The translations under genes were made by a program, and so were the position numbers. Positions 1 through 64,000 of a stretch of 64,000 nucleotides of DNA are shown piece by piece. This DNA comes from Acidobacteriaceae bacterium TAA 166. Its GTDB lineage: Bacteria > Acidobacteriota > Terriglobia > Terriglobales > Acidobacteriaceae. The notes beneath the pieces were generated by a model. That model was not told the origin of the DNA, made no database searches, and worked only from the letters and a program-made list of their open reading frames with translations. The first letter of the stretch is position 1. Each line of letters starts with the position of its first letter. The stretch is taken from positions 310,001 through 374,000 of the forward strand of contig ATWD01000001.1 in assembly GCA_000421065.1 (NCBI GenBank). Reading direction: 5' to 3'.

Positions 1-2615
1 ATCAGAGTCAACGCACACGGAACGACGATCATCAACCGCTTGCTCGCGCTTGTGAGCTGTTCAAATTGGCCGCCCCACTGAATCTCATAGCCACTGGGAA
101 CTCGGACCTTGGCAGCAACCGCTTTCTGCGCTTCCGCAACGAAGCTTCCAAGATCGCGCCCTCGGACATTGACTTCCACGCTGATACGACGCTGCCCTCC
201 TTCACGACTGATCTGCGCAGGCCCCACCTCATCCACGATATCGGCCAACTGAGCAAGCGGTATAAAGTGGCCGTCCTTGTCCCCAACACGGAGATTTGCG
301 ATCGCGTCGTTACTATTGCGCTGCGTCTCCGGGAAGCGGACCTGGATTCCGAAGCGGCTGTTTCCTTCGAGTACCTCACCCACCGGCTTCCCACCAATGG
401 CCTGGATGGTGTCCAGCACATCGGCAGCGTCGAGACCGTGACGTGCCAGGTCTTCGCGTCGCAATTTGATACGCAGGTACGGCAGTCCAGCAACTCGTTC
501 AGCACGAACATCTGCTGCGCCCTTTACCTTGCTAACCGTGGCAGCGATTTCGTCTGCCTTGGTCTTTAAGACGGTCAGATCATCACCGAATAGTTTGATG
601 GCAAGGTCACTTCGTGAACCACCTTCCATCAATTCCTGCACGCGCATCTGGATCGGCTGCGAAAAGCTGTAACCAGAGCCAGGTGCTTCTGCTTCGAGGC
701 GTTCTTTCATGGCGGCGATGAGTTCAACCTTTGTGCGTCGTTTCGGCCACTGATCCACCGGTTTGAGGGCGATGTAGACATCACTCACGTCGATGGACAT
801 CGGATCGGTCGCAACCTCAGGACTTCCCGTTCGGGTGACTACGCGCTCTACTTCAGGAAACTCCCGTAGAACACTCTCGATGATCTCGTTACCGTGCAAC
901 GACTCCTTGACAGAGATACCAGGCACCCGGAACATCTCAATGAGAATTGAACCTTCGTCTAAAGACGGGATAAATTCAGCGCCCAGAAACGGAATCGCCG
1001 TGAGTGACACAAGGAAGAGTCCAAGCGCGATGCCGCACGTGAGCTTTGGATGCGAGATCGCCCGAAGCAGCACCGGCTGGTAAACAGCATTGAGCTTGTG
1101 CATCACCCAGGTTGGCTTCTCCTCCCTTTCTTTGCGGAGGAGATACCAACTCAGCACGGGCATCAACAGCAAGGCCAGAAGAAGCGACGCAAATAGCGCG
1201 AAGAGCACCGTCGCGGCCATCGGTTTAAACATCTTTCCTTCCACGCCGCTAAGAGCCAAGATAGGCACGTAGACCAAGAAGATGATGGCAACTCCGAAAA
1301 AGATGGGTTTTGCCACTTCGATACCGGCAAGGTAAATCGTATTCTCCACCGATTCACCTTCCTTACGGTGATGCAATCGCCGAAGAATGTTCTCGATCAT
1401 CACTACGGAACCATCTACGATGAGTCCGAAGTCGATGGCTCCAAGACTCATCAGATTGCCGGATATCTTTGCCTGCACCATACCGGTCACCGCAACGAGC
1501 ATGGAGATTGGAATCGCGACGGAAACGGCGATGCCCGCACGGAAACTACCGAGCAGCAGGAAGAGAATTGCAACGACGAGCAGTCCTCCTTCGGTCAAAT
1601 TGCGCGCAACGGTATGGATCGTTCGATCCACTAGCTCTTCCCGATCGAGGAGCGGTGTGATTTTCACACCTGTAGGAAGTGTCTGCTGAATCTCGTTGAG
1701 CTTCGTTTTGACATTGCCCGCGACCTCTCGCGAGTTCTCTCCGAGGAGCATCATGCCGATACCGATAACAATTTCTCCCTTGCCATCTTGTGTTGCAAAG
1801 CCACGCCGAACCATAGGAGCAAAGTGAACGGTTGCGACGTTTCGAATGATGATTGGTGTACCAGTCGGAGAAGCGGATACAACGATGTTCTCGATATCCG
1901 ACAGGCTTGTGATCAAACCTTCCCCGCGAATAAGCGATTGCTGTTCGTAGTGCTCCAGATAGGCGCCTCCCGCGTTCGCATTATTTTTTGAGATTGCTTC
2001 GAGGACGCGCTCCAGAGTGACGTGATAGCTGGCGAGTTTGTCATTGTCGACCTCCACCTCGTAGGTTTTTAGCTCGCCGCCGTGGCTATTGACTTCGACG
2101 ATTCCCGGTACAAGGCGAAGCTTTGGAGCAATCTGCCAGTCGAGGATGGAGCGCAGCTCCATTGGGGAGCGCCCTTCGCCGCTCACTTTGAACTGGTAGA
2201 TTTCACCCAACCCTGTCGAAATTGGTCCGACTTCGGGCACGCCGATATTCTCAGGGATGAGTTCCTTTGCCTGAGTAAGGCGTTCGTTCACGAGCTGTCG
2301 GCAGAAGTACGGGTCGGCATTGTCATCGAAGTACACCGCAACGTAGGAGAGCCCGTACTTCGAAGTGGACTGCACGCGTTTCAGACCGGGCAGGCCACTC
2401 ATCGCGACTTCGACGGGAAACGATATGAGCTTTTCCACCTCAAGCGGAGATAGACTCGGCGCGCGCGTCAAGACAAGCACTTGATTCGGAGTGATGTCCG
2501 GTTCGACATCGATGGGCAACTCACGCAGTGAGACGATGCCGATACCGATGACGAAGAGCGTTCCCAGCAGAACGAGGACGCGATAGCGGAGAGCAATTGA
2601 TATGAGCTTTTCCAT
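1..2615 (-). CDS. czcA: CzcA-type heavy-metal efflux RND pump (partial, runs off left edge)
   Basis: Inner-membrane proton-driven RND pump that would move divalent metal ions through a CzcB/CzcC-type tripartite complex. The frame is open from ATG at 2615 to base 1, about 871 residues of a family usually near 1040. Visible features are the N-terminal membrane anchor MEKLISIALRYRVLVLL, the periplasmic porter region, and the TM4 motif AIDFGLIVDGSVVMIEN near residue 392. The DFG...DG form of that motif is typical of Co/Zn/Cd/Ni (CzcA-like) pumps rather than Cu/Ag CusA. The ATG follows the TAG stop of the adaptor gene with no spacer, so the two are translationally coupled. Metal specificity is inferred only. 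Confidence 0.93.
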   Translation of the reverse strand, partial: MEKLISIALRYRVLVLLGTLFVIGIGIVSLRELPIDVEPDITPNQVLVLTRAPSLSPLEVEKLISFPVEVAMSGLPGLKRVQSTSKYGLSYVAVYFDDNADPYFCRQLVNERLTQAKELIPENIGVPEVGPISTGLGEIYQFKVSGEGRSPMELRSILDWQIAPKLRLVPGIVEVNSHGGELKTYEVEVDNDKLASYHVTLERVLEAISKNNANAGGAYLEHYEQQSLIRGEGLITSLSDIENIVVSASPTGTPIIIRNVATVHFAPMVRRGFATQDGKGEIVIGIGMMLLGENSREVAGNVKTKLNEIQQTLPTGVKITPLLDREELVDRTIHTVARNLTEGGLLVVAILFLLLGSFRAGIAVSVAIPISMLVAVTGMVQAKISGNLMSLGAIDFGLIVDGSVVMIENILRRLHHRKEGESVENTIYLAGIEVAKPIFFGVAIIFLVYVPILALSGVEGKMFKPMAATVLFALFASLLLALLLMPVLSWYLLRKEREEKPTWVMHKLNAVYQPVLLRAISHPKLTCGIALGLFLVSLTAIPFLGAEFIPSLDEGSILIEMFRVPGISVKESLHGNEIIESVLREFPEVERVVTRTGSPEVATDPMSIDVSDVYIALKPVDQWPKRRTKVELIAAMKERLEAEAPGSGYSFSQPIQMRVQELMEGGSRSDLAIKLFGDDLTVLKTKADEIAATVSKVKGAADVRAERVAGLPYLRIKLRREDLARHGLDAADVLDTIQAIGGKPVGEVLEGNSRFGIQVRFPETQRNSNDAIANLRVGDKDGHFIPLAQLADIVDEVGPAQISREGGQRRISVEVNVRGRDLGSFVAEAQKAVAAKVRVPSGYEIQWGGQFEQLTSASKRLMIVVPCALTL

Positions 2616-3791
2616 CTAGTCATCCCCCAGTTCGCCACCCGCCGCAATGGACTTCAGATGAAACGCACCTTGGGTCACGACATGCTCCCCGGCTTTGAGA
2701 CCGCTCACGATCTCAACACGGTCTTTGACGGTGACACCTTTCTCAACCTGACGAATGACAAACTTTGTGGGTGCTACCTGCACGAAGACCACGTTTTTGC
2801 CCTCGACTTCCTGCAGAGCGCTGCTCGAAACGGTCAACGCCGTCTTGCTAAATTTGGTGGGCAATTCGATGCTGGCGTACATATCGGTCTTCAGGCGCAT
2901 GTCAGTGTTAGCGACCTCACACCGCACGCGCGCGGTGCGCGTCTGAGGATCAAGGACATCGCTGATAAAAGTGACTCGCCCGGGGAACGTGACATCAGGA
3001 TAGGTCTCAACGCGTATGGACGCATCTTGACCAGGTCGAATTCGCCCGAGGTCTTTTTCGTAGACTTCTGCCTGCACCCAGATGCGAGAGAGGTCCGCAA
3101 CACGAAAAGCGGAGCGTCCCGGTTCGAGCACATCCCCGTTAGCGGCGTCCACCTTGATGATCGCGCCTGAGAAAGGTGCTCTTAGAACTGTCATACCGGC
3201 TGGCCCGGTGGTGCCGAAGCGGTGTAGGCGCTGTTGCAGGCCATGCACGACGGCTTCCTGGGACTGAATATTAGCGCGGATGCCTTGCTCTTCCGCCTTA
3301 TTGAATTCGTAGTCTTTCTCTGCAACTGCGCCGATGTCGGCGAGACGGCGGGAACGTTCCGTCTGCCGTGCCGCAGGTACAAGCTGCGATTGCAGTTTGC
3401 TCATCTCCGCCTTCGCAGACTGCTCTTGTGTGCTCAAATCGGCTGCGTCCATATTGTCGAAGGTTGCAAGAATTTGACCGGCATTCACCCGGTCACCCAC
3501 CTTAACCTTCACTTCAGAGATCCGTCCACGTGCCAGGGAGGCCACTTCACCGACACGGCTGTCGATCGGCTGCACGGTTCCCGTTGCACGGAAAAACTCG
3601 CTCATCTGTTCCGTCGTCGCAGGCACTGTTTTCAGTCCGATGTGCTGCTGCGCGGGTAATTGCATCTCCAGTTCATTGCGCTTTGTTTCTTGTTGCGCGG
3701 TGTCTTGCTCCTCATCAGATGGCGACGTCTTGCTCTTGCATCCGACCATCAAAACAGTGGCATACGTTACAGCAATCCAAATCTTTTTCAT
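2616..3791 (-). CDS. czcB: RND efflux periplasmic adaptor (CzcB/HlyD family), lipoprotein
   Basis: Membrane-fusion subunit linking the RND pump to the outer-membrane channel. The 391-residue protein begins with a lipoprotein signal ending in a lipobox (VMVGC, Cys near residue 18). A barrel-sandwich half follows (about 75-110, GRISEVKVKVGDRVNAGQIL), then an alpha-hairpin rich in Glu/Gln/Lys (about 115-190), the second sandwich half (LRAPFSGAIIKVDAANGDV) and the beta-barrel/membrane-proximal domains. This order is standard for HlyD_D23/CusB-like adaptors. The start overlaps the CzcC stop by 4 bases (ATGA) and the stop abuts the CzcA start, so the three genes form one operon. No His-rich metal-binding extension is seen. 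Confidence 0.93.
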   Translation of the reverse strand: MKKIWIAVTYATVLMVGCKSKTSPSDEEQDTAQQETKRNELEMQLPAQQHIGLKTVPATTEQMSEFFRATGTVQPIDSRVGEVASLARGRISEVKVKVGDRVNAGQILATFDNMDAADLSTQEQSAKAEMSKLQSQLVPAARQTERSRRLADIGAVAEKDYEFNKAEEQGIRANIQSQEAVVHGLQQRLHRFGTTGPAGMTVLRAPFSGAIIKVDAANGDVLEPGRSAFRVADLSRIWVQAEVYEKDLGRIRPGQDASIRVETYPDVTFPGRVTFISDVLDPQTRTARVRCEVANTDMRLKTDMYASIELPTKFSKTALTVSSSALQEVEGKNVVFVQVAPTKFVIRQVEKGVTVKDRVEIVSGLKAGEHVVTQGAFHLKSIAAGGELGDD

Positions 3792-5071
3792 GGGAGATTC
3801 CCTCCAATCGTGCGTTGCAGCTCCGCCCAGGAGCGCTGCACCTCTGCTTGCGCTTCGATAAAGACGAGTTGGTTGTCTACAACCTGCCGCTGCTCGTTGA
3901 TCACATCCAGCAACCGAAGTTGTCCCAGCCTGTAAGCTTCTCGGATGACTTCCAAGTTCTTCGTCGAGGTCGGTACGACATCCGCATCGAGCATCTTGAG
4001 TGAAGTCTGCGCTGCTTCAAGACGGCGGAACGCCGCTTCCACTTCATTTGGGATACTGCGTTCCAGGTACTCGCGGTGCAATCTCGCTGCATTGCTTCTT
4101 GCTGTGGCTGCCTCAACATCACCTCGGCCGCCGCGGCTGCTCCTAAGCGGAATGGAGACAGAAAAGCTGAGGATGTCATCGCGGTCACGAAGCGGCGCGA
4201 GTGATCCGGTGGGGGTATACCCGAAGAGGTCGTCGAACTGCGCGGTCTGCCGGATGTAGCCAGCACCGAAACTCACGTTCGGCCTGGCGTTCGCTCGCGA
4301 TAGGTCGATGGCCGCTTGGGACTGTGCCTCACTGAGCCGCGCCGTCTGCAAATCCGAGCGGCCTTCGAGTGCCTTTTTCCGAAACGCTTCCAGCAACTCC
4401 GGTGACGGCATTTCTTGCTTCAACTCCGGCAGCACGTCATCGGCATTGAGACCAGCCAGACGACGCAAATTCGCCTCCACGGTCGCGAGTCTCCCTTGAG
4501 CGCTATTGGCTTGTACCGAAGCCTTCGCCACCTCGACCTTCAGCAGATTCGCTTCCAGCGCTGACGCGTCACCTTCTCGCACACGCGCCTCAGTCAAGCG
4601 AAACGCGTCGCGGTTCGCCTCAATGAGCTGGCGAAGCATAGCGAGCTTGTCGGCTTCGGCTTTACGGTCTGCCGCCGCCGTCCTGATCTCGTAGGCCAGC
4701 GCGGCAGACTTCTCCTTGAGTTCTGACTCAGCCTTGTCTACGTCGAAGCTTGCGACGGCGACACGTTTCCCGCGTTTTCCGAAAGTCTCCAGTTCCTGCG
4801 TCAAGTCGGCGCCGTAGGTGTCTTCTCCGATGGTATTGAGCGGTCGCCCGGTGGCACCTTTGAGGGTCAGCGTCGGCGCAGGTCGTACGCTAGCCTGTCG
4901 TTTCAGCCCGCGTGCTTCGGCTATCCCTTCGCGAATTGCGGCAAGGTCTTTATTACCCTCAAGTCCTGTGCGTACAAGGCCCTCTACCGTGAAAGGCGAG
5001 GTCTGTTGCGCCGGCAGAGTTGCCGATGCAGACAGGAGTACGCAAAGGACTAGAAATCGTCCTTTGTACAT
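3788..5071 (-). CDS. czcC: TolC-family outer-membrane efflux protein (CzcC-like)
   Basis: Outer-membrane channel of the metal efflux complex. It is 427 residues, normal for CzcC. A Sec signal (LVLCVLLSASATLPAQQ) is followed by two long helical OEP repeats: residues 30-210 with the EIRTAAADRKAEADKL segment, and 230-425 with EVEAAFRRLEAAQTSLK. The segment ARPNVSFGAGYIRQT between helices matches the beta-barrel strand of the family. It lies 42 bases after the small Cys-rich gene and overlaps the adaptor start by 4 bases, which makes it the first large gene of the operon. Confidence 0.92.
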   Translation of the reverse strand: MYKGRFLVLCVLLSASATLPAQQTSPFTVEGLVRTGLEGNKDLAAIREGIAEARGLKRQASVRPAPTLTLKGATGRPLNTIGEDTYGADLTQELETFGKRGKRVAVASFDVDKAESELKEKSAALAYEIRTAAADRKAEADKLAMLRQLIEANRDAFRLTEARVREGDASALEANLLKVEVAKASVQANSAQGRLATVEANLRRLAGLNADDVLPELKQEMPSPELLEAFRKKALEGRSDLQTARLSEAQSQAAIDLSRANARPNVSFGAGYIRQTAQFDDLFGYTPTGSLAPLRDRDDILSFSVSIPLRSSRGGRGDVEAATARSNAARLHREYLERSIPNEVEAAFRRLEAAQTSLKMLDADVVPTSTKNLEVIREAYRLGQLRLLDVINEQRQVVDNQLVFIEAQAEVQRSWAELQRTIGGNLP

Positions 5072-5113
5072 GGAATCTCCTTATGTCGTTAGCTCAGAAC
5101 AGCGAAGCGGCGA

Positions 5114-5434
5114 CTAGGAGAGCTGGGGAGGGTGTTCAATCTCAGAGGATCTGGTGCGAGGCTTTGCTGCTGCCTCAGGTACGTATGCAGGAACACTAAT
5201 ACGTTCCAGGGCAACTAGTGCCATCATTGCCACTGGTGCCGGGTGAGCGCAGCAGCAAATACAATTGTCGCCCGCATCCGTCGGTATGGATTGCTTGTGA
5301 CCATCTTGCGTTGCAAAGGCCGAACAATCCGAGCCCGGAGCATCACACGTTACGACCTGCACGCCTACATAGAGGACGAGCAGGAAAGCGACAGCGCGGA
5401 CAACTCTGGACCAAGGTACCATCGCCACGATCAT
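5114..5434 (-). CDS. Small exported Cys-rich protein heading the czc operon
   Basis: Unrecognised 106-residue protein. I chose the ATG at 5434 because AGAAGG lies 3-4 bases upstream. A longer frame starting at 5506 lacks such a site and would overlap the permease remnant. A hydrophobic N-terminus (VVRAVAFLLVLYVGVQVVTC) suggests export or a lipoprotein-like anchor. Further on come the cluster CICCCAHPAP and other Cys/His residues, plausible metal ligands. It sits directly upstream of czcCBA, which suggests periplasmic metal binding or sensing. That role is inference from context and composition; no named domain is visible. Confidence 0.6.
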   Translation of the reverse strand: MIVAMVPWSRVVRAVAFLLVLYVGVQVVTCDAPGSDCSAFATQDGHKQSIPTDAGDNCICCCAHPAPVAMMALVALERISVPAYVPEAAAKPRTRSSEIEHPPQLS

Positions 5435-5502
5435 ACGCCTTCTCGACCATTGGGTTCTGTTTCCTGATGATCGGACGAAATAGACGAAGAGTGTGCCTAT
5501 GC

Positions 5503-5733
5503 TCACTCTTCACGAAGAACCTGTGTAGAATTAACTCGCGTGGCGCGCACCGCCGGAAAGATCGAAGCCAACCCAGCGACGAGCAGAGTGAGCACCGGGA
5601 CACTCATGTACGTATCGGGATCGAATGGTGAAATACCGTAAAGCATACCTCTGAGCAGTCGGCTCAAAGCCATACCAAGGAGCAATCCGATCACACAACC
5701 AATCGTGGTCACATGAATCCCTTGAAGCAGGAA
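5503..5733 (-). pseudogene. C-terminal remnant of MacB/FtsX-type ABC permease
   Basis: Only the last ~77 residues remain, ending in FPAVRATRVNSTQVLREE. This is the typical C-terminus of the large MacB/FtsX-like permeases common in Acidobacteria, with two hydrophobic segments (GCVIGLLLGMALSRLLRGML and VPVLTLLVAGLASIF). The frame can be followed upstream to about 5733, where it abruptly becomes plus-strand IS3-family transposase sequence (GWKVGKD). The gene was therefore truncated by insertion or recombination; the other ~90% is absent. Confidence 0.75.
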
Positions 5734-6163
5734 CCGCGAAGGCTGGAAGGTGGGTAAGGACCTGGTGTACCGGCTTTATGAGGAAGAAGGGCTGGGGCTA
5801 CGCAGACGGCCAGCTGGGCGACGGCGGGCGGTGGTGCATCGGCAGGAGCGGTTCAAGCCAACGGGCCCGATCCAGGTGTGGGCCATGGACTTCGTCTCCG
5901 ATCAACTCTGCGATGGCAGACGCTTCCGAGCTCTGACGGTGGTTGATATCTACACGCGTGAGAGCCTGGCCATCGAAGCGGGTCAGAGCCTGAGAGGAGA
6001 AGATGTGGTGCGAGTGTTGAACCGGTTGAAGCTGGGCGTGAAGCTCCGAAGGTCTTGTTCTATGACAACGGCAGCGAGTTCACCGGTCAGATGATGGATA
6101 TGTGGGCTTACCGCAACGGCGTAAAGATCGACTTCTCTCGGCCGGGCAAGCCCTTCATTGAGC
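5733..6163 (+). pseudogene. IS3-family transposase (OrfB) fragment, 5'-truncated and frameshifted
   Basis: Part of an IS3-family DDE transposase of a different subtype from the IS described below. The first reading piece runs from GWKVGKDLVYRLYEEEG through the first catalytic strand (VWAMDFVSD) and TVVDIYTRESLAIE. A frameshift near 6040 moves the reading to the piece beginning FYDNGSEFTGQMMDMWAY, which carries the second catalytic Asp region. The N-terminal ~60 residues are lost at the permease junction. The end containing the catalytic Glu is replaced near 6163 by the OrfA tail of another IS, so the protein cannot be functional. Confidence 0.78.
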
Positions 6164-6272
6164 AGGAGAACGGGAAGCTGAAGCGGTTGGTGGCGAACCT
6201 GAGTCTGGATAACCTCGTGTTGAAGGACATCGCGCGGGGAAACTTCTAAGCCCTGAGCGACGGCGCAGTGCG

Positions 6273-7169
6273 GTAAGCCACGCCTGTGAGTGTGGCGTAA
6301 GTGAGCGACATGCGTGCCATCTGCTGGGACAGCCCAGGGGCACGCAGCGCTACCGTCCGACACAGCGCGAAGACGAAGATCGCATGACCCAGGCCATCGT
6401 TGCTCTTGCCAGTCAGTACGGACGCTACGGGTATCGCCGGATCACGGCGTTGCTGGTGCGTGCTGGCTGGAAGGTGGGCAAGGACCGAGTCGAGAGGATC
6501 TGGCGTCGTGAAGGGCTGAAAGTTCCAAAGAAGCAGAAGCCAAGAGGGCGGTTGTGGCTCAACGATGGATCGTGCGTGCGGCTCAGACCGACGCATGCGG
6601 GCCATGTGTGGAGCTACGACTTCGTGAGCGCGCGAACCCACGATGGTCGTAGTGTGCGCATCCTCAACCCGATCGACGAGTCTACACGCGAGTGCCTGCT
6701 GATCCGCGCGGAACGGCGCTGGTCCTCAGCCAAAGTGATCGGAGCGCTGGCCGATGTCATGGTGTGGAAAGGAGTGCCAGAGCATCTTCGATCAGACAAC
6801 GGGCCGGAGTTCGTCGCCAAAGACCTGCGCAAATGGCTTGCCGATACCGGGGCAAAAACACTGTACATCGAGCCCGGCTCTCCATGGGAGAACGGCTACT
6901 GCGAATCGTTCAACTCGAAACTTCGAGATGAGTTCCTCAACGGCGAACTCTTCTACTCGATCAAAGAACTGCGTGTGCTGGCCGAGCGCTGGCGCGTCCA
7001 CTACAACACCGTCAGGCCGCACTCCTCGCTGAGATACAGACCTCCAGCACCAGAGGCGTGGATGACTTCGATCACTCGGCAGCAAGGGGAGCCAGTCGCT
7101 TCGCTCCCGGCTCCCCTTGCTGCCATACCCTGCATCGATCTGAACGCAGAGATCAATGCGCTACACTAA
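6273..7169 (+). CDS. IS3-family transposase OrfB (DDE integrase domain), start codon lost
   Basis: DDE transposase nearly identical to the 298-residue OrfB at 43437-44333. It has the HTH_21-like N-terminus (QYGRYGYRRITALLVRAGWK), then catalytic D in HVWSYDFVSAR, D in HLRSDNGPEF, and E in NGYCESFNSKLRDEF. The intact copy starts with GTG; here the equivalent codon at 6273 is GTA and the first ATG in frame is at 6384, 37 codons later. With orfA also lost, expression of a working transposase is unlikely, but the catalytic core frame is intact. Confidence 0.85.
   Translation, partial: VSHACECGVSERHACHLLGQPRGTQRYRPTQREDEDRMTQAIVALASQYGRYGYRRITALLVRAGWKVGKDRVERIWRREGLKVPKKQKPRGRLWLNDGSCVRLRPTHAGHVWSYDFVSARTHDGRSVRILNPIDESTRECLLIRAERRWSSAKVIGALADVMVWKGVPEHLRSDNGPEFVAKDLRKWLADTGAKTLYIEPGSPWENGYCESFNSKLRDEFLNGELFYSIKELRVLAERWRVHYNTVRPHSSLRYRPPAPEAWMTSITRQQGEPVASLPAPLAAIPCIDLNAEINALH
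7078..7124 (+). repeat. Perfect 16-bp-arm stem-loop inside the IS orfB 3' end
   Basis: GGCAGCAAGGGGAGCC at 7078-7093 and its exact reverse complement at 7109-7124 enclose a 15-base loop. The equivalent hairpin in the second IS copy (43482-43528) differs at two arm positions, and both differences are compensated in the opposite arm. The hairpin lies in the last ~30 codons of orfB. Confidence 0.85.
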
Positions 7170-7354
7170 CTCCTCACTGGTACAAAAGATCGGGCAATCC
7201 AGTAGAAATGATCCTAATTCGTCCTACGTGATCCTAAACCCGCGTCGCCCTAAGCTGCCTGTGTTCAGCAACTTGCGCTGATTCTAAGGAGCTTAGATAC
7301 TTTGCCAAGCGGCCCTGAAGAGGCCGCCTAGCAAATCGGCTAACTTTCCCCTAC

Positions 7355-7862
7355 AAAAACTCATGCTGGAATGGTGCCGGAAACCACTCCCCGAGGGGCG
7401 CCGCCAAAGACGTGCGGTGGCAATACCAGCCCTTGCGGCTCGCCCCAGGAGTTGCCGTGCTCCTTGATCTGAGCGAGGTATGCTTTGAGTTGGCTAATGA
7501 TTGGCCAATCGTTACGGATGGGGCATTTGGGGAGCCATACGTCAAATCTTTCACGTGATTTGTAACGCGCCCTACAAACTCGTCGTGAATTGTGGCGTCA
7601 ACAATAATCCGGTTTGTGCTTATGCAGATCTGACCCCGGTCGAGGAACCTGCCGACGGCCGCTGCTTGCACTACATACTCAAGATCCGCGTCGTCCAGGA
7701 TGACACATGGCGTATTGCCGCCAAGCTCAAGAGCAACACGCTCTATTGTTGGGCCGGTCAGTGCAAGCTCGCCAATGTGTCGGCCAACTCGCGTAGGCCC
7801 TGTGAACGAGATAAGGCTCAGGGCCCTGTGCAACGACCCAATAGCTTCGAAACCCGCGCGGC
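7355..7862 (-). pseudogene. Aldehyde dehydrogenase fragment
   Basis: Middle part of an NAD(P)-dependent aldehyde dehydrogenase. The segments ISFTGPTRVGRHIGELA, VALELGGNTPCVILDDADL (general-base Glu in ELGG) and FLDRGQICISTNRIIV (catalytic Cys) appear in the usual order. About 200 N-terminal residues are missing; homology begins near 7862. Near 7490 the frame shifts into EHGNSWGEPQGLVLPP, and the C-terminal domain is cut off near 7355. It lies between the IS copy and the PHP gene and is clearly a decayed remnant. Confidence 0.8.
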
Positions 7863-7906
7863 CGTGCCCGCGTTTGTCGCGGGTGGGACTATATAGCCCA
7901 GGTGTT

Positions 7907-9421
7907 TCAAAAATTTAAGTAGATGGGATTACCTACGATCAACAATATGCCGTCGGCCGACCTGATATTTACTCGAAACCAATGCCGTTTACCGTCACTT
8001 GGATAATCGAAGTTGCGGATTTCTTCTTTGTCCTTTACAGGGGAGAAGTCGGCGAGCGTAACTATTTCACCATCGCAAATGATTTCAGGATGGGAGCTTT
8101 CCAGGTTCAACATCTTTAGGGCAAAGCGCACTCGCTCGCCGCTAGGCGCCGATAAATTGTCTCCCATCGATGCGGTAGATAGAGCTGTGTGAGCAGAGAA
8201 CTCGATGGTGCGGTTTGCTGTTCCTTCAACATCAATAAAGACATGACCAGCTCGGATGGCATTCAGGATCTCAGGTTCGGAAAGATTCGCTGCGTAGACA
8301 ATGGTAGATGGGTGACCGACAGCAGTTCGTGTATGCGATGAGTAATCTGCATCATGATTGTCGCTTCCACCAACTCCGGTAATTCGGTAGCCCTTGTTGA
8401 GTTTGTCCTGCCAAAACGGTATCCCAGATTGTGGGCCGTCCAGTGAAGCTCCGTTAACCGCTTCAATCGCATTCACGAAACTGTAGTTCGTGTTGGGCGC
8501 TGACCAGCCGCAACCCATGCAGGCTGCCCCGGATGGAGAGCCAGGATGATTAATGGAGAAGAGTCCGTGAAGTTCCTGCACCTGTCGTAACAGATTGTCA
8601 ACTGTAGGGACATGAGGACTGGTTAGCCTGAAGTCAACGAACGAGGTCGTGCCGAAGACATTGGCATGACCTTGAAAGGTTGTTATCTCTCGTCCGGGCA
8701 TGATCAGGAGGCGATCGAAGTATGGCTGCAACTCCCGCATATCGTCGTAGTGTGAAATTGTGTTGTGATCCGTGATAGCGATAAAATCAAGACCTCTTGC
8801 CGTGGCAGCTTCCACCGTTTTGTAGAGCGGACACGGTACCTTTGCCCCAGACTGACTCAGACACGAGCCATCGCTGTGAGCGTCGTGCATGTGCAGGTCT
8901 CCTCTGTACCAGGCAGGACCGTCACGTAGTGGCCTTTGGCTAAATGTTGATCCCGCAAGCTCATCGGTGCGATGGGAGAAATATATCTTGACTTCATAGT
9001 CGGAGCGTATACTTTCTTCAATACTCGGGACGCCGAGAATCAACTTCCACTGGCCCTGCACAATAACGCCGGGAAGATACGACGGCGTAGCGTCTGTCTC
9101 CGAGATGGTGAAGAAGCTCTTATTTCCCCCACTCCAGCCGCGAAAGCGCTCACTGTCAAAGACACCCATGTCGATATTGGTATGCTTGTCCCGCTCCGTG
9201 TAAGAGAGTTCCACCGACACGCGAGTGACATCTTCGCCCACCGCGAATGGTAGTTCAAGATAGCTCTGGCGATCAGCATAAGTCACTGTTCCCCGTAACA
9301 CCAGGTCCGGTTGTTTTTGCTGAGCATATCCATTGCTTCCCAAGAACAATAGAAAGGACATCAAGGCCATCGCGCACTTCGCGGCTAACAATGAATGTGT
9401 TGAATACAGTAGTTTTTTCAA
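7907..9421 (-). CDS. Secreted PHP-domain metallohydrolase (CehA/McbA-like)
   Basis: A 504-residue protein with a Sec signal (to about residue 34, GSNGYAQQ), a beta-rich N-terminal region (35-165) and a PHP metal-dependent hydrolase domain. PHP signatures run in order: YRGDLHMHDAHSDG (HxH at 177-179), ITDHN (216-220), GHANVFG (251-257), INHPGSPSG and GGSDNHD. Family members such as CehA and McbA cleave ester or carbamate bonds; the substrate here is unknown. It lies 110 bases beyond the tannase-like gene on the same strand, so both could act on plant-derived esters outside the cytoplasm. Confidence 0.82.
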   Translation of the reverse strand: MKKLLYSTHSLLAAKCAMALMSFLLFLGSNGYAQQKQPDLVLRGTVTYADRQSYLELPFAVGEDVTRVSVELSYTERDKHTNIDMGVFDSERFRGWSGGNKSFFTISETDATPSYLPGVIVQGQWKLILGVPSIEESIRSDYEVKIYFSHRTDELAGSTFSQRPLRDGPAWYRGDLHMHDAHSDGSCLSQSGAKVPCPLYKTVEAATARGLDFIAITDHNTISHYDDMRELQPYFDRLLIMPGREITTFQGHANVFGTTSFVDFRLTSPHVPTVDNLLRQVQELHGLFSINHPGSPSGAACMGCGWSAPNTNYSFVNAIEAVNGASLDGPQSGIPFWQDKLNKGYRITGVGGSDNHDADYSSHTRTAVGHPSTIVYAANLSEPEILNAIRAGHVFIDVEGTANRTIEFSAHTALSTASMGDNLSAPSGERVRFALKMLNLESSHPEIICDGEIVTLADFSPVKDKEEIRNFDYPSDGKRHWFRVNIRSADGILLIVGNPIYLNF

Positions 9422-9531
9422 GATGCAGCCTATCTCTTGCTCTCATGCGTAAAGCGCTGTTGTAAGTTTCTCGTTGGCAGGCTGACGGAGCAGCTGGCTG
9501 GAGTCAATCGGCCCAGCCGAGATAACACAGA

Positions 9532-11136
9532 TTATTGCCCAATCAGTTTGCAGGTGAAGGAGGACGCGGAGTTTTTGTCGCCCGTTCCGGAGTACTCCGC
9601 AACCTGAGGGTAGGCGCATAGCGGTCGAGTCATCTTAGCTCCATTGGCAGGATCATCGTCGATGAACTTCGTCGCTATAACGGTGGACGGGGCACGATCT
9701 TTCTCGACCCAGTCCACCAATCCAAGGTAGAGATTGTGTTGGGCATCCTTTCCCGTGTTTGCCTCGTCTTGCCCAAAGGCATTGGCGCCAGGTCCACCGC
9801 CACAATGTTGCATGCCCGGAACCATGTAGAGCCTCAGAGACTGCTCCGCCTGCAGTTCACCAACTTCCGCTGACACGCTCTTGTAGTAATCGATAGTATT
9901 GAGAGCGGGAATTGCCGGGTCATTCCATCCCTGGAACAAGATCAACTTGCCTCCGCGAGCCAGAAAAGGTTTTAGGTTCGGATCGGCGGCGTCCATTACC
10001 TTAGCTGTCTTTTCCACCGCAAGCTTGTGCGCGTCTTCAGGCTTTATCTTCTGATGATCCCAGTGGGGATCGTTATAGACCATATTGCCAAAGTAGCCGT
10101 AAACAAATCCCGCACCTGAGCTTTTGTCCGGGTGTGGACCCGTGAGAGAGTGTACCCAACCGCCCTGCCCCTCTTCAGCTCCAGGAAGAAGCCCGGGTAC
10201 GGTCAGATGACCGTACATGTCATGAGTCCCAGAATAGATAGCCTTGAGTGCACCGATCTGAGGCGCAGTGAGGCACGAATCTGACGCTGTTCCTTTGCAC
10301 AATAGAACGTCTGGATTGAAATGACATTCGCGGGGATCGTTGAGGACCCCGTCCTGGACTCCATCACTGGCATCGCACGCTTTAATGACGGCTTGACCGA
10401 TAGCGGGGATCTTTTCAGGGGGAATGTATGCGTCGCCATCCATTTTTTGAAGTAAGTCCAACCCGCTGCTGAGCAGTGAAGTCCAATTATTGGCAGGAGC
10501 TCCGGCGAGGATGCCATCGTAGTCCGCGGGATAGCGTTGGGCTTCCATGAGCGCCTGACGACCACCGTTCGAGCAACTTGCAAAATAGGAGTGACTGATG
10601 GAATGACCGTAAAACGATTCGATGAGATTCTTGGCATACACGGTCATCTCATGAACGCCGCGGTAGCCATAGTCTGTGATCTTCTCGGGATGTCCCAGCG
10701 CCCAAGCAGGATTGGCCCTGGTGTGGCCGGTATCGGTACTAGCGGATGCATACTGCTGAGTCACTGCTGCTGCCAACCCCGCATAATCGATGTAGCCGGC
10801 GAATCCTCCATTGCCTTGCCCCTTGAACCTTCCGTTCCAATGAGCTTCGGGCAGCCAGATCTCGACACGAATCTCCGAATCTGCGGTCGGTGTCAATGTC
10901 GCTGCTATTCGGCAGAACGCAGGTACCTTCTTGTAGAAGGGAGGAACTTGCTCGCCTGTCTTGAGATTTGGCGGAGTGAAGGCTCCTGCTTTGACAGCCT
11001 CCGCCAGCTCAATTTTCACGTTGGGTAGTGCGGTGTGGACCAGACTTGCGCATGCAGATTCAGCAGAGGCTTGCGTGAAGGGTGACAAGAATCCAAACCA
11101 CGCAAAAAGGAACAGGGGAAGAACACGAAGACGCAT
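9532..11136 (-). CDS. Tannase/feruloyl esterase family protein, secreted
   Basis: Alpha/beta-hydrolase of the tannase family, which cleaves aromatic esters such as gallate or ferulate esters. I take ATG at 11136 (MRLRVLPLFLFAWFGFL, a good Sec signal ending near ASA); the longer frame needs a TTG at 11190. The nucleophile motif ASCSNGGRQALMEAQRYP carries the family's Cys next to the Ser. The partner Cys follows the catalytic His in VPGMQHCGGGPG, giving the disulphide-linked CS-D-HC arrangement. Length (534 residues) fits. It sits between the regulator at 11257 and the PHP hydrolase, all on the minus strand. Confidence 0.88.
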   Translation of the reverse strand: MRLRVLPLFLFAWFGFLSPFTQASAESACASLVHTALPNVKIELAEAVKAGAFTPPNLKTGEQVPPFYKKVPAFCRIAATLTPTADSEIRVEIWLPEAHWNGRFKGQGNGGFAGYIDYAGLAAAVTQQYASASTDTGHTRANPAWALGHPEKITDYGYRGVHEMTVYAKNLIESFYGHSISHSYFASCSNGGRQALMEAQRYPADYDGILAGAPANNWTSLLSSGLDLLQKMDGDAYIPPEKIPAIGQAVIKACDASDGVQDGVLNDPRECHFNPDVLLCKGTASDSCLTAPQIGALKAIYSGTHDMYGHLTVPGLLPGAEEGQGGWVHSLTGPHPDKSSGAGFVYGYFGNMVYNDPHWDHQKIKPEDAHKLAVEKTAKVMDAADPNLKPFLARGGKLILFQGWNDPAIPALNTIDYYKSVSAEVGELQAEQSLRLYMVPGMQHCGGGPGANAFGQDEANTGKDAQHNLYLGLVDWVEKDRAPSTVIATKFIDDDPANGAKMTRPLCAYPQVAEYSGTGDKNSASSFTCKLIGQ

Positions 11137-11256
11137 AACGTAAGATCGCAAATCAGAGCCAAAGAGACAAGTGAATATCAGGCAACACAATCAGACTCCA
11201 TCTGTCGGAGCGCATCGCTTGAATCTGTTGCTCGCAGATATGCGTGCTCCGACCTC

Positions 11257-12576
11257 TCAGTAGAGACGGCTGGCAATAATTTTTGTATTGGTAGAGTTCT
11301 GCTGAATGCTGGTTGTCTGGAGAAGGAGTTCGAAGGACGGAATATTTCCGCTATTGGACGACAATTTGCTTTTCAGGAAAGTGATAGCTGCACCATTGAA
11401 GAGAGTTTCGGCTGCAGCCTGAGTGCCAGCGGCATCCAGACCCTGGATGACCAGAATATGTCCGTCGCCGCCCAGATTTGGCAGAAACGATATCGTCGCG
11501 AAAGTCTCGTGCTCAGGCTCATTCCAGTGACTCCGATAAAAGGGAGCCTCGCCTGAGTTTGGCTTTTCATTGGAGATCCATGCGTTGTGCATTTCCGGGT
11601 TGTATCGAATAGAAAAATTCAGGCTCTTCTGTACTAACTCTACCCACGGATCTGTCATGATCGATCCGATGAAAATGACATTTCCCGTTTTCAGATCATC
11701 CATGCGGAGATCGCGGGGAGAACGCAGGAAAAAGCGTCTTGCATCAATTTCAGGAAGGCGAGACAAACCCGCGACTATCTGCAGTGAGTCGAAGCTCGTA
11801 TATTGCTGAGAGTAGAGGTCCATCGATCTTTGAACATCCATACCGGGCAATGGAAGCTGCAAATAGCTGCCTCTCAGGTAATCCGGCAGCGACAGTTGCT
11901 TCCGAGTAATGCCTCCAAGGATGTTGTATCCAGAGTCTGCAGGAACAACAAAGGTGTCGACCGAGGAGTTAAAAAGAGCTTTCCAGAGTTCATGAGATGG
12001 CTTGTTCTCAAGATGGATCTGCTGGATACGTAACACGACGAGCAACGTTACACAGATCCATAGCGCAGTATATCCAAATAACAACAGGAGCCTTCGCGCC
12101 GATAGTCCACCCCATGGGGATCTAATCGGGTGTGCGGAGCTTGCCGTTGTCAAGGTTGCTTCACTCGAAAGCCGAGAGAGCTCAGGGGCGCTGAGCTTTC
12201 CATAATTTGGCACAAACACGGGCACATACGCGCCTTTGGGGATCTCGACACAAAGGGGATCATCCTTCCCGTCCGTCTCGTAGTACTCCTGTAGACGTTT
12301 CCTAAGCAGTCGGGCATAAGTGCGGACAATATTGTCTTCGCGTGGGTCAAATCCGACAGCGCGGTTGAAGACCTTTACGCCAATATCATGTTCGGAGATG
12401 CGAGCGATCTGATCGCTCCAGACTTGCCTGCAGACATAGTCAAGGAAAGACGACAGGAGAGGCGCCTTTGTAAAGTGTTTGCTCGTCAGAACGCGATCGA
12501 TAGCCTGCTCTTCTTCCCTTACGGCCAGCGACCCGACGGGAAAATCAGATGTCGGTGATTCAGATAATCCTGGCAT
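11257..12576 (-). CDS. Membrane-anchored winged-helix-type regulator (paralogue of 39650-41005)
   Basis: A 439-residue protein. Residues 20-125 form a putative DNA-binding domain (EHDIGVKVF, FDPREDNIVRTYARLLRKRL, VEIPKGAYVPVF), a pattern I associate with acidobacterial OmpR/ToxR-like winged-helix proteins. One transmembrane helix follows at about 163-184 (LLLLFGYTALWICVTLLVVL), then an extracytoplasmic domain (190-439) with a periplasmic-binding or nucleotidase-like look. It is divergent from the TonB receptor at 12930, 350 bases away, so it probably senses an envelope signal and controls that receptor. The start is not well defined, the molecular mechanism is inferred, and no phosphoacceptor domain is present. 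Confidence 0.65.
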   Translation of the reverse strand: MPGLSESPTSDFPVGSLAVREEEQAIDRVLTSKHFTKAPLLSSFLDYVCRQVWSDQIARISEHDIGVKVFNRAVGFDPREDNIVRTYARLLRKRLQEYYETDGKDDPLCVEIPKGAYVPVFVPNYGKLSAPELSRLSSEATLTTASSAHPIRSPWGGLSARRLLLLFGYTALWICVTLLVVLRIQQIHLENKPSHELWKALFNSSVDTFVVPADSGYNILGGITRKQLSLPDYLRGSYLQLPLPGMDVQRSMDLYSQQYTSFDSLQIVAGLSRLPEIDARRFFLRSPRDLRMDDLKTGNVIFIGSIMTDPWVELVQKSLNFSIRYNPEMHNAWISNEKPNSGEAPFYRSHWNEPEHETFATISFLPNLGGDGHILVIQGLDAAGTQAAAETLFNGAAITFLKSKLSSNSGNIPSFELLLQTTSIQQNSTNTKIIASRLY

Positions 12577-12929
12577 CAGGCTGCCTGTCTGTTTCCTTCA
12601 CAAGCGTTAATCGTAACGACGATTCATCAATGGACTGTTAACAGCACGGTTGAGAGAAGGTCGCAGAGAAGCTATACACTCCTCCTCCCCCCTAAGTCCC
12701 TAGTTTTTGACCCGGCGAGAGGTGCCTCCTCTATTCAAATCTTAATAGTGCTGCAAGTAACGGGAAACTCGCTTTGAGGGCCTAAATATGCCCATTTTTC
12801 ATGGGTGTATACACCCCAATGCACTTGAATCGCATTCTGCGGACTGCCTACATTTGGCTCAGCGCTCTCGAATTGCGACCCGAAATCATTTCGAGGACTC
12901 TTCGCGTCGACTGCCTAGATAAATATTTT

Positions 12930-15900
12930 ATGGAGAATGCCGTGACCTCGTATGTCAGATCCAACATCGACAAGATCAGTCGGCCAACCACTGCTTTAAT
13001 CTTGTTCGTACTCCTTCTCTGTTCCTTAGCGCCCCACGCACAATCCCAAATCACAACCGCCGATGTCCTGGGCACGGTTACAGACAACACGGGAGCTGTG
13101 ATTGCAAACGCGACCATTACGTTGCAAAATGAGGACACGCGCGAGACGCGAACAGCGCTATCTGGCAATTCCGGGCAGTACACGTTCAATCTCGTCCCGA
13201 GTGGTCATTATTTCATCACGGTAGAAGCCCCTGGCTTCGGCAAGTTTCTTGTACCGCATCTGTCGATTGCGGCTGGCGACCGGGCACGTGTGGATGCTTC
13301 TCTGGAAACCGGAAGTGTGCAAAATACCGTGGAAGTCATCTCCGCCTCAAGCGGACTTCAGACCGACTCCTCTACTCTCGGAATCGCCGTAACCGAACGC
13401 TCCGTCCAGGACCTTCCGCTCAATGGAAGAAACTTTATTCAGCTCGCTCAACTTGCGCCTGGGGCGAACGAAGGACCGGCCGGAGGACTCTATAGCGGCC
13501 TGCGACCGGATGATCGCAGGCAGTCCGCGTCCATCTCCGCCAATGGGCAATCGGACACATTGAACTCGCAACTGATTGATGGAACCGACAACAATGAACG
13601 CGTGATCGGCACCATCGGAGTTCGTCCTTCGATCGATTCGATCGCTGAGTTTCGCGTGCAGACGAATCTATATACCGCCGAGGTCGGCCGCACTGCAGGA
13701 GCGGTCGTCAATATTGTGACGAAATCCGGTTCAAACCAGCTTCACGGCACGGTGTATGAATTCTTTCGGAACGATGTTCTGAACGCGAAAAACTTCTTTG
13801 CCGCGACCGGACCAAAACCAGCTTACAAACAGAACCAGTTTGGTGGCAGCGTTGGAGGTCCTATCCGCAAAGACAAGACCTTCTTCTTCGGAGATTATGA
13901 GGGGTATCGGATTGCTCAAGGCGTCACGTCTGTACTCCCTGTCCCTACGGCTTATGAACAAGAGCATGTTGGTGATTTCACCGATATTGGCGGAGCGAGA
14001 GTTGCTGCTGCAGATATCAATCCAATTGCGGCGAAATACTTTGCGTTGTATCCGCTCCCCAATCTGAGCGGCTCTGGTAATAACTACAACAGCACTTCCA
14101 GCAAGACCCAGAATAGTGATACCTTCGATGGCCGCATCGACCATAATTTCAGCAATCGCGATATGTTTTTCGCCAGATTTACCTTGAACAATGTTAATTC
14201 AGATCTTGCCGGCCCTCTACCGATAGTGAATGGCATCGCTCCGGGAGGAAACATCAGCAATTTTGATGGCACCTCGCGGCAACGGGCACAGAATGCACAA
14301 CTCAACTATCTCCACATCTTCAATCCGAATCTCTTGCTCGAGTTGAAGACTGCATATACCCGGATCAACAACGCATCATTTCCTCTCAACTACGGCCATA
14401 ATTTTGCCGACAGCTTCGGTCTGCCGGGGTATAACCTGAGTCCATTCTCATCCGGGCTTGCGCCAATGTATATCATCGGCTATGCGACCTTGGGTGAAGC
14501 CAACGACCTTCCGCTGCAGGATCTCAACAATACCTTCCAACATAACGGGGCCGTGACCCTGACTCGTGGCTCGCACAATATTAAGGCTGGAGCAACGCTG
14601 ATCCGCAGGCAGGCCACCGAGGCCCAGAATGTTCGCGCAGGGCTGTTTGTCTTTGCTGGGTTCACCACCTCTCCGGGTGATGCAATGGCGAACTTTCTCA
14701 AAGGTGTCCCCTATCAGGTATCCCGAGTCACTCAGCTTCTTGCGCCTGGTTGGCGGACCTGGGAACCGAGTCTCTATGTGCAGGACGATTGGAGGGTGAC
14801 GAAGTCGCTCACGCTCAACCTCGGAATACGGTATGACCTCTTCACGCCGTTTAGTGAGTCGCACAATCGTATATCCAACTTCGACATTGCAACCGGGAAG
14901 ATTATCATCGCGGGTCAGTCCGCCAGCAACACTGCAGGAGTCAACACAGACTACAGCAACTTGGCACCGCGGGCAGGTTTCGCGGCATCGCTAGGGCGTG
15001 GTGCCGTCTTGCGCGGCGGCTTCGGTCTTACATTCTTTCCTGCCAACTATACGAGCGATTCATCCTTGCTGAATGCGCCCTACGTCTCGACCTACGGCCC
15101 GGTTACCTACGGAACTCCTCAATATCAGGGGCTCTCTGCTGGACTTCCAGCCGCGCTTACGCCACAGGACCCAACGAATCCGAGCGGAAGTTTGGTCGCA
15201 GTCGACCGTCACTTCAAGTCAAGCTATCTGGAGCAATACAACATCAACATACAGAAGCAGCTTGGCTCGAATGTCCTGACCGTGGGGTATGTGGGTTCGC
15301 TCGGCCGTAGGCTGAGTGAACGAATTGCCAATCTCGACGTTCCTCCACCCAGCACTGCCACCAATATTAATCTGCTGCGTCCATTCAACTCGCAGGTTCC
15401 AAATATTACGTCTATTGCTTACCTGACCACACATGGCAGTTCGAGCTACAACGCGCTCCAGATGAGCTTTGAGCGGCGGCTCCAGCGTGGATTGACAGTC
15501 AGCTCGAACTACACCTATGCGCGGGGAATTGACGATGTGCAGAATATCAGCAACACCAATGCAACCCCTTATGCTCTGCTGCCGAACGAAATCTCCACAT
15601 ACGACCGCGGAAATTCGGATCTGGATGTACGCCACCGCTTTGTCTTCACTGCGACCTACCAGCTGCCGTTTGGCGAATCGGCACGTGGCTTGAAGCGAAC
15701 TGTAATCCAGGGATGGCATGTCAACGCGATTGAGGTGTGGGGAACCGGGCTTCCATTCTCAGTCGCCAATAGCGTACCGCAGATCAACACCGGGGCGTCG
15801 GTCGACCGTCCCAATCGCATCGCTTCCGGTAAAGTCGCAAATCCGAGCATTACCAAGTGGTTCGACACGACAGCCTTTGTGCCTCAGGCAAAGGGGACAG

Positions 15901-16145
15901 CGGGGAACTCTGGACGCAACATCCTCTATGGACCTAACCAACGGCACTTCGATGCTTCTCTGTTCAAGGACTTTTCGGTAACCGAGAGGATGCGGCTTCA
16001 GTTCCGCGCCGAGGCGTTCAATCTCACGAATACGCCAAGCTTCGCAAGTCCCAATGGATCTCTCAACACTACGGGTGTCGCGACGATCACCTCTACGACC
16101 CTTGACCCGCGAGAGTTCCAGTTTGCGCTGAAGCTCATCTTCTAA
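12930..16145 (+). CDS. Oar-type TonB-dependent receptor (locus A)
   Basis: Large outer-membrane receptor. I prefer ATG at 12930 (residue 44 of the longest frame), because it is followed by a convincing Sec signal (TTALILFVLLLCSLAPHAQS). A carboxypeptidase-regulatory-like domain comes next (about 28-115 of the mature frame, LGTVTDNTGAVIANATITL). Then a plug domain (VQDLPLNGRNFIQLAQLAPG, AEVGRTAGAVVNIVTKSGSN) and a long beta-barrel ending in FQFALKLIF with the C-terminal aromatic. Length is typical of the group. It precedes a GDPD-like enzyme and a carboxylesterase on the same strand, and is divergent from the regulator at 11257. The ligand is unknown. Confidence 0.9.
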   Translation: MENAVTSYVRSNIDKISRPTTALILFVLLLCSLAPHAQSQITTADVLGTVTDNTGAVIANATITLQNEDTRETRTALSGNSGQYTFNLVPSGHYFITVEAPGFGKFLVPHLSIAAGDRARVDASLETGSVQNTVEVISASSGLQTDSSTLGIAVTERSVQDLPLNGRNFIQLAQLAPGANEGPAGGLYSGLRPDDRRQSASISANGQSDTLNSQLIDGTDNNERVIGTIGVRPSIDSIAEFRVQTNLYTAEVGRTAGAVVNIVTKSGSNQLHGTVYEFFRNDVLNAKNFFAATGPKPAYKQNQFGGSVGGPIRKDKTFFFGDYEGYRIAQGVTSVLPVPTAYEQEHVGDFTDIGGARVAAADINPIAAKYFALYPLPNLSGSGNNYNSTSSKTQNSDTFDGRIDHNFSNRDMFFARFTLNNVNSDLAGPLPIVNGIAPGGNISNFDGTSRQRAQNAQLNYLHIFNPNLLLELKTAYTRINNASFPLNYGHNFADSFGLPGYNLSPFSSGLAPMYIIGYATLGEANDLPLQDLNNTFQHNGAVTLTRGSHNIKAGATLIRRQATEAQNVRAGLFVFAGFTTSPGDAMANFLKGVPYQVSRVTQLLAPGWRTWEPSLYVQDDWRVTKSLTLNLGIRYDLFTPFSESHNRISNFDIATGKIIIAGQSASNTAGVNTDYSNLAPRAGFAASLGRGAVLRGGFGLTFFPANYTSDSSLLNAPYVSTYGPVTYGTPQYQGLSAGLPAALTPQDPTNPSGSLVAVDRHFKSSYLEQYNINIQKQLGSNVLTVGYVGSLGRRLSERIANLDVPPPSTATNINLLRPFNSQVPNITSIAYLTTHGSSSYNALQMSFERRLQRGLTVSSNYTYARGIDDVQNISNTNATPYALLPNEISTYDRGNSDLDVRHRFVFTATYQLPFGESARGLKRTVIQGWHVNAIEVWGTGLPFSVANSVPQINTGASVDRPNRIASGKVANPSITKWFDTTAFVPQAKGTAGNSGRNILYGPNQRHFDASLFKDFSVTERMRLQFRAEAFNLTNTPSFASPNGSLNTTGVATITSTTLDPREFQFALKLIF

Positions 16146-16204
16146 GTAGGAAGTTGCCCTGTGCTGATGTGACATATCAGCTAATGAGCCCTGCCCGATG
16201 AGGT

Positions 16205-16233
16205 GTCGAAGTGAGAGAGCAACTTGCTTCGAC
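16205..16233 (+). terminator. Hairpin between TonB receptor and GDPD gene
   Basis: The arms GTCGAAGT and ACTTGCTTCGAC can pair around a short loop, followed by a weak pyrimidine-rich run (TCTTTCTACCTC). It could be an intra-operon attenuator or a weak terminator that lowers expression of the downstream enzymes. There is no strong T-tract, so the call is tentative. Confidence 0.3.
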
Positions 16234-16278
16234 ATCTTTCTACCTCTGTTTTGAATGCAAATGCCCGAGGATAAGGAA

Positions 16279-17478
16279 ATGCACAAGTACTTCATCTGCG
16301 GTCTATTTCTTGTCGGCACGATGTTCAGGAGCGTTGCTGCGCAGGAACAGCAATCGCAAATGCCTGACAGAACCACCTCAACCGAGCTCGTGGTGCAGAT
16401 TGTGAAGGCAGCGCAACGGCATGCTAAGGTTCATGGCGACAAATATCCGCCAGCCTTCTCACCCTCCGAGCAGCTTCTGCTCGGGAATGGTGCTGCCATC
16501 GACTTAAAAGTGTTTCGCCAGGCTACCGGAGCGCCGATCATCGTATGGACCGTCGACGACGTGGCACACATGAGACTTTTCATCCGGGAACGGGTCGAGG
16601 GAATCATCTCAGACCGCCCGGACATACTTCGCCAGGTAGTCCATGGGGAGGCGGAACTGCCAAGAACGAATCGAAAGGATGACCCCGGATACTTCACGCA
16701 TTTTGACGTTGAAGCCCATGCAGGAGGAAAAGGTCTTCGTCCGGAGAATACCCTTCCAGCATATGAGACGGCCCTTGATAGCTTGGCAACCACCATCGAG
16801 ACCGATACGGGTTTGACCAAAGATGGAATTTCTGTTGTTAGTCATGATTCTTCGCTAAGCCCCGAGTACTGTAGGCGAAACGATGGAAAACCTTACGCAG
16901 ACGCTGATCGCGTCTTGCTCAAAGACATCACGTTGGCTGAAGCACAAAAGACATTTACCTGCGATAAGATCAGCACGGCCGGCACGCAAAAGAACGACCC
17001 GATATTGAATCCAGTAGCAATGGCCTTTTCGAAGACACTTGCGTTGGCAAGTCCATATGCTCCGGTAAGCGTGGAGCAGCTATATAGATTTGTCGCATTC
17101 TATGTGGAGTACTACAAAACAGGTCCAGGAAAGAACCTGCCACAAGCTGGGCAAAGATGGAGGAATGCTCTGAGTGTCCGCTTCAATCTGGAGATAAAGA
17201 TCAATCTAAGACCATCGCGCCAACAGGAGACCTTTGGTCCAGAGCGGTTCGTGGATGCACTTTGCGGCACCATCATGCGTGCGCACATGGACTCCCGTTC
17301 GGATGTTCAAAGTTTTAACTTCCAATCGCTGCTTTTAGTGCAGGAGAAGTTTCCGGCGATCAGGACCGTGTACTTGTTCGGGACTGTCGATCCGCGATTG
17401 CGCTATCTCTTACCTCCTGCCTTACTGGAAGAAGTCTCCGAAAGAAACACCGGGCCGTTGCCGCCTGATGACAAGTAG
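16279..17478 (+). CDS. GDPD-like phosphodiesterase with apparently permuted barrel (copy A)
   Basis: Secreted enzyme of the glycerophosphodiester phosphodiesterase superfamily. ATG at 16279 follows GAGGATAAGGA and starts the Sec signal (KYFICGLFLVGTMF). Numbering from the longer frame at 16255, the normally C-terminal motif APIIVWTVDDVAHM...EGIISDRPDIL comes first (93-125). The normally N-terminal catalytic motifs follow: EAHAGGKGLRPENTLPAY (153-170), IETDTG (181-186) and VVSHD (194-198). The protein ends with SFNFQSLLLVQEKFPAIRTV, the strand that normally precedes the missing C-terminal pair. The canonical HR is HA here. It follows the TonB receptor, and a paralogue is at 23133-24302. Confidence 0.8.
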   Translation: MHKYFICGLFLVGTMFRSVAAQEQQSQMPDRTTSTELVVQIVKAAQRHAKVHGDKYPPAFSPSEQLLLGNGAAIDLKVFRQATGAPIIVWTVDDVAHMRLFIRERVEGIISDRPDILRQVVHGEAELPRTNRKDDPGYFTHFDVEAHAGGKGLRPENTLPAYETALDSLATTIETDTGLTKDGISVVSHDSSLSPEYCRRNDGKPYADADRVLLKDITLAEAQKTFTCDKISTAGTQKNDPILNPVAMAFSKTLALASPYAPVSVEQLYRFVAFYVEYYKTGPGKNLPQAGQRWRNALSVRFNLEIKINLRPSRQQETFGPERFVDALCGTIMRAHMDSRSDVQSFNFQSLLLVQEKFPAIRTVYLFGTVDPRLRYLLPPALLEEVSERNTGPLPPDDK

Positions 17479-17546
17479 ATGCCGTTGTTCCATGGTCGAC
17501 GAAAATAACAGGCCAGCAATCTTAGCAAACGCCTTCATCTCGCAAA

Positions 17547-19139
17547 ATGGATATGCCCCCCATGCAATGCTTTCTCTTCCAAAGACACTTTTACATCGCG
17601 ATTGTAAGTACATACATACTCGCGATGTCGGCACATGCAAGCGATCTACTTCGAGTGTCCACAGACCGTGGCAAGGTGGAAGGTAAATTGGGTCCAGGCG
17701 GGGAAACAAGAGAATTTCTCGGCATTCCGTATGCAGCCCCACCTGTTGGTTCTCTGCGTTGGAAACGCCCACAACCTGTGGAGAAGTGGAGTCGGATGCG
17801 TCAGACCACCACTTTTGGCCCGCGCTGTGTGCAGCCGGCCATTCATGCTCCGGATATGGTCTTCCGTGACGAAGGGCAAAGCGAGGATTGCCTTACGCTG
17901 AATGTTTGGACACCTGCCAAGAACAAACGTGCCAAACTCCCGGTTATGGTTTGGATCTACGGAGGAGGATTTGCCTCAGGGGGCACCTCGGAACAGAGAC
18001 AAGATGGTGAGCGTCTCACTCGCAAAGGCGTCATAGTTGTTTCGCTCAACTACAGGCTTGGTATCTTCGGCTTCTTTGCAAGTCATGAACTTGAATCGGA
18101 ATCACCTCGCCATGCGGCAGGCGACTATGGGTTGATGGACCAGGTCGCTGCGCTTCGGTGGGTGCGCAGAAACATTGCAGCATTCGGTGGAGATCCTTCC
18201 AATGTAACGTTGTTCGGTCAGTCAGCAGGATCAATCTCCGTCAGTGCACAAATGGCATCACCTCTCGCTCAGGGCCTGTTCACGCGAGCGATCGGAGAGA
18301 GTGGAGGAGCCTTTCCTAATTTATCGTTCTATTTCCCGAGCTTGGCTGCGAGTGAACAAACGGATGAAAAGTTCGCTCAGGCTGCTTTCGGTAGCAGCAG
18401 GCTTGCTTCTCTTCGTGCCATTGCCGCCGAGGATTTGCAAAAAGCAGTGACATCTACATTTCATTTCTGGCCGAACATTGATGGGGACTTCTTTCCGGAA
18501 GATCCAGCAGCGATCTACGCTAAGGGAAAACAAGCACATGTGCCACTGCTGGCGGGATGGAATAGAGACGAGGGAACCTCACAAGTGTTGCGAGCGTCCG
18601 AAATGCCAACGGTAGAGAGATTGAAAGAGAACGCTCAGAAGCAGTTTGGCTCACGGGCTAGTGAGTTTCTTCGTGCATACTTGGCTTCGAGCGATACAGA
18701 GGCAGTGCGGGTTGCGGAAGATTTTGCGGGAGATCGCTTCATTGCTTATTCCACCTGGGTTTGGCTCGAATCACAGGTAAGAACTAGTGGCGCCCATGTC
18801 TTCCGGTATCGCTTCGACCTGGGATCGCCGGGTGATGCAAACCACCCAGCCTCGATCGGAGCATTTCATTCTGACGAGATCGAGTATGTGTTTGGAAATT
18901 TAGATTCGCGAAGAGGCGCTGCATGGCGGCAAGAAGACTATAAGGTATCTGAGCTCATGCAGCAGTACTGGACTAATTTTGCCAAAACCGGAGATCCTAA
19001 CGGGCCCGACCTACCACGTTGGCCGATCTACGATGCAACGGGCGACTGGCAAGTCATGCACTTGAACCCCGATGCCCACTCTGAACCTGATGAGCATCGT
19101 GACCGATATATATTTCTGGATGAAATAAGCCATCCATGA
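17547..19139 (+). CDS. Type-B carboxylesterase (para-nitrobenzyl esterase-like), exported
   Basis: A 530-residue serine carboxylesterase of the alpha/beta-hydrolase fold. It has an N-terminal hydrophobic signal (AIVSTYILAMSAHA), then the family start GKVEGKL...FLGIPYAAPPVGSLRW, and the first disulphide-type signature SEDCLTLNVWTP. The oxyanion region is VWIYGGGFASGG, the nucleophile elbow VTLFGQSAGSISV, and the His motif AFHSDEIEYVFGN. These are the expected elements for hydrolysis of carboxylic esters. It begins 68 bases after the GDPD gene on the same strand, so it is likely the third gene of locus A. The exact start is uncertain; ATG at 17562 is also possible. Confidence 0.88.
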   Translation: MDMPPMQCFLFQRHFYIAIVSTYILAMSAHASDLLRVSTDRGKVEGKLGPGGETREFLGIPYAAPPVGSLRWKRPQPVEKWSRMRQTTTFGPRCVQPAIHAPDMVFRDEGQSEDCLTLNVWTPAKNKRAKLPVMVWIYGGGFASGGTSEQRQDGERLTRKGVIVVSLNYRLGIFGFFASHELESESPRHAAGDYGLMDQVAALRWVRRNIAAFGGDPSNVTLFGQSAGSISVSAQMASPLAQGLFTRAIGESGGAFPNLSFYFPSLAASEQTDEKFAQAAFGSSRLASLRAIAAEDLQKAVTSTFHFWPNIDGDFFPEDPAAIYAKGKQAHVPLLAGWNRDEGTSQVLRASEMPTVERLKENAQKQFGSRASEFLRAYLASSDTEAVRVAEDFAGDRFIAYSTWVWLESQVRTSGAHVFRYRFDLGSPGDANHPASIGAFHSDEIEYVFGNLDSRRGAAWRQEDYKVSELMQQYWTNFAKTGDPNGPDLPRWPIYDATGDWQVMHLNPDAHSEPDEHRDRYIFLDEISHP

Positions 19140-19891
19140 ATGCCAATATTGAGGCGGGAAATGATGAAGATGGATAGGGAGACATCCTTCTTCGTTTCTT
19201 AGGCGTGATCCATGCCGTTTGCAGCCAGCTGTGCATTTTACGGTCGCACGCCCTCCTCTGCCAGGGTCGGGAAACGCTGACGAACGAACGTGCAGACCGT
19301 GAGTTCTTTACTTGGCTCAAAACAGGTATCTCGTTTGTCGAGAATCGCGTTTCTACCAGGGGGACATCTCAGCCGGTCGGCGAGTTCGATAAACTCATGG
19401 AGACTCAAGCTGTGCGATCTGGATTTCAGGTACAGATAAATCTCCATGGTTGGCCAAGCCGCCCATTCGAAGGTCGACGCGAAACGTCTTGCGCGGACCT
19501 ACCTCGAGATGCTCGTAGGAGATGATTTCGAAGCCGGCTTCTTTCTCGACAGTAGGCAGACGATGTCTGCCAGGACCGTCTGAACGGCTACGGAGCGATT
19601 GCCGCGTAAGCGATTTGAGACGAGGCGCTGTCCAAACGTAGCCTATATTCCTGGCCGCGTCTATGCCTGGCCGCATCGCGGATGAAAGACAAGCGCTGGC
19701 CTGAAGCAGGCTATGCATGTACCGGATAGGTGCCGCGTGCTTCAGCGTTCTGCTTCTCGGCGTTATGACGATTGCCGACGAGGTGGATTCACAGTTGAGC
19801 CAGGCGATGGAAAGCTACATCGCGGAGTCCGTTCAGGACGCCTTACCCTCCTGAACGGTGGATCTGGTAGTAGCCGAGCCTGGACAAGATC
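19140..19891. other. Decayed intergenic stretch, no intact gene recognised
   Basis: Frames in this 750-base stretch are short and unconvincing. On the minus strand two overlapping frames (19718-19395 and 19447-19238) could be one interrupted gene, because EVGPRKTFRVDLRMGGLANHG in one is followed in the other frame by EIYLYLKSRSHSLSLHEFIE. I cannot assign a family. On the plus strand, 19717-19854 could encode a 45-residue peptide with a signal-like start (MYRIGAACFSVLLLGVMTIA), but it lacks support. Confidence 0.4.
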
Positions 19892-20122
19892 TTACGTGGC
19901 TTTGTGAGGGTGTAACGCAGCACGAACCTTTTCGACGTGGGTCCCATGACTACGGATAGCTTCGTGGAGTTAATCGCCAGTGACGTTGAACTCTTTGGAC
20001 CGGTAGGCGATGTCAGAGGCCATCTTGGGATTGATCTCTTTTGGGTCGTGAGGGCCTTTGAGGTGGTCTTCCCGGACGACATGAGGTTCGTAGACTTTAG
20101 GGGTATCGTGGTGTTCAGACAT
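19892..20122 (-). pseudogene. DUF3606-like small protein with internal stop
   Basis: A 76-residue frame starting at ATG 20122 behind a good Shine-Dalgarno (AAAGAGGAAACAAT). The sequence MSEHHDTPKVYEP leads into IAYRSKEFNVTGD, then a TAA at codon 51 (19972-19970), then LHEAIRSHGTHVEKVRAALH to a normal stop. The pattern of an acidic start, 'W/Y-(A/S)-K-x-F-x-V', 'L-x-x-A-I/V', 'H/G-x-x-V-x-x-x-L' matches the small DUF3606 proteins. One base change would restore the frame, so inactivation is recent or the stop is a sequence error. Confidence 0.55.
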
Positions 20123-20541
20123 ATTGTTTCCTCTTTTTAGGTTCTCTTGGATGGATGAGGAACGGCTGGGCGAAGATGTACACGATGGTGGCCAAGCCGT
20201 GGGATTGATCAGCCGGTTCGGTCATATAGAGGAACCCTGGCTAATGACGTAGCCATAGCGGAGTTGGACTGACTATGCCGCGGGGAATCGTTGATGTGTC
20301 GCTGTTTAACATCGCCTTCTCCTCCCGCTTCTTTTGCGAGCGTCCTCAGAAGGTAGCAACTCCAGCCTTTCATCTCACTCCGTTCCTTGCTCTCAAATCC
20401 CTTCTGCTTGGACGAAGCCCAACCTCGGATTCGAAAGCAAGATACGGAGTGCAGTTCCCCCTAGATCGGAATATCTTTCGAGATGCAGAGGCGAACGCCC
20501 TGCCGGTCTTCGCCAACATCGCCTGCATACGGAGAACACTT

Positions 20542-20740
20542 ATGTCGAAAGAACAAGAGAATAAAGCCATCGTAGGTCGTTGGTTCACCAGCTTCTGGGG
20601 ACCCACATGCGACCTCAGCATCGTTGACGCGCTCGCCGCACCGGACATGCTCTTGCAGTATTCGTTGCACGAGCCCGCCGCGGACACGCGGACATCAAGG
20701 CGTTCATGACTGATTTCCGCGCCGCCTTGCGTAGACCTTT
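20542..20740 (+). pseudogene. SnoaL/NTF2-like ester cyclase fragment, frameshifted
   Basis: Starts MSKEQENKAIVGRWFTSFW and continues DLSIVDALAAPDMLLQYSLH, which I recognise as the N-terminus of SnoaL-like polyketide cyclase/ester-cyclase proteins. Near 20672 (CCGCCGCGG) the frame shifts and continues as RRGHADIKAFMTDFRAALR, after which homology is lost. The usual ~140-residue protein is thus both shifted and truncated. It lies directly left of an IS terminal remnant, suggesting that rearrangement removed its 3' half. Confidence 0.6.
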
Positions 20741-20902
20741 GCAATTTATGCGGGTGCCGTTATCTGTTTCGGCGGTCTGATTTTCGCCGGAATCCGCATG
20801 ATGTCTGGGCGGTTTCATGTCACCAACCCAGTGACTAAGGTATCGAACGAACGCTACCTTCCTTCCGTCGGGTGACACTCTGGAATAGCAGTCTTGGTCG
20901 TC

Positions 20903-20990
20903 TGGATTGCCCGATGTTTTGTACCAGTGAGGAGTTAGTGTAGCGCATTGATTTGAAGGGCGGGAGGCTGCGGGCGAAGCCCGCGACCCA
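20903..20990 (-). mobile_element. Terminal remnant of the IS3-family element (orfB end)
   Basis: The inverted repeat TGGATTGCCCGATG then TTTTGTACCAGTGAGGAG and the following TTAGTGTAGCGCATTGAT match the orfB-side ends at 43405 and (reverse-complemented) 7201. The similarity fades after about 20960, but a hairpin (GCGGGC-GAA-GCCCGC) remains where the other copies have their stem-loop. Only the end is present; the transposase genes are gone. Confidence 0.75.
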
Positions 20991-21011
20991 GAGCAGCCCT
21001 GGCGGTCGTAT

Positions 21012-21212
21012 ATGGAGGCTTTCACGCCGGACAACTCGCTCATTGCCCGTTTGCACGCGAAGTTTCTCAAACCCCGAACCGAGGTGACTTCTGGCCCGAC
21101 GGGCGACTTCGAGTTACTCCCAGAGGACGTGAAACGGCGGTTCCGAGAAGCGATGGAGTTGATCGACGAGCAGGATCGCCAACGCGGAGGCAGGCCGGGG
21201 GAACGCTCCTGA
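21012..21212 (+). CDS. Small hypothetical protein
   Basis: A 66-residue frame beginning right after the IS remnant: a charged, helical C-terminus (DVKRRFREAMELIDEQDRQR) and no recognised family. Adjacency to the IS end means it could be the surviving tail of a longer gene. The next gene starts 121 bases downstream on the same strand, so co-transcription is possible. Confidence that it is a real gene is modest. Confidence 0.35.
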   Translation: MEAFTPDNSLIARLHAKFLKPRTEVTSGPTGDFELLPEDVKRRFREAMELIDEQDRQRGGRPGERS

Positions 21213-21333
21213 GTAGTTACCTTATTACCCTAATGGTAAACTCCTGAAGTAACTTGCCCTCAGATGGTCAGCTCTCGGGCTCCAAAGACGAGCTGATCCA
21301 GGCCGATTGTTGGCTTGGTCCAAAGGAGGCTCC

Positions 21334-22302
21334 ATGCCTCAGCAGCACCCATCCCGTGTTCCTACCCCGCTTGGTCCACCCTCAGACGTGAACATCGGGC
21401 CTCTGACGCGCTCGCTCATTGCCGGTGCGAAGTGGCAGAGCCACGACGCCTTTCCCGCGTGGCAGAGGTGGGCGGACGATGTTGAATCGATCCTGCAGTT
21501 CCTCCGCGACAATGGCCGCTTCGACCGCTTCCGCGAACTCATTCAAAAAACTCACACGACCCAGCACCGCGACGCCATGCTCGCGGAGGCGCGGGGCAGT
21601 TTCTACCTGGGCCGCCACGGCTTCAAGATCCTCGAATGGGAGCCGCTGGGAGAAGGGACGGCGCTCGGCGAAGCGCGCGCTCAGTTCGGTGCGTCTCCGG
21701 CGATCTTCGTCGAGGTGAAGCAACCGAGTTGGCAGGGAGAATATCTTCCTCTGACCGTCGGAGAGAAACAGCGCCTCTCGCCCGAAGACCTGGCCGCTAG
21801 ACTTGCGCGGATGAAGCAGCCGCGTTTTCTTCCGAATGTCTGTGAAGGCGGAGCCGTGGGTTCGCATCATTTCTCGATGAGCGTGGTGCGACGCAACGCA
21901 CTGCACAAACTCACCGCGACGCAGCCGAATCTGGTCATCGTGGTCGACGAGTGCAGGGTCACCCCCGTAGGGCTGCCTTCGCTGACGCACTATGTGGAGA
22001 GCGAGTTTCTGCATCCCGCTCACGATCCAAACGACCCTGACGACCGCTACAGCTATGAGCGGCTGGGAGGAGTTCTCTTCCTCAATACGGTTTCTTTCGG
22101 GGTCGAGGTGGAGTACAACGTTGAGTTCATTACGAACCCGAACGTAACCGCTGCCTGTGCTCTGCCGGAGGAGGTCATCTCCCTCTTCGCTGCGCTGACG
22201 GAGGACACGGATCGGCGGGAAGAATTGCGCTACCCAGAATCGAATGGCTTCTTCCGCGCGATCATGAATCGTGGCGGCTCAGACACGCGGGTGGCCTTCT
22301 AA
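21334..22302 (+). CDS. Unknown protein with PD-(D/E)XK-like nuclease signature
   Basis: A 322-residue protein, taking ATG at 21334 (MPQQHPSR), which follows AAAGGAGG. No family is recognised. Residues 82-130 read MLAEARGSFYLGRHGFKILE, then EWEPLGEG and PAIFVEVKQPSWQGEYLPL. A conserved-type Glu in a helix, a beta-hairpin and an E-V-K on a strand (127-129) resemble the catalytic core of PD-(D/E)XK nucleases. The central acidic residue is not certain. The C-terminal half (MSVVRRNALHKLTATQPNLVIVVDECR) looks globular. It is 4 bases from the next gene, so the two are probably translated together. Both lie between inverted IS remnants, consistent with a horizontally acquired pair. Confidence 0.6.
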   Translation: MPQQHPSRVPTPLGPPSDVNIGPLTRSLIAGAKWQSHDAFPAWQRWADDVESILQFLRDNGRFDRFRELIQKTHTTQHRDAMLAEARGSFYLGRHGFKILEWEPLGEGTALGEARAQFGASPAIFVEVKQPSWQGEYLPLTVGEKQRLSPEDLAARLARMKQPRFLPNVCEGGAVGSHHFSMSVVRRNALHKLTATQPNLVIVVDECRVTPVGLPSLTHYVESEFLHPAHDPNDPDDRYSYERLGGVLFLNTVSFGVEVEYNVEFITNPNVTAACALPEEVISLFAALTEDTDRREELRYPESNGFFRAIMNRGGSDTRVAF

Positions 22303-22306
22303 TCGC

Positions 22307-22750
22307 ATGACTCTTCGTCTTTCTGATGCGGAGTTGGGGGCAAGGCTAGACGCCCGAAGAACGCAGGCTTTTCTGGTGGCCTTGAACCCAGCGGAGGGCG
22401 CTGAGTACAGCCAGTGTCACGAAAACGCGGAAGCTTACGCGAGTCGGCATGTGGACTGCCAGGTTGTGCGTGGCTGGATTATCGAAGAGTTTGTCGGCTT
22501 CACATACTTCAATGCGCACAGCGTGGTACGCGACTCCTCCGGTCAACTCTTCGACCCGACTCCAATAAGGCAGCATTGCCTCTTCATTCTGCACGAAGGC
22601 GATGAAGACGATTTTGCCGAACAACGACACACTCGTCCGCGGATTCAGTATCCGGTTCTTGAACCGGACTGGAATGACTTGGGCGGCCCAATCGATGAAG
22701 ACCCGGAGTTCGATAACGATTTCGAGCTTCACCTGACTGGCTACGGTTGA
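22307..22750 (+). CDS. Unknown protein with CHxN...H...D motif
   Basis: A 147-residue protein from ATG 22307 (MTLRLSDAELGARLDARRTQ). Visible are QCHENAEAYASRHVDCQVVRG (Cys37-His38-x-Asn40), then a Trp-rich strand, NAHSVVRDSSGQLFDPTP (His71, Asp83), and an acidic tail (EDPEFDNDFELHL). Small proteins with C-H-x-N, a conserved His before 'V-R/W-D-x-x-G' and a final D-x-T-P occur in phages and plasmids; their function is unknown to me. The Cys-His-Asp order would fit a papain/transglutaminase-like fold, which is an inference. It follows the nuclease-like gene at once. Confidence 0.55.
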   Translation: MTLRLSDAELGARLDARRTQAFLVALNPAEGAEYSQCHENAEAYASRHVDCQVVRGWIIEEFVGFTYFNAHSVVRDSSGQLFDPTPIRQHCLFILHEGDEDDFAEQRHTRPRIQYPVLEPDWNDLGGPIDEDPEFDNDFELHLTGYG

Positions 22751-22835
22751 AAGAGCTGGAGCAGGAGAACTCGAAGCTGAAGCGGTTGGCGACCAACCTG
22801 AGCCTGGATAATCCGGTGTTGAAGGACATTGTCGC
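22747..22835 (+). mobile_element. Internal remnant of IS orfA
   Basis: Translated on the plus strand this reads LKELEQENSKLKRLATNLSL then DNPVLKDI, nearly the C-terminus of the OrfA encoded at 44357-44638 (LKELEQENGKLKRLVANLSL). It starts inside the last codons of the preceding gene and is opposite in orientation to the remnant at 20903. No IS end or orfB accompanies it. Confidence 0.75.
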
Positions 22836-23132
22836 GGCAGATGTATGGTCTGCTCCGCGTTTGCAAGCGCAGAGGTGCCTCTGACACATGGAGGTTTCCG
22901 TAAATGTATCTGGCCTCTCGCGAGTCAGCCATTCGTGGCGACCATGCCGTGATGAGATCCGCAGCTCACAAGAGCTTGACGGATCGTTCCTTCCAGCAGT
23001 CTTCCGGTGAATCGCAGGAACTCGCACTTTCCCAGTCCAAAGGGCAGAAGCTTGAACGAGGGTTCAAGACCGATTTAGCAATTCGGACAGGGAGCATCGA
23101 GGACCGAACACCATCCGTACAAGAAATGTCAT
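22836..23132. other. Non-coding stretch downstream of GDPD copy B
   Basis: No convincing gene. A plus-strand frame crosses it but is Ser/Gln/Arg-rich, lacks a recognisable start signal and is partly antisense to the GDPD gene. Confidence 0.4.
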
Positions 23133-24302
23133 TCACTGAGCCATCGCGGCCTTTTGTAGGGAAGTTGGCAGAAGATACAGCAATCTCGGATCGACAATAC
23201 CAAAAAGATACACGGTCCGAATCGCAGGAAACTGCTCTTGTACAAGTAGAAGCGATTGGAAGTTAAAACTTTCAATGTCCGTGCGTGCTTCCATGTGTGC
23301 CTTCATGATGGCTCCCCCCAAAGCCGAGGCAAATTTTTCGGGAGGAAATGCGTCCTTTTGATTGGCTGGCCGTAGATCAATCTTGATTTCGAGGTTGAAG
23401 CGTACCTTTTCCGCAGTCTGTATTCGTTGTTGGGCCTCAGGCTGGTTCTTGCCAGAACCACTCTGGTAGTAGTCACGATAAAACGATACGAAATCGTAAA
23501 GTTCAGCTACGCTCACCGGTGTGTAGGGTCCAGAAAGGCCAATCTTCTTCGCAAAAGCGACCGCCACGGGGCTTAATTCCAGATCATTTTTCTGGGTGCT
23601 GCCTGGTGTGATCTTGTCGCAGGTGAATGCCTTCTGCGCCTCGGCCATGGTCATGTCCTTGATAAGAACGCGGTCGGACTCAGTATAAGGAGTGCCATCG
23701 TTGCGTCGGCAGTACTCAGGACTTAGTGAGGCATCGTGACTCATGAGGGAGACCCCATCTAACGTCAGACCTGTATCGGATTCGATCGTGGTCGCCCCTG
23801 CATCGAGAGCCCCTTCGTAAGCGGGAAGAGTGTTTTCCGGTCTGAGTCCCTTTCCCCCAGCATGAGCCTCGATATCGAAGTTCTCGAAGTATTTCTTATC
23901 TTCAGGCCGGGACGAGCCGGTTGACACGGCCTCTTCACGAAGAACCTGATGCAATACGTCTGGCCGATCAGCGATGATCCCTTCGACTCGATGCTGGATA
24001 AGCCAATGCATATGGGCCACGTCATTAACTGTCCAAACGATTACGGGGGCCTCCGTACCAGAACGAAATGCTGCAATGTCGATTGCGGGGCTATCCCCAA
24101 GTAGCAACTGCTCCGACGGAGAAATTGCAGGAGGGTACTTGCCTCCATGGGCCATCGCATGATCATGAGCAGCCTTCATGATCTTTACGACCATCTCGGT
24201 TGAAGCTGCGGTATCAAGTTTAGAGGGAGCCGGGCCTTGAGCGATTCCCTGCCCGATTAAGCCAGTCCATAACAGCCCGCAGAGCGCATTTCTGATTCTC
24301 AT
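23133..24302 (-). CDS. GDPD-like phosphodiesterase with apparently permuted barrel (copy B)
   Basis: A 389-residue paralogue of the protein at 16279-17478, with the same unusual order. A Sec signal (LCGLLWTGLIGQGIAQ) comes first. Next are the GDPD C-terminal-type segment APVIVWTVNDVAHMHWLI...EGIIADRPDVL (85-118), then the N-terminal catalytic segments FDIEAHAGGKGLRPENTL (142-159), TIESDTG (172-178) and MSHD (187-190). The protein ends SFNFQSLLLVQEQFPAIRTV...YLFGIVDPRL. His, Glu-Asn, Glu/Asp and His-Asp metal or catalytic positions are kept; the Arg of the usual HR pair is Ala. It starts 43 bases after the TonB receptor of locus B, so the receptor-GDPD pairing occurs twice in this window. Confidence 0.82.
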   Translation of the reverse strand: MRIRNALCGLLWTGLIGQGIAQGPAPSKLDTAASTEMVVKIMKAAHDHAMAHGGKYPPAISPSEQLLLGDSPAIDIAAFRSGTEAPVIVWTVNDVAHMHWLIQHRVEGIIADRPDVLHQVLREEAVSTGSSRPEDKKYFENFDIEAHAGGKGLRPENTLPAYEGALDAGATTIESDTGLTLDGVSLMSHDASLSPEYCRRNDGTPYTESDRVLIKDMTMAEAQKAFTCDKITPGSTQKNDLELSPVAVAFAKKIGLSGPYTPVSVAELYDFVSFYRDYYQSGSGKNQPEAQQRIQTAEKVRFNLEIKIDLRPANQKDAFPPEKFASALGGAIMKAHMEARTDIESFNFQSLLLVQEQFPAIRTVYLFGIVDPRLLYLLPTSLQKAAMAQ

Positions 24303-24345
24303 CGTTGATCTCCTTCAACAAAATATGTTGGCCTATCGTGCGGAC

Positions 24346-27300
24346 TTAGTAGCTCAACTTCAGTCCAAGCTGTAGAACTCGCGGAGTATTCGTTGTTGAT
24401 ATGGTTCCGAATCCTGCATCACTGAAATTCGAATCCGGTCCCCCGAAGTTCGTCTTATTGAAGAGGTTGTATGCCTCGGCGCGGAACTGCAGCTTCAGGC
24501 TGTCAAGGGGCAACGAGAACGTCTTGTTGAGGGCGAGGTTGAGATTCGAGTAAGCATAGCCACGAACGATGCCACGTGATGCATTCCCAAATGGGCTTAG
24601 GAGATGACCTGCCTCATCCTTCGCTGGCGGCGCTGCGAATGCGGCCCGGTTCAGGTAGCTTGTCGGTGTCCCAGTGTGTGCCCGTATGTCGACTCCGGAG
24701 GTCCGGTTGGGGCGATAGGTATTTGCGCCGCGGAAATCGGAGCTGATCCCCGATACCTGGTTTGCGGTTCCGGGTGTATAGGTGACGGTGATCGGCTGGC
24801 CGCTGTTATTGCTGTAGATGCCGCTCAACTGCCAGCCGCCTACGACAGCATCCATGGCGGCCGGTATCGAGTTGAGGAGGCGCCCACCGCGGCCGATCGG
24901 CAGGTTATAGACCAGACTGGTTACGTTGTTGATCGGCGCGTCATAGTTGGACGGGCCATAGTCCTTGCCGATGTCGTAGAGATTTTGAGGTGTGGATGCG
25001 TTTCCGTTGTAGGTTTCAAGGGTTCCGGATGCATTGTCGAACGTCCTGGAATAGGTAAACGAGTTCAGAAGCGTTAGAGCCCGGCCCAGTCGCTGCTGAT
25101 ATCGGACCTGCAGAGCGTTGTAGTTGCTATAGGAGCCATTGAATGCATAGGTAATGTCCCCCCAGCTTGGAATTGGCCGGGCGAACTGTCCTGTCGAATC
25201 GACGCCGGCTGCCGGATTTCTCTGGTTATAGTTGCCGATCTCCATCATCTTCAGTCCATGATTTCCTACATAGGCAACGTCAAGCATTCCGTCTCTTCCA
25301 AGCTTCTGTTGTACGGAGAGGAAGTAACTCTCCACGTAGCCATCGCGGAAGTTCTTTGGGATGTAGCCGACATTCACCGTTATCGGATTGAAGTTGGCGG
25401 GGTCGTTGAAACCCTGCGGAAATCCTTGATCCAAGGTTCTGAAGTTCGCTTGCCCAGGAAGTTGTGTCTGCTGCGCAAAAAGCGTGTTCGGCGCGTTTAG
25501 CGCCAACAGGTTGCCTGATCCGGCCCGGTAGTAGTGAACATAGCTGATACCGAACCCACCGTGAATCACGGTTGAATCCGTAGCGCCGTACGCAAATCCG
25601 ATCCGGGGAGCGAAGTCGTTTTTGTCTGGGTTTACCAGGGCACGCTGGGCTACCCCGCCGGATTGTGCGTTGACCATCTTTCCCGTTGCAACCGAAGTTA
25701 CCGGATCGAAATTGGTCAGATTGTTGTCCTTGTCCCACAACGGAGAACCATATTCATACCGCAGTCCAAGGTTGAGTGTGAGGCGCTTATTGACCTTCCA
25801 GTCGTCCTGGACATAGGCGTTGTGCATCACCTGACGAATATGGGAGACCGTCAGATTTGTGAGTTCGAACTGATAAGGAGTGCCCAGCAAGAAATCAGCG
25901 AAGTAATTGCCGCTGAACCCACCGTAGAAGATATAGAGGCCATAGAGCGGGAACTCATCTTCGACCTGAGTTCGGATCTGCTCGTACTCGTAGCCGAATT
26001 TAAGGAAGTGCTTGCCCTTGGTCCATGAGTAGTTGATCTTCGGGTCGAAGACAAAGGGATACTGCCACTGTGGATCAGTCGCCAAACGGCCAATCTGGGA
26101 ATATCCATTAATAAAAATACTCGGCATACCCCCCGCAATTCGTGGATCGGTCGTGAGACCGGGGATTCCAAATGCCTCTTCTGCGCCGGGCTGACCGATC
26201 ACCACCGAAGCGTCGCCGCCCTTCGTGTAGGAGACACCGAGGCGAGCGTCGAGCAACTGCGTCGGAGTGATCTGCCGAGTTACACCAAGAGCAAGTTGCT
26301 GGTCGATGATCCGTATGTGACCGGCAGCTCCTCCATCGAGCGGTCCCGGCAGAGTTGGGCCTTGTAGCGCATTCTCTTTGCTCTGGCTCACACGGGCGAA
26401 GAGCGTCGTCTTATCGTTCGGCACATAGTCGAGCTTCAGGTCATACTTGTCGAGGTTGTCATTCAGTTGTTGAAGTTGGAGGTAGTTCAACCCTCCCAGA
26501 GAGACGTTCGGTGCGGGGAAGAAGGCCGAGATCTTTCGAGCTGCGGCCGACATGTCGTCCTCCGGAATCGGTGCAGGGCTGCCATCCGGATTCACGTATT
26601 TTTTGCCGGTGAGAGGATTTGTGATCACGGTTGAGAAGATGCCATGAATCTGATCCTGCGTGGGAATCGTAGAGTAGTGCGGCGTTGTGAACTTCTGCCG
26701 GAACCCCTCGTAATCGGCGAAGAAGAACAGTTTGTTCTTGATAATGGGTCCGCTGAATGTTCCGCCAAATTGATTCCGCCGGATGCTTGGATTGCCTCCA
26801 GAAAAGTAGCCGATGGCATTGAACGCAGGGTTCCGAATGAACTCATACAGGTCGAAATGGAACCTATTCGAACCACTGGCGAAAGCGACGTTGACCGTTG
26901 CACCGGGAGCGCGTCCGTATTCCGCACTCTCGTTGTTGGTAACTACCTGAAACTGGGCCACGGCGTCAGGAGAAGGTTGAATAATCTGGTTGGAAAACCC
27001 CTGGTTCGAGGTGCCATAAGCATTATTGTCCAGACCGTCGAGCAGGTAGTTATTGAAGGTGCTCCGGAGTCCGTCCACGTTGAAGGCGCCTTCGCGGGCG
27101 AGGTTTCCATTGCTGATCCCCGCTTGAGACTGCATTGTTCCCGTTGTCAGCAAGACCAACTGCGAGTATTGCCTGCTCACCAATGGCAATGCACGGATCT
27201 CCTCACGGTTGATGATTTGTCCGCGCTGACTGGACTCCGTCTCGAGCGCCAAATCGCCTGAGCCATCGACATTGACCGTCTCGGCGGTATCTCCTAGTTT

Positions 27301-27660
27301 CATCTGCGCGTCGACCGCCAAACTCTCTGCGACGGTCAGAACGATGTTACGCATCTCAAAGGTTGCAAATCCTGCCCGCTCGATACGTAAGGTGTAGTGT
27401 CCGATCGGCAAGGAGCCGAAGACGAAGAGACCTTGCGAGTTCGTCTTCGCCTGGCGTTCAAGTGACGTTTCATCGCTTCTCACGGTTGCCATAGCGTCGG
27501 CGACGATGGCCTTTTGCGGGTCGACAACTGTACCACTGAGGGTAGCCGTTTCAAACTGTGCGAGCGATGGTCTTACACAGAGAACGAGGAGCAAGAGAAA
27601 GACGATAAGCTGAGCATTCTGTCTGAAAATGAGCGCACATTTCCTTCTAGTGTTGAGCAT
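24346..27660 (-). CDS. Oar-type TonB-dependent receptor (locus B)
   Basis: A 1104-residue outer-membrane receptor. It has a Sec signal (LIVFLLLLVLCVRPSLAQ), a carboxypeptidase-regulatory-like domain (about 35-125, LSGTVVDPQKAIVADAMATV), a plug (IRALPLVSRQYSQLVLLTTG, AEYGRAPGATVNVAFASGSN) and a barrel ending VLQLGLKLSY. The N-terminal extension is typical of acidobacterial Oar-like receptors, which import or bind unknown ligands. It lies 53 bases downstream of the sigma/zinc-finger fusion and 43 bases upstream of GDPD copy B, all on the minus strand. The arrangement suggests receptor synthesis is controlled by the fusion protein. Confidence 0.9.
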   Translation of the reverse strand: MLNTRRKCALIFRQNAQLIVFLLLLVLCVRPSLAQFETATLSGTVVDPQKAIVADAMATVRSDETSLERQAKTNSQGLFVFGSLPIGHYTLRIERAGFATFEMRNIVLTVAESLAVDAQMKLGDTAETVNVDGSGDLALETESSQRGQIINREEIRALPLVSRQYSQLVLLTTGTMQSQAGISNGNLAREGAFNVDGLRSTFNNYLLDGLDNNAYGTSNQGFSNQIIQPSPDAVAQFQVVTNNESAEYGRAPGATVNVAFASGSNRFHFDLYEFIRNPAFNAIGYFSGGNPSIRRNQFGGTFSGPIIKNKLFFFADYEGFRQKFTTPHYSTIPTQDQIHGIFSTVITNPLTGKKYVNPDGSPAPIPEDDMSAAARKISAFFPAPNVSLGGLNYLQLQQLNDNLDKYDLKLDYVPNDKTTLFARVSQSKENALQGPTLPGPLDGGAAGHIRIIDQQLALGVTRQITPTQLLDARLGVSYTKGGDASVVIGQPGAEEAFGIPGLTTDPRIAGGMPSIFINGYSQIGRLATDPQWQYPFVFDPKINYSWTKGKHFLKFGYEYEQIRTQVEDEFPLYGLYIFYGGFSGNYFADFLLGTPYQFELTNLTVSHIRQVMHNAYVQDDWKVNKRLTLNLGLRYEYGSPLWDKDNNLTNFDPVTSVATGKMVNAQSGGVAQRALVNPDKNDFAPRIGFAYGATDSTVIHGGFGISYVHYYRAGSGNLLALNAPNTLFAQQTQLPGQANFRTLDQGFPQGFNDPANFNPITVNVGYIPKNFRDGYVESYFLSVQQKLGRDGMLDVAYVGNHGLKMMEIGNYNQRNPAAGVDSTGQFARPIPSWGDITYAFNGSYSNYNALQVRYQQRLGRALTLLNSFTYSRTFDNASGTLETYNGNASTPQNLYDIGKDYGPSNYDAPINNVTSLVYNLPIGRGGRLLNSIPAAMDAVVGGWQLSGIYSNNSGQPITVTYTPGTANQVSGISSDFRGANTYRPNRTSGVDIRAHTGTPTSYLNRAAFAAPPAKDEAGHLLSPFGNASRGIVRGYAYSNLNLALNKTFSLPLDSLKLQFRAEAYNLFNKTNFGGPDSNFSDAGFGTISTTNTPRVLQLGLKLSY

Positions 27661-27713
27661 TGGCTAGACTCCGGGAATAAATTGATCGTTAGGAAATGAA
27701 TGATTGCGGGACA

Positions 27714-30563
27714 CTACTGCGCGCCACGCAATAGATCAGTTGCAGTTGTAGAAATCTGTTGGGCCAGATCTTTCGTCTCATGGATGTCTGACCAGAATGT
27801 CTCGTCGATCTGCCCGGGTGATCTCGATTCCAACGGCGCAAGGGTGAAAGACCAATCGACGATGCTGGATGCCTTCTGCACGTGAGTCAGGAGGAGTTCC
27901 GCCCGGCTTCTAAGCTCTGAAGCCTGCTCTAAATCGGCCATCCGACGCTCGGTAGTTTGATCGTGTGGGAATGCCGAGTCTAGTTGTTTCTCCAAAACCT
28001 CCAATTCCTCCTGGAGGAGTCTGGAGTGCATCGCTGTGACCTGCAGCCATTCCTTCCGGGCCTCCGGACTAAGCGATTGAATCTCCTGCGGAGATAGAAG
28101 CCTGCTCAGTGTCACCAGAGCCCACGCGTGTTGCCTCATCGCAGAAGAACGCTGAAGGGCCTGCTCGGCGAACGATTGAACTTGCTTATTGAGTTGCTGC
28201 TTATTCAGGGTTCGCATGCCGAGTGCGGTTCGCAACTGAGCATCCATCGGAATTCGATCCGCAGTGCTCTCCCCTTCTTCCGAGACCAATCTCGTCGTCC
28301 TGGGTTTCGCCGACGCCCCGGTACTGAGACGCAGAATCAGGAAGCGGCGATCCGTCAAGGGACGAAGGGCCTGCTGAATCTGTTTAAGACGGTCCTCGCT
28401 ATCGAGCACTCCCGAAACAAGAAGTCTTCCGTCGGACTTTGTAAGTTTCACCTCGCCGCGCATATCCGCGCCTACCTGGTTCAATCGATAGAGCGCGTGT
28501 ACCTGAAGATCTGGAGACAGTCTCGCTGGAGCAGTGAGATGTGAGGGATGAAGTCGAGCCTCGCCAACTCTCTGGGGACTTTTTGCAAACACGCCCGGTG
28601 GGACGCGGCCGTCCTCCACTACTTCAAGGATCGCGGGCACAAGGCGAACTTTGACCAACCTACCCGTTTCCCGGAAGGTGAGAGTCTCCTCATTCACGCG
28701 CCGGCTCGCCCTGTTTACCACAAGGACAGCCTCCTGAAGAGCCGTACCCGCCTTTCGCGGGGATTCCAGGCGGACATAGAAAAGTGAACTGCTCGCGTCA
28801 AGAGTTTCCACTGGTTGGGGCTCGGTGGCTCTCATATCCTCAGCAGAGGCATTCATATCCCATAGGTTCATGCTGCGGATGTTGAGTTCGGTGAGTTGTT
28901 TGTCGGTTTCCTGTAGGTTGGGAGCGATCCAGACATCGCTCTTGTCGTTCTGCTTCAGTTCTTCGGCAAGTAGGCGGCCATCTCGCGTGAAGCGACGAGC
29001 GAGCAATCGCCTGGCTGGGTCGGTCCACGATTCCAGCACTCCCACATCCGTCCATACCCCATTCCCTGCGAGAGACTGGACGTGGACGAGGCGATGTACA
29101 GCCCCAGGAGCAGCGATGAGGTTCATTTCAGTCCGCGCCGCGGACGCGAGTATCGATGCCGCGGTGTCCGGCGCACCGGCCGAACCGTTACGCCAGATCA
29201 GCGCCCCAATCAGGACGGAGACCGCTACAGCGGAGGCAAATGCCGTGAGGGGGAGCCTTCGAGATACAAGGCGGAGCAGAGTTCGTGCCTTTTCGCCCCA
29301 TATGGAAGTGGAACGAGAGGTAGCTGTTCGTGAAGAAATCTGATCGAGGAGATCGAGCGGTTCCCGATACTCGACGTTCACCAGCGCGCCAGTCGAAGTG
29401 AAGCTGACGACAAGAGACAGGCTCCTCCCGCAGCTCAACCGGATGTCCTGGCGCAACGAGTTCGCTCCAACAGGAGGCTGATCCTCGACGTACAGCAATG
29501 CTAATCGCTGATGTTGTTCGCTGAAGACCTCAATGAAGGCTATCTCTTTGCTGTCCGGAATAGAGAGATGGAGACGGCTCTCTTCCGACGTAATCTCCTG
29601 ACAGGCCAACCATAGCCCATTGATCGCGACCTGCAACTCTTCCGGAAAGTGCCGAAAGACCGCTTGCGATTTTTCCCTGGTACTCCGAGCTACGGAAGAG
29701 TCCTTCCCCGACAGCTTCCGGACTGTGCCTTCTCCCCGACGTCCATCTCCTCCGTCCGGATTTCCTGAAGAGTTGTACCCCCGCCTAAGAACACCCAGAC
29801 AGCTTTCACAACTGACAATATGAGCCAGGACTTCCGCACTATGACTTGTCGGCGGATTGAGCAGCTCTTCTGCTGAAAGGCAAGCTCCTTCATGTTGCGA
29901 AAAAAGAAAGCTTCGCAACTCTTGAACCATCACTTCCGGAGACACCGCACGGTCAGGCTTCATCTCTACGGAGCTTTCGCCTCGCGTGCGAATCGAGGCA
30001 AACTTTTCTGGAGAGCGGAGGTATGCTTTGACCTCAGTGCGCGCAACATGAATGTGCTGGCGGATGGCATTCCATCTCAGTCCAACACAATAGACAAGTT
30101 CTTCTGGCTCCAGACCGTGCACAAACCGAAGCAGGATCAGACTTGCGCTCTTGGTCTGCACCTTCCGAGAACAGAAATACCGGCAGACGGTCCAGAGATT
30201 GGCCTGTACCTCGCTAAGATCCGTCTCGTCGTGTTCGGCGGCCATCAGGCTCTTCAACGAAGAGTCATAGTCGATGAGTGAAAGCGATTCCATTGGATAT
30301 CGCTGAAAGCGTTTCAAAGAGGAGCGATGAAGATGTTTGAGGATCGTGTAGAGGTAGCCGTCAACATTTCGGATGTCGCCCGGATCAGAGGTCGGCAACG
30401 TGAACAGAACATACGCATCATGAACCAGATCTTCCGCAGCCTGCTTGCTTCCCTGGGTGATGAACATCGCCCATTCCAACAGAGAGGAATACCTGCTGGA
30501 GAAGATCCGGTCTCGGTCGGACCTTCCGGACTCATTCCGATCTTTTGGAGCAATGGCTGGCAT
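27714..30563 (-). CDS. Sigma factor-like / zinc-finger / transmembrane fusion protein
   Basis: A 949-residue protein joining elements normally on separate polypeptides. Residues 20-90 resemble sigma-70 region 2 (AAEDLVHDAYVLFTLP, VDGYLYTILKHLHRSSLKRF). Residues 135-182 resemble region 4 (ASLILLRFVHGLEPEELVYC...RQHIHVARTEVKAYL). Residues 246-256 (LAHIVSCESCL) have the HxxxCxxC pattern of zinc-binding anti-sigma domains. One transmembrane helix is at about 437-457 (LTAFASAVAVSVLIGALIW), leaving ~490 residues outside the cytoplasm. It lies upstream of the TonB receptor and GDPD gene on the same strand. Release of the sigma-like part by proteolysis, or direct transmembrane signalling, is inference. 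Region 4 is weak, so DNA binding is unproven. Confidence 0.72.
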   Translation of the reverse strand: MPAIAPKDRNESGRSDRDRIFSSRYSSLLEWAMFITQGSKQAAEDLVHDAYVLFTLPTSDPGDIRNVDGYLYTILKHLHRSSLKRFQRYPMESLSLIDYDSSLKSLMAAEHDETDLSEVQANLWTVCRYFCSRKVQTKSASLILLRFVHGLEPEELVYCVGLRWNAIRQHIHVARTEVKAYLRSPEKFASIRTRGESSVEMKPDRAVSPEVMVQELRSFLFSQHEGACLSAEELLNPPTSHSAEVLAHIVSCESCLGVLRRGYNSSGNPDGGDGRRGEGTVRKLSGKDSSVARSTREKSQAVFRHFPEELQVAINGLWLACQEITSEESRLHLSIPDSKEIAFIEVFSEQHQRLALLYVEDQPPVGANSLRQDIRLSCGRSLSLVVSFTSTGALVNVEYREPLDLLDQISSRTATSRSTSIWGEKARTLLRLVSRRLPLTAFASAVAVSVLIGALIWRNGSAGAPDTAASILASAARTEMNLIAAPGAVHRLVHVQSLAGNGVWTDVGVLESWTDPARRLLARRFTRDGRLLAEELKQNDKSDVWIAPNLQETDKQLTELNIRSMNLWDMNASAEDMRATEPQPVETLDASSSLFYVRLESPRKAGTALQEAVLVVNRASRRVNEETLTFRETGRLVKVRLVPAILEVVEDGRVPPGVFAKSPQRVGEARLHPSHLTAPARLSPDLQVHALYRLNQVGADMRGEVKLTKSDGRLLVSGVLDSEDRLKQIQQALRPLTDRRFLILRLSTGASAKPRTTRLVSEEGESTADRIPMDAQLRTALGMRTLNKQQLNKQVQSFAEQALQRSSAMRQHAWALVTLSRLLSPQEIQSLSPEARKEWLQVTAMHSRLLQEELEVLEKQLDSAFPHDQTTERRMADLEQASELRSRAELLLTHVQKASSIVDWSFTLAPLESRSPGQIDETFWSDIHETKDLAQQISTTATDLLRGAQ

Positions 30564-30793
30564 AGATGTCTTCTAATATGAAGACAACGAAATTGCTCTC
30601 CTGTTAGGAAGCTTAGTGTTAAGTGTCGATGACAAAACATTCACACAGCGTGGATGTCCAAGGAAGAACCAAACGATGCTCTCCGATATAGTGAGTCTGA
30701 CTATGTCGCCTGATATTCACCTGACCACTGACAAAGAGGTTCGCGCGCATGCTCTTCCCCCGTACCGAGGGGCCTTCACCCGCCGATCATGTT

Positions 30794-31774
30794 TTACTTT
30801 CCCTGCAAGGAGTTGACATAGTCGCTGTACATCTTGTCATAGCAAGACGTCAGATCCTTGAAGTTAGAGTATTCGGAAGGCTTGACTTCAAACATAAACG
30901 GACCGGAGTAATCGGTATCGTTCAAAGCGGAAAGGATTGCCACCCAATTGTTGACTCCTTTTCCCGAACATGGGAACCAATGTTTTTCCTGAATGCCGGT
31001 TCCATCCGACACGTGCAGAGTCTTTACCCGCTTACCCAGAGCCCGAATAACCTGTTCCGGATGATCGATATGGTTGAGATCGGTGGCCGAATAAATATCG
31101 TCAGGCAGGAGATTGAACTGGTCCACAATATCTTTCGTTGTCTGCATTAGCACCATGTGCTGATCGTTTGCGTCATTCATATTCTCAACCACCATGGTCG
31201 CACCGATCGATCTCACAGCCTTATCCAATTCCGTGGCCGACCTGATCAGTTGCTGTATCCTAAGTTCCTTTTCACTTTTCGGAATGAAGTAACTGGGATG
31301 AAACAGAACGATCTTCGGATGGAGGTTTGGAAGCAGGTCCACGACCACCTGTTTCTGGAGTTCAACCACCTGGCGGCGGTCCGCTTCATTCGCCTTGGAT
31401 ATTTCGTACTCTGCACCGGCCAGCATGTGTACGGACCATATCGTTATACCTGCATCGTCCGCCGCTTTTTTAGCGTTCCGCAACAATTGTGCGACTTCGT
31501 CTTTGTTCTGGATGACGTACCCTGTCCCAGAAAACTCTATCTTCAACGACGTCAAACCGACCTCAATGTAGTCCATGCCCACCGATTTTGCGTAGTTTAG
31601 CTTTTCCGGGGTTATATCTTTGAGCGGAATGGACGTTCCCAGTTTCAGGCGCCGCGGCGTTCCCGGCGAGGCAGCAGTAGCCGTTGATACGTTTAAAAAG
31701 AACAGACATATCACGAGCGCAGCACTTAAACATCTGCCCCCTGAGAGCATCGTTGCGGACATCCTATCTTCCAT
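30794..31774 (-). CDS. Exported TIM-barrel sugar isomerase/epimerase family protein
   Basis: Xylose-isomerase-like TIM barrel (sugar phosphate isomerase/epimerase family). I take ATG at 31774 because GGAG lies 6 bases upstream; it is followed by a Sec signal (LSAALVICLFFLNVSTATAA). Barrel landmarks are LGTSIPLKD, MDYIEVGL, IWSVHMLAG, ILFHPSYF, MVVENMND, ATDLNHID, TLHVSDG and FMFEVKP. The Glu, Asp/His and Glu ligands expected for a divalent metal site are present. It is the last gene of the locus C operon, 61 bases after the oxidoreductase, and is paralogous in fold to 33109-34098. The substrate is unknown; periplasmic location is unusual for an isomerase. Confidence 0.82.
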   Translation of the reverse strand: MEDRMSATMLSGGRCLSAALVICLFFLNVSTATAASPGTPRRLKLGTSIPLKDITPEKLNYAKSVGMDYIEVGLTSLKIEFSGTGYVIQNKDEVAQLLRNAKKAADDAGITIWSVHMLAGAEYEISKANEADRRQVVELQKQVVVDLLPNLHPKIVLFHPSYFIPKSEKELRIQQLIRSATELDKAVRSIGATMVVENMNDANDQHMVLMQTTKDIVDQFNLLPDDIYSATDLNHIDHPEQVIRALGKRVKTLHVSDGTGIQEKHWFPCSGKGVNNWVAILSALNDTDYSGPFMFEVKPSEYSNFKDLTSCYDKMYSDYVNSLQGK

Positions 31775-31835
31775 GTTGACTCCATCAATGCTGGTTCTGT
31801 ATTCCACAAAGCCTCCACGGCAGTCTGTTATCGCG

Positions 31836-33092
31836 CTACGAAAACTGGCTCATATTGATGTCCAGTTTGTAGGGCTTGTCATGCGCAAGCAGTTCGTCCC
31901 AGGTCACCTCGCGATTCAGGCGACCTGCCATGCGTCCAAGCATGGCACTGCGTGCGCTCTCGACGCCCGTGGCAATCTGGTTGTGAAACTTCCCCGATGT
32001 GATGCTTTCGATAAAGCTTTTATCTTTTTCCGCGTCGGCATGGGCAAGGTTATTGTTAAACGCACCATTGGCCGCGAACGAAGCTGTTGCCTGGGTCTCG
32101 TTTCCAGACCATGTCCAAGGGGTCTTGCCCAGGATATGCAGGGGGCCCGAATAAGGAGCCTCGGCAATGCCATCCGATCCAAAGACACGCTGGGAGACGT
32201 CGAACCAGTGATCCGGACAGAATTGCGTCGACGAGAAGCTGACGTGGATGTCATCCGGGTAGGTAAAGGAGACCTGGTAGTTATCCCAGCAATCACCCGC
32301 ATGCGTGAGGACGTTGCGCCCTCCGGTGGCACGCGCTTTGACCGGATGAGCCTGAAGAATCCAGTTGCAGCTATCGATCACATGGATGTTCTGCTCTACG
32401 AGGATATCGCCGGAGAGGGTGCGATCCCAGAGCCAGTTGCGAATCCGTAATTCATCCGCGGCGACGCCAGGACGATCTGGGTAGGTGGAACGTGGAGCGT
32501 TATACCACGCAGTGATGCTTGCAATTTTTCCCAATGCTCCCTCATGAATACGGCGAACGATCTCGACAAACGGTGGGGCGCTCCGAATCTGAAAGCCTAC
32601 GTCGACGCTGACTTTGCCTTCGACTCGCTTCGCGATCGCAAGAGCCTGATTTGTTTGTTCGATATCGACGCCGACTGGCTTCTCGCAATAGGCATGCTTC
32701 CCGCCACGCACAACCGCGTCAAGGTGCTGGACATGGAAGTAAGGAGGGGTTGAGATCTGCACGGCGTCGATATCGGGGGAAGCCGCTACCTCCTCGAACG
32801 CCTTGTAACCATGAAAACTCCGTTCGGGGCCGGCATATCCCAGGGATCGATTGAGTTTCTCGAAGTAGCCTTTGCCGTTCTCAAGCTGATCCGGGAAGAG
32901 ATCAGCAAGAGCGACAATCCGAGCGCTGGTATTTTTTGCGAAGGAAGTGGCGACCGTAGTGCCACGGCGGCCGCATCCCAGCAGGGCAAGTCGGACTGCA
33001 GAATTCGCTTCATAGCCGAAAGCAGTTCTAGACTTGAGGAGTAAGAGTCCCGAGGCCGCAGCAGAGCCGGTGAGAAATTGTCTTCTATTCAT
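31836..33092 (-). CDS. Gfo/Idh/MocA-family oxidoreductase, Tat-exported
   Basis: A 418-residue NAD(P)-dependent oxidoreductase of the glucose-fructose oxidoreductase/inositol dehydrogenase superfamily. The N-terminus MNRRQFLTGSAAASGLLLL is a Tat signal (RRQFL), as in other periplasmic Gfo-type enzymes that fold with cofactor before export. The Rossmann motif is VRLALLGCGRRGTTVATSF, and the EKP signature of the family is in AYCEKPVGVD. It lies between two TIM-barrel isomerases (16 and 61 bases), so the three probably convert one sugar or cyclitol. The product and substrate are inferred only at family level. Confidence 0.88.
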   Translation of the reverse strand: MNRRQFLTGSAAASGLLLLKSRTAFGYEANSAVRLALLGCGRRGTTVATSFAKNTSARIVALADLFPDQLENGKGYFEKLNRSLGYAGPERSFHGYKAFEEVAASPDIDAVQISTPPYFHVQHLDAVVRGGKHAYCEKPVGVDIEQTNQALAIAKRVEGKVSVDVGFQIRSAPPFVEIVRRIHEGALGKIASITAWYNAPRSTYPDRPGVAADELRIRNWLWDRTLSGDILVEQNIHVIDSCNWILQAHPVKARATGGRNVLTHAGDCWDNYQVSFTYPDDIHVSFSSTQFCPDHWFDVSQRVFGSDGIAEAPYSGPLHILGKTPWTWSGNETQATASFAANGAFNNNLAHADAEKDKSFIESITSGKFHNQIATGVESARSAMLGRMAGRLNREVTWDELLAHDKPYKLDINMSQFS

Positions 33093-33108
33093 TGATACGT
33101 GCGCTCCC

Positions 33109-34098
33109 TTATGTCCGCTTGGGTTGAATATCTGCCAGGATGTGTTCCAGATAGAGCTTTTCCTGCTTGACGTCTTCGATCTGCTTAGGACCGTGGGTTT
33201 CCCTCTCGATCGTGATCGTGCCTGTATAAGCGAGGCCGCTCAGTTTGGAGAAGACTGCCTTGAAATCAACGAGACCTGAGCCTATGACGACCTCTTTGCC
33301 GAGCTTCATGGGATTGGTGGGCCATCGGCCATCTTTAGCATGAACACTCTTAATGTGAGGACCGAGAATCTCGACCGCGTCCACCGGGTTTGCCTTCCCA
33401 TAAAGGATCAGATTCGCGGTATCCAGGCCGACTCCAAGGTTGGACTGGTTTGCATTTTCAAGCACGCGCGACATCGTAGTCGGGGTCTCCTGTCCCGTTT
33501 CCATCAGGAAACTCTGCCCATTGCCAGCGCAATGCTTCGCAACCTCCTGAATCGCAGCCACCGTCTCGTCGTAGAGCGGATCGTGCGGGTCCTCGGGAAT
33601 AAATCCACAGTGGGTCTGGATCAACGGTATTCCCAGAATTTTGGCGAAGTCTGAAGTCTGCTTCAGTGCATCGATGCGCGATGCACGGGTCTCCCGCGGA
33701 ACAAGACCGATCGTCGATGGACCATTTTCGAAGTCCCAAACCCTGCGCCCGGGACCCACCACCTCGGCGGCCGTTGCCACGATACTGAATTGCGTCAGCA
33801 GGCTACTGATTCGGTCTGCGAGTGCCGGCGAATATTGACCAATATAGGCATCAAGGGAAAAGAAACAATTGCTGAAGCCAAGTTGTTGGACGCGCGAGAT
33901 GGTCTCCTCCGGACCGTCCGCAGGCTTGATCAGCAATCCCAAAGCCATCGGTTTCAGCGAAGAAGGACTATCCCCCTCCGCCCCTGCGTTATGGGAGATG
34001 GGAGTGTCCGCGAGTGGACCCGTAAGCGCATGAAGGGAGGCACTCACCTGAACCAATGCCATCCCTCCTGCCGTCTTTAGAAAATCTCTTCGATGCAT
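33109..34098 (-). CDS. Tat-exported TIM-barrel isomerase/epimerase
   Basis: AP-endonuclease-2-type TIM barrel (IolE/sugar phosphate isomerase group). The ATG at 34098 is chosen because it begins a Tat signal (MHRRDFLKTAGGMALVQV); the longer upstream frame overlaps nothing useful. Barrel motifs include CFFSLDAYIG, IPLIQTHCGFIP, FLMETGQETP, VGLDTANLILYG, SVHAKDGRWP and TITIERETHG, giving the usual Glu/Asp/His/Glu metal ligands. It is 16 bases upstream of the oxidoreductase gene and 106 bases downstream of the phosphodiesterase-like gene, within the locus C operon. Confidence 0.82.
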   Translation of the reverse strand: MHRRDFLKTAGGMALVQVSASLHALTGPLADTPISHNAGAEGDSPSSLKPMALGLLIKPADGPEETISRVQQLGFSNCFFSLDAYIGQYSPALADRISSLLTQFSIVATAAEVVGPGRRVWDFENGPSTIGLVPRETRASRIDALKQTSDFAKILGIPLIQTHCGFIPEDPHDPLYDETVAAIQEVAKHCAGNGQSFLMETGQETPTTMSRVLENANQSNLGVGLDTANLILYGKANPVDAVEILGPHIKSVHAKDGRWPTNPMKLGKEVVIGSGLVDFKAVFSKLSGLAYTGTITIERETHGPKQIEDVKQEKLYLEHILADIQPKRT

Positions 34099-34204
34099 GC
34101 TTTCCTTTTTTGTGAGCATTCTGATCGAGCGATCAGGGTTAGGGTTATGTTCCCATTGCAAAGCGATCGTCGATCCAATCCTTCGATCCGCCCGGAACGG
34201 CTTG

Positions 34205-35548
34205 CTACTTGAGAATCGACTTGAGAGGCTCCCCTTGCGCAGCATCGAGCTTAAGTCCGAGAATCATGGCGATCGTCGGCGCTACCTGAAGGTTCGAGAT
34301 GGTGCCAAGCGGAACGCCCTGCCGAATGGCAGCGCCCGAGGCAACGAACAACGCCTGCATATCGGGATTCGTGTTGACATAACCGTGAGTTCCCCGAATC
34401 GCGCCGTTCTGTATGACATTGCCTTGCGTTTGAGCAAGAAAAGAGTAGCCGGACTTCGCGGACAGAACCAGTTGAGGCGCTTGATCGGTCTGATCACTTG
34501 TCGGAAGTCCTAGCGCCTCCAACTCTTTCCCTTCGTACACATGCTCCACACCTTCCAGCGCGGCGAACTCACTCGTCAGTTTTGGAATCAGCTCAGCCCT
34601 TTGCTCCGGCTTCCGGATGTAGATCATGGCAGTACCGCCTTCCGCCTTGGCCCACACATCCCCTGCGTATTGCCCATTCTCAACATGCATGAGATGGTCC
34701 TGCATCAAAACCACATTGGGACTGACCGTGTGGGAGAAGGAAGCAAAGCCATGATCGGAGACAATAAAGAACGTCGTTCGATCCAGCGCCTTCGCATCCC
34801 GAAATGCCTGAAGCAGAGCAGCTATCCGCGTATCGGCATAAGCGTACGCTTCATAGGCCGCTGGCGTCAGCGCTCCATAGCGATGCTGCAGAGAATCCGT
34901 GGCGAGCAGATGAAACAACAGCAAATTCGGTGTGTGCCGCTTGACGATATCGACCGCCGCATCTGTCCAGACCTGGTCATGCCAAGCCGGACTGGAGTCT
35001 TCACCGAAGTTCTCGAGTTCCTCGCGTGTTACAAACTTCTCGTCCACCAGATCTCGTTCAATGGGGCCATCCGGATCAGGCCGCTCGGGAAAGGACCAGT
35101 TCAATCCACGCGCACCATAGATGGCAACCCAGTCCACCTGTGCCGTGGTAAGGCCGTGATCGGAGGCCAATTCATAGAGTGTTTTCGCATGGACAAGTTC
35201 GTCTTTATTGATCCACGGCTTCACCAGTGGTTCTGCTCCCGACGAGGGGAAGGTCAACAAGCCATTGAACAGCACTTGATGATGCGCTGCGTCGACACCC
35301 GTAACCAGGGAGGTGTGGTTGGGCCATGTGACCGTCGGATTGACCGGGGTCATTGCGTCCGCCGCCACTCCATCTGCAATGAGCTTCCGAAGCGTCGGCA
35401 TCGGCAGGCGTGGATCTTTCAAAGCTCGGGAGGGGAAACCATCCAGGCTGAGGACAACCACGATGGGTTGCGACGCTGTGGTTTGGGCCCTGCCGATGGT
35501 CCCTGAAAAGCACAATGCGGCGAAGACCAGAAATATCTTTCTCATCAT
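34205..35548 (-). CDS. Secreted nucleotide pyrophosphatase/phosphodiesterase (NPP, alkaline phosphatase superfamily)
   Basis: A 447-residue phosphohydrolase with a Sec signal (FLVFAALCFSGTIGRAQ). Two-metal site residues of the NPP family are in place: LSLDGFP (Asp36), NPTVTWPNHTSL (nucleophile Thr74), LLATDSLQHRYG (Asp and His), FFIVSDHGF (Asp-His) and IRGTHGYVN (last His). The family cleaves phosphodiester or pyrophosphate bonds in nucleotides or choline/inositol-type phosphodiesters. It starts 114 bases after the TonB receptor on the same strand, so it probably acts on the receptor's ligand in the periplasm. Confidence 0.88.
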   Translation of the reverse strand: MMRKIFLVFAALCFSGTIGRAQTTASQPIVVVLSLDGFPSRALKDPRLPMPTLRKLIADGVAADAMTPVNPTVTWPNHTSLVTGVDAAHHQVLFNGLLTFPSSGAEPLVKPWINKDELVHAKTLYELASDHGLTTAQVDWVAIYGARGLNWSFPERPDPDGPIERDLVDEKFVTREELENFGEDSSPAWHDQVWTDAAVDIVKRHTPNLLLFHLLATDSLQHRYGALTPAAYEAYAYADTRIAALLQAFRDAKALDRTTFFIVSDHGFASFSHTVSPNVVLMQDHLMHVENGQYAGDVWAKAEGGTAMIYIRKPEQRAELIPKLTSEFAALEGVEHVYEGKELEALGLPTSDQTDQAPQLVLSAKSGYSFLAQTQGNVIQNGAIRGTHGYVNTNPDMQALFVASGAAIRQGVPLGTISNLQVAPTIAMILGLKLDAAQGEPLKSILK

Positions 35549-35662
35549 TTTTCGACCAACTCCAGTTTCTTCCGCCAGGGCGATCTGCCACGCCGTGGCA
35601 CTTGACGCGTATGGCTATAAGGTTCGTAAGGACGCCGTGAACTTCACGGCGTCCTCGGCTAG

Positions 35663-38600
35663 CTAGAAGATCAGTTTCAACCCGAATTGAATCTGCCGGG
35701 GCGAGTTTGCCTGCGAGGTGATCTCTCCAAAGGACGTCGACGTGACCGAAACATTCGGAGATCCAAACTGCACATAATTGAAGGCGTTGAACGCCTCCGC
35801 GCGAAACTGCACCAGGAAGCCCTCCATGGGAATGAATTGCTTGAAGATCGAAAGGTCCGTGTTGACCGTTCCGGGAGCTCGCAGGTAGCTGATGTAAGCC
35901 GGGGTGTTGCCCAGGGTGTAGGCCGCAGGTTGACTGAACACGGTCGTATCAAAGTAACGGTTCAATCGACTGCTGATACTGCCATGAAGGGTAGGATATT
36001 TTCCGTTCGTGTTCGCGCGCTCGACCACGGTTCCGATTCCCGCGGTATTGCTTGCGCTAATCCCGAGGGCCTTCCCGCTCTGTAAGGTCGTGATGCCGTT
36101 GATCTGCCATCCTCCCAGAACGAGGTCCAGTGGCCGGGAGATATCCGAACCGAATCTATGTCCGCGTCCAAATGGAAGCTCATAGATATAGCTGGCGATA
36201 AACCTGTGAGGAAAGTCCCAAGATGTAACGGCCCAATCCGCCTTTGGATTATAGGAGTCCTGGTGATTGTCCCCGTCATCCATGCTCTTCGACCACACAT
36301 AGGAGGCCATCACCTGCAACCCATTCGTGAACCGTCGATTGAAGCGGACCTGGAGCGAGTCGAACTCCGCTCTTCCATCGTCCAGATTGATAGGAGTCAC
36401 GGTCGTGAACTGCGGATAGGGTCTTAAGAGTTGCATCCGGGAAATCGTCGGAGCGGCCAGAGTTCCTGACTTCACGACCCCATAAAATGGATTGGGGACA
36501 AGCTGATTGAGTTGTGATCCGAGAGCGAGGTCACTGGTGGGCAGTTGGTTGAGGTTGATTCCGGTGTTGTACGAGAGATCGAGTTTGTGCGTACGATTGC
36601 CTGCATACCCGATCTCGAAGGTTGTGTCCTGGCCCAGAGAACGCTGGAAATTCAGGTTATATTGCACGACATAGGGAGTCACGGAGTGCGGAAGCTCTCC
36701 GTTCACCGGTCCACCCACTGCAGTGAGGAGTCCCTGGGAGGCCCCGGGGACTGGCTGAAACCCCTGGGGGAAGGGATTCGAAAGCGTGTCGTATGGAGTG
36801 AATCCATCCAGGCTTCCCACCCACGAATTTGTCACGCTGAAACCATACGTGCCAATGGTCCCGGCAGCAGCCTGTGGGGATTGCGCATAGACGATTCCCC
36901 CGGCTGCATGGACTACTGTTTTGTCATCCAGCCGATAAGAGAGGCCAAGGCGAGGGGCCACATTGTTTGTTTCCCAGTCATATTGATGACGTCCATGACC
37001 ATCCACACCTACGAACTGCAGACCGCCTTTGAGGCCTGGTATCCCGACCTCCGACGCCAACGGCGACGGCGCATTCAGATCCAGGTAATTCATGCGATTG
37101 AATCGCTCCGTGCGCGGTGTGCTCAGGTCATATCGGATACCGGCATTCAAGGTAAGCCGGGGAGTGATCATCCAATCGTCCTGAAGGTATTCGGCAAAGT
37201 AGAAGCTTTGTGTCGCCAGGTTCTGATAGTTCTGAATCGCGCTTCCGCTTCCGGTCCCGAGCAGCAGCGAGGCAAGGCCATTGCCGGCGTTCGAGCTGGA
37301 GGTTGCCGGGTTGGGGCCCTGCGTAAATGCCGTCGTGAAGCCGTATGTACCCGTTGGATGATCTGCCTCGTGGTCGTTGATGCGGATCATGCGGGCATCC
37401 ACTCCAACTTTGAGGGTGTGAGCTCCGTGTACCTTCGTCAGGCTCGCCAGGAGGCTGTAGGTCATGAAGGCATTGTGATCGTAGCTGGAGGCACCGAGCG
37501 TGGCATAGCCAGTTTGCGTGAACTGCGGAAACATAGTGACCCCGTCGATCGTATCGAGTGCGGCGGGCAATCCAAGACTGCTGGCGGGGAATCCTATGCT
37601 TCCATTTGCCGGAACGTAATCGTACAAGGCTCGTGTAAAGCCCAGCCGAGCATCCAGGATGGTCTTGGACGACGGAATATAGGTATAGGCGAAGTCAAGA
37701 TTCCGCATGTGGTTGGTCGTTTCGACTAGGCCTTCGGCGACCGCCTGGGCCTCTGGAAAGAGAGGTTGCGGATCGGTATCTGAAAACCGGTCAGAGTAAC
37801 GAGCCGATATCTTCTGCGTGCCGGAGAACATGTGATCGATTCGGATGTCCCAGCTGTTGATGTTATTGGTTGTTTTTCCCGTGGCGTAGTAGTTGTTCGC
37901 ATTCGTCACACTGTTGCCGGTTGCATTTGGCAGCGGAAAGTATTTGAGTACATTCAACGCCACCGGATCGAGCATGGTCGACGGGATCTTGTTCTCGGGA
38001 AAAGGATCCCGAATAGAGCCAGACCCGCTGGGGTTTGGGCGTGTCGAGAAGGGGTTATAAATCGTGATCAGTTTGCCATTCTGGGCATACGTCTGGGAAA
38101 AGTCTCCCTGGCGTTGCAGCAGAGTCGGCACTGTAGTCGTCACAGAAGAGAAAGCCCCTTGGCGCAGGAGTTCGGTCGACAGGAGGAAGAAGGTCTTGTC
38201 TTTGCGGATGGGGCCAGTCAGAACACCGCCGAACTGACTCTGCTTGAAGCTGGGCAACGAGACACCCTTGCCTTTCGAGAAGTAGTCGTTCGCGTCAAGC
38301 GCTGAATTCCGAAGAAACTCGAAGGCCGTGCCGTGGAATTGATTAGTGCCGCTTTTATAAACGACGCTCACCACGCCGTCCGCACTGCGACCGAACTCTG
38401 CCGGATAGTTCTGCGCCAGGACTTTGAACTCGCCGATGGCGTCGACTGAAGGGAAAACACCAACGCCTGCATTTCCCCCAACGGTTGGAAAACCCGCGGG
38501 AACGCCGTCGACAAGGATCTCCCCATAATCGGTCCTTCCACCATTAATGGAGAAAGCGACTCCGTTGTAGTTGCTGGAGATACTCCCTGAATAGCCTGGA

Positions 38601-39082
38601 ACGAGAGCGATCAATGAAAAGGGATTTCTCGTATTGAGAGGCAGATTCAGAATCGCCTTGTTGTTCACGACATCCCCAAGCGTCGATGTCGTTGTATCCA
38701 GGGTGGTGGCATCTGCCTGAACGGTGACCGTGTTGGAGACCTCTCCCACCTGCAAGGCCACGTCTTGCCGCGCTTGCTGCCCGATATCCAGCACGATCCC
38801 GGTCTGAACATATTGCCGGAAACCATTGGCCTCGACCTGCAGCCGATAGACACCGGGATTGAGCTGCAGGAGAACATAGCTGCCGTTCGTATTGGTCTGT
38901 GCGGATGATCTTGCATTCGTGGCTATGTTGACGGCGACAACGCTCGCGTTCGTGATTGCCGCACCAGAACTATCGTGGACGTTACCAACAATTCCTGACG
39001 TTACAGTCTGGGCGACCCCCATTACCGACAGGGTCAAGATGAAGATCGCTATCAAGATACGCATTGTGTTCCTCAAATTCAT
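35663..39082 (-). CDS. Oar-type TonB-dependent receptor (locus C)
   Basis: A 1139-residue outer-membrane receptor: Sec signal (ILIAIFILTLSVMGVAQ), carboxypeptidase-regulatory-like domain (about 25-115, SGIVGNVHDSSGAAITNASV), plug (ILNLPLNTRNPFSLIALVPG, AEFGRSADGVVSVVYKSGTN), and a long barrel ending IQFGLKLIF. It is the first structural gene of locus C. The enzymes downstream (phosphodiesterase, isomerases, oxidoreductase) hint at a phosphorylated sugar or cyclitol ligand, which is inference. Confidence 0.9.
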   Translation of the reverse strand: MNLRNTMRILIAIFILTLSVMGVAQTVTSGIVGNVHDSSGAAITNASVVAVNIATNARSSAQTNTNGSYVLLQLNPGVYRLQVEANGFRQYVQTGIVLDIGQQARQDVALQVGEVSNTVTVQADATTLDTTTSTLGDVVNNKAILNLPLNTRNPFSLIALVPGYSGSISSNYNGVAFSINGGRTDYGEILVDGVPAGFPTVGGNAGVGVFPSVDAIGEFKVLAQNYPAEFGRSADGVVSVVYKSGTNQFHGTAFEFLRNSALDANDYFSKGKGVSLPSFKQSQFGGVLTGPIRKDKTFFLLSTELLRQGAFSSVTTTVPTLLQRQGDFSQTYAQNGKLITIYNPFSTRPNPSGSGSIRDPFPENKIPSTMLDPVALNVLKYFPLPNATGNSVTNANNYYATGKTTNNINSWDIRIDHMFSGTQKISARYSDRFSDTDPQPLFPEAQAVAEGLVETTNHMRNLDFAYTYIPSSKTILDARLGFTRALYDYVPANGSIGFPASSLGLPAALDTIDGVTMFPQFTQTGYATLGASSYDHNAFMTYSLLASLTKVHGAHTLKVGVDARMIRINDHEADHPTGTYGFTTAFTQGPNPATSSSNAGNGLASLLLGTGSGSAIQNYQNLATQSFYFAEYLQDDWMITPRLTLNAGIRYDLSTPRTERFNRMNYLDLNAPSPLASEVGIPGLKGGLQFVGVDGHGRHQYDWETNNVAPRLGLSYRLDDKTVVHAAGGIVYAQSPQAAAGTIGTYGFSVTNSWVGSLDGFTPYDTLSNPFPQGFQPVPGASQGLLTAVGGPVNGELPHSVTPYVVQYNLNFQRSLGQDTTFEIGYAGNRTHKLDLSYNTGINLNQLPTSDLALGSQLNQLVPNPFYGVVKSGTLAAPTISRMQLLRPYPQFTTVTPINLDDGRAEFDSLQVRFNRRFTNGLQVMASYVWSKSMDDGDNHQDSYNPKADWAVTSWDFPHRFIASYIYELPFGRGHRFGSDISRPLDLVLGGWQINGITTLQSGKALGISASNTAGIGTVVERANTNGKYPTLHGSISSRLNRYFDTTVFSQPAAYTLGNTPAYISYLRAPGTVNTDLSIFKQFIPMEGFLVQFRAEAFNAFNYVQFGSPNVSVTSTSFGEITSQANSPRQIQFGLKLIF

Positions 39083-39649
39083 CGGTTCGTAATCTTTCTG
39101 TCCTATGCGGTGGAGCTTTCGATCCGCATACCATCAAAACGGTTGACCGTTGCCTCGTCTGATCGGGCGCTCTGCGTCTCAGCGAGGATCTCTTCGTGCG
39201 AAATGGTGTTGGCACTGGCTGAACACACCAGGCATCTTCCGGTCCGAGATTTCTCGAATCGTGGATTGCCTGGAACCTGAGTGGTATTTCAGCTTCATCA
39301 TGCGGTCGCCAGCGTTGTTCGGGAAGCGATAACGGGCTACACCCACGTTGTAGCGGTTACAGGGCCACGATTACCGCCCCCGATTCATCGCGAATGGTGT
39401 GAAGATTGCGCAGTTCGGGCGCGTCTGACGCGGAATGCAGGGTTTTCGGCAGCAGTCGCATTGCGTGCGACTGTTGCACGATAGAGTTTTCCTAGAATGA
39501 GGGTAGGGAGCGCAGACGCGATTAAACGAAGGGGGAAGTCCCTCCCATCCGGATGCCTCACCGGGCTGCACGGAGCATGCGGACTCAAGACCCGGGGCGC
39601 CAGGCACCTGGAAATGATCTCTGGGGCTGCGCCTGTTCCATATCGACGG
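39083..39649. other. Long upstream region of the locus C receptor, no gene recognised
   Basis: No credible gene in 567 bases; frames on both strands are short, Arg/Pro-rich and unlike any family. It likely contains the receptor promoter and long leader between regulator and receptor. I cannot place promoter boxes with confidence. Confidence 0.45.
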
Positions 39650-41005
39650 CTAGGGAGTGCGCTTATGGACAGCAACGAGACTGGATTGAATGGGGACACC
39701 GCCCCGCACCTCTGCTCGCAGTAATGCCTCAAACGGCGGGACAGGAGCGTTCAGTGGAATCCCTAGTTTCTCGTACAGGGTCTTCAGTTGCTCCGGATCG
39801 CAGACGAATCTTGCTGCGGCCTCGGTCCCGTAGGTATTTGTGCCTGCGAGCATAAGGACTTTGTGGTGGGCAGATGCTCCGGGAGTCATCGCGACGATAG
39901 CATAGACGACTCCGTTGGTTCCGTAATCCACCCCGGGTGTCTCTACATAGAAACTCGGCTCACTGCCCTCTGGTCTCTGATTGCGCACTGCCCCTTGAGC
40001 AAGAAAAGGAGGATCAATCCGGGACTTCAGGGCAAATTTTTCCAGTTGCGGTAGTTGCTTGTAAGGGGTACTTTGCGCGGGGCCACCGATAAAGATCAGA
40101 TTATGGGAGAGAGCCTCGTCCCATGCAAATAACCCGGATCGCTGAATGCCGGAAGCATCACCCAACGCATCCAATTGCTTCGTCAACAATTGAACCGCCT
40201 CGACCTCGCCAGTTCCCGAGAAGATATTGATCGTCGCCTTAGAGTCCGGCTTCGACGAAGACTCGAGGCGAATACTGTCCTCGAGAACTCCAGAAAAAAC
40301 CGGATTCGAATAGATGATGAGGGACGGCTGATTCCCTAGTACACCGGCCCAGAAATTCTCCGTCGCCGGGGGGTCACTTTTTGGCGGATTCGGTCGGTTG
40401 ATACGGCCAAGCAGGAATGCACTTACTGCAACGACAAGCAAAACCACGCCAACTCGCGCAACTTGGCCAAAGGGGAAGACGCTTACCGGAGCAGAAGAGG
40501 GATTCCCGGGATGGAGAACGACAGGAGCGCCTGGCCGGTCTGTCTCAAGCTGCGGCGGAACAGAAGGCGCACGATAGGACGCAGAAAGAACATACGACCC
40601 CTTGGGGAGATCAATAATGACCCGATCTGCTAATCCTTCGCGTACATAATACGAATCCAGGCGATCGCGCAGACGCGTCGCAAGGGTTCGCACCGTGGAA
40701 TCTATGCGTGGATCGAAATCCTGTCCTCGGTCCAAAGCCTCGGTTGCTATCTGATATTCTTTGACCGGAACCCCGTCGCCCTTTCGCGTCTGTTCTCCAA
40801 GGAACAAGAGCATCTTGGTAACCGGCCCGGAATTTTTGAATCTGTCGCTTTGGGCAATCCGCTTGATCTGATCGGCGATCTCTCGAGGCGTTGGACTGGT
40901 CCCGTCACTTCCCGTCACATTCCCTGGATGATCGGGGCGCTCCAATTCAGAGACAACATTCGCCACTGTGCCGTCGCCCATACCGCGATAGTAGTCGAAA
41001 AGCAT
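39650..41005 (-). CDS. Membrane-anchored winged-helix-type regulator (paralogue of 11257-12576)
   Basis: A 451-residue protein with the same build as the locus A regulator. The DNA-binding-type domain is at about 43-140 (VKEYQIATEALDRG, FDPRIDSTVRTLATRLRDRL, IIDLPKGSYVLSASY). A transmembrane helix lies at about 183-201 (ARVGVVLLVVAVSAFLLG), and an extracytoplasmic domain from 210 to the end (LIIYSNPVFSGVLEDS, VVYAIVAMTPGASAHHKVLM). It is on the same strand and upstream of the locus C TonB receptor. The role as envelope-sensing transcription factor is inferred from domain order and from the same pairing in locus A. Confidence 0.65.
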   Translation of the reverse strand: MLFDYYRGMGDGTVANVVSELERPDHPGNVTGSDGTSPTPREIADQIKRIAQSDRFKNSGPVTKMLLFLGEQTRKGDGVPVKEYQIATEALDRGQDFDPRIDSTVRTLATRLRDRLDSYYVREGLADRVIIDLPKGSYVLSASYRAPSVPPQLETDRPGAPVVLHPGNPSSAPVSVFPFGQVARVGVVLLVVAVSAFLLGRINRPNPPKSDPPATENFWAGVLGNQPSLIIYSNPVFSGVLEDSIRLESSSKPDSKATINIFSGTGEVEAVQLLTKQLDALGDASGIQRSGLFAWDEALSHNLIFIGGPAQSTPYKQLPQLEKFALKSRIDPPFLAQGAVRNQRPEGSEPSFYVETPGVDYGTNGVVYAIVAMTPGASAHHKVLMLAGTNTYGTEAAARFVCDPEQLKTLYEKLGIPLNAPVPPFEALLRAEVRGGVPIQSSLVAVHKRTP

Positions 41006-41306
41006 GAGAGATCTGTAAATCTCTTCCCACAGAGAGAGGATGCATCTGCTTTACCCGAGTGCATCCCATTCCCCGCGCAGTGCAGATTGACACCTCGGTG
41101 CTCTCCGTCCACTCAACCTGGGCCAGCTTGAAATCGGACGAAAGCGATTCCGTTTCTCAACTGCAGCCTCACCACCGGCAATGCCAGAGCGACGATCCCG
41201 TCCAGGGAAAAACGAAGGTGGCTTCCCGCATGTTGCTCTTCTGCTCTTGCGGGAACCAGAGTCGCCCATCCCAACTCCAGCCGACAACCATCTCCCCTGA
41301 GGCCCA
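41006..41306. other. Intergenic, no gene recognised
   Basis: Frames here are antisense fragments without start signals. It separates the locus C regulator from the XRE gene. Confidence 0.4.
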
Positions 41307-41639
41307 TTACTTGGACTTCGGTTTGGTTCGCTCGGGTTTGAGTTTAGGACCCTTTCGGTCCGGTGCCTTCGCCTTCTCCCGGAACTCGCAGTCCACGAGT
41401 TGTTCGGCCTGGACGATGAGAGTGCCCAATCGAATATCCAACAGCGATGCAAGCTTCTCCATGGTCCGCAAGGTAGGGCTCTTTGCTCCTCGCTCAATCT
41501 GACCGATGAAGCGCACACTATATTGGGAAGCCACCGCCAGATCGATCTGTGTCATCTTTCGCTCGTCCCGCCGTTCCGACAGGACTTTCCCGAACGCCTC
41601 CGCAAGCGTTCCGGCATGACGAATTTTCGCTCTGGCCAC
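41307..41639 (-). CDS. XRE-family helix-turn-helix protein
   Basis: A 110-residue DNA-binding protein. GTG start at 41639 behind GAGAGGA. The HTH_3 domain spans about residues 16-72 (LSERRDERKMTQIDLAVASQ, RFIGQIERGAKSPTLRTMEK), with a basic Lys/Pro-rich tail (KAPDRKGPKLKPERTKPKSK). It stands alone, divergent from the TlpA-like pseudogene. The intergenic 41640-41805 has a small inverted repeat (CGTTA at 41688, TAACG at 41705) that could be its operator. A toxin partner is not visible. Confidence 0.8.
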   Translation of the reverse strand: MARAKIRHAGTLAEAFGKVLSERRDERKMTQIDLAVASQYSVRFIGQIERGAKSPTLRTMEKLASLLDIRLGTLIVQAEQLVDCEFREKAKAPDRKGPKLKPERTKPKSK

Positions 41640-41805
41640 ACGCCAATCCTCTCGGGTTGGCTTCCATCCATGTAGGCACTATAGTTCCGTTAGAATACAA
41701 AACATAACGACTAGAAATCGGCGACCTACCCGAAGTGACAAGCCGGCAAACGATCAAAACACTTTGGCGGGGCCGATCGCCAAGGTGTCCGTCGGAGACA
41801 CGCTC

Positions 41806-42386
41806 ATGAAAACGTCTGTAAGAACGATCCTGAAATACAGCTGGCTCCTGAATCTTCTGTTGTGGCAGCGGCCAGGCCAACTCCAAGCTCAAAGCAGCCC
41901 GTCCCCCTATCGGACCCGCTCCGGCGACACGGCTTCTCTGCCTCCTCTTTTCGGAAAAAAGGCGCCCGGCTTTACGATAAAGACCCTCGATGGCAAGCTC
42001 GTGTCGCTCTCCGATTACAGGGGAAAGGCCGTCGTTGTCAATTTCTGGGCAACCTGGTGCGGCGCCTGCAAGATCGAGATGCCCTGGCTCGCCGAGCTGC
42101 GAGAAAAGTACAAAGGGCAAGGGTTCGAGGTCCTCGGGGTTCTCACCAACGATGCATCGCCGGAGACGATCGCCACGACGCTCCGAAAATACGGGTGGAC
42201 TATCCGGTCCTGATGTGCAATCATCCGACCGCGCAGGCTTACGGCGGACTGCCTTATCTTCCTACGTCCTTCTTCATCGATCGCAAAGGCAACGTCGTCG
42301 GGGAGATGGCCGATGCCCGTTCCAAGGATGCCCTCGAACGGGAGATTCGGAAGGCCCTGAGTCTGCGGACAGGCGTCCTACGGTGA
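41806..42386 (+). pseudogene. TlpA/ResA-like thioredoxin with single-base frameshift
   Basis: Exported thiol-disulphide oxidoreductase. It has the signal KYSWLLNLLLWQRPGQLQAQ, then PPLFGKKAPGFTIKTLDGK and the active site VVNFWATWCGACKIEMPWL (C-x-x-C). At 42193-42195 a run of three G should be four. Adding one G joins LRKYG to VDYPVLMCNHPTAQAYGG and PYLPTSFFIDRKGNVVGEM (cis-Pro region), with a stop at 42386. As given, the frame stops at 42213 after GWTIRS. This is either a recent inactivation or a homopolymer sequencing error. Confidence 0.8.
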
Positions 42387-42728
42387 CTCTAAGTCGTCGG
42401 CCATCACTGCGGTGCCCATCTGCGTGCTATCAGCAGGCCGCGTCGACTTACCGCTTCCACGCGTATCGAGGAAGAGCAACATGAAGTGCTCCTCCAGAGG
42501 AGCAAGGCCGTTCTGGAGATAGAGCGATCCGATGCCCCATCCCGGGGACGTGACCAGTACAAGGGGTCCATGACCAGCAACGTAGTAGTGCAGTTGTACT
42601 CCCGCAACCGGAGCGTAGTGGTCGCCTGGGCTCAGCTTGGATGATTCATCGCTGCTGAGTGCGAACGCTGAGGAGGATAGCCTACTAACATCATCCAGAA
42701 CGACGACCACGGCGAGACATAATTTCAT
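42378..42728 (-). pseudogene. Alpha/beta hydrolase N-terminal fragment
   Basis: An exported alpha/beta-hydrolase start (MKLCLAVVVVLDD; ATG at 42728 is 7 bases after AAGGAA). It continues GVQLHYYVAGHGPLVLVTSP, LYLQNGLAPLEEHFMLLFLD and TRGSGKSTRPADSTQMGTAV. After MADDLE the frame stops, where the family continues to the nucleophile elbow. About two-thirds of the protein is missing. It converges on the TlpA-like pseudogene with 9 bases of overlap, so a deletion probably joined the two. Confidence 0.7.
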
Positions 42729-42815
42729 GAACATGTTCCTTTCCAGCCGTCGCCCCATGGCTAGTGGCTGATACACAATTGAATGAGACAAGCTGGGACA
42801 GCGGTCCTGCAGCAT

Positions 42816-43189
42816 CGAGCACTTTCAGCCATGCAGAGGAAATCGATAAGTTACTGAGGCTCAACGAGCCGGATGTGCTGCCCAACCCTCATCCTCGAAA
42901 GGCAAGCCCTACAGTCTCAGTAATCCTTTGTTGGGTTCTGGCTCCGTCTATGCATCAATGGATCTCCGCGATCCAGGTAACCTGAACAGGAGTTGGCCGA
43001 GTTGGAGAGTTGAACGAGAATTCCTCATCGCTCGTAGTGAGTGAACCCACCGTCTCGCCTGCTGATTCCGAGGAGTGATATGCTTCGAAATGAGGGAAAA
43101 GTCCAAAATTGGCGGCTCCCCGACCGGGTCCCCATAAGGCGAAAAACGATGGAAAACTGACCAATTCGGGTATTTCATTCGACGGAATT
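42816..43189. other. Intergenic, nothing recognised
   Basis: No gene or repeat that I can support between the hydrolase fragment and the tRNA-like sequence. Confidence 0.4.
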
Positions 43190-43272
43190 GGCGGGTATTT
43201 TGAAGGGTTTAGGCGAGGGGCGGAAAACTGCAAAACCTTTATGCGTCGGTTCGATCCCGACCCGCGCCTCCA
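43190..43272 (+). pseudogene. Degenerate tRNA-Cys-like sequence (intact 3' half)
   Basis: The 3' half is a clean tRNA: anticodon-type CTGCAAAACC (GCA, Cys), then the T arm GTCGG-TTCGATC-CCGAC, acceptor strand CCGCGCC, discriminator T and encoded CCA (to 43272). The 5' half (GGCGGGT at 43190, D-loop-like GGGTTTAGGCGA) pairs imperfectly (mismatches at acceptor pairs 5 and 7), and ~8 extra bases disrupt the anticodon stem. It is probably a pseudo-tRNA or an island attachment-site remnant rather than a working gene. Confidence 0.45.
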
Positions 43273-43436
43273 AATTCTCTCAACAACTTACAGCATTGCA
43301 ACCCGGCTCCGGCGACGCCTTAGCTGCCGTTTCGCTGCCAATACGCGCTTAAACCGTTTTGATTCCGTCTTTTGGGCAGGCTTTGCGGCGCGATGCCTGC
43401 CGCTTGGCTAGCCCGCTGTTTTGTACCAGTGAGGAG

Positions 43437-44333
43437 TTAGTGTAGCGCATTGACCTCTGAGATCAGATCGATGCAGGGTGTGGCAACATGGGGAGCCGGG
43501 AGCGAAGCGACTGGCTCCCCATGTTGCCAAGTGGTCGAAGTCATCCATGCCTCTGGTGCTGGAGGTCTGTAGCCGAGCGAAGAGTGCGGCCTGACGGTGT
43601 TGTAGTGGATGCGCCAGCGCTCAGCCAGCACACGCAGTTCTTTCATCGAGTAGAAGAGTTCGCCGTTGAGGAACTCACCTCTGAGCTTGGAGTTGAAGCT
43701 TTCACAGTAGCCGTTCTCCCACGGAGATCCAGGTTCGATGTACAGTGTTTTTGCGCCGGTATCGGCAAGCCATTTGCGCAGGTCCTTGGCCACGAACTCG
43801 GGCCCGTTGTCTGATCGAAGATGCTCTGGCACTCCCTTCCACACCATGACGTCAGCCAGCGCTCCGATCACTTTGGCTGAGGACCAACGCCGTTCCGCAC
43901 GGATCAGCAGGCACTCGCGCGTGGACTCGTCGATCAGGTTGAGGATGCGCACACTACGGCCGTCATGCGTTCGTGCGCTGACGAAGTCGTAGCTCCACAC
44001 GTGGCCCGCATGCGTCGGTCTAAGCCGCACACACGATCCATCGTTGAGCCACAACCGTCCTCTTGGCTTCTGCCTCTTCGGTACCTTCAGCCCTTCACGA
44101 CGCCAGATGCGTTCGACCCGGTCCTTGCCCACCTTCCAGCCGGCACGCACCAGCAACGCCGTGATCCGGCGATACCCGTAACGTCCATACTGGCTGGCAA
44201 GAGCAACGATGGCCTGAGTCAGACGATCTTCGTCTTCGCGCTGTGTCGGCCGGTAGCGCTGCGTGCCCCTGGGCTGCCCCAACAGAAGGCACGCATGCCG
44301 CTCACTCGCGCCACGCTCACAGGCATGGCTCAC
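43437..44333 (-). CDS. IS3-family transposase OrfB
   Basis: The 298-residue DDE transposase of the complete IS. The GTG start (44333) leads into MSHACERGASERHACLLLGQ. A helical DNA-binding N-terminus (QYGRYGYRRITALLVRAGWK) is followed by the rve domain with D in VWSYDFVSAR, D in HLRSDNGPEF and E in ENGYCESFNSK. The tail has the conserved VHYNTVRPHSSLGYRPPAPE. Like other members it is probably made as an OrfAB fusion by programmed frameshifting, since OrfA ends 23 bases upstream; I did not identify the slip site. Confidence 0.9.
   Translation of the reverse strand: MSHACERGASERHACLLLGQPRGTQRYRPTQREDEDRLTQAIVALASQYGRYGYRRITALLVRAGWKVGKDRVERIWRREGLKVPKRQKPRGRLWLNDGSCVRLRPTHAGHVWSYDFVSARTHDGRSVRILNLIDESTRECLLIRAERRWSSAKVIGALADVMVWKGVPEHLRSDNGPEFVAKDLRKWLADTGAKTLYIEPGSPWENGYCESFNSKLRGEFLNGELFYSMKELRVLAERWRIHYNTVRPHSSLGYRPPAPEAWMTSTTWQHGEPVASLPAPHVATPCIDLISEVNALH
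43482..43528 (-). repeat. Perfect 16-bp-arm stem-loop inside IS orfB (covarying with 7078-7124)
   Basis: GGCAACATGGGGAGCC at 43482-43497 and its exact complement at 43513-43528 around a 15-base loop. Compared with the hairpin in the truncated IS copy, two arm positions differ and both are matched by complementary changes. Confidence 0.85.
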
Positions 44334-44356
44334 CGCACTGCGCCGTCGCTCAGGGC

Positions 44357-44638
44357 TTAGAAGTTTCCCGAGGCGATGTCCTTCAGCACAAGGTTATCCA
44401 GACTCAGGTTCGCCACCAGACGCTTCAGCTTCCCGTTCTCCTGCTCAAGCTCCTTCAACCGTTTCGCCTGGTCGATCTGCAACCCGCCATACTCCCTGCG
44501 CCAGCGAAAATACGTCTGCTCCACGATCTCCGCTTCCTTGCATGCCTGCGACGTCGTCTTGCCGTTCGCTACCGCCACTTCGATCTGTCGCAGCAGGTTC
44601 ACAACCTGCTCGGGTTGGTACCGCTTACCTCGGGACAT
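44357..44638 (-). CDS. IS3-family OrfA (transposase HTH subunit)
   Basis: A 93-residue protein with an N-terminal helix-turn-helix (YQPEQVVNLLRQIEVAVANG, CKEAEIVEQTYFRWRREYGG) and a C-terminal leucine-zipper-like helix (RLKELEQENGKLKRLVANL). It recognises the IS ends. Its C-terminal codons also survive at 6164-6249 and 22747-22835 as remnants of further copies. Confidence 0.88.
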   Translation of the reverse strand: MSRGKRYQPEQVVNLLRQIEVAVANGKTTSQACKEAEIVEQTYFRWRREYGGLQIDQAKRLKELEQENGKLKRLVANLSLDNLVLKDIASGNF

Positions 44639-44707
44639 CTTGCTCTCCTCATTCCAGTGTCTCTCTTAGTCACTGGTACAAAGCAAGTCGGGCAGACCAA
44701 CTCGACA

Positions 44708-44735
44708 CGTATATTTAATCCAGAAGAATTATACG
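44708..44735. promoter_or_regulatory. Candidate operator upstream of XRE gene
   Basis: CGTATA at 44708-44713 and TATACG at 44730-44735 form an inverted repeat spaced by 16 AT-rich bases, 47 bases before the start of the XRE regulator at 44782. Autoregulation is inferred from position only. Confidence 0.35.
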
Positions 44736-44781
44736 GGCCACGCTCTAGGCTTCCAGCAGCATCCTCCCTAACTTCAATAGA

Positions 44782-45114
44782 ATGAGCCTGGACGTTTCAA
44801 AAATATTGCGTGAGCGGATTCGCTCACTGAGAGACGCTAAGGGACTGACACAGGAAGAACTGGAAGAGATCATTGGCCGGCCCTCCCCGAACTACATCTC
44901 CCGAATCGAGACGGGAAGGTTCGACCCTCCGTTGGACGTCATCGGCGACATTGCCGAAGGACTCGGCGTTCCGCTCAACAGCTTGTTTTCTACTGAGGAT
45001 CTCGATGAGACTATCGAAGATATCCGAATGAAAATACATCGTTTAGCGGATGTAAATGATCTGGGGAAGCTCCGAACATATTACCGACTGATGCTCGCCG
45101 TTACTGAAGACTAA
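44782..45114 (+). CDS. XRE-family helix-turn-helix regulator
   Basis: A 110-residue protein whose N-terminal HTH_3 domain covers residues 8-65 (RERIRSLRDAKGLTQEELEE, NYISRIETGRFDPPLDVIGD). A short helical C-terminus follows (RMKIHRLADVNDLGKLRTYY). It begins 83 bases from the end of the complete IS, so its native upstream region may have been replaced. The Xre-RES pair follows 88 bases later, but with its own promoter/operator. No dedicated partner is seen. Confidence 0.82.
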   Translation: MSLDVSKILRERIRSLRDAKGLTQEELEEIIGRPSPNYISRIETGRFDPPLDVIGDIAEGLGVPLNSLFSTEDLDETIEDIRMKIHRLADVNDLGKLRTYYRLMLAVTED

Positions 45115-45154
45115 GCAGTTCCCTTCCATATGGATGCTGACTTTGTGCTGATTC

Positions 45155-45193
45155 GACATTATGCCCTATGGACGTGTGGCATAATGTCCATAG
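45155..45193. promoter_or_regulatory. Interleaved palindromic operator/promoter of the Xre-RES module
   Basis: Two overlapping inverted repeats: GACATTATGCC (45155-45165) with GGCATAATGTC (45178-45188), and CTATGGAC (45166-45173) with GTCCATAG (45186-45193). CATAAT at 45180-45185 is a plausible -10 element inside the site. The antitoxin start codon lies 10 bases further on, preceded by AGAGGA. The layout fits autorepression by the antitoxin-toxin complex. Confidence 0.75.
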
Positions 45194-45202
45194 AGGATTC
45201 TC

Positions 45203-45616
45203 ATGGCGACCAATCCCAACATCAGCGAGTACATCGGCGTCACACCGAAGTCGGAGTTCGATCTGGCCGAGATCGTCGAGAACGGTCTTCCAATCGAGAG
45301 CCTGGCCTTGTTGAAGGAGAAGGGTCTGAGTTTTTCCGAGGTCTCGGAGATGGTCATTTCGCCTCGCACCTTGAAGCACCGGAAGAGCCGTGGCGAACAC
45401 CTTTCCGACGAAGAGACGGATCGCCTCGTTCGCGTGGCCCGTATCGTTGCGCTTGCCGACGAGGTATTTGGCAACCGTGAGAAGGCGCTACTCTGGCTGC
45501 GCTCCCCGGATGACCGCATTGCCGACCGCACTCCGCTGAGCATGCTCCAGACCGAGTCTGGCGGACGTTTGATCGAGAACATGCTGTGGCAGCTCGATGA
45601 GGGTGTCTATTCGTGA
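45203..45616 (+). CDS. Xre/MbcA/ParS-type antitoxin (DUF2384)
   Basis: A 137-residue antitoxin. The N-terminal Xre-like HTH is at about 40-70 (LKEKGLSFSEVSEMVISPRT). The C-terminal DUF2384/MbcA-ParS-Xre domain spans about 70-133 (LSDEETDRLVRVARIVALAD, NREKALLWLRSPDDRIADRT), ending GGRLIENMLWQLDEGVYS. It neutralises the adjacent RES toxin and binds the palindromes at 45155-45193. Its stop overlaps the toxin start (GTGA), the usual coupling of such pairs. Confidence 0.92.
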   Translation: MATNPNISEYIGVTPKSEFDLAEIVENGLPIESLALLKEKGLSFSEVSEMVISPRTLKHRKSRGEHLSDEETDRLVRVARIVALADEVFGNREKALLWLRSPDDRIADRTPLSMLQTESGGRLIENMLWQLDEGVYS

Positions 45617-46074
45617 AGTCGCTGTGGCGGATCAGCAAGCACAGTGATCTTGAGGGCCTGGGCGGAGAAAAGACCGATGGGCGCTGGCATACGGCAGCGA
45701 GAGGGAAACGGATCGTTTACCTGTCCGAGCATCCCGCGCTGGCGCTGATCGAAGTGCTCGCCAACCTCAAGGGAAATCCAAAGCTCTTTCCTGACTCCTA
45801 TCGACTGATGAAAGTCAATGTTGCCGACGGCATCCTGGAAGAAGCTCTGGTTCCCAATATCCTGGAGAGCAATTGGCGCGACGATCTCAATGCAACCCGC
45901 AATGCCGGCGATTCATGGCTCGCTGGAGGCACTTCACCGTTGTTGGCGGTACCGTCTGCCCCCTCGCCTGAGTCCTGGAACTACCTGTTCAATCCCCTGC
46001 ACTCCGATGCTGTGCGCCTTACGATCGAATGGTCCAGGTGGATCGCATACGATAAGCGCCTCTTTCATCTTTAG
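45613..46074 (+). CDS. RES-domain toxin
   Basis: A 153-residue RES-family toxin; characterised relatives (Res, MbcT) degrade NAD+. GTG start at 45613 overlaps the antitoxin stop. The core Arg, Glu and Ser features are seen as LWRISKH (Arg6), GEKTDGRWHTAARGKRIVYL, SEHPALALIEVLANL (Glu in ALIEV) and the C-terminal FNPLHSDAVRLTIEWSRWIA. Length and spacing match the family, so the module looks intact. Confidence 0.92.
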   Translation: MKSLWRISKHSDLEGLGGEKTDGRWHTAARGKRIVYLSEHPALALIEVLANLKGNPKLFPDSYRLMKVNVADGILEEALVPNILESNWRDDLNATRNAGDSWLAGGTSPLLAVPSAPSPESWNYLFNPLHSDAVRLTIEWSRWIAYDKRLFHL

Positions 46075-46460
46075 GCGCTGGCAGAAGATTCGTACATCGC
46101 TCGAATTTTCTGATGACATCCAAGATAGAACTTGCCTCGCCCAACAAAGATAGTGTTGGAGAGTTCTATCGCTGAAAAATGGGATGCGTAAATGTCCACG
46201 AGTTTTGCGAGAAACTCTTAACGCTCCCAGAATGCCAACAAAAGACTGGCTCATGTCGCCGCGACTTCCCGCCTTCAGCTAAGGATGAGTTAGGCGCTAC
46301 TCTATCAAGCGGATGAGCACAACTCTTATTTGAATTTGCACCCGACCCAACCGAAGACCAAAGACGTGCTGATCGGCGAGCCGGCGGAATCTGCACAAAA
46401 GTAAGAGCGATCTTGTTGGGTTCCGGTGTCTAAATGAGCAGGAGCACCGAGGTCCGTGTG
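46075..46460. other. Intergenic, no gene recognised
   Basis: Short frames only. A broken frame on the plus strand (HNSYLNLHPTQPKTKDVLIG) could be the end of a lost gene but I cannot assign it. Confidence 0.35.
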
Positions 46461-47601
46461 ATGAGAAAGAATGCAGTACTGCACATAATGTTAAGCAACA
46501 TAGTCTCATTGCTCCTGTTTGCGATCCCCGGATACCTCAGGGCAATCTGGTGCCACCAGGCGATCCTCGCTGCTCCGCGCTTGAGATTCCCCCTGTCACG
46601 CAGGCAAGGTATTTTGCTGCGCATCCTGAAGATTTGGAGCGAGCGAAATGCATGCTCGACTTCTATGCGCGTCGCCTCCCCGTGAGCGAGCTGCGGCCGT
46701 ATCGACTTGCCCTTATCCGATGGGTCATTGAACACTATCCCGGCATTAATCTTGAGAATTACCTGGATCAGGGACTCGACGTCAGCACAGAGGCTACTCG
46801 AGACTACTTCGAGATCAGAGCTCTCTGGAGCAAACGGTGGAACGCAAGCCTACTGACTCTGCCGTACTCTCCAACGCCGGGCGCGCACTCTCCATCGCAG
46901 ATCGGGAACATGCTCTCCAGTGGCTGAAGAACGCCCGCACGCTGTCTCCACAAGATCCAACCATTCCGAAACGGCTGGCAGATCTCTATGCCTATGCAAT
47001 CAGCGGGGTGGCGGGGACAGGACCGGAGCTCAATATAAACCGTGTGGATATTCGCGAAGTGCAATCAAGCTTTGCGCTCCTTGCCCTACGAGAGGCAGAG
47101 GAGGACTCGAATATAGCTACGTTGACCGGAATGAAGCTCCATTCCATGTCGCGGTGGCCCTTCTTTCGCAGCCGCCAGCTCGACTACGACAAGCTGGCGG
47201 AGAGGCCTCTCTTGAAAGCTGCGGCCCTTGAGTCTCCCAATCCGACAAAGATCTCCGCGCTTGCGGATTTTTATGCTGATCAGAGCGCCAAAGAAAGCGG
47301 GCGGGTTCCTTCCGAAGCTCCAACGGTCGAACGGCCGGGCAACGAGATGATGAAGAGGCTCACTACGCCCGGGATCCTCGCAGTCGGCAACGCCCGGCCG
47401 TCCCTTTCGGTCCGCGTAAAACTCGTCGTTGGTGTCGACGGCCATGTACAGTCAGCCTCAGCGGTCGATCCACCGACCGAGCAAGGCGGCCTTATGGCAG
47501 CGCACAAAGCGAAAACGCTCAGCTTCCTTCCGCTGCAAGAGGATGGAAAGCCTGTGCAGGTCGGGACGAAACTCACCGTGATGGTGGAAGACATAAGATA
47601 G
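46461..47601 (+). pseudogene. TonB-like energy-transducer-type protein with frameshifts
   Basis: A signal peptide (MLSNIVSLLLFAIPGYL) starts the gene. Near 46535 the frame changes to NLVPPGDPRCSALEIPPVTQ and RYFAAHPEDLERAKCMLDFY, and near 46835 it changes again to ERKPTDSAVLSNAGRALSIA. The tetratricopeptide-like middle (DREHALQWLKNARTLSPQDP) is followed by a TonB_C-like end (RLTTPGILAVG, SLSVRVKLVVGVDGHVQSAS, AAHKAKTLSFLPLQEDGKPV). Three open pieces joined by two shifts imply an inactive gene. Confidence 0.6.
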
Positions 47602-47700
47602 CCTCGACGCAGTAATCACTCTAGCCCGGACTTTGCAGAGCCGGCGAGGCGCAATTCAAGGCGCGCGAAGCGGCCTTTGAGAAACCTTTCTCTTTGTCCC

Positions 47701-48120
47701 TTAAACTTCAGGCTTGACGCGGCGACGGTAAGCTTCGGGAGTCTCAATTTGAAATGCCGTTTGCCCGGCCAGTACCAGCAGATCCTGATCGCCGCTGACC
47801 AGCAAATCGGAGTTACTACTCTGCGCCAGATCGAGAAATGGCTGATCCTTTGGATCCCTGCAGTCACATTTGCATCGCTCTGAGGGTTCGATGACTTCAC
47901 AATAGGGCAGATAGTCGGCGAGCAACTCGCGGCGGTCATCCTGAGAGAGCCGAAACTTGGGATATCCGAGAACTCGGGTGAGTTCCGCAGCGGTCACCCG
48001 AGAGAGAAGAGGCGTACACCCACCCTCCCGCCAATGCGGGCGCAGCCACGCCAAACGGCCATTCGCAAAAAGGAGAGCTGACACGACGGTCGTCGTGTCA
48101 AAGACTACGCGCAGACTCAA
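47701..48120 (-). CDS. PIN-domain toxin (putative toxin-antitoxin RNase)
   Basis: A 139-residue PIN nuclease. Acidic residues are VVFDTTTVVSALLF (Asp8), the middle Glu in TAAELTRVLGYPKF, and CDCRDPKDQPFLDLA plus LLVSGDQDLL near the C-terminus, as in the 'putative toxin-antitoxin system toxin component, PIN family' group. It probably cuts RNA when free of antitoxin. The start overlaps the AbrB-type gene by 4 bases (ATGA), so the pair is translationally coupled. Confidence 0.85.
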   Translation of the reverse strand: MSLRVVFDTTTVVSALLFANGRLAWLRPHWREGGCTPLLSRVTAAELTRVLGYPKFRLSQDDRRELLADYLPYCEVIEPSERCKCDCRDPKDQPFLDLAQSSNSDLLVSGDQDLLVLAGQTAFQIETPEAYRRRVKPEV

Positions 48121-48341
48121 GCTCGTTCACGCGCCCAGGAGACAGCAGCTGCGACATCCTCTTCTTCGATCCCGAGTTGTGCTAGCCGGGTACGGACCTC
48201 GTCCGCACGGCTCTTTTGCAGCGGGCGCAGGACAATGGTCTCTCCATCCGTACTCACATCAAAGTATTCCACTCCGGCGAAACGGGTCACAACCGTTTTC
48301 GGGAGGGTGATTTGATTCTTAACGGTTTTCTTTGCCAGCAT
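48117..48341 (-). CDS. AbrB/SpoVT-type antitoxin
   Basis: A 74-residue swapped-hairpin DNA-binding protein. ATG at 48341 is fixed by AGGAGGG 5 bases upstream; the longer frame from 48365 lacks a site. The N-terminal hairpin is MLAKKTVKNQITLPKTVVTR, then FDVSTDGETIVLRPLQ, then a helical tail for toxin binding (DEVRTRLAQLGIEEEDVAAA). It precedes the PIN toxin on the minus strand as a normal antitoxin-toxin operon. Confidence 0.87.
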   Translation of the reverse strand: MLAKKTVKNQITLPKTVVTRFAGVEYFDVSTDGETIVLRPLQKSRADEVRTRLAQLGIEEEDVAAAVSWARERA

Positions 48342-48982
48342 GAATTCCCTCCTGAAAGGATACAAGGAAATCTTACTATAGGCTCAACGACCTTTCAGGC
48401 TCACGAGCAAAGGGAGCAATGGCCCTTCCGGATTCAAGGGCGCTGTCCTGTGCTGGAATTTCGCTGTTAAACAAAAGACGCATCAAGTGCTGCGCAAGTT
48501 GCGGGGTCGACGAAATTCTTTCCTGCCGTCAAAGACAAGCGCCCTTTCGCCATCTTCCTTGCGCGAAAACTTACCCGGCTAGTACTGCCCATCTCCTGAT
48601 GAGACGCTTCTAAAAAATGAGGTCGCGTATCGGTCAATCCACTAATGACAAGAGCTGCCGCCGCGGCGGCAGCGCGCAACGACTGGAGCGACCGCCAGCG
48701 AGCTCTGCTGGCCATTTCAGCAATCGGTTCCAACCACAGAATGAGCTAAGCCTCTGCCCTTTCCACATGGGCTGGGGACAGTGAAAACGGCGTCGAATTT
48801 AATGAAACCTAATCCCGTGGAGTCGATCACTATCTCGTGCTGTGGTGTTTCCGCGATATCGTTCAGACTGCGAACTAGCAGGGGATACAATATTGTGCGC
48901 AGCATGTTTACGGTTGAGGCATTCTCAGGATTCATGGAAACGCTGCAGGACTGAATCTTCGTCTGAACAATTGTTCCCGGTC
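48342..48982. other. Region with a perfect 20-bp palindrome and no secure gene
   Basis: Two minus-strand frames (48733-48467 and 48986-48717) have no recognised family. The palindrome GCTGCCGCCGCGGCGGCAGC occupies 48654-48673. The region lies between the AbrB gene and a frameshifted secreted protein and may be gene debris. Confidence 0.4.
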
Positions 48983-49460
48983 TCAACAGTTTGCAAAAGC
49001 GTTCCCCAGCAAATCCATCGCTCCGAGAACGTGCGAAACCTCACTTAGGATGGCGGTGGTGTGCCATCCGAGATGGCTCGTGGTATGGAAATGACCACTC
49101 GGTTTTGTTGCAATCAACATGATTTCGGCACGATCGTGAAACGTACCGGCTGGTCGGGACACCATACGGTTACGGGGACCGGGTATCCACTCGATCCGAG
49201 GAGGAATGCTGTGGCGACGCTCCTGCCGTGCGCGCTCTTCAAGCCACGACTGCAGATTGCCGTCCATCTTTTGACCTGAAAACAACTGGACATAAACGCT
49301 GCCAGGCGCCGCATCCGAAGGTGTCAGGACAGCCGTGTCGCCATGCTGTGGTCACCTGCCATCCAGCCGGAGCCTGAAAGCTCCACTCTTTAAACTGCTG
49401 GCCCTTCATCGCTTCTGTAAACGCCAGACACATCACAAAAACAAGAAACAGTCTCTGCAT
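48983..49460 (-). pseudogene. Small secreted protein of unknown function, frameshifted
   Basis: A signal peptide (MQRLFLVFVMCLAFTEAMKG) and FKEWSFQAPAGWQV are in one frame. From about 49330 the other frame continues AVLTPSDAAPGSVYVQLFSG, then QSWLEERARQERRHSIPPRI and the C-terminus SEVSHVLGAMDLLGNAFANC. One shift separates the halves. I do not recognise the family. Confidence 0.5.
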
Positions 49461-49757
49461 GGTTCCAGTTTCCTCAACAGCATAGAATTTCTGTAGCCCG
49501 CCACTGAGGGTAACAAAATTGGGTTAAGGCGAATGTTTCCTACTATTGGAGAAATCATCCGTGTCACTAGGGGTCCATCGTTATAAACCCGCACATCACC
49601 AAGTTCCACTCAGACCACCAGCAAGTGTGTCCGCGGCGAGACAATCTAGGAACTCGATGAGGAGTTAACGCATTTGTTCTCACGTCATGTCCTGCACTAG
49701 TTTGATCTTCAAGTAAAAGATAAAAAAGGGCTTCTACTAGAATAATTACAGGAAGAT

Positions 49758-50069
49758 CTATGGCTTTAGCTTCAGTTCAACGGCAATCACCTCGAGATTG
49801 GGCACATTCAGGCTAGCGATATTACCGACCGCCCGATGGTAGTCAGCATTGAAGATTTGGAAGGCTTCCGGAGCGCAAAGGCGACGCAGCGCATTGACGA
49901 CCTCGTTTGAAGCGAGTTTTCGCTTTGGCGTAATTTCCTTGCCGTCTGCTTCCAACCAGATTTCCGATTGGCCATGATTGATCTGCTGTGCGCACAACTT
50001 AGTGCCTTCTGTCATAACGCAAGTTTCCCCGACGACGAGAGCGGCATCTGTCATGTCCGAACGCGGCAT
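49758..50069 (-). CDS. Hypothetical protein
   Basis: A 103-residue frame of normal composition (LVVGETCVMTEGTKLCAQQI, IWLEADGKEITPKRKLASNE, LEVIAVELKLKP). No family or motif recognised. It starts 20 bases after the PIN-domain remnant on the same strand, so it may have been co-transcribed with it. Confidence 0.4.
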   Translation of the reverse strand: MPRSDMTDAALVVGETCVMTEGTKLCAQQINHGQSEIWLEADGKEITPKRKLASNEVVNALRRLCAPEAFQIFNADYHRAVGNIASLNVPNLEVIAVELKLKP

Positions 50070-50089
50070 GAATCGTGCTGTGAACTCAA

Positions 50090-50345
50090 CTAGCGGTCCC
50101 TTAGATACAGTTCAATCGTCTCGCTCGTCCAAATGGAAACTCCACTGCCAAAAAAGTCCCGATCTTCCGTCCAAACTGGGCACTTCAAGAGAAGAGCGGT
50201 CGCAACAATCGGCCAATCATCCTCATCACGAGAGATCATTCGCTCGCGAGCAGAAGCTTCGTATTCTTCATAGAGACTCCTGTCCACAACTTCGACCAAA
50301 CGCGCCAGTCGATCGAGCAGCAGAATTCCCGGACCAGGGTCGATT
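50090..50345 (-). pseudogene. PIN-domain nuclease C-terminal fragment
   Basis: Only the C-terminal ~80 residues of a PIN protein: LARLVEVVDRSLYEEYEASA, MISRDEDDWPIVATALLLKC, PVWTEDRDFFGSGVSIWTSE. The RD.DDWP and WTEDRDFFG motifs hold the last two acidic catalytic positions. The N-terminal half with the first Asp is replaced near 50350 by plus-strand TonB-receptor sequence, so the nuclease is inactive. Confidence 0.75.
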
Positions 50346-50360
50346 CGCCGTTTCTCCGAG

Positions 50361-51266
50361 TTGCATGACGGCGTGACGCTGCGCGAAGTACAAGTACAAA
50401 ACCCCACGACGCCATTACCTTCTGGTCCAGAACTGGATGGTCTTCCCACCAATCTCGTCCAATTCTCCTCGCATGTTCGTTCGCCGTATTCGATTCAGTA
50501 CAGTGCTGGATTCGAGCGTCGGATCGGGAAAAAGGCAACGTTGACAGCTGAATATCGCGGACAGGTTCAGGTCAAGGCCTTCCGTTCTGTCGATGTCAAT
50601 GCCCCCATTCTTCCTCCAAACCCTGAACTCAGTGCGAATTACCCGCGCCCCGATCCGCGGTACGGCCAGATTCAAGACATCGAATCCGGAGGCCGCGCTT
50701 TGGTGAATGCACTCGATCTCTCTTTTCGGGGAGACCTCGGCCATTGGTTTACGGGTCGGGCACAGTACGCCTTCGCCCACTTCTTTAACAACACTGGAGG
50801 ACTGTCGCAATTTCCCCAGGACCAATACCATCCCAATCGTGAGTGGGGCCGCGCAGACCTCGATCGACGGCACAAGTTCAATCTGCTTGGCACCATCAAC
50901 CCAGATCATTGGTTGTCCTTGGGAGTTGCTGCGACGATCTATTCCGGTACACCCTACACGGAGACAACGGGAAACGACGATTATCACACGGGTCTTGGGA
51001 ACGCTCGCCCTGTCGGTGTCGCTCGGAATACCCTACAAGGCCAAGGGACAACCTCCTTTGACGCTCTCTACGGTCACGATTTTCGGCTGACGAAAGAGAC
51101 GGGCGACAAAGCCAAGGTACTCAGCGCCGGAATCTCTGCGTTTGATGTCTTTAATCACACGAACTACCAGAAGTACATCGGAACGTTATCCTCTCCTCGT
51201 TTCGGTATGCCGACAACGGCGTCACCGGGGCGCCAGATTCAGTTTTCGCTGGGCTATCGCTTCTGA
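50361..51266 (+). pseudogene. C-terminal barrel fragment of a TonB-dependent receptor
   Basis: About 300 residues of an Oar-type receptor barrel: SPYSIQYSAGFERRIGKKAT, NALDLSFRGDLGHWFTGRAQ, EWGRADLDRRHKFNLLGTIN, FDVFNHTNYQKYIG and the C-terminal RQIQFSLGYRF. The signal peptide, plug and most of the barrel are missing. The break coincides with the PIN fragment, indicating a rearrangement joined the two. Confidence 0.8.
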
Positions 51267-51879
51267 TCGTTGATTCGAATATTTGCTTGGGTGCGGCATA
51301 ACAACCGGAGTTCAGATTCTCCTGTTTTGCCCCAATCAAGCATCAGGCTGAACCCCAAGCTGCCCTGTGGCTTCCGCGAAGATCTCTTCGCCGCGCCAAC
51401 GCGCCGCCCTGTTGACGGCTGAGGCCGAGTGGACGCCTGCGAGTTTCTGGCACGTTCAGCTTCACTTCCACTTCTGCCAACCCGTTCTTGCCCGTAAAGA
51501 GTTTCCGAAGAGATCGCCTTCGAGCCGGTATTGGATACATTTGGGGGGGAACATTATCGACCAATATTAAGGTAGCCTTAAAGCTTAACCGCTAAGGTAA
51601 ACTTGTGCTCCGCAGGAGCGAGCCAATCCACTATCGTGGGTGTCATGCCGCTCCCCGAGCTCTGATCGCTACATAAAGAGATTGCGCTTTCTTGGGGGAT
51701 CGTTCGCGCAAGAGGTGCGAGTTCCTAGAACGTAGTATGAATAGTCCGACAACGCTGGAGTTCGCAATGTAGCAGGTTGATAGCTGATATGCAGGAGCGG
51801 TACTCATGATGCGCTTGACTGCCTGGTTGTCCCGAAATACTGCCACGCACATCTACAAGTGAGAGGCTTTTCGCCTGCA
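51267..51879. other. Intergenic debris, no gene recognised
   Basis: Short frames only on both strands, none with a recognisable motif. Confidence 0.4.
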
Positions 51880-52106
51880 TCATTCGGTGAAATGAGCCTC
51901 ACGGAGACGTTCCGAAAACGCAATGTAATCCGCGTACGTGATGATTTCAGCGATCACATCAACATCGTTCGTGCCGCGAATGGGAACCGCGGCCTTGTCG
52001 GTAATCAGCATTCCTAGGGTGATACCACAACAAAAACGATCTCGTCCAGAAAGGGGGCGAGTTTGAGAACCGCGTCTTCCAACAACGGCAGATTCGGATC
52101 AGCCAT
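51880..52106 (-). pseudogene. AbiEii-like nucleotidyltransferase fragment
   Basis: Begins MADPNLPLLEDAVLKLAPFL, DEIVFV, then shifts frame near 52025 into GITLGMLITDKAAVPIRGTN, DVDVIAEIITYADYIAFSER and an early stop at 51880. The pattern (G-x-x-L...R-x-T-x-D-V-D-V) is that of DUF1814/AbiEii-type nucleotidyltransferases. Its ATG overlaps the end of the regulator gene by 8 bases. Frameshift plus truncation mean the putative toxin is dead. Confidence 0.65.
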
Positions 52107-52656
52107 TAATTTCCTTGCCGAGCAGTTCAATAGCGAGGTTTCGCTCTCGCGTTCTGCCGCCACGAATCGCATCGCAGAGCGCGAGAACACTATAAAACTT
52201 AGGATCTCGCAGAGCTGCTTTCGGCGCGCCCTTGTAGAGAGGCGCGAGAGAAATTCCTCGTACTTTTCCATCAATAAACGGCCACACTTCAGGAGGATCG
52301 CCGTCATCCAGAAAGCGTGATTTCAAAGGCTCTGCTGCCGTCGCCGTAGGGACACCACGGGCCATAGAGCCTTTTGCTGGCGGAAAGACATACTTGAGCC
52401 CATGAGACAGGAACTCCATCAGCGCAGATCGATTGACCCTTTTTTTCCCATCGGCGATGTGGAGCAGCCCAGACTCCGCACTGCGCTTCAGAGATTTCGA
52501 CACCTCTGATTGAGAAATAAAGAGGCTTTCCGCCAAGTCTTTGGACGGCACTTGCGGCTCATTCGCGATGGCCAGTTTCAAAAATATCGCAACGTCCTGC
52601 CCCTGCATGAAGTAATCATAGAGTGTAATTTCCAAATTGGAAATTATTCTAGCCAT
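52099..52656 (-). CDS. Helix-turn-helix regulator (AbiEi-like partner of a nucleotidyltransferase)
   Basis: A 185-residue protein from ATG 52656 (MARIISNLEITLYDYF). The MarR-type winged helix is at about 25-75 (DVAIFLKLAIANEPQVPSKD, SLFISQSEVSKSLKRSAESG). The C-terminal half (PLYKGAPKAALRDPKFYSVL, LCDAIRGGRTRERNLAIELL) is of unknown fold. It overlaps the nucleotidyltransferase start by 8 bases, the arrangement of an AbiE-like (type IV) toxin-antitoxin pair with the antitoxin first. The upstream frame extending to 52788 is IS110 debris, not part of the gene. Confidence 0.7.
   Translation of the reverse strand: MARIISNLEITLYDYFMQGQDVAIFLKLAIANEPQVPSKDLAESLFISQSEVSKSLKRSAESGLLHIADGKKRVNRSALMEFLSHGLKYVFPPAKGSMARGVPTATAAEPLKSRFLDDGDPPEVWPFIDGKVRGISLAPLYKGAPKAALRDPKFYSVLALCDAIRGGRTRERNLAIELLGKEING
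52626..52646. promoter_or_regulatory. Perfect palindrome in the first codons of the HTH regulator
   Basis: TAATTTCCAA-A-TTGGAAATTA, 10-base arms around one base, lying within codons 4-10 of the regulator at 52099-52656. Its symmetry and position suggest the regulator's own operator, with transcription or translation starting very close by. Confidence 0.5.
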
Positions 52657-52673
52657 CCCATTTTTGGGGGTGG

Positions 52674-52754
52674 AGGAGTAACTACCCGATGTTCCCAAAG
52701 CAATAACGTGAAACGTGTCTTGCCTAAGTCGATGCCTACCGAACGAATCTGCAT
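52674..52754 (-). mobile_element. 5' remnant of an IS110-family transposase gene
   Basis: The start MQIRSVGIDLGKT followed after a frameshift by FHVIALGTSG is the typical N-terminus of IS110-type DEDD transposases (first catalytic Asp in GIDLGKT). Only ~80 bases remain, next to the AbiE-like regulator. Confidence 0.65.
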
Positions 52755-52974
52755 GCCGATGATCCTCCTGTGAAACCGCTGCTTCCATCCTCCGCCTCAG
52801 CGGAGGGGACAGCGGCGGACCATCTCATTAGTCGGCTTGTCGCCAGCGATAATCGTACGCATTACGTGGATTGGAGATGTCGAGAACCGATTTCCCTTGA
52901 TATCCGTCAGACATTACAGCTCTGTTTGGAATTTCCATTGATCACTAATGTCCCTGACAAGAATCAATAAAAAC

Positions 52975-52998
52975 GGGCTGATCCCACACGATCAGCCC
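52975..52998 (-). terminator. Rho-independent terminator of the carbohydrate locus
   Basis: GGGCTGAT (52975-52982) and ATCAGCCC (52991-52998) form an 8-bp stem with an 8-base loop. On the minus strand the stem is followed by GTTTTTATT. It would end the minus-strand transcript of the beta-propeller gene (stop at 53224). The rest of 52755-53223 has no recognisable gene. Confidence 0.65.
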
Positions 52999-53223
52999 TG
53001 TGGCCCGCTGTTTGAGTAGCAGAAAAGTTTGTAGCATTTTTGTCGCAAATACCGCCGATTGGGCCGTTTTCCGACTCTGCCAGCTTATAAGTAATGTGCC
53101 GTCAATAATTTACGATCCTGACGCAACATGGCATGGAAGAGGTCATAGGTTCGGATCCTTAAACACGTTCAGAGGTCAGGTTCAAGCCCACCACCTGGCT
53201 GACGTTCACGTGGATGTTGAGAT

Positions 53224-55161
53224 TTAATTGGATGGAGTCCAACGATAGACGACGACGTTGGAGCTGTTGTAGTTGTCCTTGGTGACGACATACTCGCCCG
53301 TGGAGCGAAGGTAGGCGCGAATTCCATACATGGAGTCGACGTCGTTGCCCACGGATACGTTGTCAGGATTGCTGTTGATGAAGGTTATCTCGTTGGCGCC
53401 GCTGGTCAGGTTGAAGGCATCGATGTTGGGAACGGTATGCACGTAGCCTACGAAGAGATAGTTGCCGGCGGCGGCGATGGTCTTGGGATTGGGGCTGGAG
53501 AGAGTAATCACGGGGTTAGGGGAGCTGGTGTTGCCGGCGAACCAGCCATGATAGACCTCGACGCGCGTGCCGATGGCCGTCCAATCAGTGCTGCCGGTGA
53601 TGCCGGAGGCGAGGATCATGGTGTCCGTGTCGGCGAGATAGATGATACGGGTGAGAGTGCCGATGCTCGCAGGCGTGGGAGTGGAGACACCCGCGCCCCA
53701 GATGGGTTTGCCGGTCGAGTCGAAGCCGGTGAGAGGATAGTGCCAGATGGCGTTGGTCTTATCCAGCCCGGCCCAGATGCCGCCTTTGCTGTCGATGCAG
53801 AAACCGTTGCGAATGCGCGCCGTAGTATTGAAGAGAGTCCCGGGGATGGAGCCGATGGGATTCGCGATATATCCGGTGGCGTTGGTGAAGTAGTGGAGAT
53901 AGAAGATATCGGGGTTCTGGCCGTTGGCAACGAGGATGCGATGACCATTCACGTAGGCGATCTGTCCGAAGTCTTCGCCACGCTGCGGGTCGGCAACATT
54001 GATGCGGGGATCGTTCGGGTAGGTGAAGGGATCAATGGTGTTGTACTGAAAGGAGCCTCCCGCGGTGCCGGTGTAGACGTTGTTGCCGCTGAAAAAATAG
54101 ACGCCATCGGTGGCCGGATCGGGCGCGGCGACGGCTTCGAAGTTGAGGCTCTGAAGCTTCCATTTGAGCTGTCCACTCGGGTCATAGGCGTGAATGTCGG
54201 TGCCGCCATCACGGCCAAGATCCCACGTGCCGCCCCAAGGGTTATTGAGCACATAGAGCATGCCACTGGAATCTCTACCGATGCCATGGACGCGCGTGAA
54301 GCGCTTGTCACCAACATAGCCCTTGGTGCCGCTGGTCGTGTCCAGATAGCCTCCAAGAGTGCCGAAGGTGCTGGAGAGTACGGGCGCGTTATTGCTGATG
54401 TCGAATATCTTGATGTTCATGTCGGGACCTTCGTCGCCGACATAGAGCTTCTGCTGCCCTGCGTCATAGAAGAGCGAGGCGGGGCGAGCGGTAGAGGCTA
54501 GAGTGATCGTGGTAAGCGGAGCTCCGGTGGGATCGAACTTCTGGATGGCGGCTGCGGCTTTCTGCGCGACCCAGAGATTGCCGGCGCTGTCGACGGCCAG
54601 CGCTCCGGGCGAGGCAACGCCGATATCGAGCTTCCAGGTGCCGTCGGTCATGTAGACACGAACACGATTGCCTGGGTTATCGCTGACATAGAGCAGAGTG
54701 CCGGAGGTGGCCAGGCCGGTAATGACGTCCGCCTTTTGCTCAGTGGTGTCGGCGCTGACCTGCAGGATGATATCGCGGGTTTTGGAGGAGCGGTTGTAGC
54801 GTCCGACGAGCCCGCTGCCGCCGAGAGAGCTGTTGAAGGAGAGCGCGACGAAGAGGTCGGTGGCGTTGCCGGTGATTGCAGAGCCCTGAAACTCATTGTG
54901 GACGCCGATAGAGCCGACAGTAGTGCCGTTCTGATAGATGCCGACGCCGCCGGCGTCCTCATCCCAGAGACTTGAGGTGTAGATGACGCCTTCAGGTGCG
55001 ACCCACATCGAACGGGCGACGCTGCCGATGTGGTTGGCGTCGAGACCAAAGGTGTTGGCCGCCCAGTCGGTAGTGTATTGAGCGTGCGCACGCGAGGCAG
55101 GCACAAAAAGAATGGCGGCAGCGAGCAGAAGAAGAGTGAGCGGACTTCTGGACTTCGACAT
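53224..55161 (-). CDS. Secreted beta-propeller (NHL-like) protein
   Basis: ATG at 55161 begins a Sec signal (SPLTLLLLAAAILFVPASRA) with AGGAG 10 bases upstream, giving ~645 residues. The body consists of repeated propeller blades: PGALAVDSAGNLWVAQKAAA, ITGLATSGTLLYVSDNPGNR, VHGIGRDSSGMLYVLNNPWG, NGFCIDSKGGIWAGLDKTNA. NHL-type propellers are scaffold or ligand-binding modules; no catalytic residues are apparent. It is the last gene of the glycan locus, 303 bases after the esterase, and may bind glycan or hold enzymes together. Function is unproven. Confidence 0.75.
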   Translation of the reverse strand: MSKSRSPLTLLLLAAAILFVPASRAHAQYTTDWAANTFGLDANHIGSVARSMWVAPEGVIYTSSLWDEDAGGVGIYQNGTTVGSIGVHNEFQGSAITGNATDLFVALSFNSSLGGSGLVGRYNRSSKTRDIILQVSADTTEQKADVITGLATSGTLLYVSDNPGNRVRVYMTDGTWKLDIGVASPGALAVDSAGNLWVAQKAAAAIQKFDPTGAPLTTITLASTARPASLFYDAGQQKLYVGDEGPDMNIKIFDISNNAPVLSSTFGTLGGYLDTTSGTKGYVGDKRFTRVHGIGRDSSGMLYVLNNPWGGTWDLGRDGGTDIHAYDPSGQLKWKLQSLNFEAVAAPDPATDGVYFFSGNNVYTGTAGGSFQYNTIDPFTYPNDPRINVADPQRGEDFGQIAYVNGHRILVANGQNPDIFYLHYFTNATGYIANPIGSIPGTLFNTTARIRNGFCIDSKGGIWAGLDKTNAIWHYPLTGFDSTGKPIWGAGVSTPTPASIGTLTRIIYLADTDTMILASGITGSTDWTAIGTRVEVYHGWFAGNTSSPNPVITLSSPNPKTIAAAGNYLFVGYVHTVPNIDAFNLTSGANEITFINSNPDNVSVGNDVDSMYGIRAYLRSTGEYVVTKDNYNSSNVVVYRWTPSN

Positions 55162-55464
55162 GGAGGGTGATGCTCCTAAAGGGGAGTTCCGCAGATGCGC
55201 GGGCCGTTCGGCAGGAGAGGCCATCGGCGACGAACTTTCTACGTGGACGCGGAAGAGGTGGTCAACGAAGTTCTTTAGATTTCCCTGAGGCATGCGACCG
55301 TCTCACCATGCAAAATATTCCGATGCGTTTCGAAGAGAGAAGGAGACGCTCGGCAATCCCGTATTTTGAGGGGGGAGTAATGCGCAAAGATGGAAATCTC
55401 TCGCACAGCACAAGGAGCGCGCAGCAGATGGCGGCGTTTCTGTAGATGAAACGAGCGAAGGCGA
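55162..55464. other. Gap between propeller gene and esterase
   Basis: No gene recognised in 303 bases. A separate promoter for the propeller gene could lie here, but no clear boxes are visible. Confidence 0.35.
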
Positions 55465-56355
55465 TCAGGGGTGCGGCTGCATCCAGCCATGCCGGGTCAT
55501 CCAAGTGGCGAGAAGGCCAGGCCATGCGGAGGGGCCCGGAAGATTTTGCGCGAGCACGACGCCATGAGGACCATGCTCAAAAAGGTGCATCTCGACGGAG
55601 ACATGGTGATCGACGCAGGCCTGGTAAAGGGCAAGGCTGTTCCGGACGGGAACAACGCCGTCGTCAGTGGTGGCGAAGAGGAATACGGGCGGCGTGTCCG
55701 AGGTGACGTGAAGGTCGCTCGAGAGCTGCGTCTCAAGCTCGGGCGTGGCTGCCGGGCCGAGCAGGCTATCATGCGAGCCCTGGTGAAGGAAGCCGGGGCG
55801 CATGGAGATCACAGGATAGGCGAGGATACCAAAGGAGGGACGCGCATCGATGCTGTCGATCTCGTCGCGCGCGGGGAGGAGCGGCTGCCGATACTGAGTG
55901 AGGAGGTAGGAGGCGAGATGTCCGCCTGCGGAGAATCCCCAGACGCCGAGCTTATTCTGGTCGATGCCAAACCTTGCGGCGTTTGATCGCACCAGGCGGA
56001 CAGCCCGTAGGCCATCGAGCATCTCGGCCGGATAGTGATTGGGGGCAACGCGATAGTGGAGCACGAAGGCGGCTACGCCATGCGCCTGCAGCCAGAGCGC
56101 GACGGGCTGACCTTCGGGCGCGGCGAGATAGTGGTAACTTCCGCCGGGAATGACGATGATGCCGGCAGCGCTGGGATTGGCGGCGGGAAGATAAACATCC
56201 AGTAAAGGCTGATCGGCAGAGCTTTGCGAGAGCGGAGCAGGAGCAGGCCACAGCGGAAGGGTGCTCTGCTGCGCGGCGGCCAGGGATGAGGAGAAGCCGA
56301 TGCAGCCGACGGCGAGGAGGAGCCGGCTAAGGATTTTCGGAGAGCGTGCGTTCAC
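55465..56355 (-). CDS. Secreted alpha/beta hydrolase (carbohydrate acetyl-esterase-like)
   Basis: A 296-residue hydrolase with a Sec signal (LLLAVGCIGFSSSLAAAQQ). The oxyanion segment is GIIVIPGGSYHYLAAPEGQP, the nucleophile elbow KLGVWGFSAGGHLASYL (G-F-S-A-G), the Asp region FLFATTDDGVVP, and the His LFEHGPHGVVLA. This BD-FAE/acetyl-xylan-esterase-like layout fits removal of acetyl groups from glycans. It lies 45 bases downstream of the GH27 gene, so it is probably co-transcribed with the glycosidases. Confidence 0.85.
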   Translation of the reverse strand: MNARSPKILSRLLLAVGCIGFSSSLAAAQQSTLPLWPAPAPLSQSSADQPLLDVYLPAANPSAAGIIVIPGGSYHYLAAPEGQPVALWLQAHGVAAFVLHYRVAPNHYPAEMLDGLRAVRLVRSNAARFGIDQNKLGVWGFSAGGHLASYLLTQYRQPLLPARDEIDSIDARPSFGILAYPVISMRPGFLHQGSHDSLLGPAATPELETQLSSDLHVTSDTPPVFLFATTDDGVVPVRNSLALYQACVDHHVSVEMHLFEHGPHGVVLAQNLPGPSAWPGLLATWMTRHGWMQPHP

Positions 56356-56400
56356 TGCATTTGCCTTTCATGTTCGGCTTGCATGATGATGCGTTCTGTT

Positions 56401-57576
56401 CTAACGGGAGACGAGAAGCAGGACGACACCATGCTTGGGAATCACCGGATCGATCGTCTCCCTGTAGGGAAGGTCGGCACCCGCCCAGACGTTGCGGATG
56501 TGCGCGGTGGACGGAACCCCCAGCTGGCGAAGATCAACATGCATGGCGTGAGCAAGCTCGCTGCGGTTGAAGAGTGCTATGGCGATGCGATTGTGAGCCA
56601 TGGGCTTGGTCCAGATCTCGTAAGGTCCGAGCGCGGAGACGCGATCTCCCTGCCTGCCAAGGCTATCCTGATCGATGGCAATCACGTCTTTGTCTTTGAG
56701 AATAGCGAGGTGCTCGGGCTTCATGTGACTAAGATCGTTGCCGGCAAGCAGCGGCGCGGCAAGGATAGCCCAGAGGCTCATGTGGGTGCGGTACTCATCG
56801 AGCGTCATACCGCCGTTGCCAACTTCGAGCATGTCAGGATCGTTCCAATGGCCAGGGCCAGCGTAGCGGGAGAGACCGGCCTGCGAAAATCCAATAAGAG
56901 CCATGCGATCGTACTTGTCGCTGATGTCCCCGGTCGTGCGCCAGAGATTGCCTCCGAGCTCAGGTCCCCACTCCCAGACGTTGCTCATGCCGTACTGGCA
57001 GAGGCTGAAGACGATGGGGCGGCCGGTGGCGACGAGGGCATCATGCATCTTGCGATACGCCTTCTGCTGCAGAGCGAAGGCCGCCGGAGCAGCCTGGTCG
57101 CCCTTCCCTGCTTTGGTGAGCATGTCTCCAAAGCTGCAGAGATCGTACTTGAGATAATCGATTCCCCACGCGGCATAGGTTTTAGCATCCTGAGCCTCGT
57201 GACCATAACTGCCCTCGAACTTGGCACAGGTTTTAGGGCCGGGCGAGGAGTAGATGCCAAGCTTGAGGCCATGGGCATGAACATAGTCCGCGAGGGCCTT
57301 CATGTCAGGAAAGCGCTCATTGCTTTGGATGGTGCCGTCGGCGCGGCGTGTGCCCTGCCAGCCGTCATCAATGTTGACGTAGACGTACCCGGCGTCGCGC
57401 ATACCGTTGGCAACCATCGCGTGGGCTGCGGCGCGCACGTCAGCGTCGGTGACGTGCTGATAGAAGTGATTCCAGCTGTTCCAGCCCATCGGTGGCGTGG
57501 GAGCGAGAGTGGTTTGGGCGATAGCGGCGGAGGCAAGAAGTGGAATAAGGGCAAGGCACTTGCGCAGCAGGCGCAT
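56401..57576 (-). CDS. GH27 alpha-galactosidase, secreted
   Basis: A 391-residue glycoside hydrolase with a Sec signal (CLALIPLLASAAIAQ). GH27 hallmarks are PTPPMGWNSWNHF, YVYVNIDDGWQGTRRADG, the nucleophile Asp145 in YLKYDLC, the acid/base Asp217 in LWRTTGDISDKY, and GPGHWNDPDMLEVG. The C-terminal beta-sandwich ends VVLLLVSR. It removes terminal alpha-galactose, for instance from galactomannan. It lies between GH2 (126 bases) and the esterase (45 bases). Confidence 0.92.
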   Translation of the reverse strand: MRLLRKCLALIPLLASAAIAQTTLAPTPPMGWNSWNHFYQHVTDADVRAAAHAMVANGMRDAGYVYVNIDDGWQGTRRADGTIQSNERFPDMKALADYVHAHGLKLGIYSSPGPKTCAKFEGSYGHEAQDAKTYAAWGIDYLKYDLCSFGDMLTKAGKGDQAAPAAFALQQKAYRKMHDALVATGRPIVFSLCQYGMSNVWEWGPELGGNLWRTTGDISDKYDRMALIGFSQAGLSRYAGPGHWNDPDMLEVGNGGMTLDEYRTHMSLWAILAAPLLAGNDLSHMKPEHLAILKDKDVIAIDQDSLGRQGDRVSALGPYEIWTKPMAHNRIAIALFNRSELAHAMHVDLRQLGVPSTAHIRNVWAGADLPYRETIDPVIPKHGVVLLLVSR

Positions 57577-57702
57577 GAAGAAAATCTCCTGAATGGTTAT
57601 CGTTGGTCTGAGAACAGGCGGACGGCCTGGGCATTCGCTCCGTTGAAAAAGCTATATCGATGTTGCGGCGCGAGAGAGAAATCGTTGGCAGTCCCCCTTG
57701 CC

Positions 57703-60024
57703 CTATGCAAGCTCCGGTGCGGCAGAGATGAGGTTAAGAGTGATCTGTTGCGAGCCGAGGCGAGGGTGCTTCGCCTTGAGGGTGACCGTGCCGGGGCGCT
57801 GCTGGGCGCGGACCCAGACAGCACCGACGCCGCCGACGAGCGCGAACGGATTGTCTCCAATCAGCTGTGCAGGACCGGTGAGCTCAAATTGGATAGGGTC
57901 GTTAGCGATGGGGCGGATGCGGCCATATTCATCGGTAACGCGGAAGACGATGCGAGTGGTGTCCGCTCCGTCGGCGATCAGTTCGCGATCATCGGCGAGA
58001 AGCTCGAAGCGGCGATCGACGCCGTGACCGGAGAAGGTCTTCGATATAACCTGCCTGCCCCGCAGAAAGCCGTCGATGCGAAGATCTCCCCAGTTGCGAA
58101 TGGAGTTTTTATCGAGCGAAACGGAGAAGGGAGCATAGCGGAGGTGAGGAAACTGCTTGCGGTCAGGATCGGCTTCGGCGATCTGCTGAAAGCCTTTGCC
58201 GCTATTGAGAAAGAGCTTGACATGATCGCAGTTGGAGCAGATGAGAGCGACCGTGAAGCCGGTGTCTTCGTCATTGCGGGCCCAGTGGAATGCGGGCTCG
58301 AGAACGATCTCTTCTTCAGGATCGCACTGCGATCTGTAGAAACCGGCGGCAGGTTTGGGAAGACGGAAGATATCGGACACGCCGTGATAGCAGATACGAT
58401 CGCCACTGCCGAAGTTAAAGTGGGTGTTGTAGTCGAAGGCGCACCAGCCGATGCCCCCGGAAAACCTCGCGTCGGAGGCGATCTGATCGTGAATGCGGGC
58501 GTGGCGAAGAGTGTGCTCCCGCTGGCGCGCGGAGTTGTCGGTGGAACGCGTGGGAAAGGTATGGCCGACGAACTCGGTGTTGAGATAGAGCGGTGCGACG
58601 GGAGGGTGTAGCGGAAAACCAAAGTCGTTGTTGGTGTACACGTCTTCGAGCAGCTCGGAGTTGAGGTTGGAGCGAATGCCTCCCGTCTGGCGGGTCTTGT
58701 CCAGAGCGTGGGCGGCAGCATTAGTGCGCGTGTAGAAGTCATGATCGTCTTTGGACTCGTTAATTCGCACCCCCCAGAGAATGATGGAGGGATGATTCCA
58801 ATCGCGCCGGATCATGCGGGATACATTGTCGACGGCGATATCCTGCCACGCCTGGTCTCCTATGTGCTGCCATCCGGTAATCTCTTCCAGCACGAGCAGG
58901 CCAAGCTCATCGCACGCATCGAGGAAGTGGCGCGACTGCGGATAATGCGAGGTGCGGACGATGTTGCATTTAAGCTCGTGGCGGAGAATGTAAGCATCAC
59001 GGCGCTGCACACGCGCCGGCATAGTTTGGCCGACAAAAGGGAAGGTCTGATGACGGTCGAGCCCGCGCAGCTTGACGATGCGTCCGTTGAGCGAGAAGCC
59101 CTGCGGCGTAAAGCGAGCCTCCCGAAAACCGATCCGACGCATGTCTTGATCGAAGACCTCTCCCTTGCGCAGCAGGCGCGCGTGGACCTCGTAAAGCTTT
59201 GGAGTGTGGAGGTCCCATAGCTCGATGCCGGTGAGGCGGTCGAAGCGCAGGGTCTGCGAGGGCATGCCAGATTCCACAGTGTGGAGGGAGAGCGGCGCGG
59301 TCTCCTTCGCGAGGACCTTGTCGCCATCGCGCAGCTCGGCTTCGAGGGTAATGGCGTCATCGGAGACGGCGTGTTCGAAGAAGCACTCGACCTCCAGCGC
59401 GGGCGCGGAAGAGAGCGGCTCGATAGCGCGGGCGAAGATGTTTTCAAGGAAGAGCTCGGAGACGATGCTCAGGCTAACCTCGCGATAGATGCCGCCGAAG
59501 GTCATGTAATCGACCTCATAGCCGAAGGGCGGAATGTCTTTGCGCTCGGTAGAGTCAAGGTGGACAGCGAGAATGTTGGGCCCGTCCCAGCGCAGGTGCG
59601 GCGTGAGCTCGAAGGAGAAGGGAGTATAGCCGCCCTTGTATTCTCCCAGTAAGTGACCGTTGATCCAGACGGTACTGGCAGTCATGGCCCCTTCGAAGTC
59701 GACGAAGACACGCTTGTCTCGCGCTGAAGCGGACAGACGGAAGTGCCGGCGGTAGGTAGAGATGAACTCGTAGTCGGCGTCGTCGAAGCTATGCCAGGGA
59801 AAGAGTTTGTTGGTGTGGGGAAGGACGACTGAGGTGAAGGCGCGGTCGTCGAAGTCCGGGCCTGTATCGCCGGGCGTGATGGAGGGATGGAAGAGCCAGC
59901 CGCGATTGATGAAGATGCGTCGCGGCAGAGAGGAAGGTGCGGGAAACTGCGTGTAGGCTGTGGGACCGATGAGCGAGGCTCCGGCAGCAAGGCTGGAAGA
60001 CTTAAGGAAGGCTCTGCGATTCAT
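57703..60024 (-). CDS. GH2-family glycosidase, Tat-type signal
   Basis: A 773-residue protein starting MNRRAFLKSSSLAAGASLIG, a Tat signal. Domains follow the GH2 order: sugar-binding jelly roll (35-190, TVWINGHLLGEYKGGYTPFS), immunoglobulin-like (195-305), TIM barrel (305-600) and a C-terminal Ig-like part. The catalytic residues are the acid/base Glu423 in LWGVRINES and the nucleophile Glu484 in YLNTEFVGH. Family members are beta-galactosidases, -mannosidases or -glucuronidases; which applies is open. It overlaps the GH92 stop by 4 bases (ATGA), so it is translationally coupled. Confidence 0.9.
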   Translation of the reverse strand: MNRRAFLKSSSLAAGASLIGPTAYTQFPAPSSLPRRIFINRGWLFHPSITPGDTGPDFDDRAFTSVVLPHTNKLFPWHSFDDADYEFISTYRRHFRLSASARDKRVFVDFEGAMTASTVWINGHLLGEYKGGYTPFSFELTPHLRWDGPNILAVHLDSTERKDIPPFGYEVDYMTFGGIYREVSLSIVSELFLENIFARAIEPLSSAPALEVECFFEHAVSDDAITLEAELRDGDKVLAKETAPLSLHTVESGMPSQTLRFDRLTGIELWDLHTPKLYEVHARLLRKGEVFDQDMRRIGFREARFTPQGFSLNGRIVKLRGLDRHQTFPFVGQTMPARVQRRDAYILRHELKCNIVRTSHYPQSRHFLDACDELGLLVLEEITGWQHIGDQAWQDIAVDNVSRMIRRDWNHPSIILWGVRINESKDDHDFYTRTNAAAHALDKTRQTGGIRSNLNSELLEDVYTNNDFGFPLHPPVAPLYLNTEFVGHTFPTRSTDNSARQREHTLRHARIHDQIASDARFSGGIGWCAFDYNTHFNFGSGDRICYHGVSDIFRLPKPAAGFYRSQCDPEEEIVLEPAFHWARNDEDTGFTVALICSNCDHVKLFLNSGKGFQQIAEADPDRKQFPHLRYAPFSVSLDKNSIRNWGDLRIDGFLRGRQVISKTFSGHGVDRRFELLADDRELIADGADTTRIVFRVTDEYGRIRPIANDPIQFELTGPAQLIGDNPFALVGGVGAVWVRAQQRPGTVTLKAKHPRLGSQQITLNLISAAPELA

Positions 60025-62291
60025 TCTTTATCCTGCTTTACAGGGAAGGCCGCCATGTCAAGCGTGAGCGCGGCTCCGCGAAGGATGTCCTTGTGGCTGA
60101 ATCTCCAATCCGGCTGAGCGTGGCCGTCAAGATGGACTGAGCGAACGTAGACGTTCTCGCCAGAGTTGCCTCGCGCTTCGATCGTGAAGGTCTTGCCATT
60201 GGTAAGGTGAATGGCGATGCGCGAAAACAGGGGCGAGCCGATGCTGTAATCGAGCGAGCCGGGACAGATAGGATAAAAGCCGAGCGCGCTGAGAACGTAC
60301 CAGGCAGACATCTGGCCTGCGTCATCGTTGCCTGGAAGTCCATCGGGCCCAGGGCCGAACTGCGTGTTCATTAGCTCGCGGACATGCTGCTGCGTCTTCG
60401 CGGGCGCGCCGGCAAAGTTGTAGAGATAGGCGATGGCATGGCTGGGCTCGTTGCCCTGATCGTAGAGATGCTGATCAAAGAGCCCGTCCAGCTTGGCGAC
60501 GAAGGCGGTGGGTCCCCCAGTAGCCTGGATGAGGCCCTCGATGTCCTGGGGAACGAAGAACGTGTACTGCCAAGGATTGGCTTCCGTGACGAAGGTAGCG
60601 TGTTTAGCCGGATCGAAGGGCGTAATCCAGGAGCCGTCTGCGTGGCGGCCACGGACAAAGCGGGTTTCCGGGTCGAGGACGTTGCGCCAGTTCCGCGAGC
60701 GCTGGAGAAGGAGCGCGGCATCGTCGCGGTGTCCGAGAGCGGAGGCGAACTGCGCGGCGACGTAGTCATCGTAGGCGTACTCAAGTGTGCGCGAGACCTG
60801 CTCGCGCTGATGGAAGGCGTCGAGAACCTCATCCTCAAGAGGGATATAACCGTAGCGCAGATAAGAGGTAAGAGCGCGGCGGCCTTTGCCTTCGACGTAC
60901 TCGTCCCGGGGAGGGGTGATGAAAGCGTTCTGGCGCACAAGGCGATAGGCCTCAGGGACGTCGAAGTTACGAATGCCCTTCGCGTACGCGTCGTAGACGA
61001 CCGCGACCGTGTGATCGCCAATCATCTCGGAGGTGTAGCTGTTCCAGGTAGGAAAGACGGGGAGAAAACCACCCTGCTGGCCTTTGTCGACGAGGCTCTG
61101 AATCATATGCCCATCGCGCTGGGGATCGAGGATGGTGAGGAGAGGATGAAGAGAGCGGAAGCTATCCCAGAGCGAGAAGTCGTCGTAGTAGTCGGTGCCT
61201 TCGGGCGCGTGGTGAAGGCGGCCTTCGTTGGCGAAGCCGTTGTAGGTGCCGTCAGCGTCGCTGACGATGCGGGGCGCGAGCGAGGCATGGAAGAGCGCAG
61301 TGTAGAACATCCTCTGCTGCGCCGGTGTTCCTCCCTCGATCTCGATACGGCTGAGGTAATCACGCCACGCGGCTTCGGTGTGCGCTCGAATATTCTCGAA
61401 GTTCCAGCCGGGCTCTTCGGCGGAGAGATTGCGCTCCGCTTCGGCAAGGCTGGTGAACGATGTGCCGATGCGGACCAGCATCCGCTGAGGTGCGTTAGGC
61501 GAGAGCGTGATGTAGGCACCAATGCGATCGCAGCCGGAGCCTTTCTGTTGCGCGCGCTTCGCTGGAGTGGCGTTGCACCACGTGCCGAAGCCGGCGATCG
61601 GCTGATCGATCTTGACGACGAAGTAGCCGCTGAACCCAGCAGGCTTGCCCGCTCCCTGATAGATGCGGACGACGGGGTTGTAGCCGATGATCTCGCCTCT
61701 CTCAGGGTGCACTTCGATGAAGCCCTGGTTGGGGCGAACATTGGGTTCGATGAGAAGATGCCGCGCGCCCGACGAGGGAAAGGTGATGCGCATGATGCCG
61801 GCGCGGGTAGTGCCGGTAAGCTCCACCTTGAGGTGATAGTTGTCGAGATCGACAGAGTAGAAGGCAGGGGACATCACCTCGGAGGCGTGCTCGAAGCGCG
61901 AGGCGCGCTCATCGGGCGCGACCTTGAGCTCTCCCGTCGTTGGCATCAGGGTGACGCTGCCGTAGTCCTGGGTGCAGCTTCCGCTCAGCCAGTGGCTGCC
62001 GCGGAAGCCGGTGATCTTCGTGTCGTTGTAGTAGTAGGGAGAGACGCACTTGGCCTCCGTGCTGCGCGTCTCCGGCGTCCATCCGGCCATGCCGAACGGA
62101 ACGCCGACGACGGGATAGGTCTGGCCATCATGCGATGTGCCGATGCGGGGATCGATCAGTCGAAGCGGGTCTAAGGAGCGGCGCTGTGCGATGCATGGGA
62201 CGGCGATGAGACATGCCGCAATAACAGCTGCGAGGCTCCAGAAGACTCCTCCAGCCGTGCGGTTCGGTTCTTTGCTGACCTGCCTGTTCAA
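60021..62291 (-). CDS. GH92-family alpha-mannosidase, secreted
   Basis: A 756-residue protein with a Sec signal (LAAVIAACLIAVPCIAQ). GH92 landmarks are LIDPRIGTSHDGQTYPVVGV, GFRGSHWLSGS, the long helical (alpha/alpha)6 part, QGNEPSHAIAYLYNFAGAP, and the Asp pair in GLPGNDDAGQMSAWYVLSAL. GH92 enzymes are calcium-dependent exo-alpha-mannosidases (often alpha-1,2). It is 91 bases downstream of the receptor and overlaps the GH2 start. Together with GH27 and GH2 it suggests breakdown of a mannose/galactose-containing glycan. Confidence 0.93.
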   Translation of the reverse strand: MNRQVSKEPNRTAGGVFWSLAAVIAACLIAVPCIAQRRSLDPLRLIDPRIGTSHDGQTYPVVGVPFGMAGWTPETRSTEAKCVSPYYYNDTKITGFRGSHWLSGSCTQDYGSVTLMPTTGELKVAPDERASRFEHASEVMSPAFYSVDLDNYHLKVELTGTTRAGIMRITFPSSGARHLLIEPNVRPNQGFIEVHPERGEIIGYNPVVRIYQGAGKPAGFSGYFVVKIDQPIAGFGTWCNATPAKRAQQKGSGCDRIGAYITLSPNAPQRMLVRIGTSFTSLAEAERNLSAEEPGWNFENIRAHTEAAWRDYLSRIEIEGGTPAQQRMFYTALFHASLAPRIVSDADGTYNGFANEGRLHHAPEGTDYYDDFSLWDSFRSLHPLLTILDPQRDGHMIQSLVDKGQQGGFLPVFPTWNSYTSEMIGDHTVAVVYDAYAKGIRNFDVPEAYRLVRQNAFITPPRDEYVEGKGRRALTSYLRYGYIPLEDEVLDAFHQREQVSRTLEYAYDDYVAAQFASALGHRDDAALLLQRSRNWRNVLDPETRFVRGRHADGSWITPFDPAKHATFVTEANPWQYTFFVPQDIEGLIQATGGPTAFVAKLDGLFDQHLYDQGNEPSHAIAYLYNFAGAPAKTQQHVRELMNTQFGPGPDGLPGNDDAGQMSAWYVLSALGFYPICPGSLDYSIGSPLFSRIAIHLTNGKTFTIEARGNSGENVYVRSVHLDGHAQPDWRFSHKDILRGAALTLDMAAFPVKQDKE

Positions 62292-62382
62292 TCCGGAGCT
62301 TCCTCACAATGCGCTCTGACCGCCGGCTCTCACAAGGGAGAGCGGCCAGAGCGGAGATGGCAATGATTGCCGCGACAACAGT

Positions 62383-64000
62383 TTAGAAGGTGAACTCTCC
62401 TCCGACGAGAATGACGCGGGACATACCGGCGGTCTGCGATTGGTTGAACTGGCCAAAGCTCGCGGTCGCAACCGGCGTAACCGTTCCAGTCACATTAGAG
62501 ACTGTGTTGGAGCTCATCAGAGCGTGATTCACGCCGTAGTAGACAGGATGGTTGAATGCGTTAATGAAGTTGCCGGTTACCTTGAGATCATAGCGCTCGC
62601 CGATCTTGAATCCCTTTCTGAACTGCATATCGAACATGGCCTCTCGCGGGGAGCGCGCATTTGCGAGAAGGCGAGGCGCATTGCCCAGCTGCGGGTTATT
62701 GAGCGAGCCCGGAACCGCGAACGCCGCAGGATTGAGGTACGGAACAAAGTTCGGATTGAGCGCATTCTTCTTCCAGTTCTTATTGATCAAAGGAACGCCC
62801 GGAACTATATTAGGCCGCAGCATATAGCCAGTCGGCAAGGCGTTTGCCGTGCAGTAGCGATTGACTCCAGTGGCGGTGCAGCCGTTCGTTCCCGCCGGCG
62901 TAACCGAGACGAAGTATCCCACCGTGCCGAGGGTAATCGCGTTCGGAAGGCCATCCGCATAGGTTGCGATGCCCGAGGTGGAGATGTTGCCGATCAGGTT
63001 GTCGAGGATGTGATTGTGCAGATTGAATCTCTGACCGGTGCCAATGGGAAGATCGTAGGTATAGCCGAGCTTGAGGCGGCTGGCCTGATCGAAGCTGGCA
63101 ACCGACCACTCCGAGTTGGAATTGGTCGGATTTTGCGGAAGGACATAGCCGAAGCCGCCGCCGTTGGCCCCGGTGTTGGTGTCGGGAACGTTGTCCAGAG
63201 TCTTCGACCAGGTATAGTTGGCGAGCACCGAAAGACCGGCGCCGAAGCGTTGATTCACGCTGAGATAGAGCCCGTTGTACTCCATCGTTCCGCCGCGAGG
63301 ATAGATTTCGTTGATCGACTGGTTGAAGAAGTTCTGGTAGGGGTTGAGAAGCTGAAGGCCGGTCTCGGAGACAAGCGCACCGTTCTGGGTGATGCCCCAG
63401 GGATTAGGATTGGAGGCGCCAAGGTTCTGGTGCGTCTGGATGGCATTGGTGATGGTACTGAGTGAGGGAACGTTGAGCGCGCTGGCATAGCCTCCGCCGC
63501 CAAACGCCCCCATCAGGTGGGTCCCCTTAGCCCCGTTGTAAGTGGCCTGAAGAACAGTATGGATCGCGGGCTGATACTGAAGCGTCAGATTCCAGAATTG
63601 CGTGTAAGGAACCGCCTTGCTCTGGTTGACATAGACCGGAGCGAGACCCGTGGAGTAGAGGATAGGTCCGCGGTTCCCATTGAGCGAAGTGTAGGCAGAG
63701 GTAAGCGGGCCGACTGGATTCGTAATGTAGTTGACGGTGGAGTTGGCGACAACGCCGCCGGTCTGGTTGCCCACTGCCTGTGAAGACACATTGAAGTTAG
63801 GATCGGGAGTGTTCTCGTAACCGGTAAGCGGAAGGCGCTGGAGCGTATACGCCGCGCGCACGGTGGTCTTCGGCGTGGGAGCGTAGGAGAAGCCAATGCG
63901 AGGCTCGAAGCCCATGTAGTTGATGGGCCACAGAGACCTGGGATTGCCGCAAGCTCCGGAGAAGCAGAAGGCGGTTGAGGTGGCGAAGCCGTTCAGGTTG
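62383..64000 (-). CDS. Oar-type TonB-dependent receptor (partial, runs off right edge)
   Basis: C-terminal ~538 residues of an outer-membrane receptor; the frame is open to base 64000, where it reads NLNGFATSTAFCFSGACGNP. Barrel features are GFEPRIGFSYAPTPKTTVRA, YNGLYLSVNQRFGAGLSVLA, NYTWSKTLDNVPDTNTG and the terminal strand RVILVGGEFTF with the final aromatic. It is first in the minus-strand glycan locus and presumably takes up or binds the oligosaccharides released by GH92/GH2/GH27. The signal, regulatory-like domain and plug lie outside the window. Confidence 0.9.
   Translation of the reverse strand, partial: NLNGFATSTAFCFSGACGNPRSLWPINYMGFEPRIGFSYAPTPKTTVRAAYTLQRLPLTGYENTPDPNFNVSSQAVGNQTGGVVANSTVNYITNPVGPLTSAYTSLNGNRGPILYSTGLAPVYVNQSKAVPYTQFWNLTLQYQPAIHTVLQATYNGAKGTHLMGAFGGGGYASALNVPSLSTITNAIQTHQNLGASNPNPWGITQNGALVSETGLQLLNPYQNFFNQSINEIYPRGGTMEYNGLYLSVNQRFGAGLSVLANYTWSKTLDNVPDTNTGANGGGFGYVLPQNPTNSNSEWSVASFDQASRLKLGYTYDLPIGTGQRFNLHNHILDNLIGNISTSGIATYADGLPNAITLGTVGYFVSVTPAGTNGCTATGVNRYCTANALPTGYMLRPNIVPGVPLINKNWKKNALNPNFVPYLNPAAFAVPGSLNNPQLGNAPRLLANARSPREAMFDMQFRKGFKIGERYDLKVTGNFINAFNHPVYYGVNHALMSSNTVSNVTGTVTPVATASFGQFNQSQTAGMSRVILVGGEFTF

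What the first reader, a model, noticed from the sequence alone, without database searches (positions are those of the whole stretch)
16279..24302. Two GDPD-like enzymes with circularly permuted TIM barrels
In both proteins (16279-17478 and 23133-24302) the segment that ends normal GDPDs (VIVWTVNDVAHM...EGIIADRPD) lies N-terminal to the segment that normally begins them (EAHAGGKGLRPENTL...ES/TD...SHD). Each protein then ends after the strand (SFNFQSLLLVQE) that normally precedes the WTVN unit. This is what a circular permutation of the barrel would give. The usual HR pair is HA in both copies. Seen in sequence: the motif order. Established: canonical GDPD order and HR motif. Inferred: permuted fold and altered chemistry.
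Basis: partly seen in the sequence, partly recalled or inferred. Interest (0 to 1): 0.78.

Follow-up and report, generated by a model that had tools for sequence, protein, structure and literature searches.

The report
Circularly permuted glycerophosphodiesterase barrels
Two secreted enzymes of a soil bacterium carry a familiar phosphodiester-cutting barrel whose chain runs in a rotated order, and relatives in other bacterial groups carry the same rotated barrel inside a propeller-shaped protein.

Summary
Confirmed and extended. Both window proteins (16279-17478 plus; 23133-24302 minus strand) are GDPD homologues whose last barrel units come first. A profile of 14 canonical GDPDs scores them best when the chain is re-cut just before the catalytic His (102.4 against 74.5 and 71.9 bits). 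An AlphaFold2 model (pLDDT 91, pTM 0.89) shows eight strands ordered b6-b7-b8-b1-b2-b3-b4-b5. It is a family: the order is permuted in 77 of 80 related loci; the other three are two truncated frames and one diverged motif. The 69 permuted rows of the tree form one clade (96/96). Two architectures: standalone in Acidobacteriaceae, and, elsewhere, a permuted barrel inserted in a PF13449 phytase-like propeller. A related GDPD in canonical order exists (L172). HA instead of HR is not a family trait: 96 of 98 permuted proteins have HR, the two exceptions being the window pair. Likely role: extracellular phosphodiester scavenging, perhaps with the neighbouring TonB-type receptors. Activity, and the effect of Arg to Ala, are untested. 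Ten literature searches of one open-licence library showed no permuted GDPD.

The parts
16279..17478 (+). Copy 1: secreted circularly permuted GDPD-like protein, 399 aa (an in-frame ATG at 16255 would give 407 aa)
16369..16662 (+). Copy 1, N-terminal block (about residues 31-128): equivalent of the canonical C-terminal barrel units, with VWTVDD and GIISDRPD
   Evidence: limits transferred from the model of copy 2
16705..17424 (+). Copy 1, C-terminal block (about residues 143-382): equivalent of canonical strands 1-5; HA (in place of HR) at 16717-16722
23133..24302 (-). Copy 2: secreted circularly permuted GDPD-like protein, 389 aa, 64% identical to copy 1
23919..24212 (-). Copy 2, N-terminal block (about residues 31-128): helix, b6, b7 (VIVWTVND), b8 (GIIADRPD)
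23136..23876 (-). Copy 2, C-terminal block (residues 143-389): b1 to b5; HA at 23859-23864
12801..16145 (+). Outer-membrane receptor (PF25183 plus carboxypeptidase-regulatory-like domain) directly upstream of copy 1, 133 bases before its start
24346..27660 (-). Outer-membrane receptor (PF25183, TonB plug and barrel matches) directly upstream of copy 2, 43 bases before its start
17547..19139 (+). Carboxylesterase-family protein (PF00135) downstream of copy 1; link to the enzyme not shown

Best explanation
Both proteins are secreted GDPD-superfamily phosphodiesterases whose TIM barrel is a natural circular permutant. Relative to canonical GDPDs the chain is opened in the connection after strand 5; the old C-terminus (b8 and its helix) runs through a short linker into the old N-terminus (b1). 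The order is helix-b6-b7-b8-b1-b2-b3-b4-b5 and the barrel closes within one chain (sequence and model; no experiment). The permutation most likely arose once in a canonical GDPD of the same subfamily (one clade and one canonical-order relative shown; single event inferred). In other phyla the permuted barrel is inserted in a PF13449 propeller (shown by profiles and a model); in Acidobacteriaceae it stands alone, probably by loss of the propeller (direction inferred). It most likely works like GlpQ: two His plus a metal held by ExD and ExK cleave glycerophosphodiesters or similar diesters outside the cytoplasm, with the neighbouring receptor taking up substrate or product (inferred). In the window pair the Arg after the first catalytic His is Ala, so their phosphate site or substrate is probably changed while the proteins stay under purifying selection (inferred).
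Against: No enzyme activity or experimental structure is known to me for any permuted member. In the first re-ordering test the window pair itself gained nothing or almost nothing (74.1 to 74.1; 71.5 to 71.8), probably because the signal peptide lay in the join; trimmed domains gained. Several solved GDPDs align from model residues 54-107 on rather than from about 122, so the sequential alignments do not separate the two blocks cleanly. The Arg of HR is lost in the two window copies. 35 of 48 standalone loci have no such receptor within 1.1 kb in the DNA held, some of it cut by contig ends. The bootstrap of the tree had not settled.
Confidence: 0.8

Rival explanations
1. The N-terminal block is a leftover of an upstream GDPD copy (tandem duplication, then deletion) and is not part of the fold; the rest is a truncated GDPD.
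For: Tandem duplication followed by loss of both ends is a usual route to permutation, so the history may well have passed through it; no intermediate was found.
Against: The block is kept with its strand and helix pattern in 77 of 80 loci and in several phyla; the C-terminal block alone lacks strands 6-8 and the model closes the barrel with the N-terminal ones.
Confidence: 0.03
2. The barrel is closed between two chains: the N-terminal block completes the barrel of a partner (segment-swapped dimer).
For: Only single chains were modelled; swapping cannot be excluded from a monomer model.
Against: The monomer model closes the barrel at high confidence with a short linker of about 15 residues between the b8 helix and b1; in the fused forms both ends are tied to one propeller.
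Confidence: 0.07
3. The window pair (HA) are no longer enzymes but phosphodiester-binding proteins that feed the neighbouring receptors.
For: The Arg next to the first catalytic His is lost in these two and in none of the other 96 permuted proteins tabulated; both lie 43-133 bases from a receptor gene.
Against: Both His, ExD and ExK are intact, which a pure binding protein would not need.
Confidence: 0.2
4. The standalone permuted enzyme came first and was later inserted in the propeller, rather than being cut out of it.
For: In the tree fused (92/90) and standalone rows (96/78) are sister groups, so neither is nested in the other.
Against: The fused form appears in at least five phyla among the 80 loci, the standalone form almost only in Acidobacteriota; an insertion gives a simple reason for a permutation.
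Confidence: 0.3

Closest known systems
Canonical glycerophosphodiester phosphodiesterases (PF03009; GlpQ/UgpQ type; best solved match 3ch0, Cytophaga hutchinsonii)
   Different: Strands 6-8 come before strand 1; window copies have HA for HR; an extra helical stretch between b2 and b3
L172 (genome G1221): a GDPD in canonical order close to this family
   Same: 30-38% identity over 238-272 residues and 35-54% over 32-74 residues in two blocks; same Cys-Arg and Cys-Asp stretches
   Different: Canonical order; long end branch (2.09) in the tree
PF13449 phytase-like propeller proteins, including those with a permuted GDPD insert (Aquimarina, Tenacibaculum, Solirubrobacter, Citreicoccus and others)
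   Same: The insert is the same permuted barrel, in the same tree clade
   Different: The window proteins have no PF13449 part; the own genome has one uninterrupted PF13449 protein elsewhere
[quoted passage not shown] passages seen)
   Same: GDPD plus phytase-type domain in one protein
   Different: Its sequence was not examined here; the two GlpQ domains may be the two pieces of a permuted one or two real domains
Proline dehydrogenase (PutA) against methylenetetrahydrofolate reductase, a known TIM-barrel permutation (PMC3779223, passages seen)
   Same: TIM barrels related by circular permutation
   Different: Other superfamily; one strand moved there (1-8 against 8,1-7), three here

Membership tests
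GDPD (PF03009) | Profile score above the curated cut-off | tested here: met
   82.3 and 74.6 bits against 23.6, in two pieces
GDPD (PF03009) | Two catalytic His (HR..., HD...), ExD, and E of the ExK strand | tested here: met
   H147, H189, E174, D176, E305, K307 present in both copies; motif list HRG, E, ExD, D, H in PMC3482391 (passage); roles recalled
GDPD (PF03009) | Arg after the first catalytic His (HR) | tested here: not met
   HA in both window copies; HR in the other 96 of 98 permuted proteins
GDPD (PF03009) | Canonical order of barrel units, b1 to b8 | tested here: not met
GDPD (PF03009) | TIM-barrel fold | tested here: met
   Predicted model only
GDPD (PF03009) | Hydrolysis of glycerophosphodiesters | not testable with these tools
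   needs an assay
PF13449 with inserted permuted GDPD | PF13449 halves on both sides of the barrel | tested here: not met
   No PF13449 match in either window protein at E up to 1
Permuted GDPD family described here | b6-b7-b8 block before the HxGG block, and a place in the permuted clade | tested here: met

The most novel reading that the evidence does not exclude
One ancient permutation made the GDPD barrel insertable: its new ends lie in a strand-to-helix connection, which in TIM barrels is on the active-site face, so the PF13449 propeller caps the phosphodiesterase mouth and may hand product from one active site to another. Acidobacteriaceae then released the permuted barrel as a free secreted enzyme, and the window pair changed its phosphate site (HR to HA) for a new diester handled with a partner receptor.
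Probability: 0.3. Interest if true: 0.75.

Novelty: new variant of a known kind. Interest (0 to 1): 0.6.

Why it matters
A natural circular permutant of an enzyme barrel that can be set beside a related protein in canonical order is useful: canonical, permuted inside a propeller, and permuted and free are all present in living bacteria, so the link between permutation and domain insertion can be tested. It also shows why profile-based annotation sees these proteins as GDPDs in two pieces, and it adds a group of probably secreted enzymes that may matter for the use of organic phosphorus by soil Acidobacteriota.

Tried and rejected
Considered and rejected. Simple duplication: no locus of 80 has a second WTVN-type motif at the canonical place; the single later hit (L076, 59 residues after the His) is too near. 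Sequencing or frame error: two copies in the window, a third in the genome and 96 other permuted proteins agree. Decay: open frames and pN/pS 0.28 with saturated synonymous sites. Chance resemblance of the N-terminal block: shuffles reach 5.8 bits at most.

Led nowhere or against the reading. First genome-contig scan with copy 2 alone found no relative. Plasmid search: no match. In one search the untrimmed window copies gained nothing or almost nothing on re-ordering. The quick tree supported the fused group by 56 only and had long outgroup branches; for the careful tree I dropped 8 of the 14 canonical rows because of long branches and added L172. Before both trees I dropped 14 of the 80 loci: three truncated (L091, L094, L117) and eleven further Aquimarina rows. 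One search left out the same three truncated loci. The pattern used misses at least L070, which is permuted. The receptor count used only the two window receptors as queries, so other receptor types were not sought.

Literature: ten searches of one library of open-licence PMC papers listed no paper whose title or abstract start tells of a permuted GDPD; passages were opened in PMC9846622, PMC3779223, PMC10927120, PMC5438359, PMC3610870 and PMC3482391; the other listed papers were not opened, and subscription journals are not in that library.

Full report
WHAT IS THERE. The window carries two open frames, 16279-17478 on the plus strand (399 aa) and 23133-24302 on the minus strand (389 aa), 64% identical over 377 aligned residues. 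The finding gave no strand for the second; on the plus strand those coordinates hold stops. Both start with a hydrophobic signal-like stretch (seen in the sequence; no signal-peptide program was run). Pfam finds GDPD (PF03009) above its cut-off, 82.3 and 74.6 bits against 23.6. It matches in two pieces: the start of the profile from residue 147 onward, its tail upstream of that. phmmer of copy 2 against solved GDPD 3ch0 aligns three pieces in swapped order.

IS IT A PERMUTATION? I built a profile from 14 canonical GDPDs found in this and other genomes. 79 permuted proteins (77 of the 80 loci plus the window pair) scored 76 bits on average in their own order and 111 with the halves exchanged, better in 78 of 79. 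In that test the untrimmed window copies did not gain (74.1 to 74.1; 71.5 to 71.8). With domains trimmed to start 115 residues before the His, a rotation scan in steps of five residues on nine proteins put the best cuts 5-20 residues before the catalytic His in each; copies 1 and 2 rose from 74.5 and 71.9 to 102.4 bits, with one match over profile positions 6-263. N-terminal parts alone scored 17.7-52.4 bits, median 40.5; 790 shuffles reached 5.8 at most.

HOW WIDESPREAD. The own genome has a third copy (L003). Of 200 genomes of the same family, 20 have a match at E 1e-70 or better to copy 2. Of 396 genomes drawn from the phylum, 27 match at E 1e-30, all in this family. A scan of the genome-contig collection with the family alignment gave 283 relatives, of which the best 80 were kept. 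In 77 of these 80 a WTVN-type motif lies before the HRGG motif; L091 and L094 are truncated frames and L096 has a diverged motif; one (L076) also has a chance hit 59 residues after it. Elsewhere it is rare in the samples: 1 of 296 genomes in the phylum of Aquimarina latercula and 1 of 299 in that of a Methylococcaceae MAG (each only the centre genome), 3 of 296 in that of a Solirubrobacter (centre, one fused, and L172, which is not permuted), and 2 of 199 in the family of A. latercula.

ORIGIN. Locus L172, from a genome in the phylum of the Solirubrobacter, encodes a GDPD in canonical order that has the same Cys-Arg and Cys-Asp stretches and aligns with nine permuted proteins in two swapped blocks (30-38% identity over 238-272 residues; 35-54% over 32-74). 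In the careful tree of 76 rows the 69 permuted rows are one clade (bootstrap 96, SH-aLRT 96); fused rows (92/90) and standalone rows with the own-genome copies (96/78) are sister groups; the window pair (100/100) is sister to the remaining standalone rows (100/98), while the third own copy lies among Edaphobacter-type rows. The bootstrap had not settled. One permutation event is the simplest reading. Which architecture came first is open; I favour the fused form because it spans more phyla.

ACTIVE SITE. In 98 distinct permuted proteins (window pair included) both His, the first E of ExD and the E and K of ExK are invariant and the D of ExD is kept in 97; His-Arg is kept in 96, the 2 exceptions being the window pair. 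That this Arg binds the phosphate in canonical GDPDs is recalled, not from a call. So altered chemistry is a prediction for this pair only. Between the copies pN is 0.24 and pS 0.84 (pN/pS 0.28, synonymous sites saturated), which fits purifying selection.

SURROUNDINGS. Each window copy lies directly downstream, on the same strand, of a PF25183 outer-membrane receptor gene, and the third copy has one directly downstream. The genome has 65 such receptors (66 rows, two of them one gene). Three of three is therefore more than I would expect by chance, though copies 1 and 2 are close kin. Among 48 standalone loci elsewhere 13 have a similar receptor on the same strand within 1.1 kb (12 downstream, 1 upstream); none of the 32 fused or broken loci does, but only this receptor type was sought. 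A carboxylesterase follows copy 1. Secreted GDPDs that cleave glycerophosphocholine outside the cell are described for soil Pseudomonas (PMC5438359, passages), and a cyanobacterial GDPD with a phytase domain is among genes induced by phosphate limitation (PMC9846622 and PMC3610870, passages). The scavenging role is inferred from these.

VERDICT. The observation and the permuted-fold reading hold; the altered-chemistry reading is open. New here are the family, its second life inside a propeller, and a canonical-order relative. I rate it a new variant of a known kind, interest 0.6.

Noticed in passing
L095:5347-7779 and 29 other loci among L084-L125: The permuted barrel is inserted in a PF13449 propeller at about profile position 110-118; some Bacteroidota members (L101, L113) also match a secretion-system C-terminal sorting domain.
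   Followed up: partly
window 12801-16145 and 24346-27660; own genome: 65 PF25183 receptor genes in a 6.1 Mb genome, three of them next to permuted GDPD genes.
   Followed up: partly
window 27714-30563, minus strand: A 949-residue frame upstream of the receptor of copy 2 whose start reads like a sigma factor; not searched.
   Followed up: no
window 19140-23100: A stretch between the two enzyme genes with short overlapping frames on both strands and no long gene before 21307; not searched for decayed genes.
   Followed up: no
PDB 7ww4 and 7wwc, matched by copy 2: A solved multidomain beta-1,3(4)-glucanase matches the GDPD-like blocks by sequence (87-130 to 201-244) and structure (140-368 to 7-183), in canonical order.
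   Followed up: no
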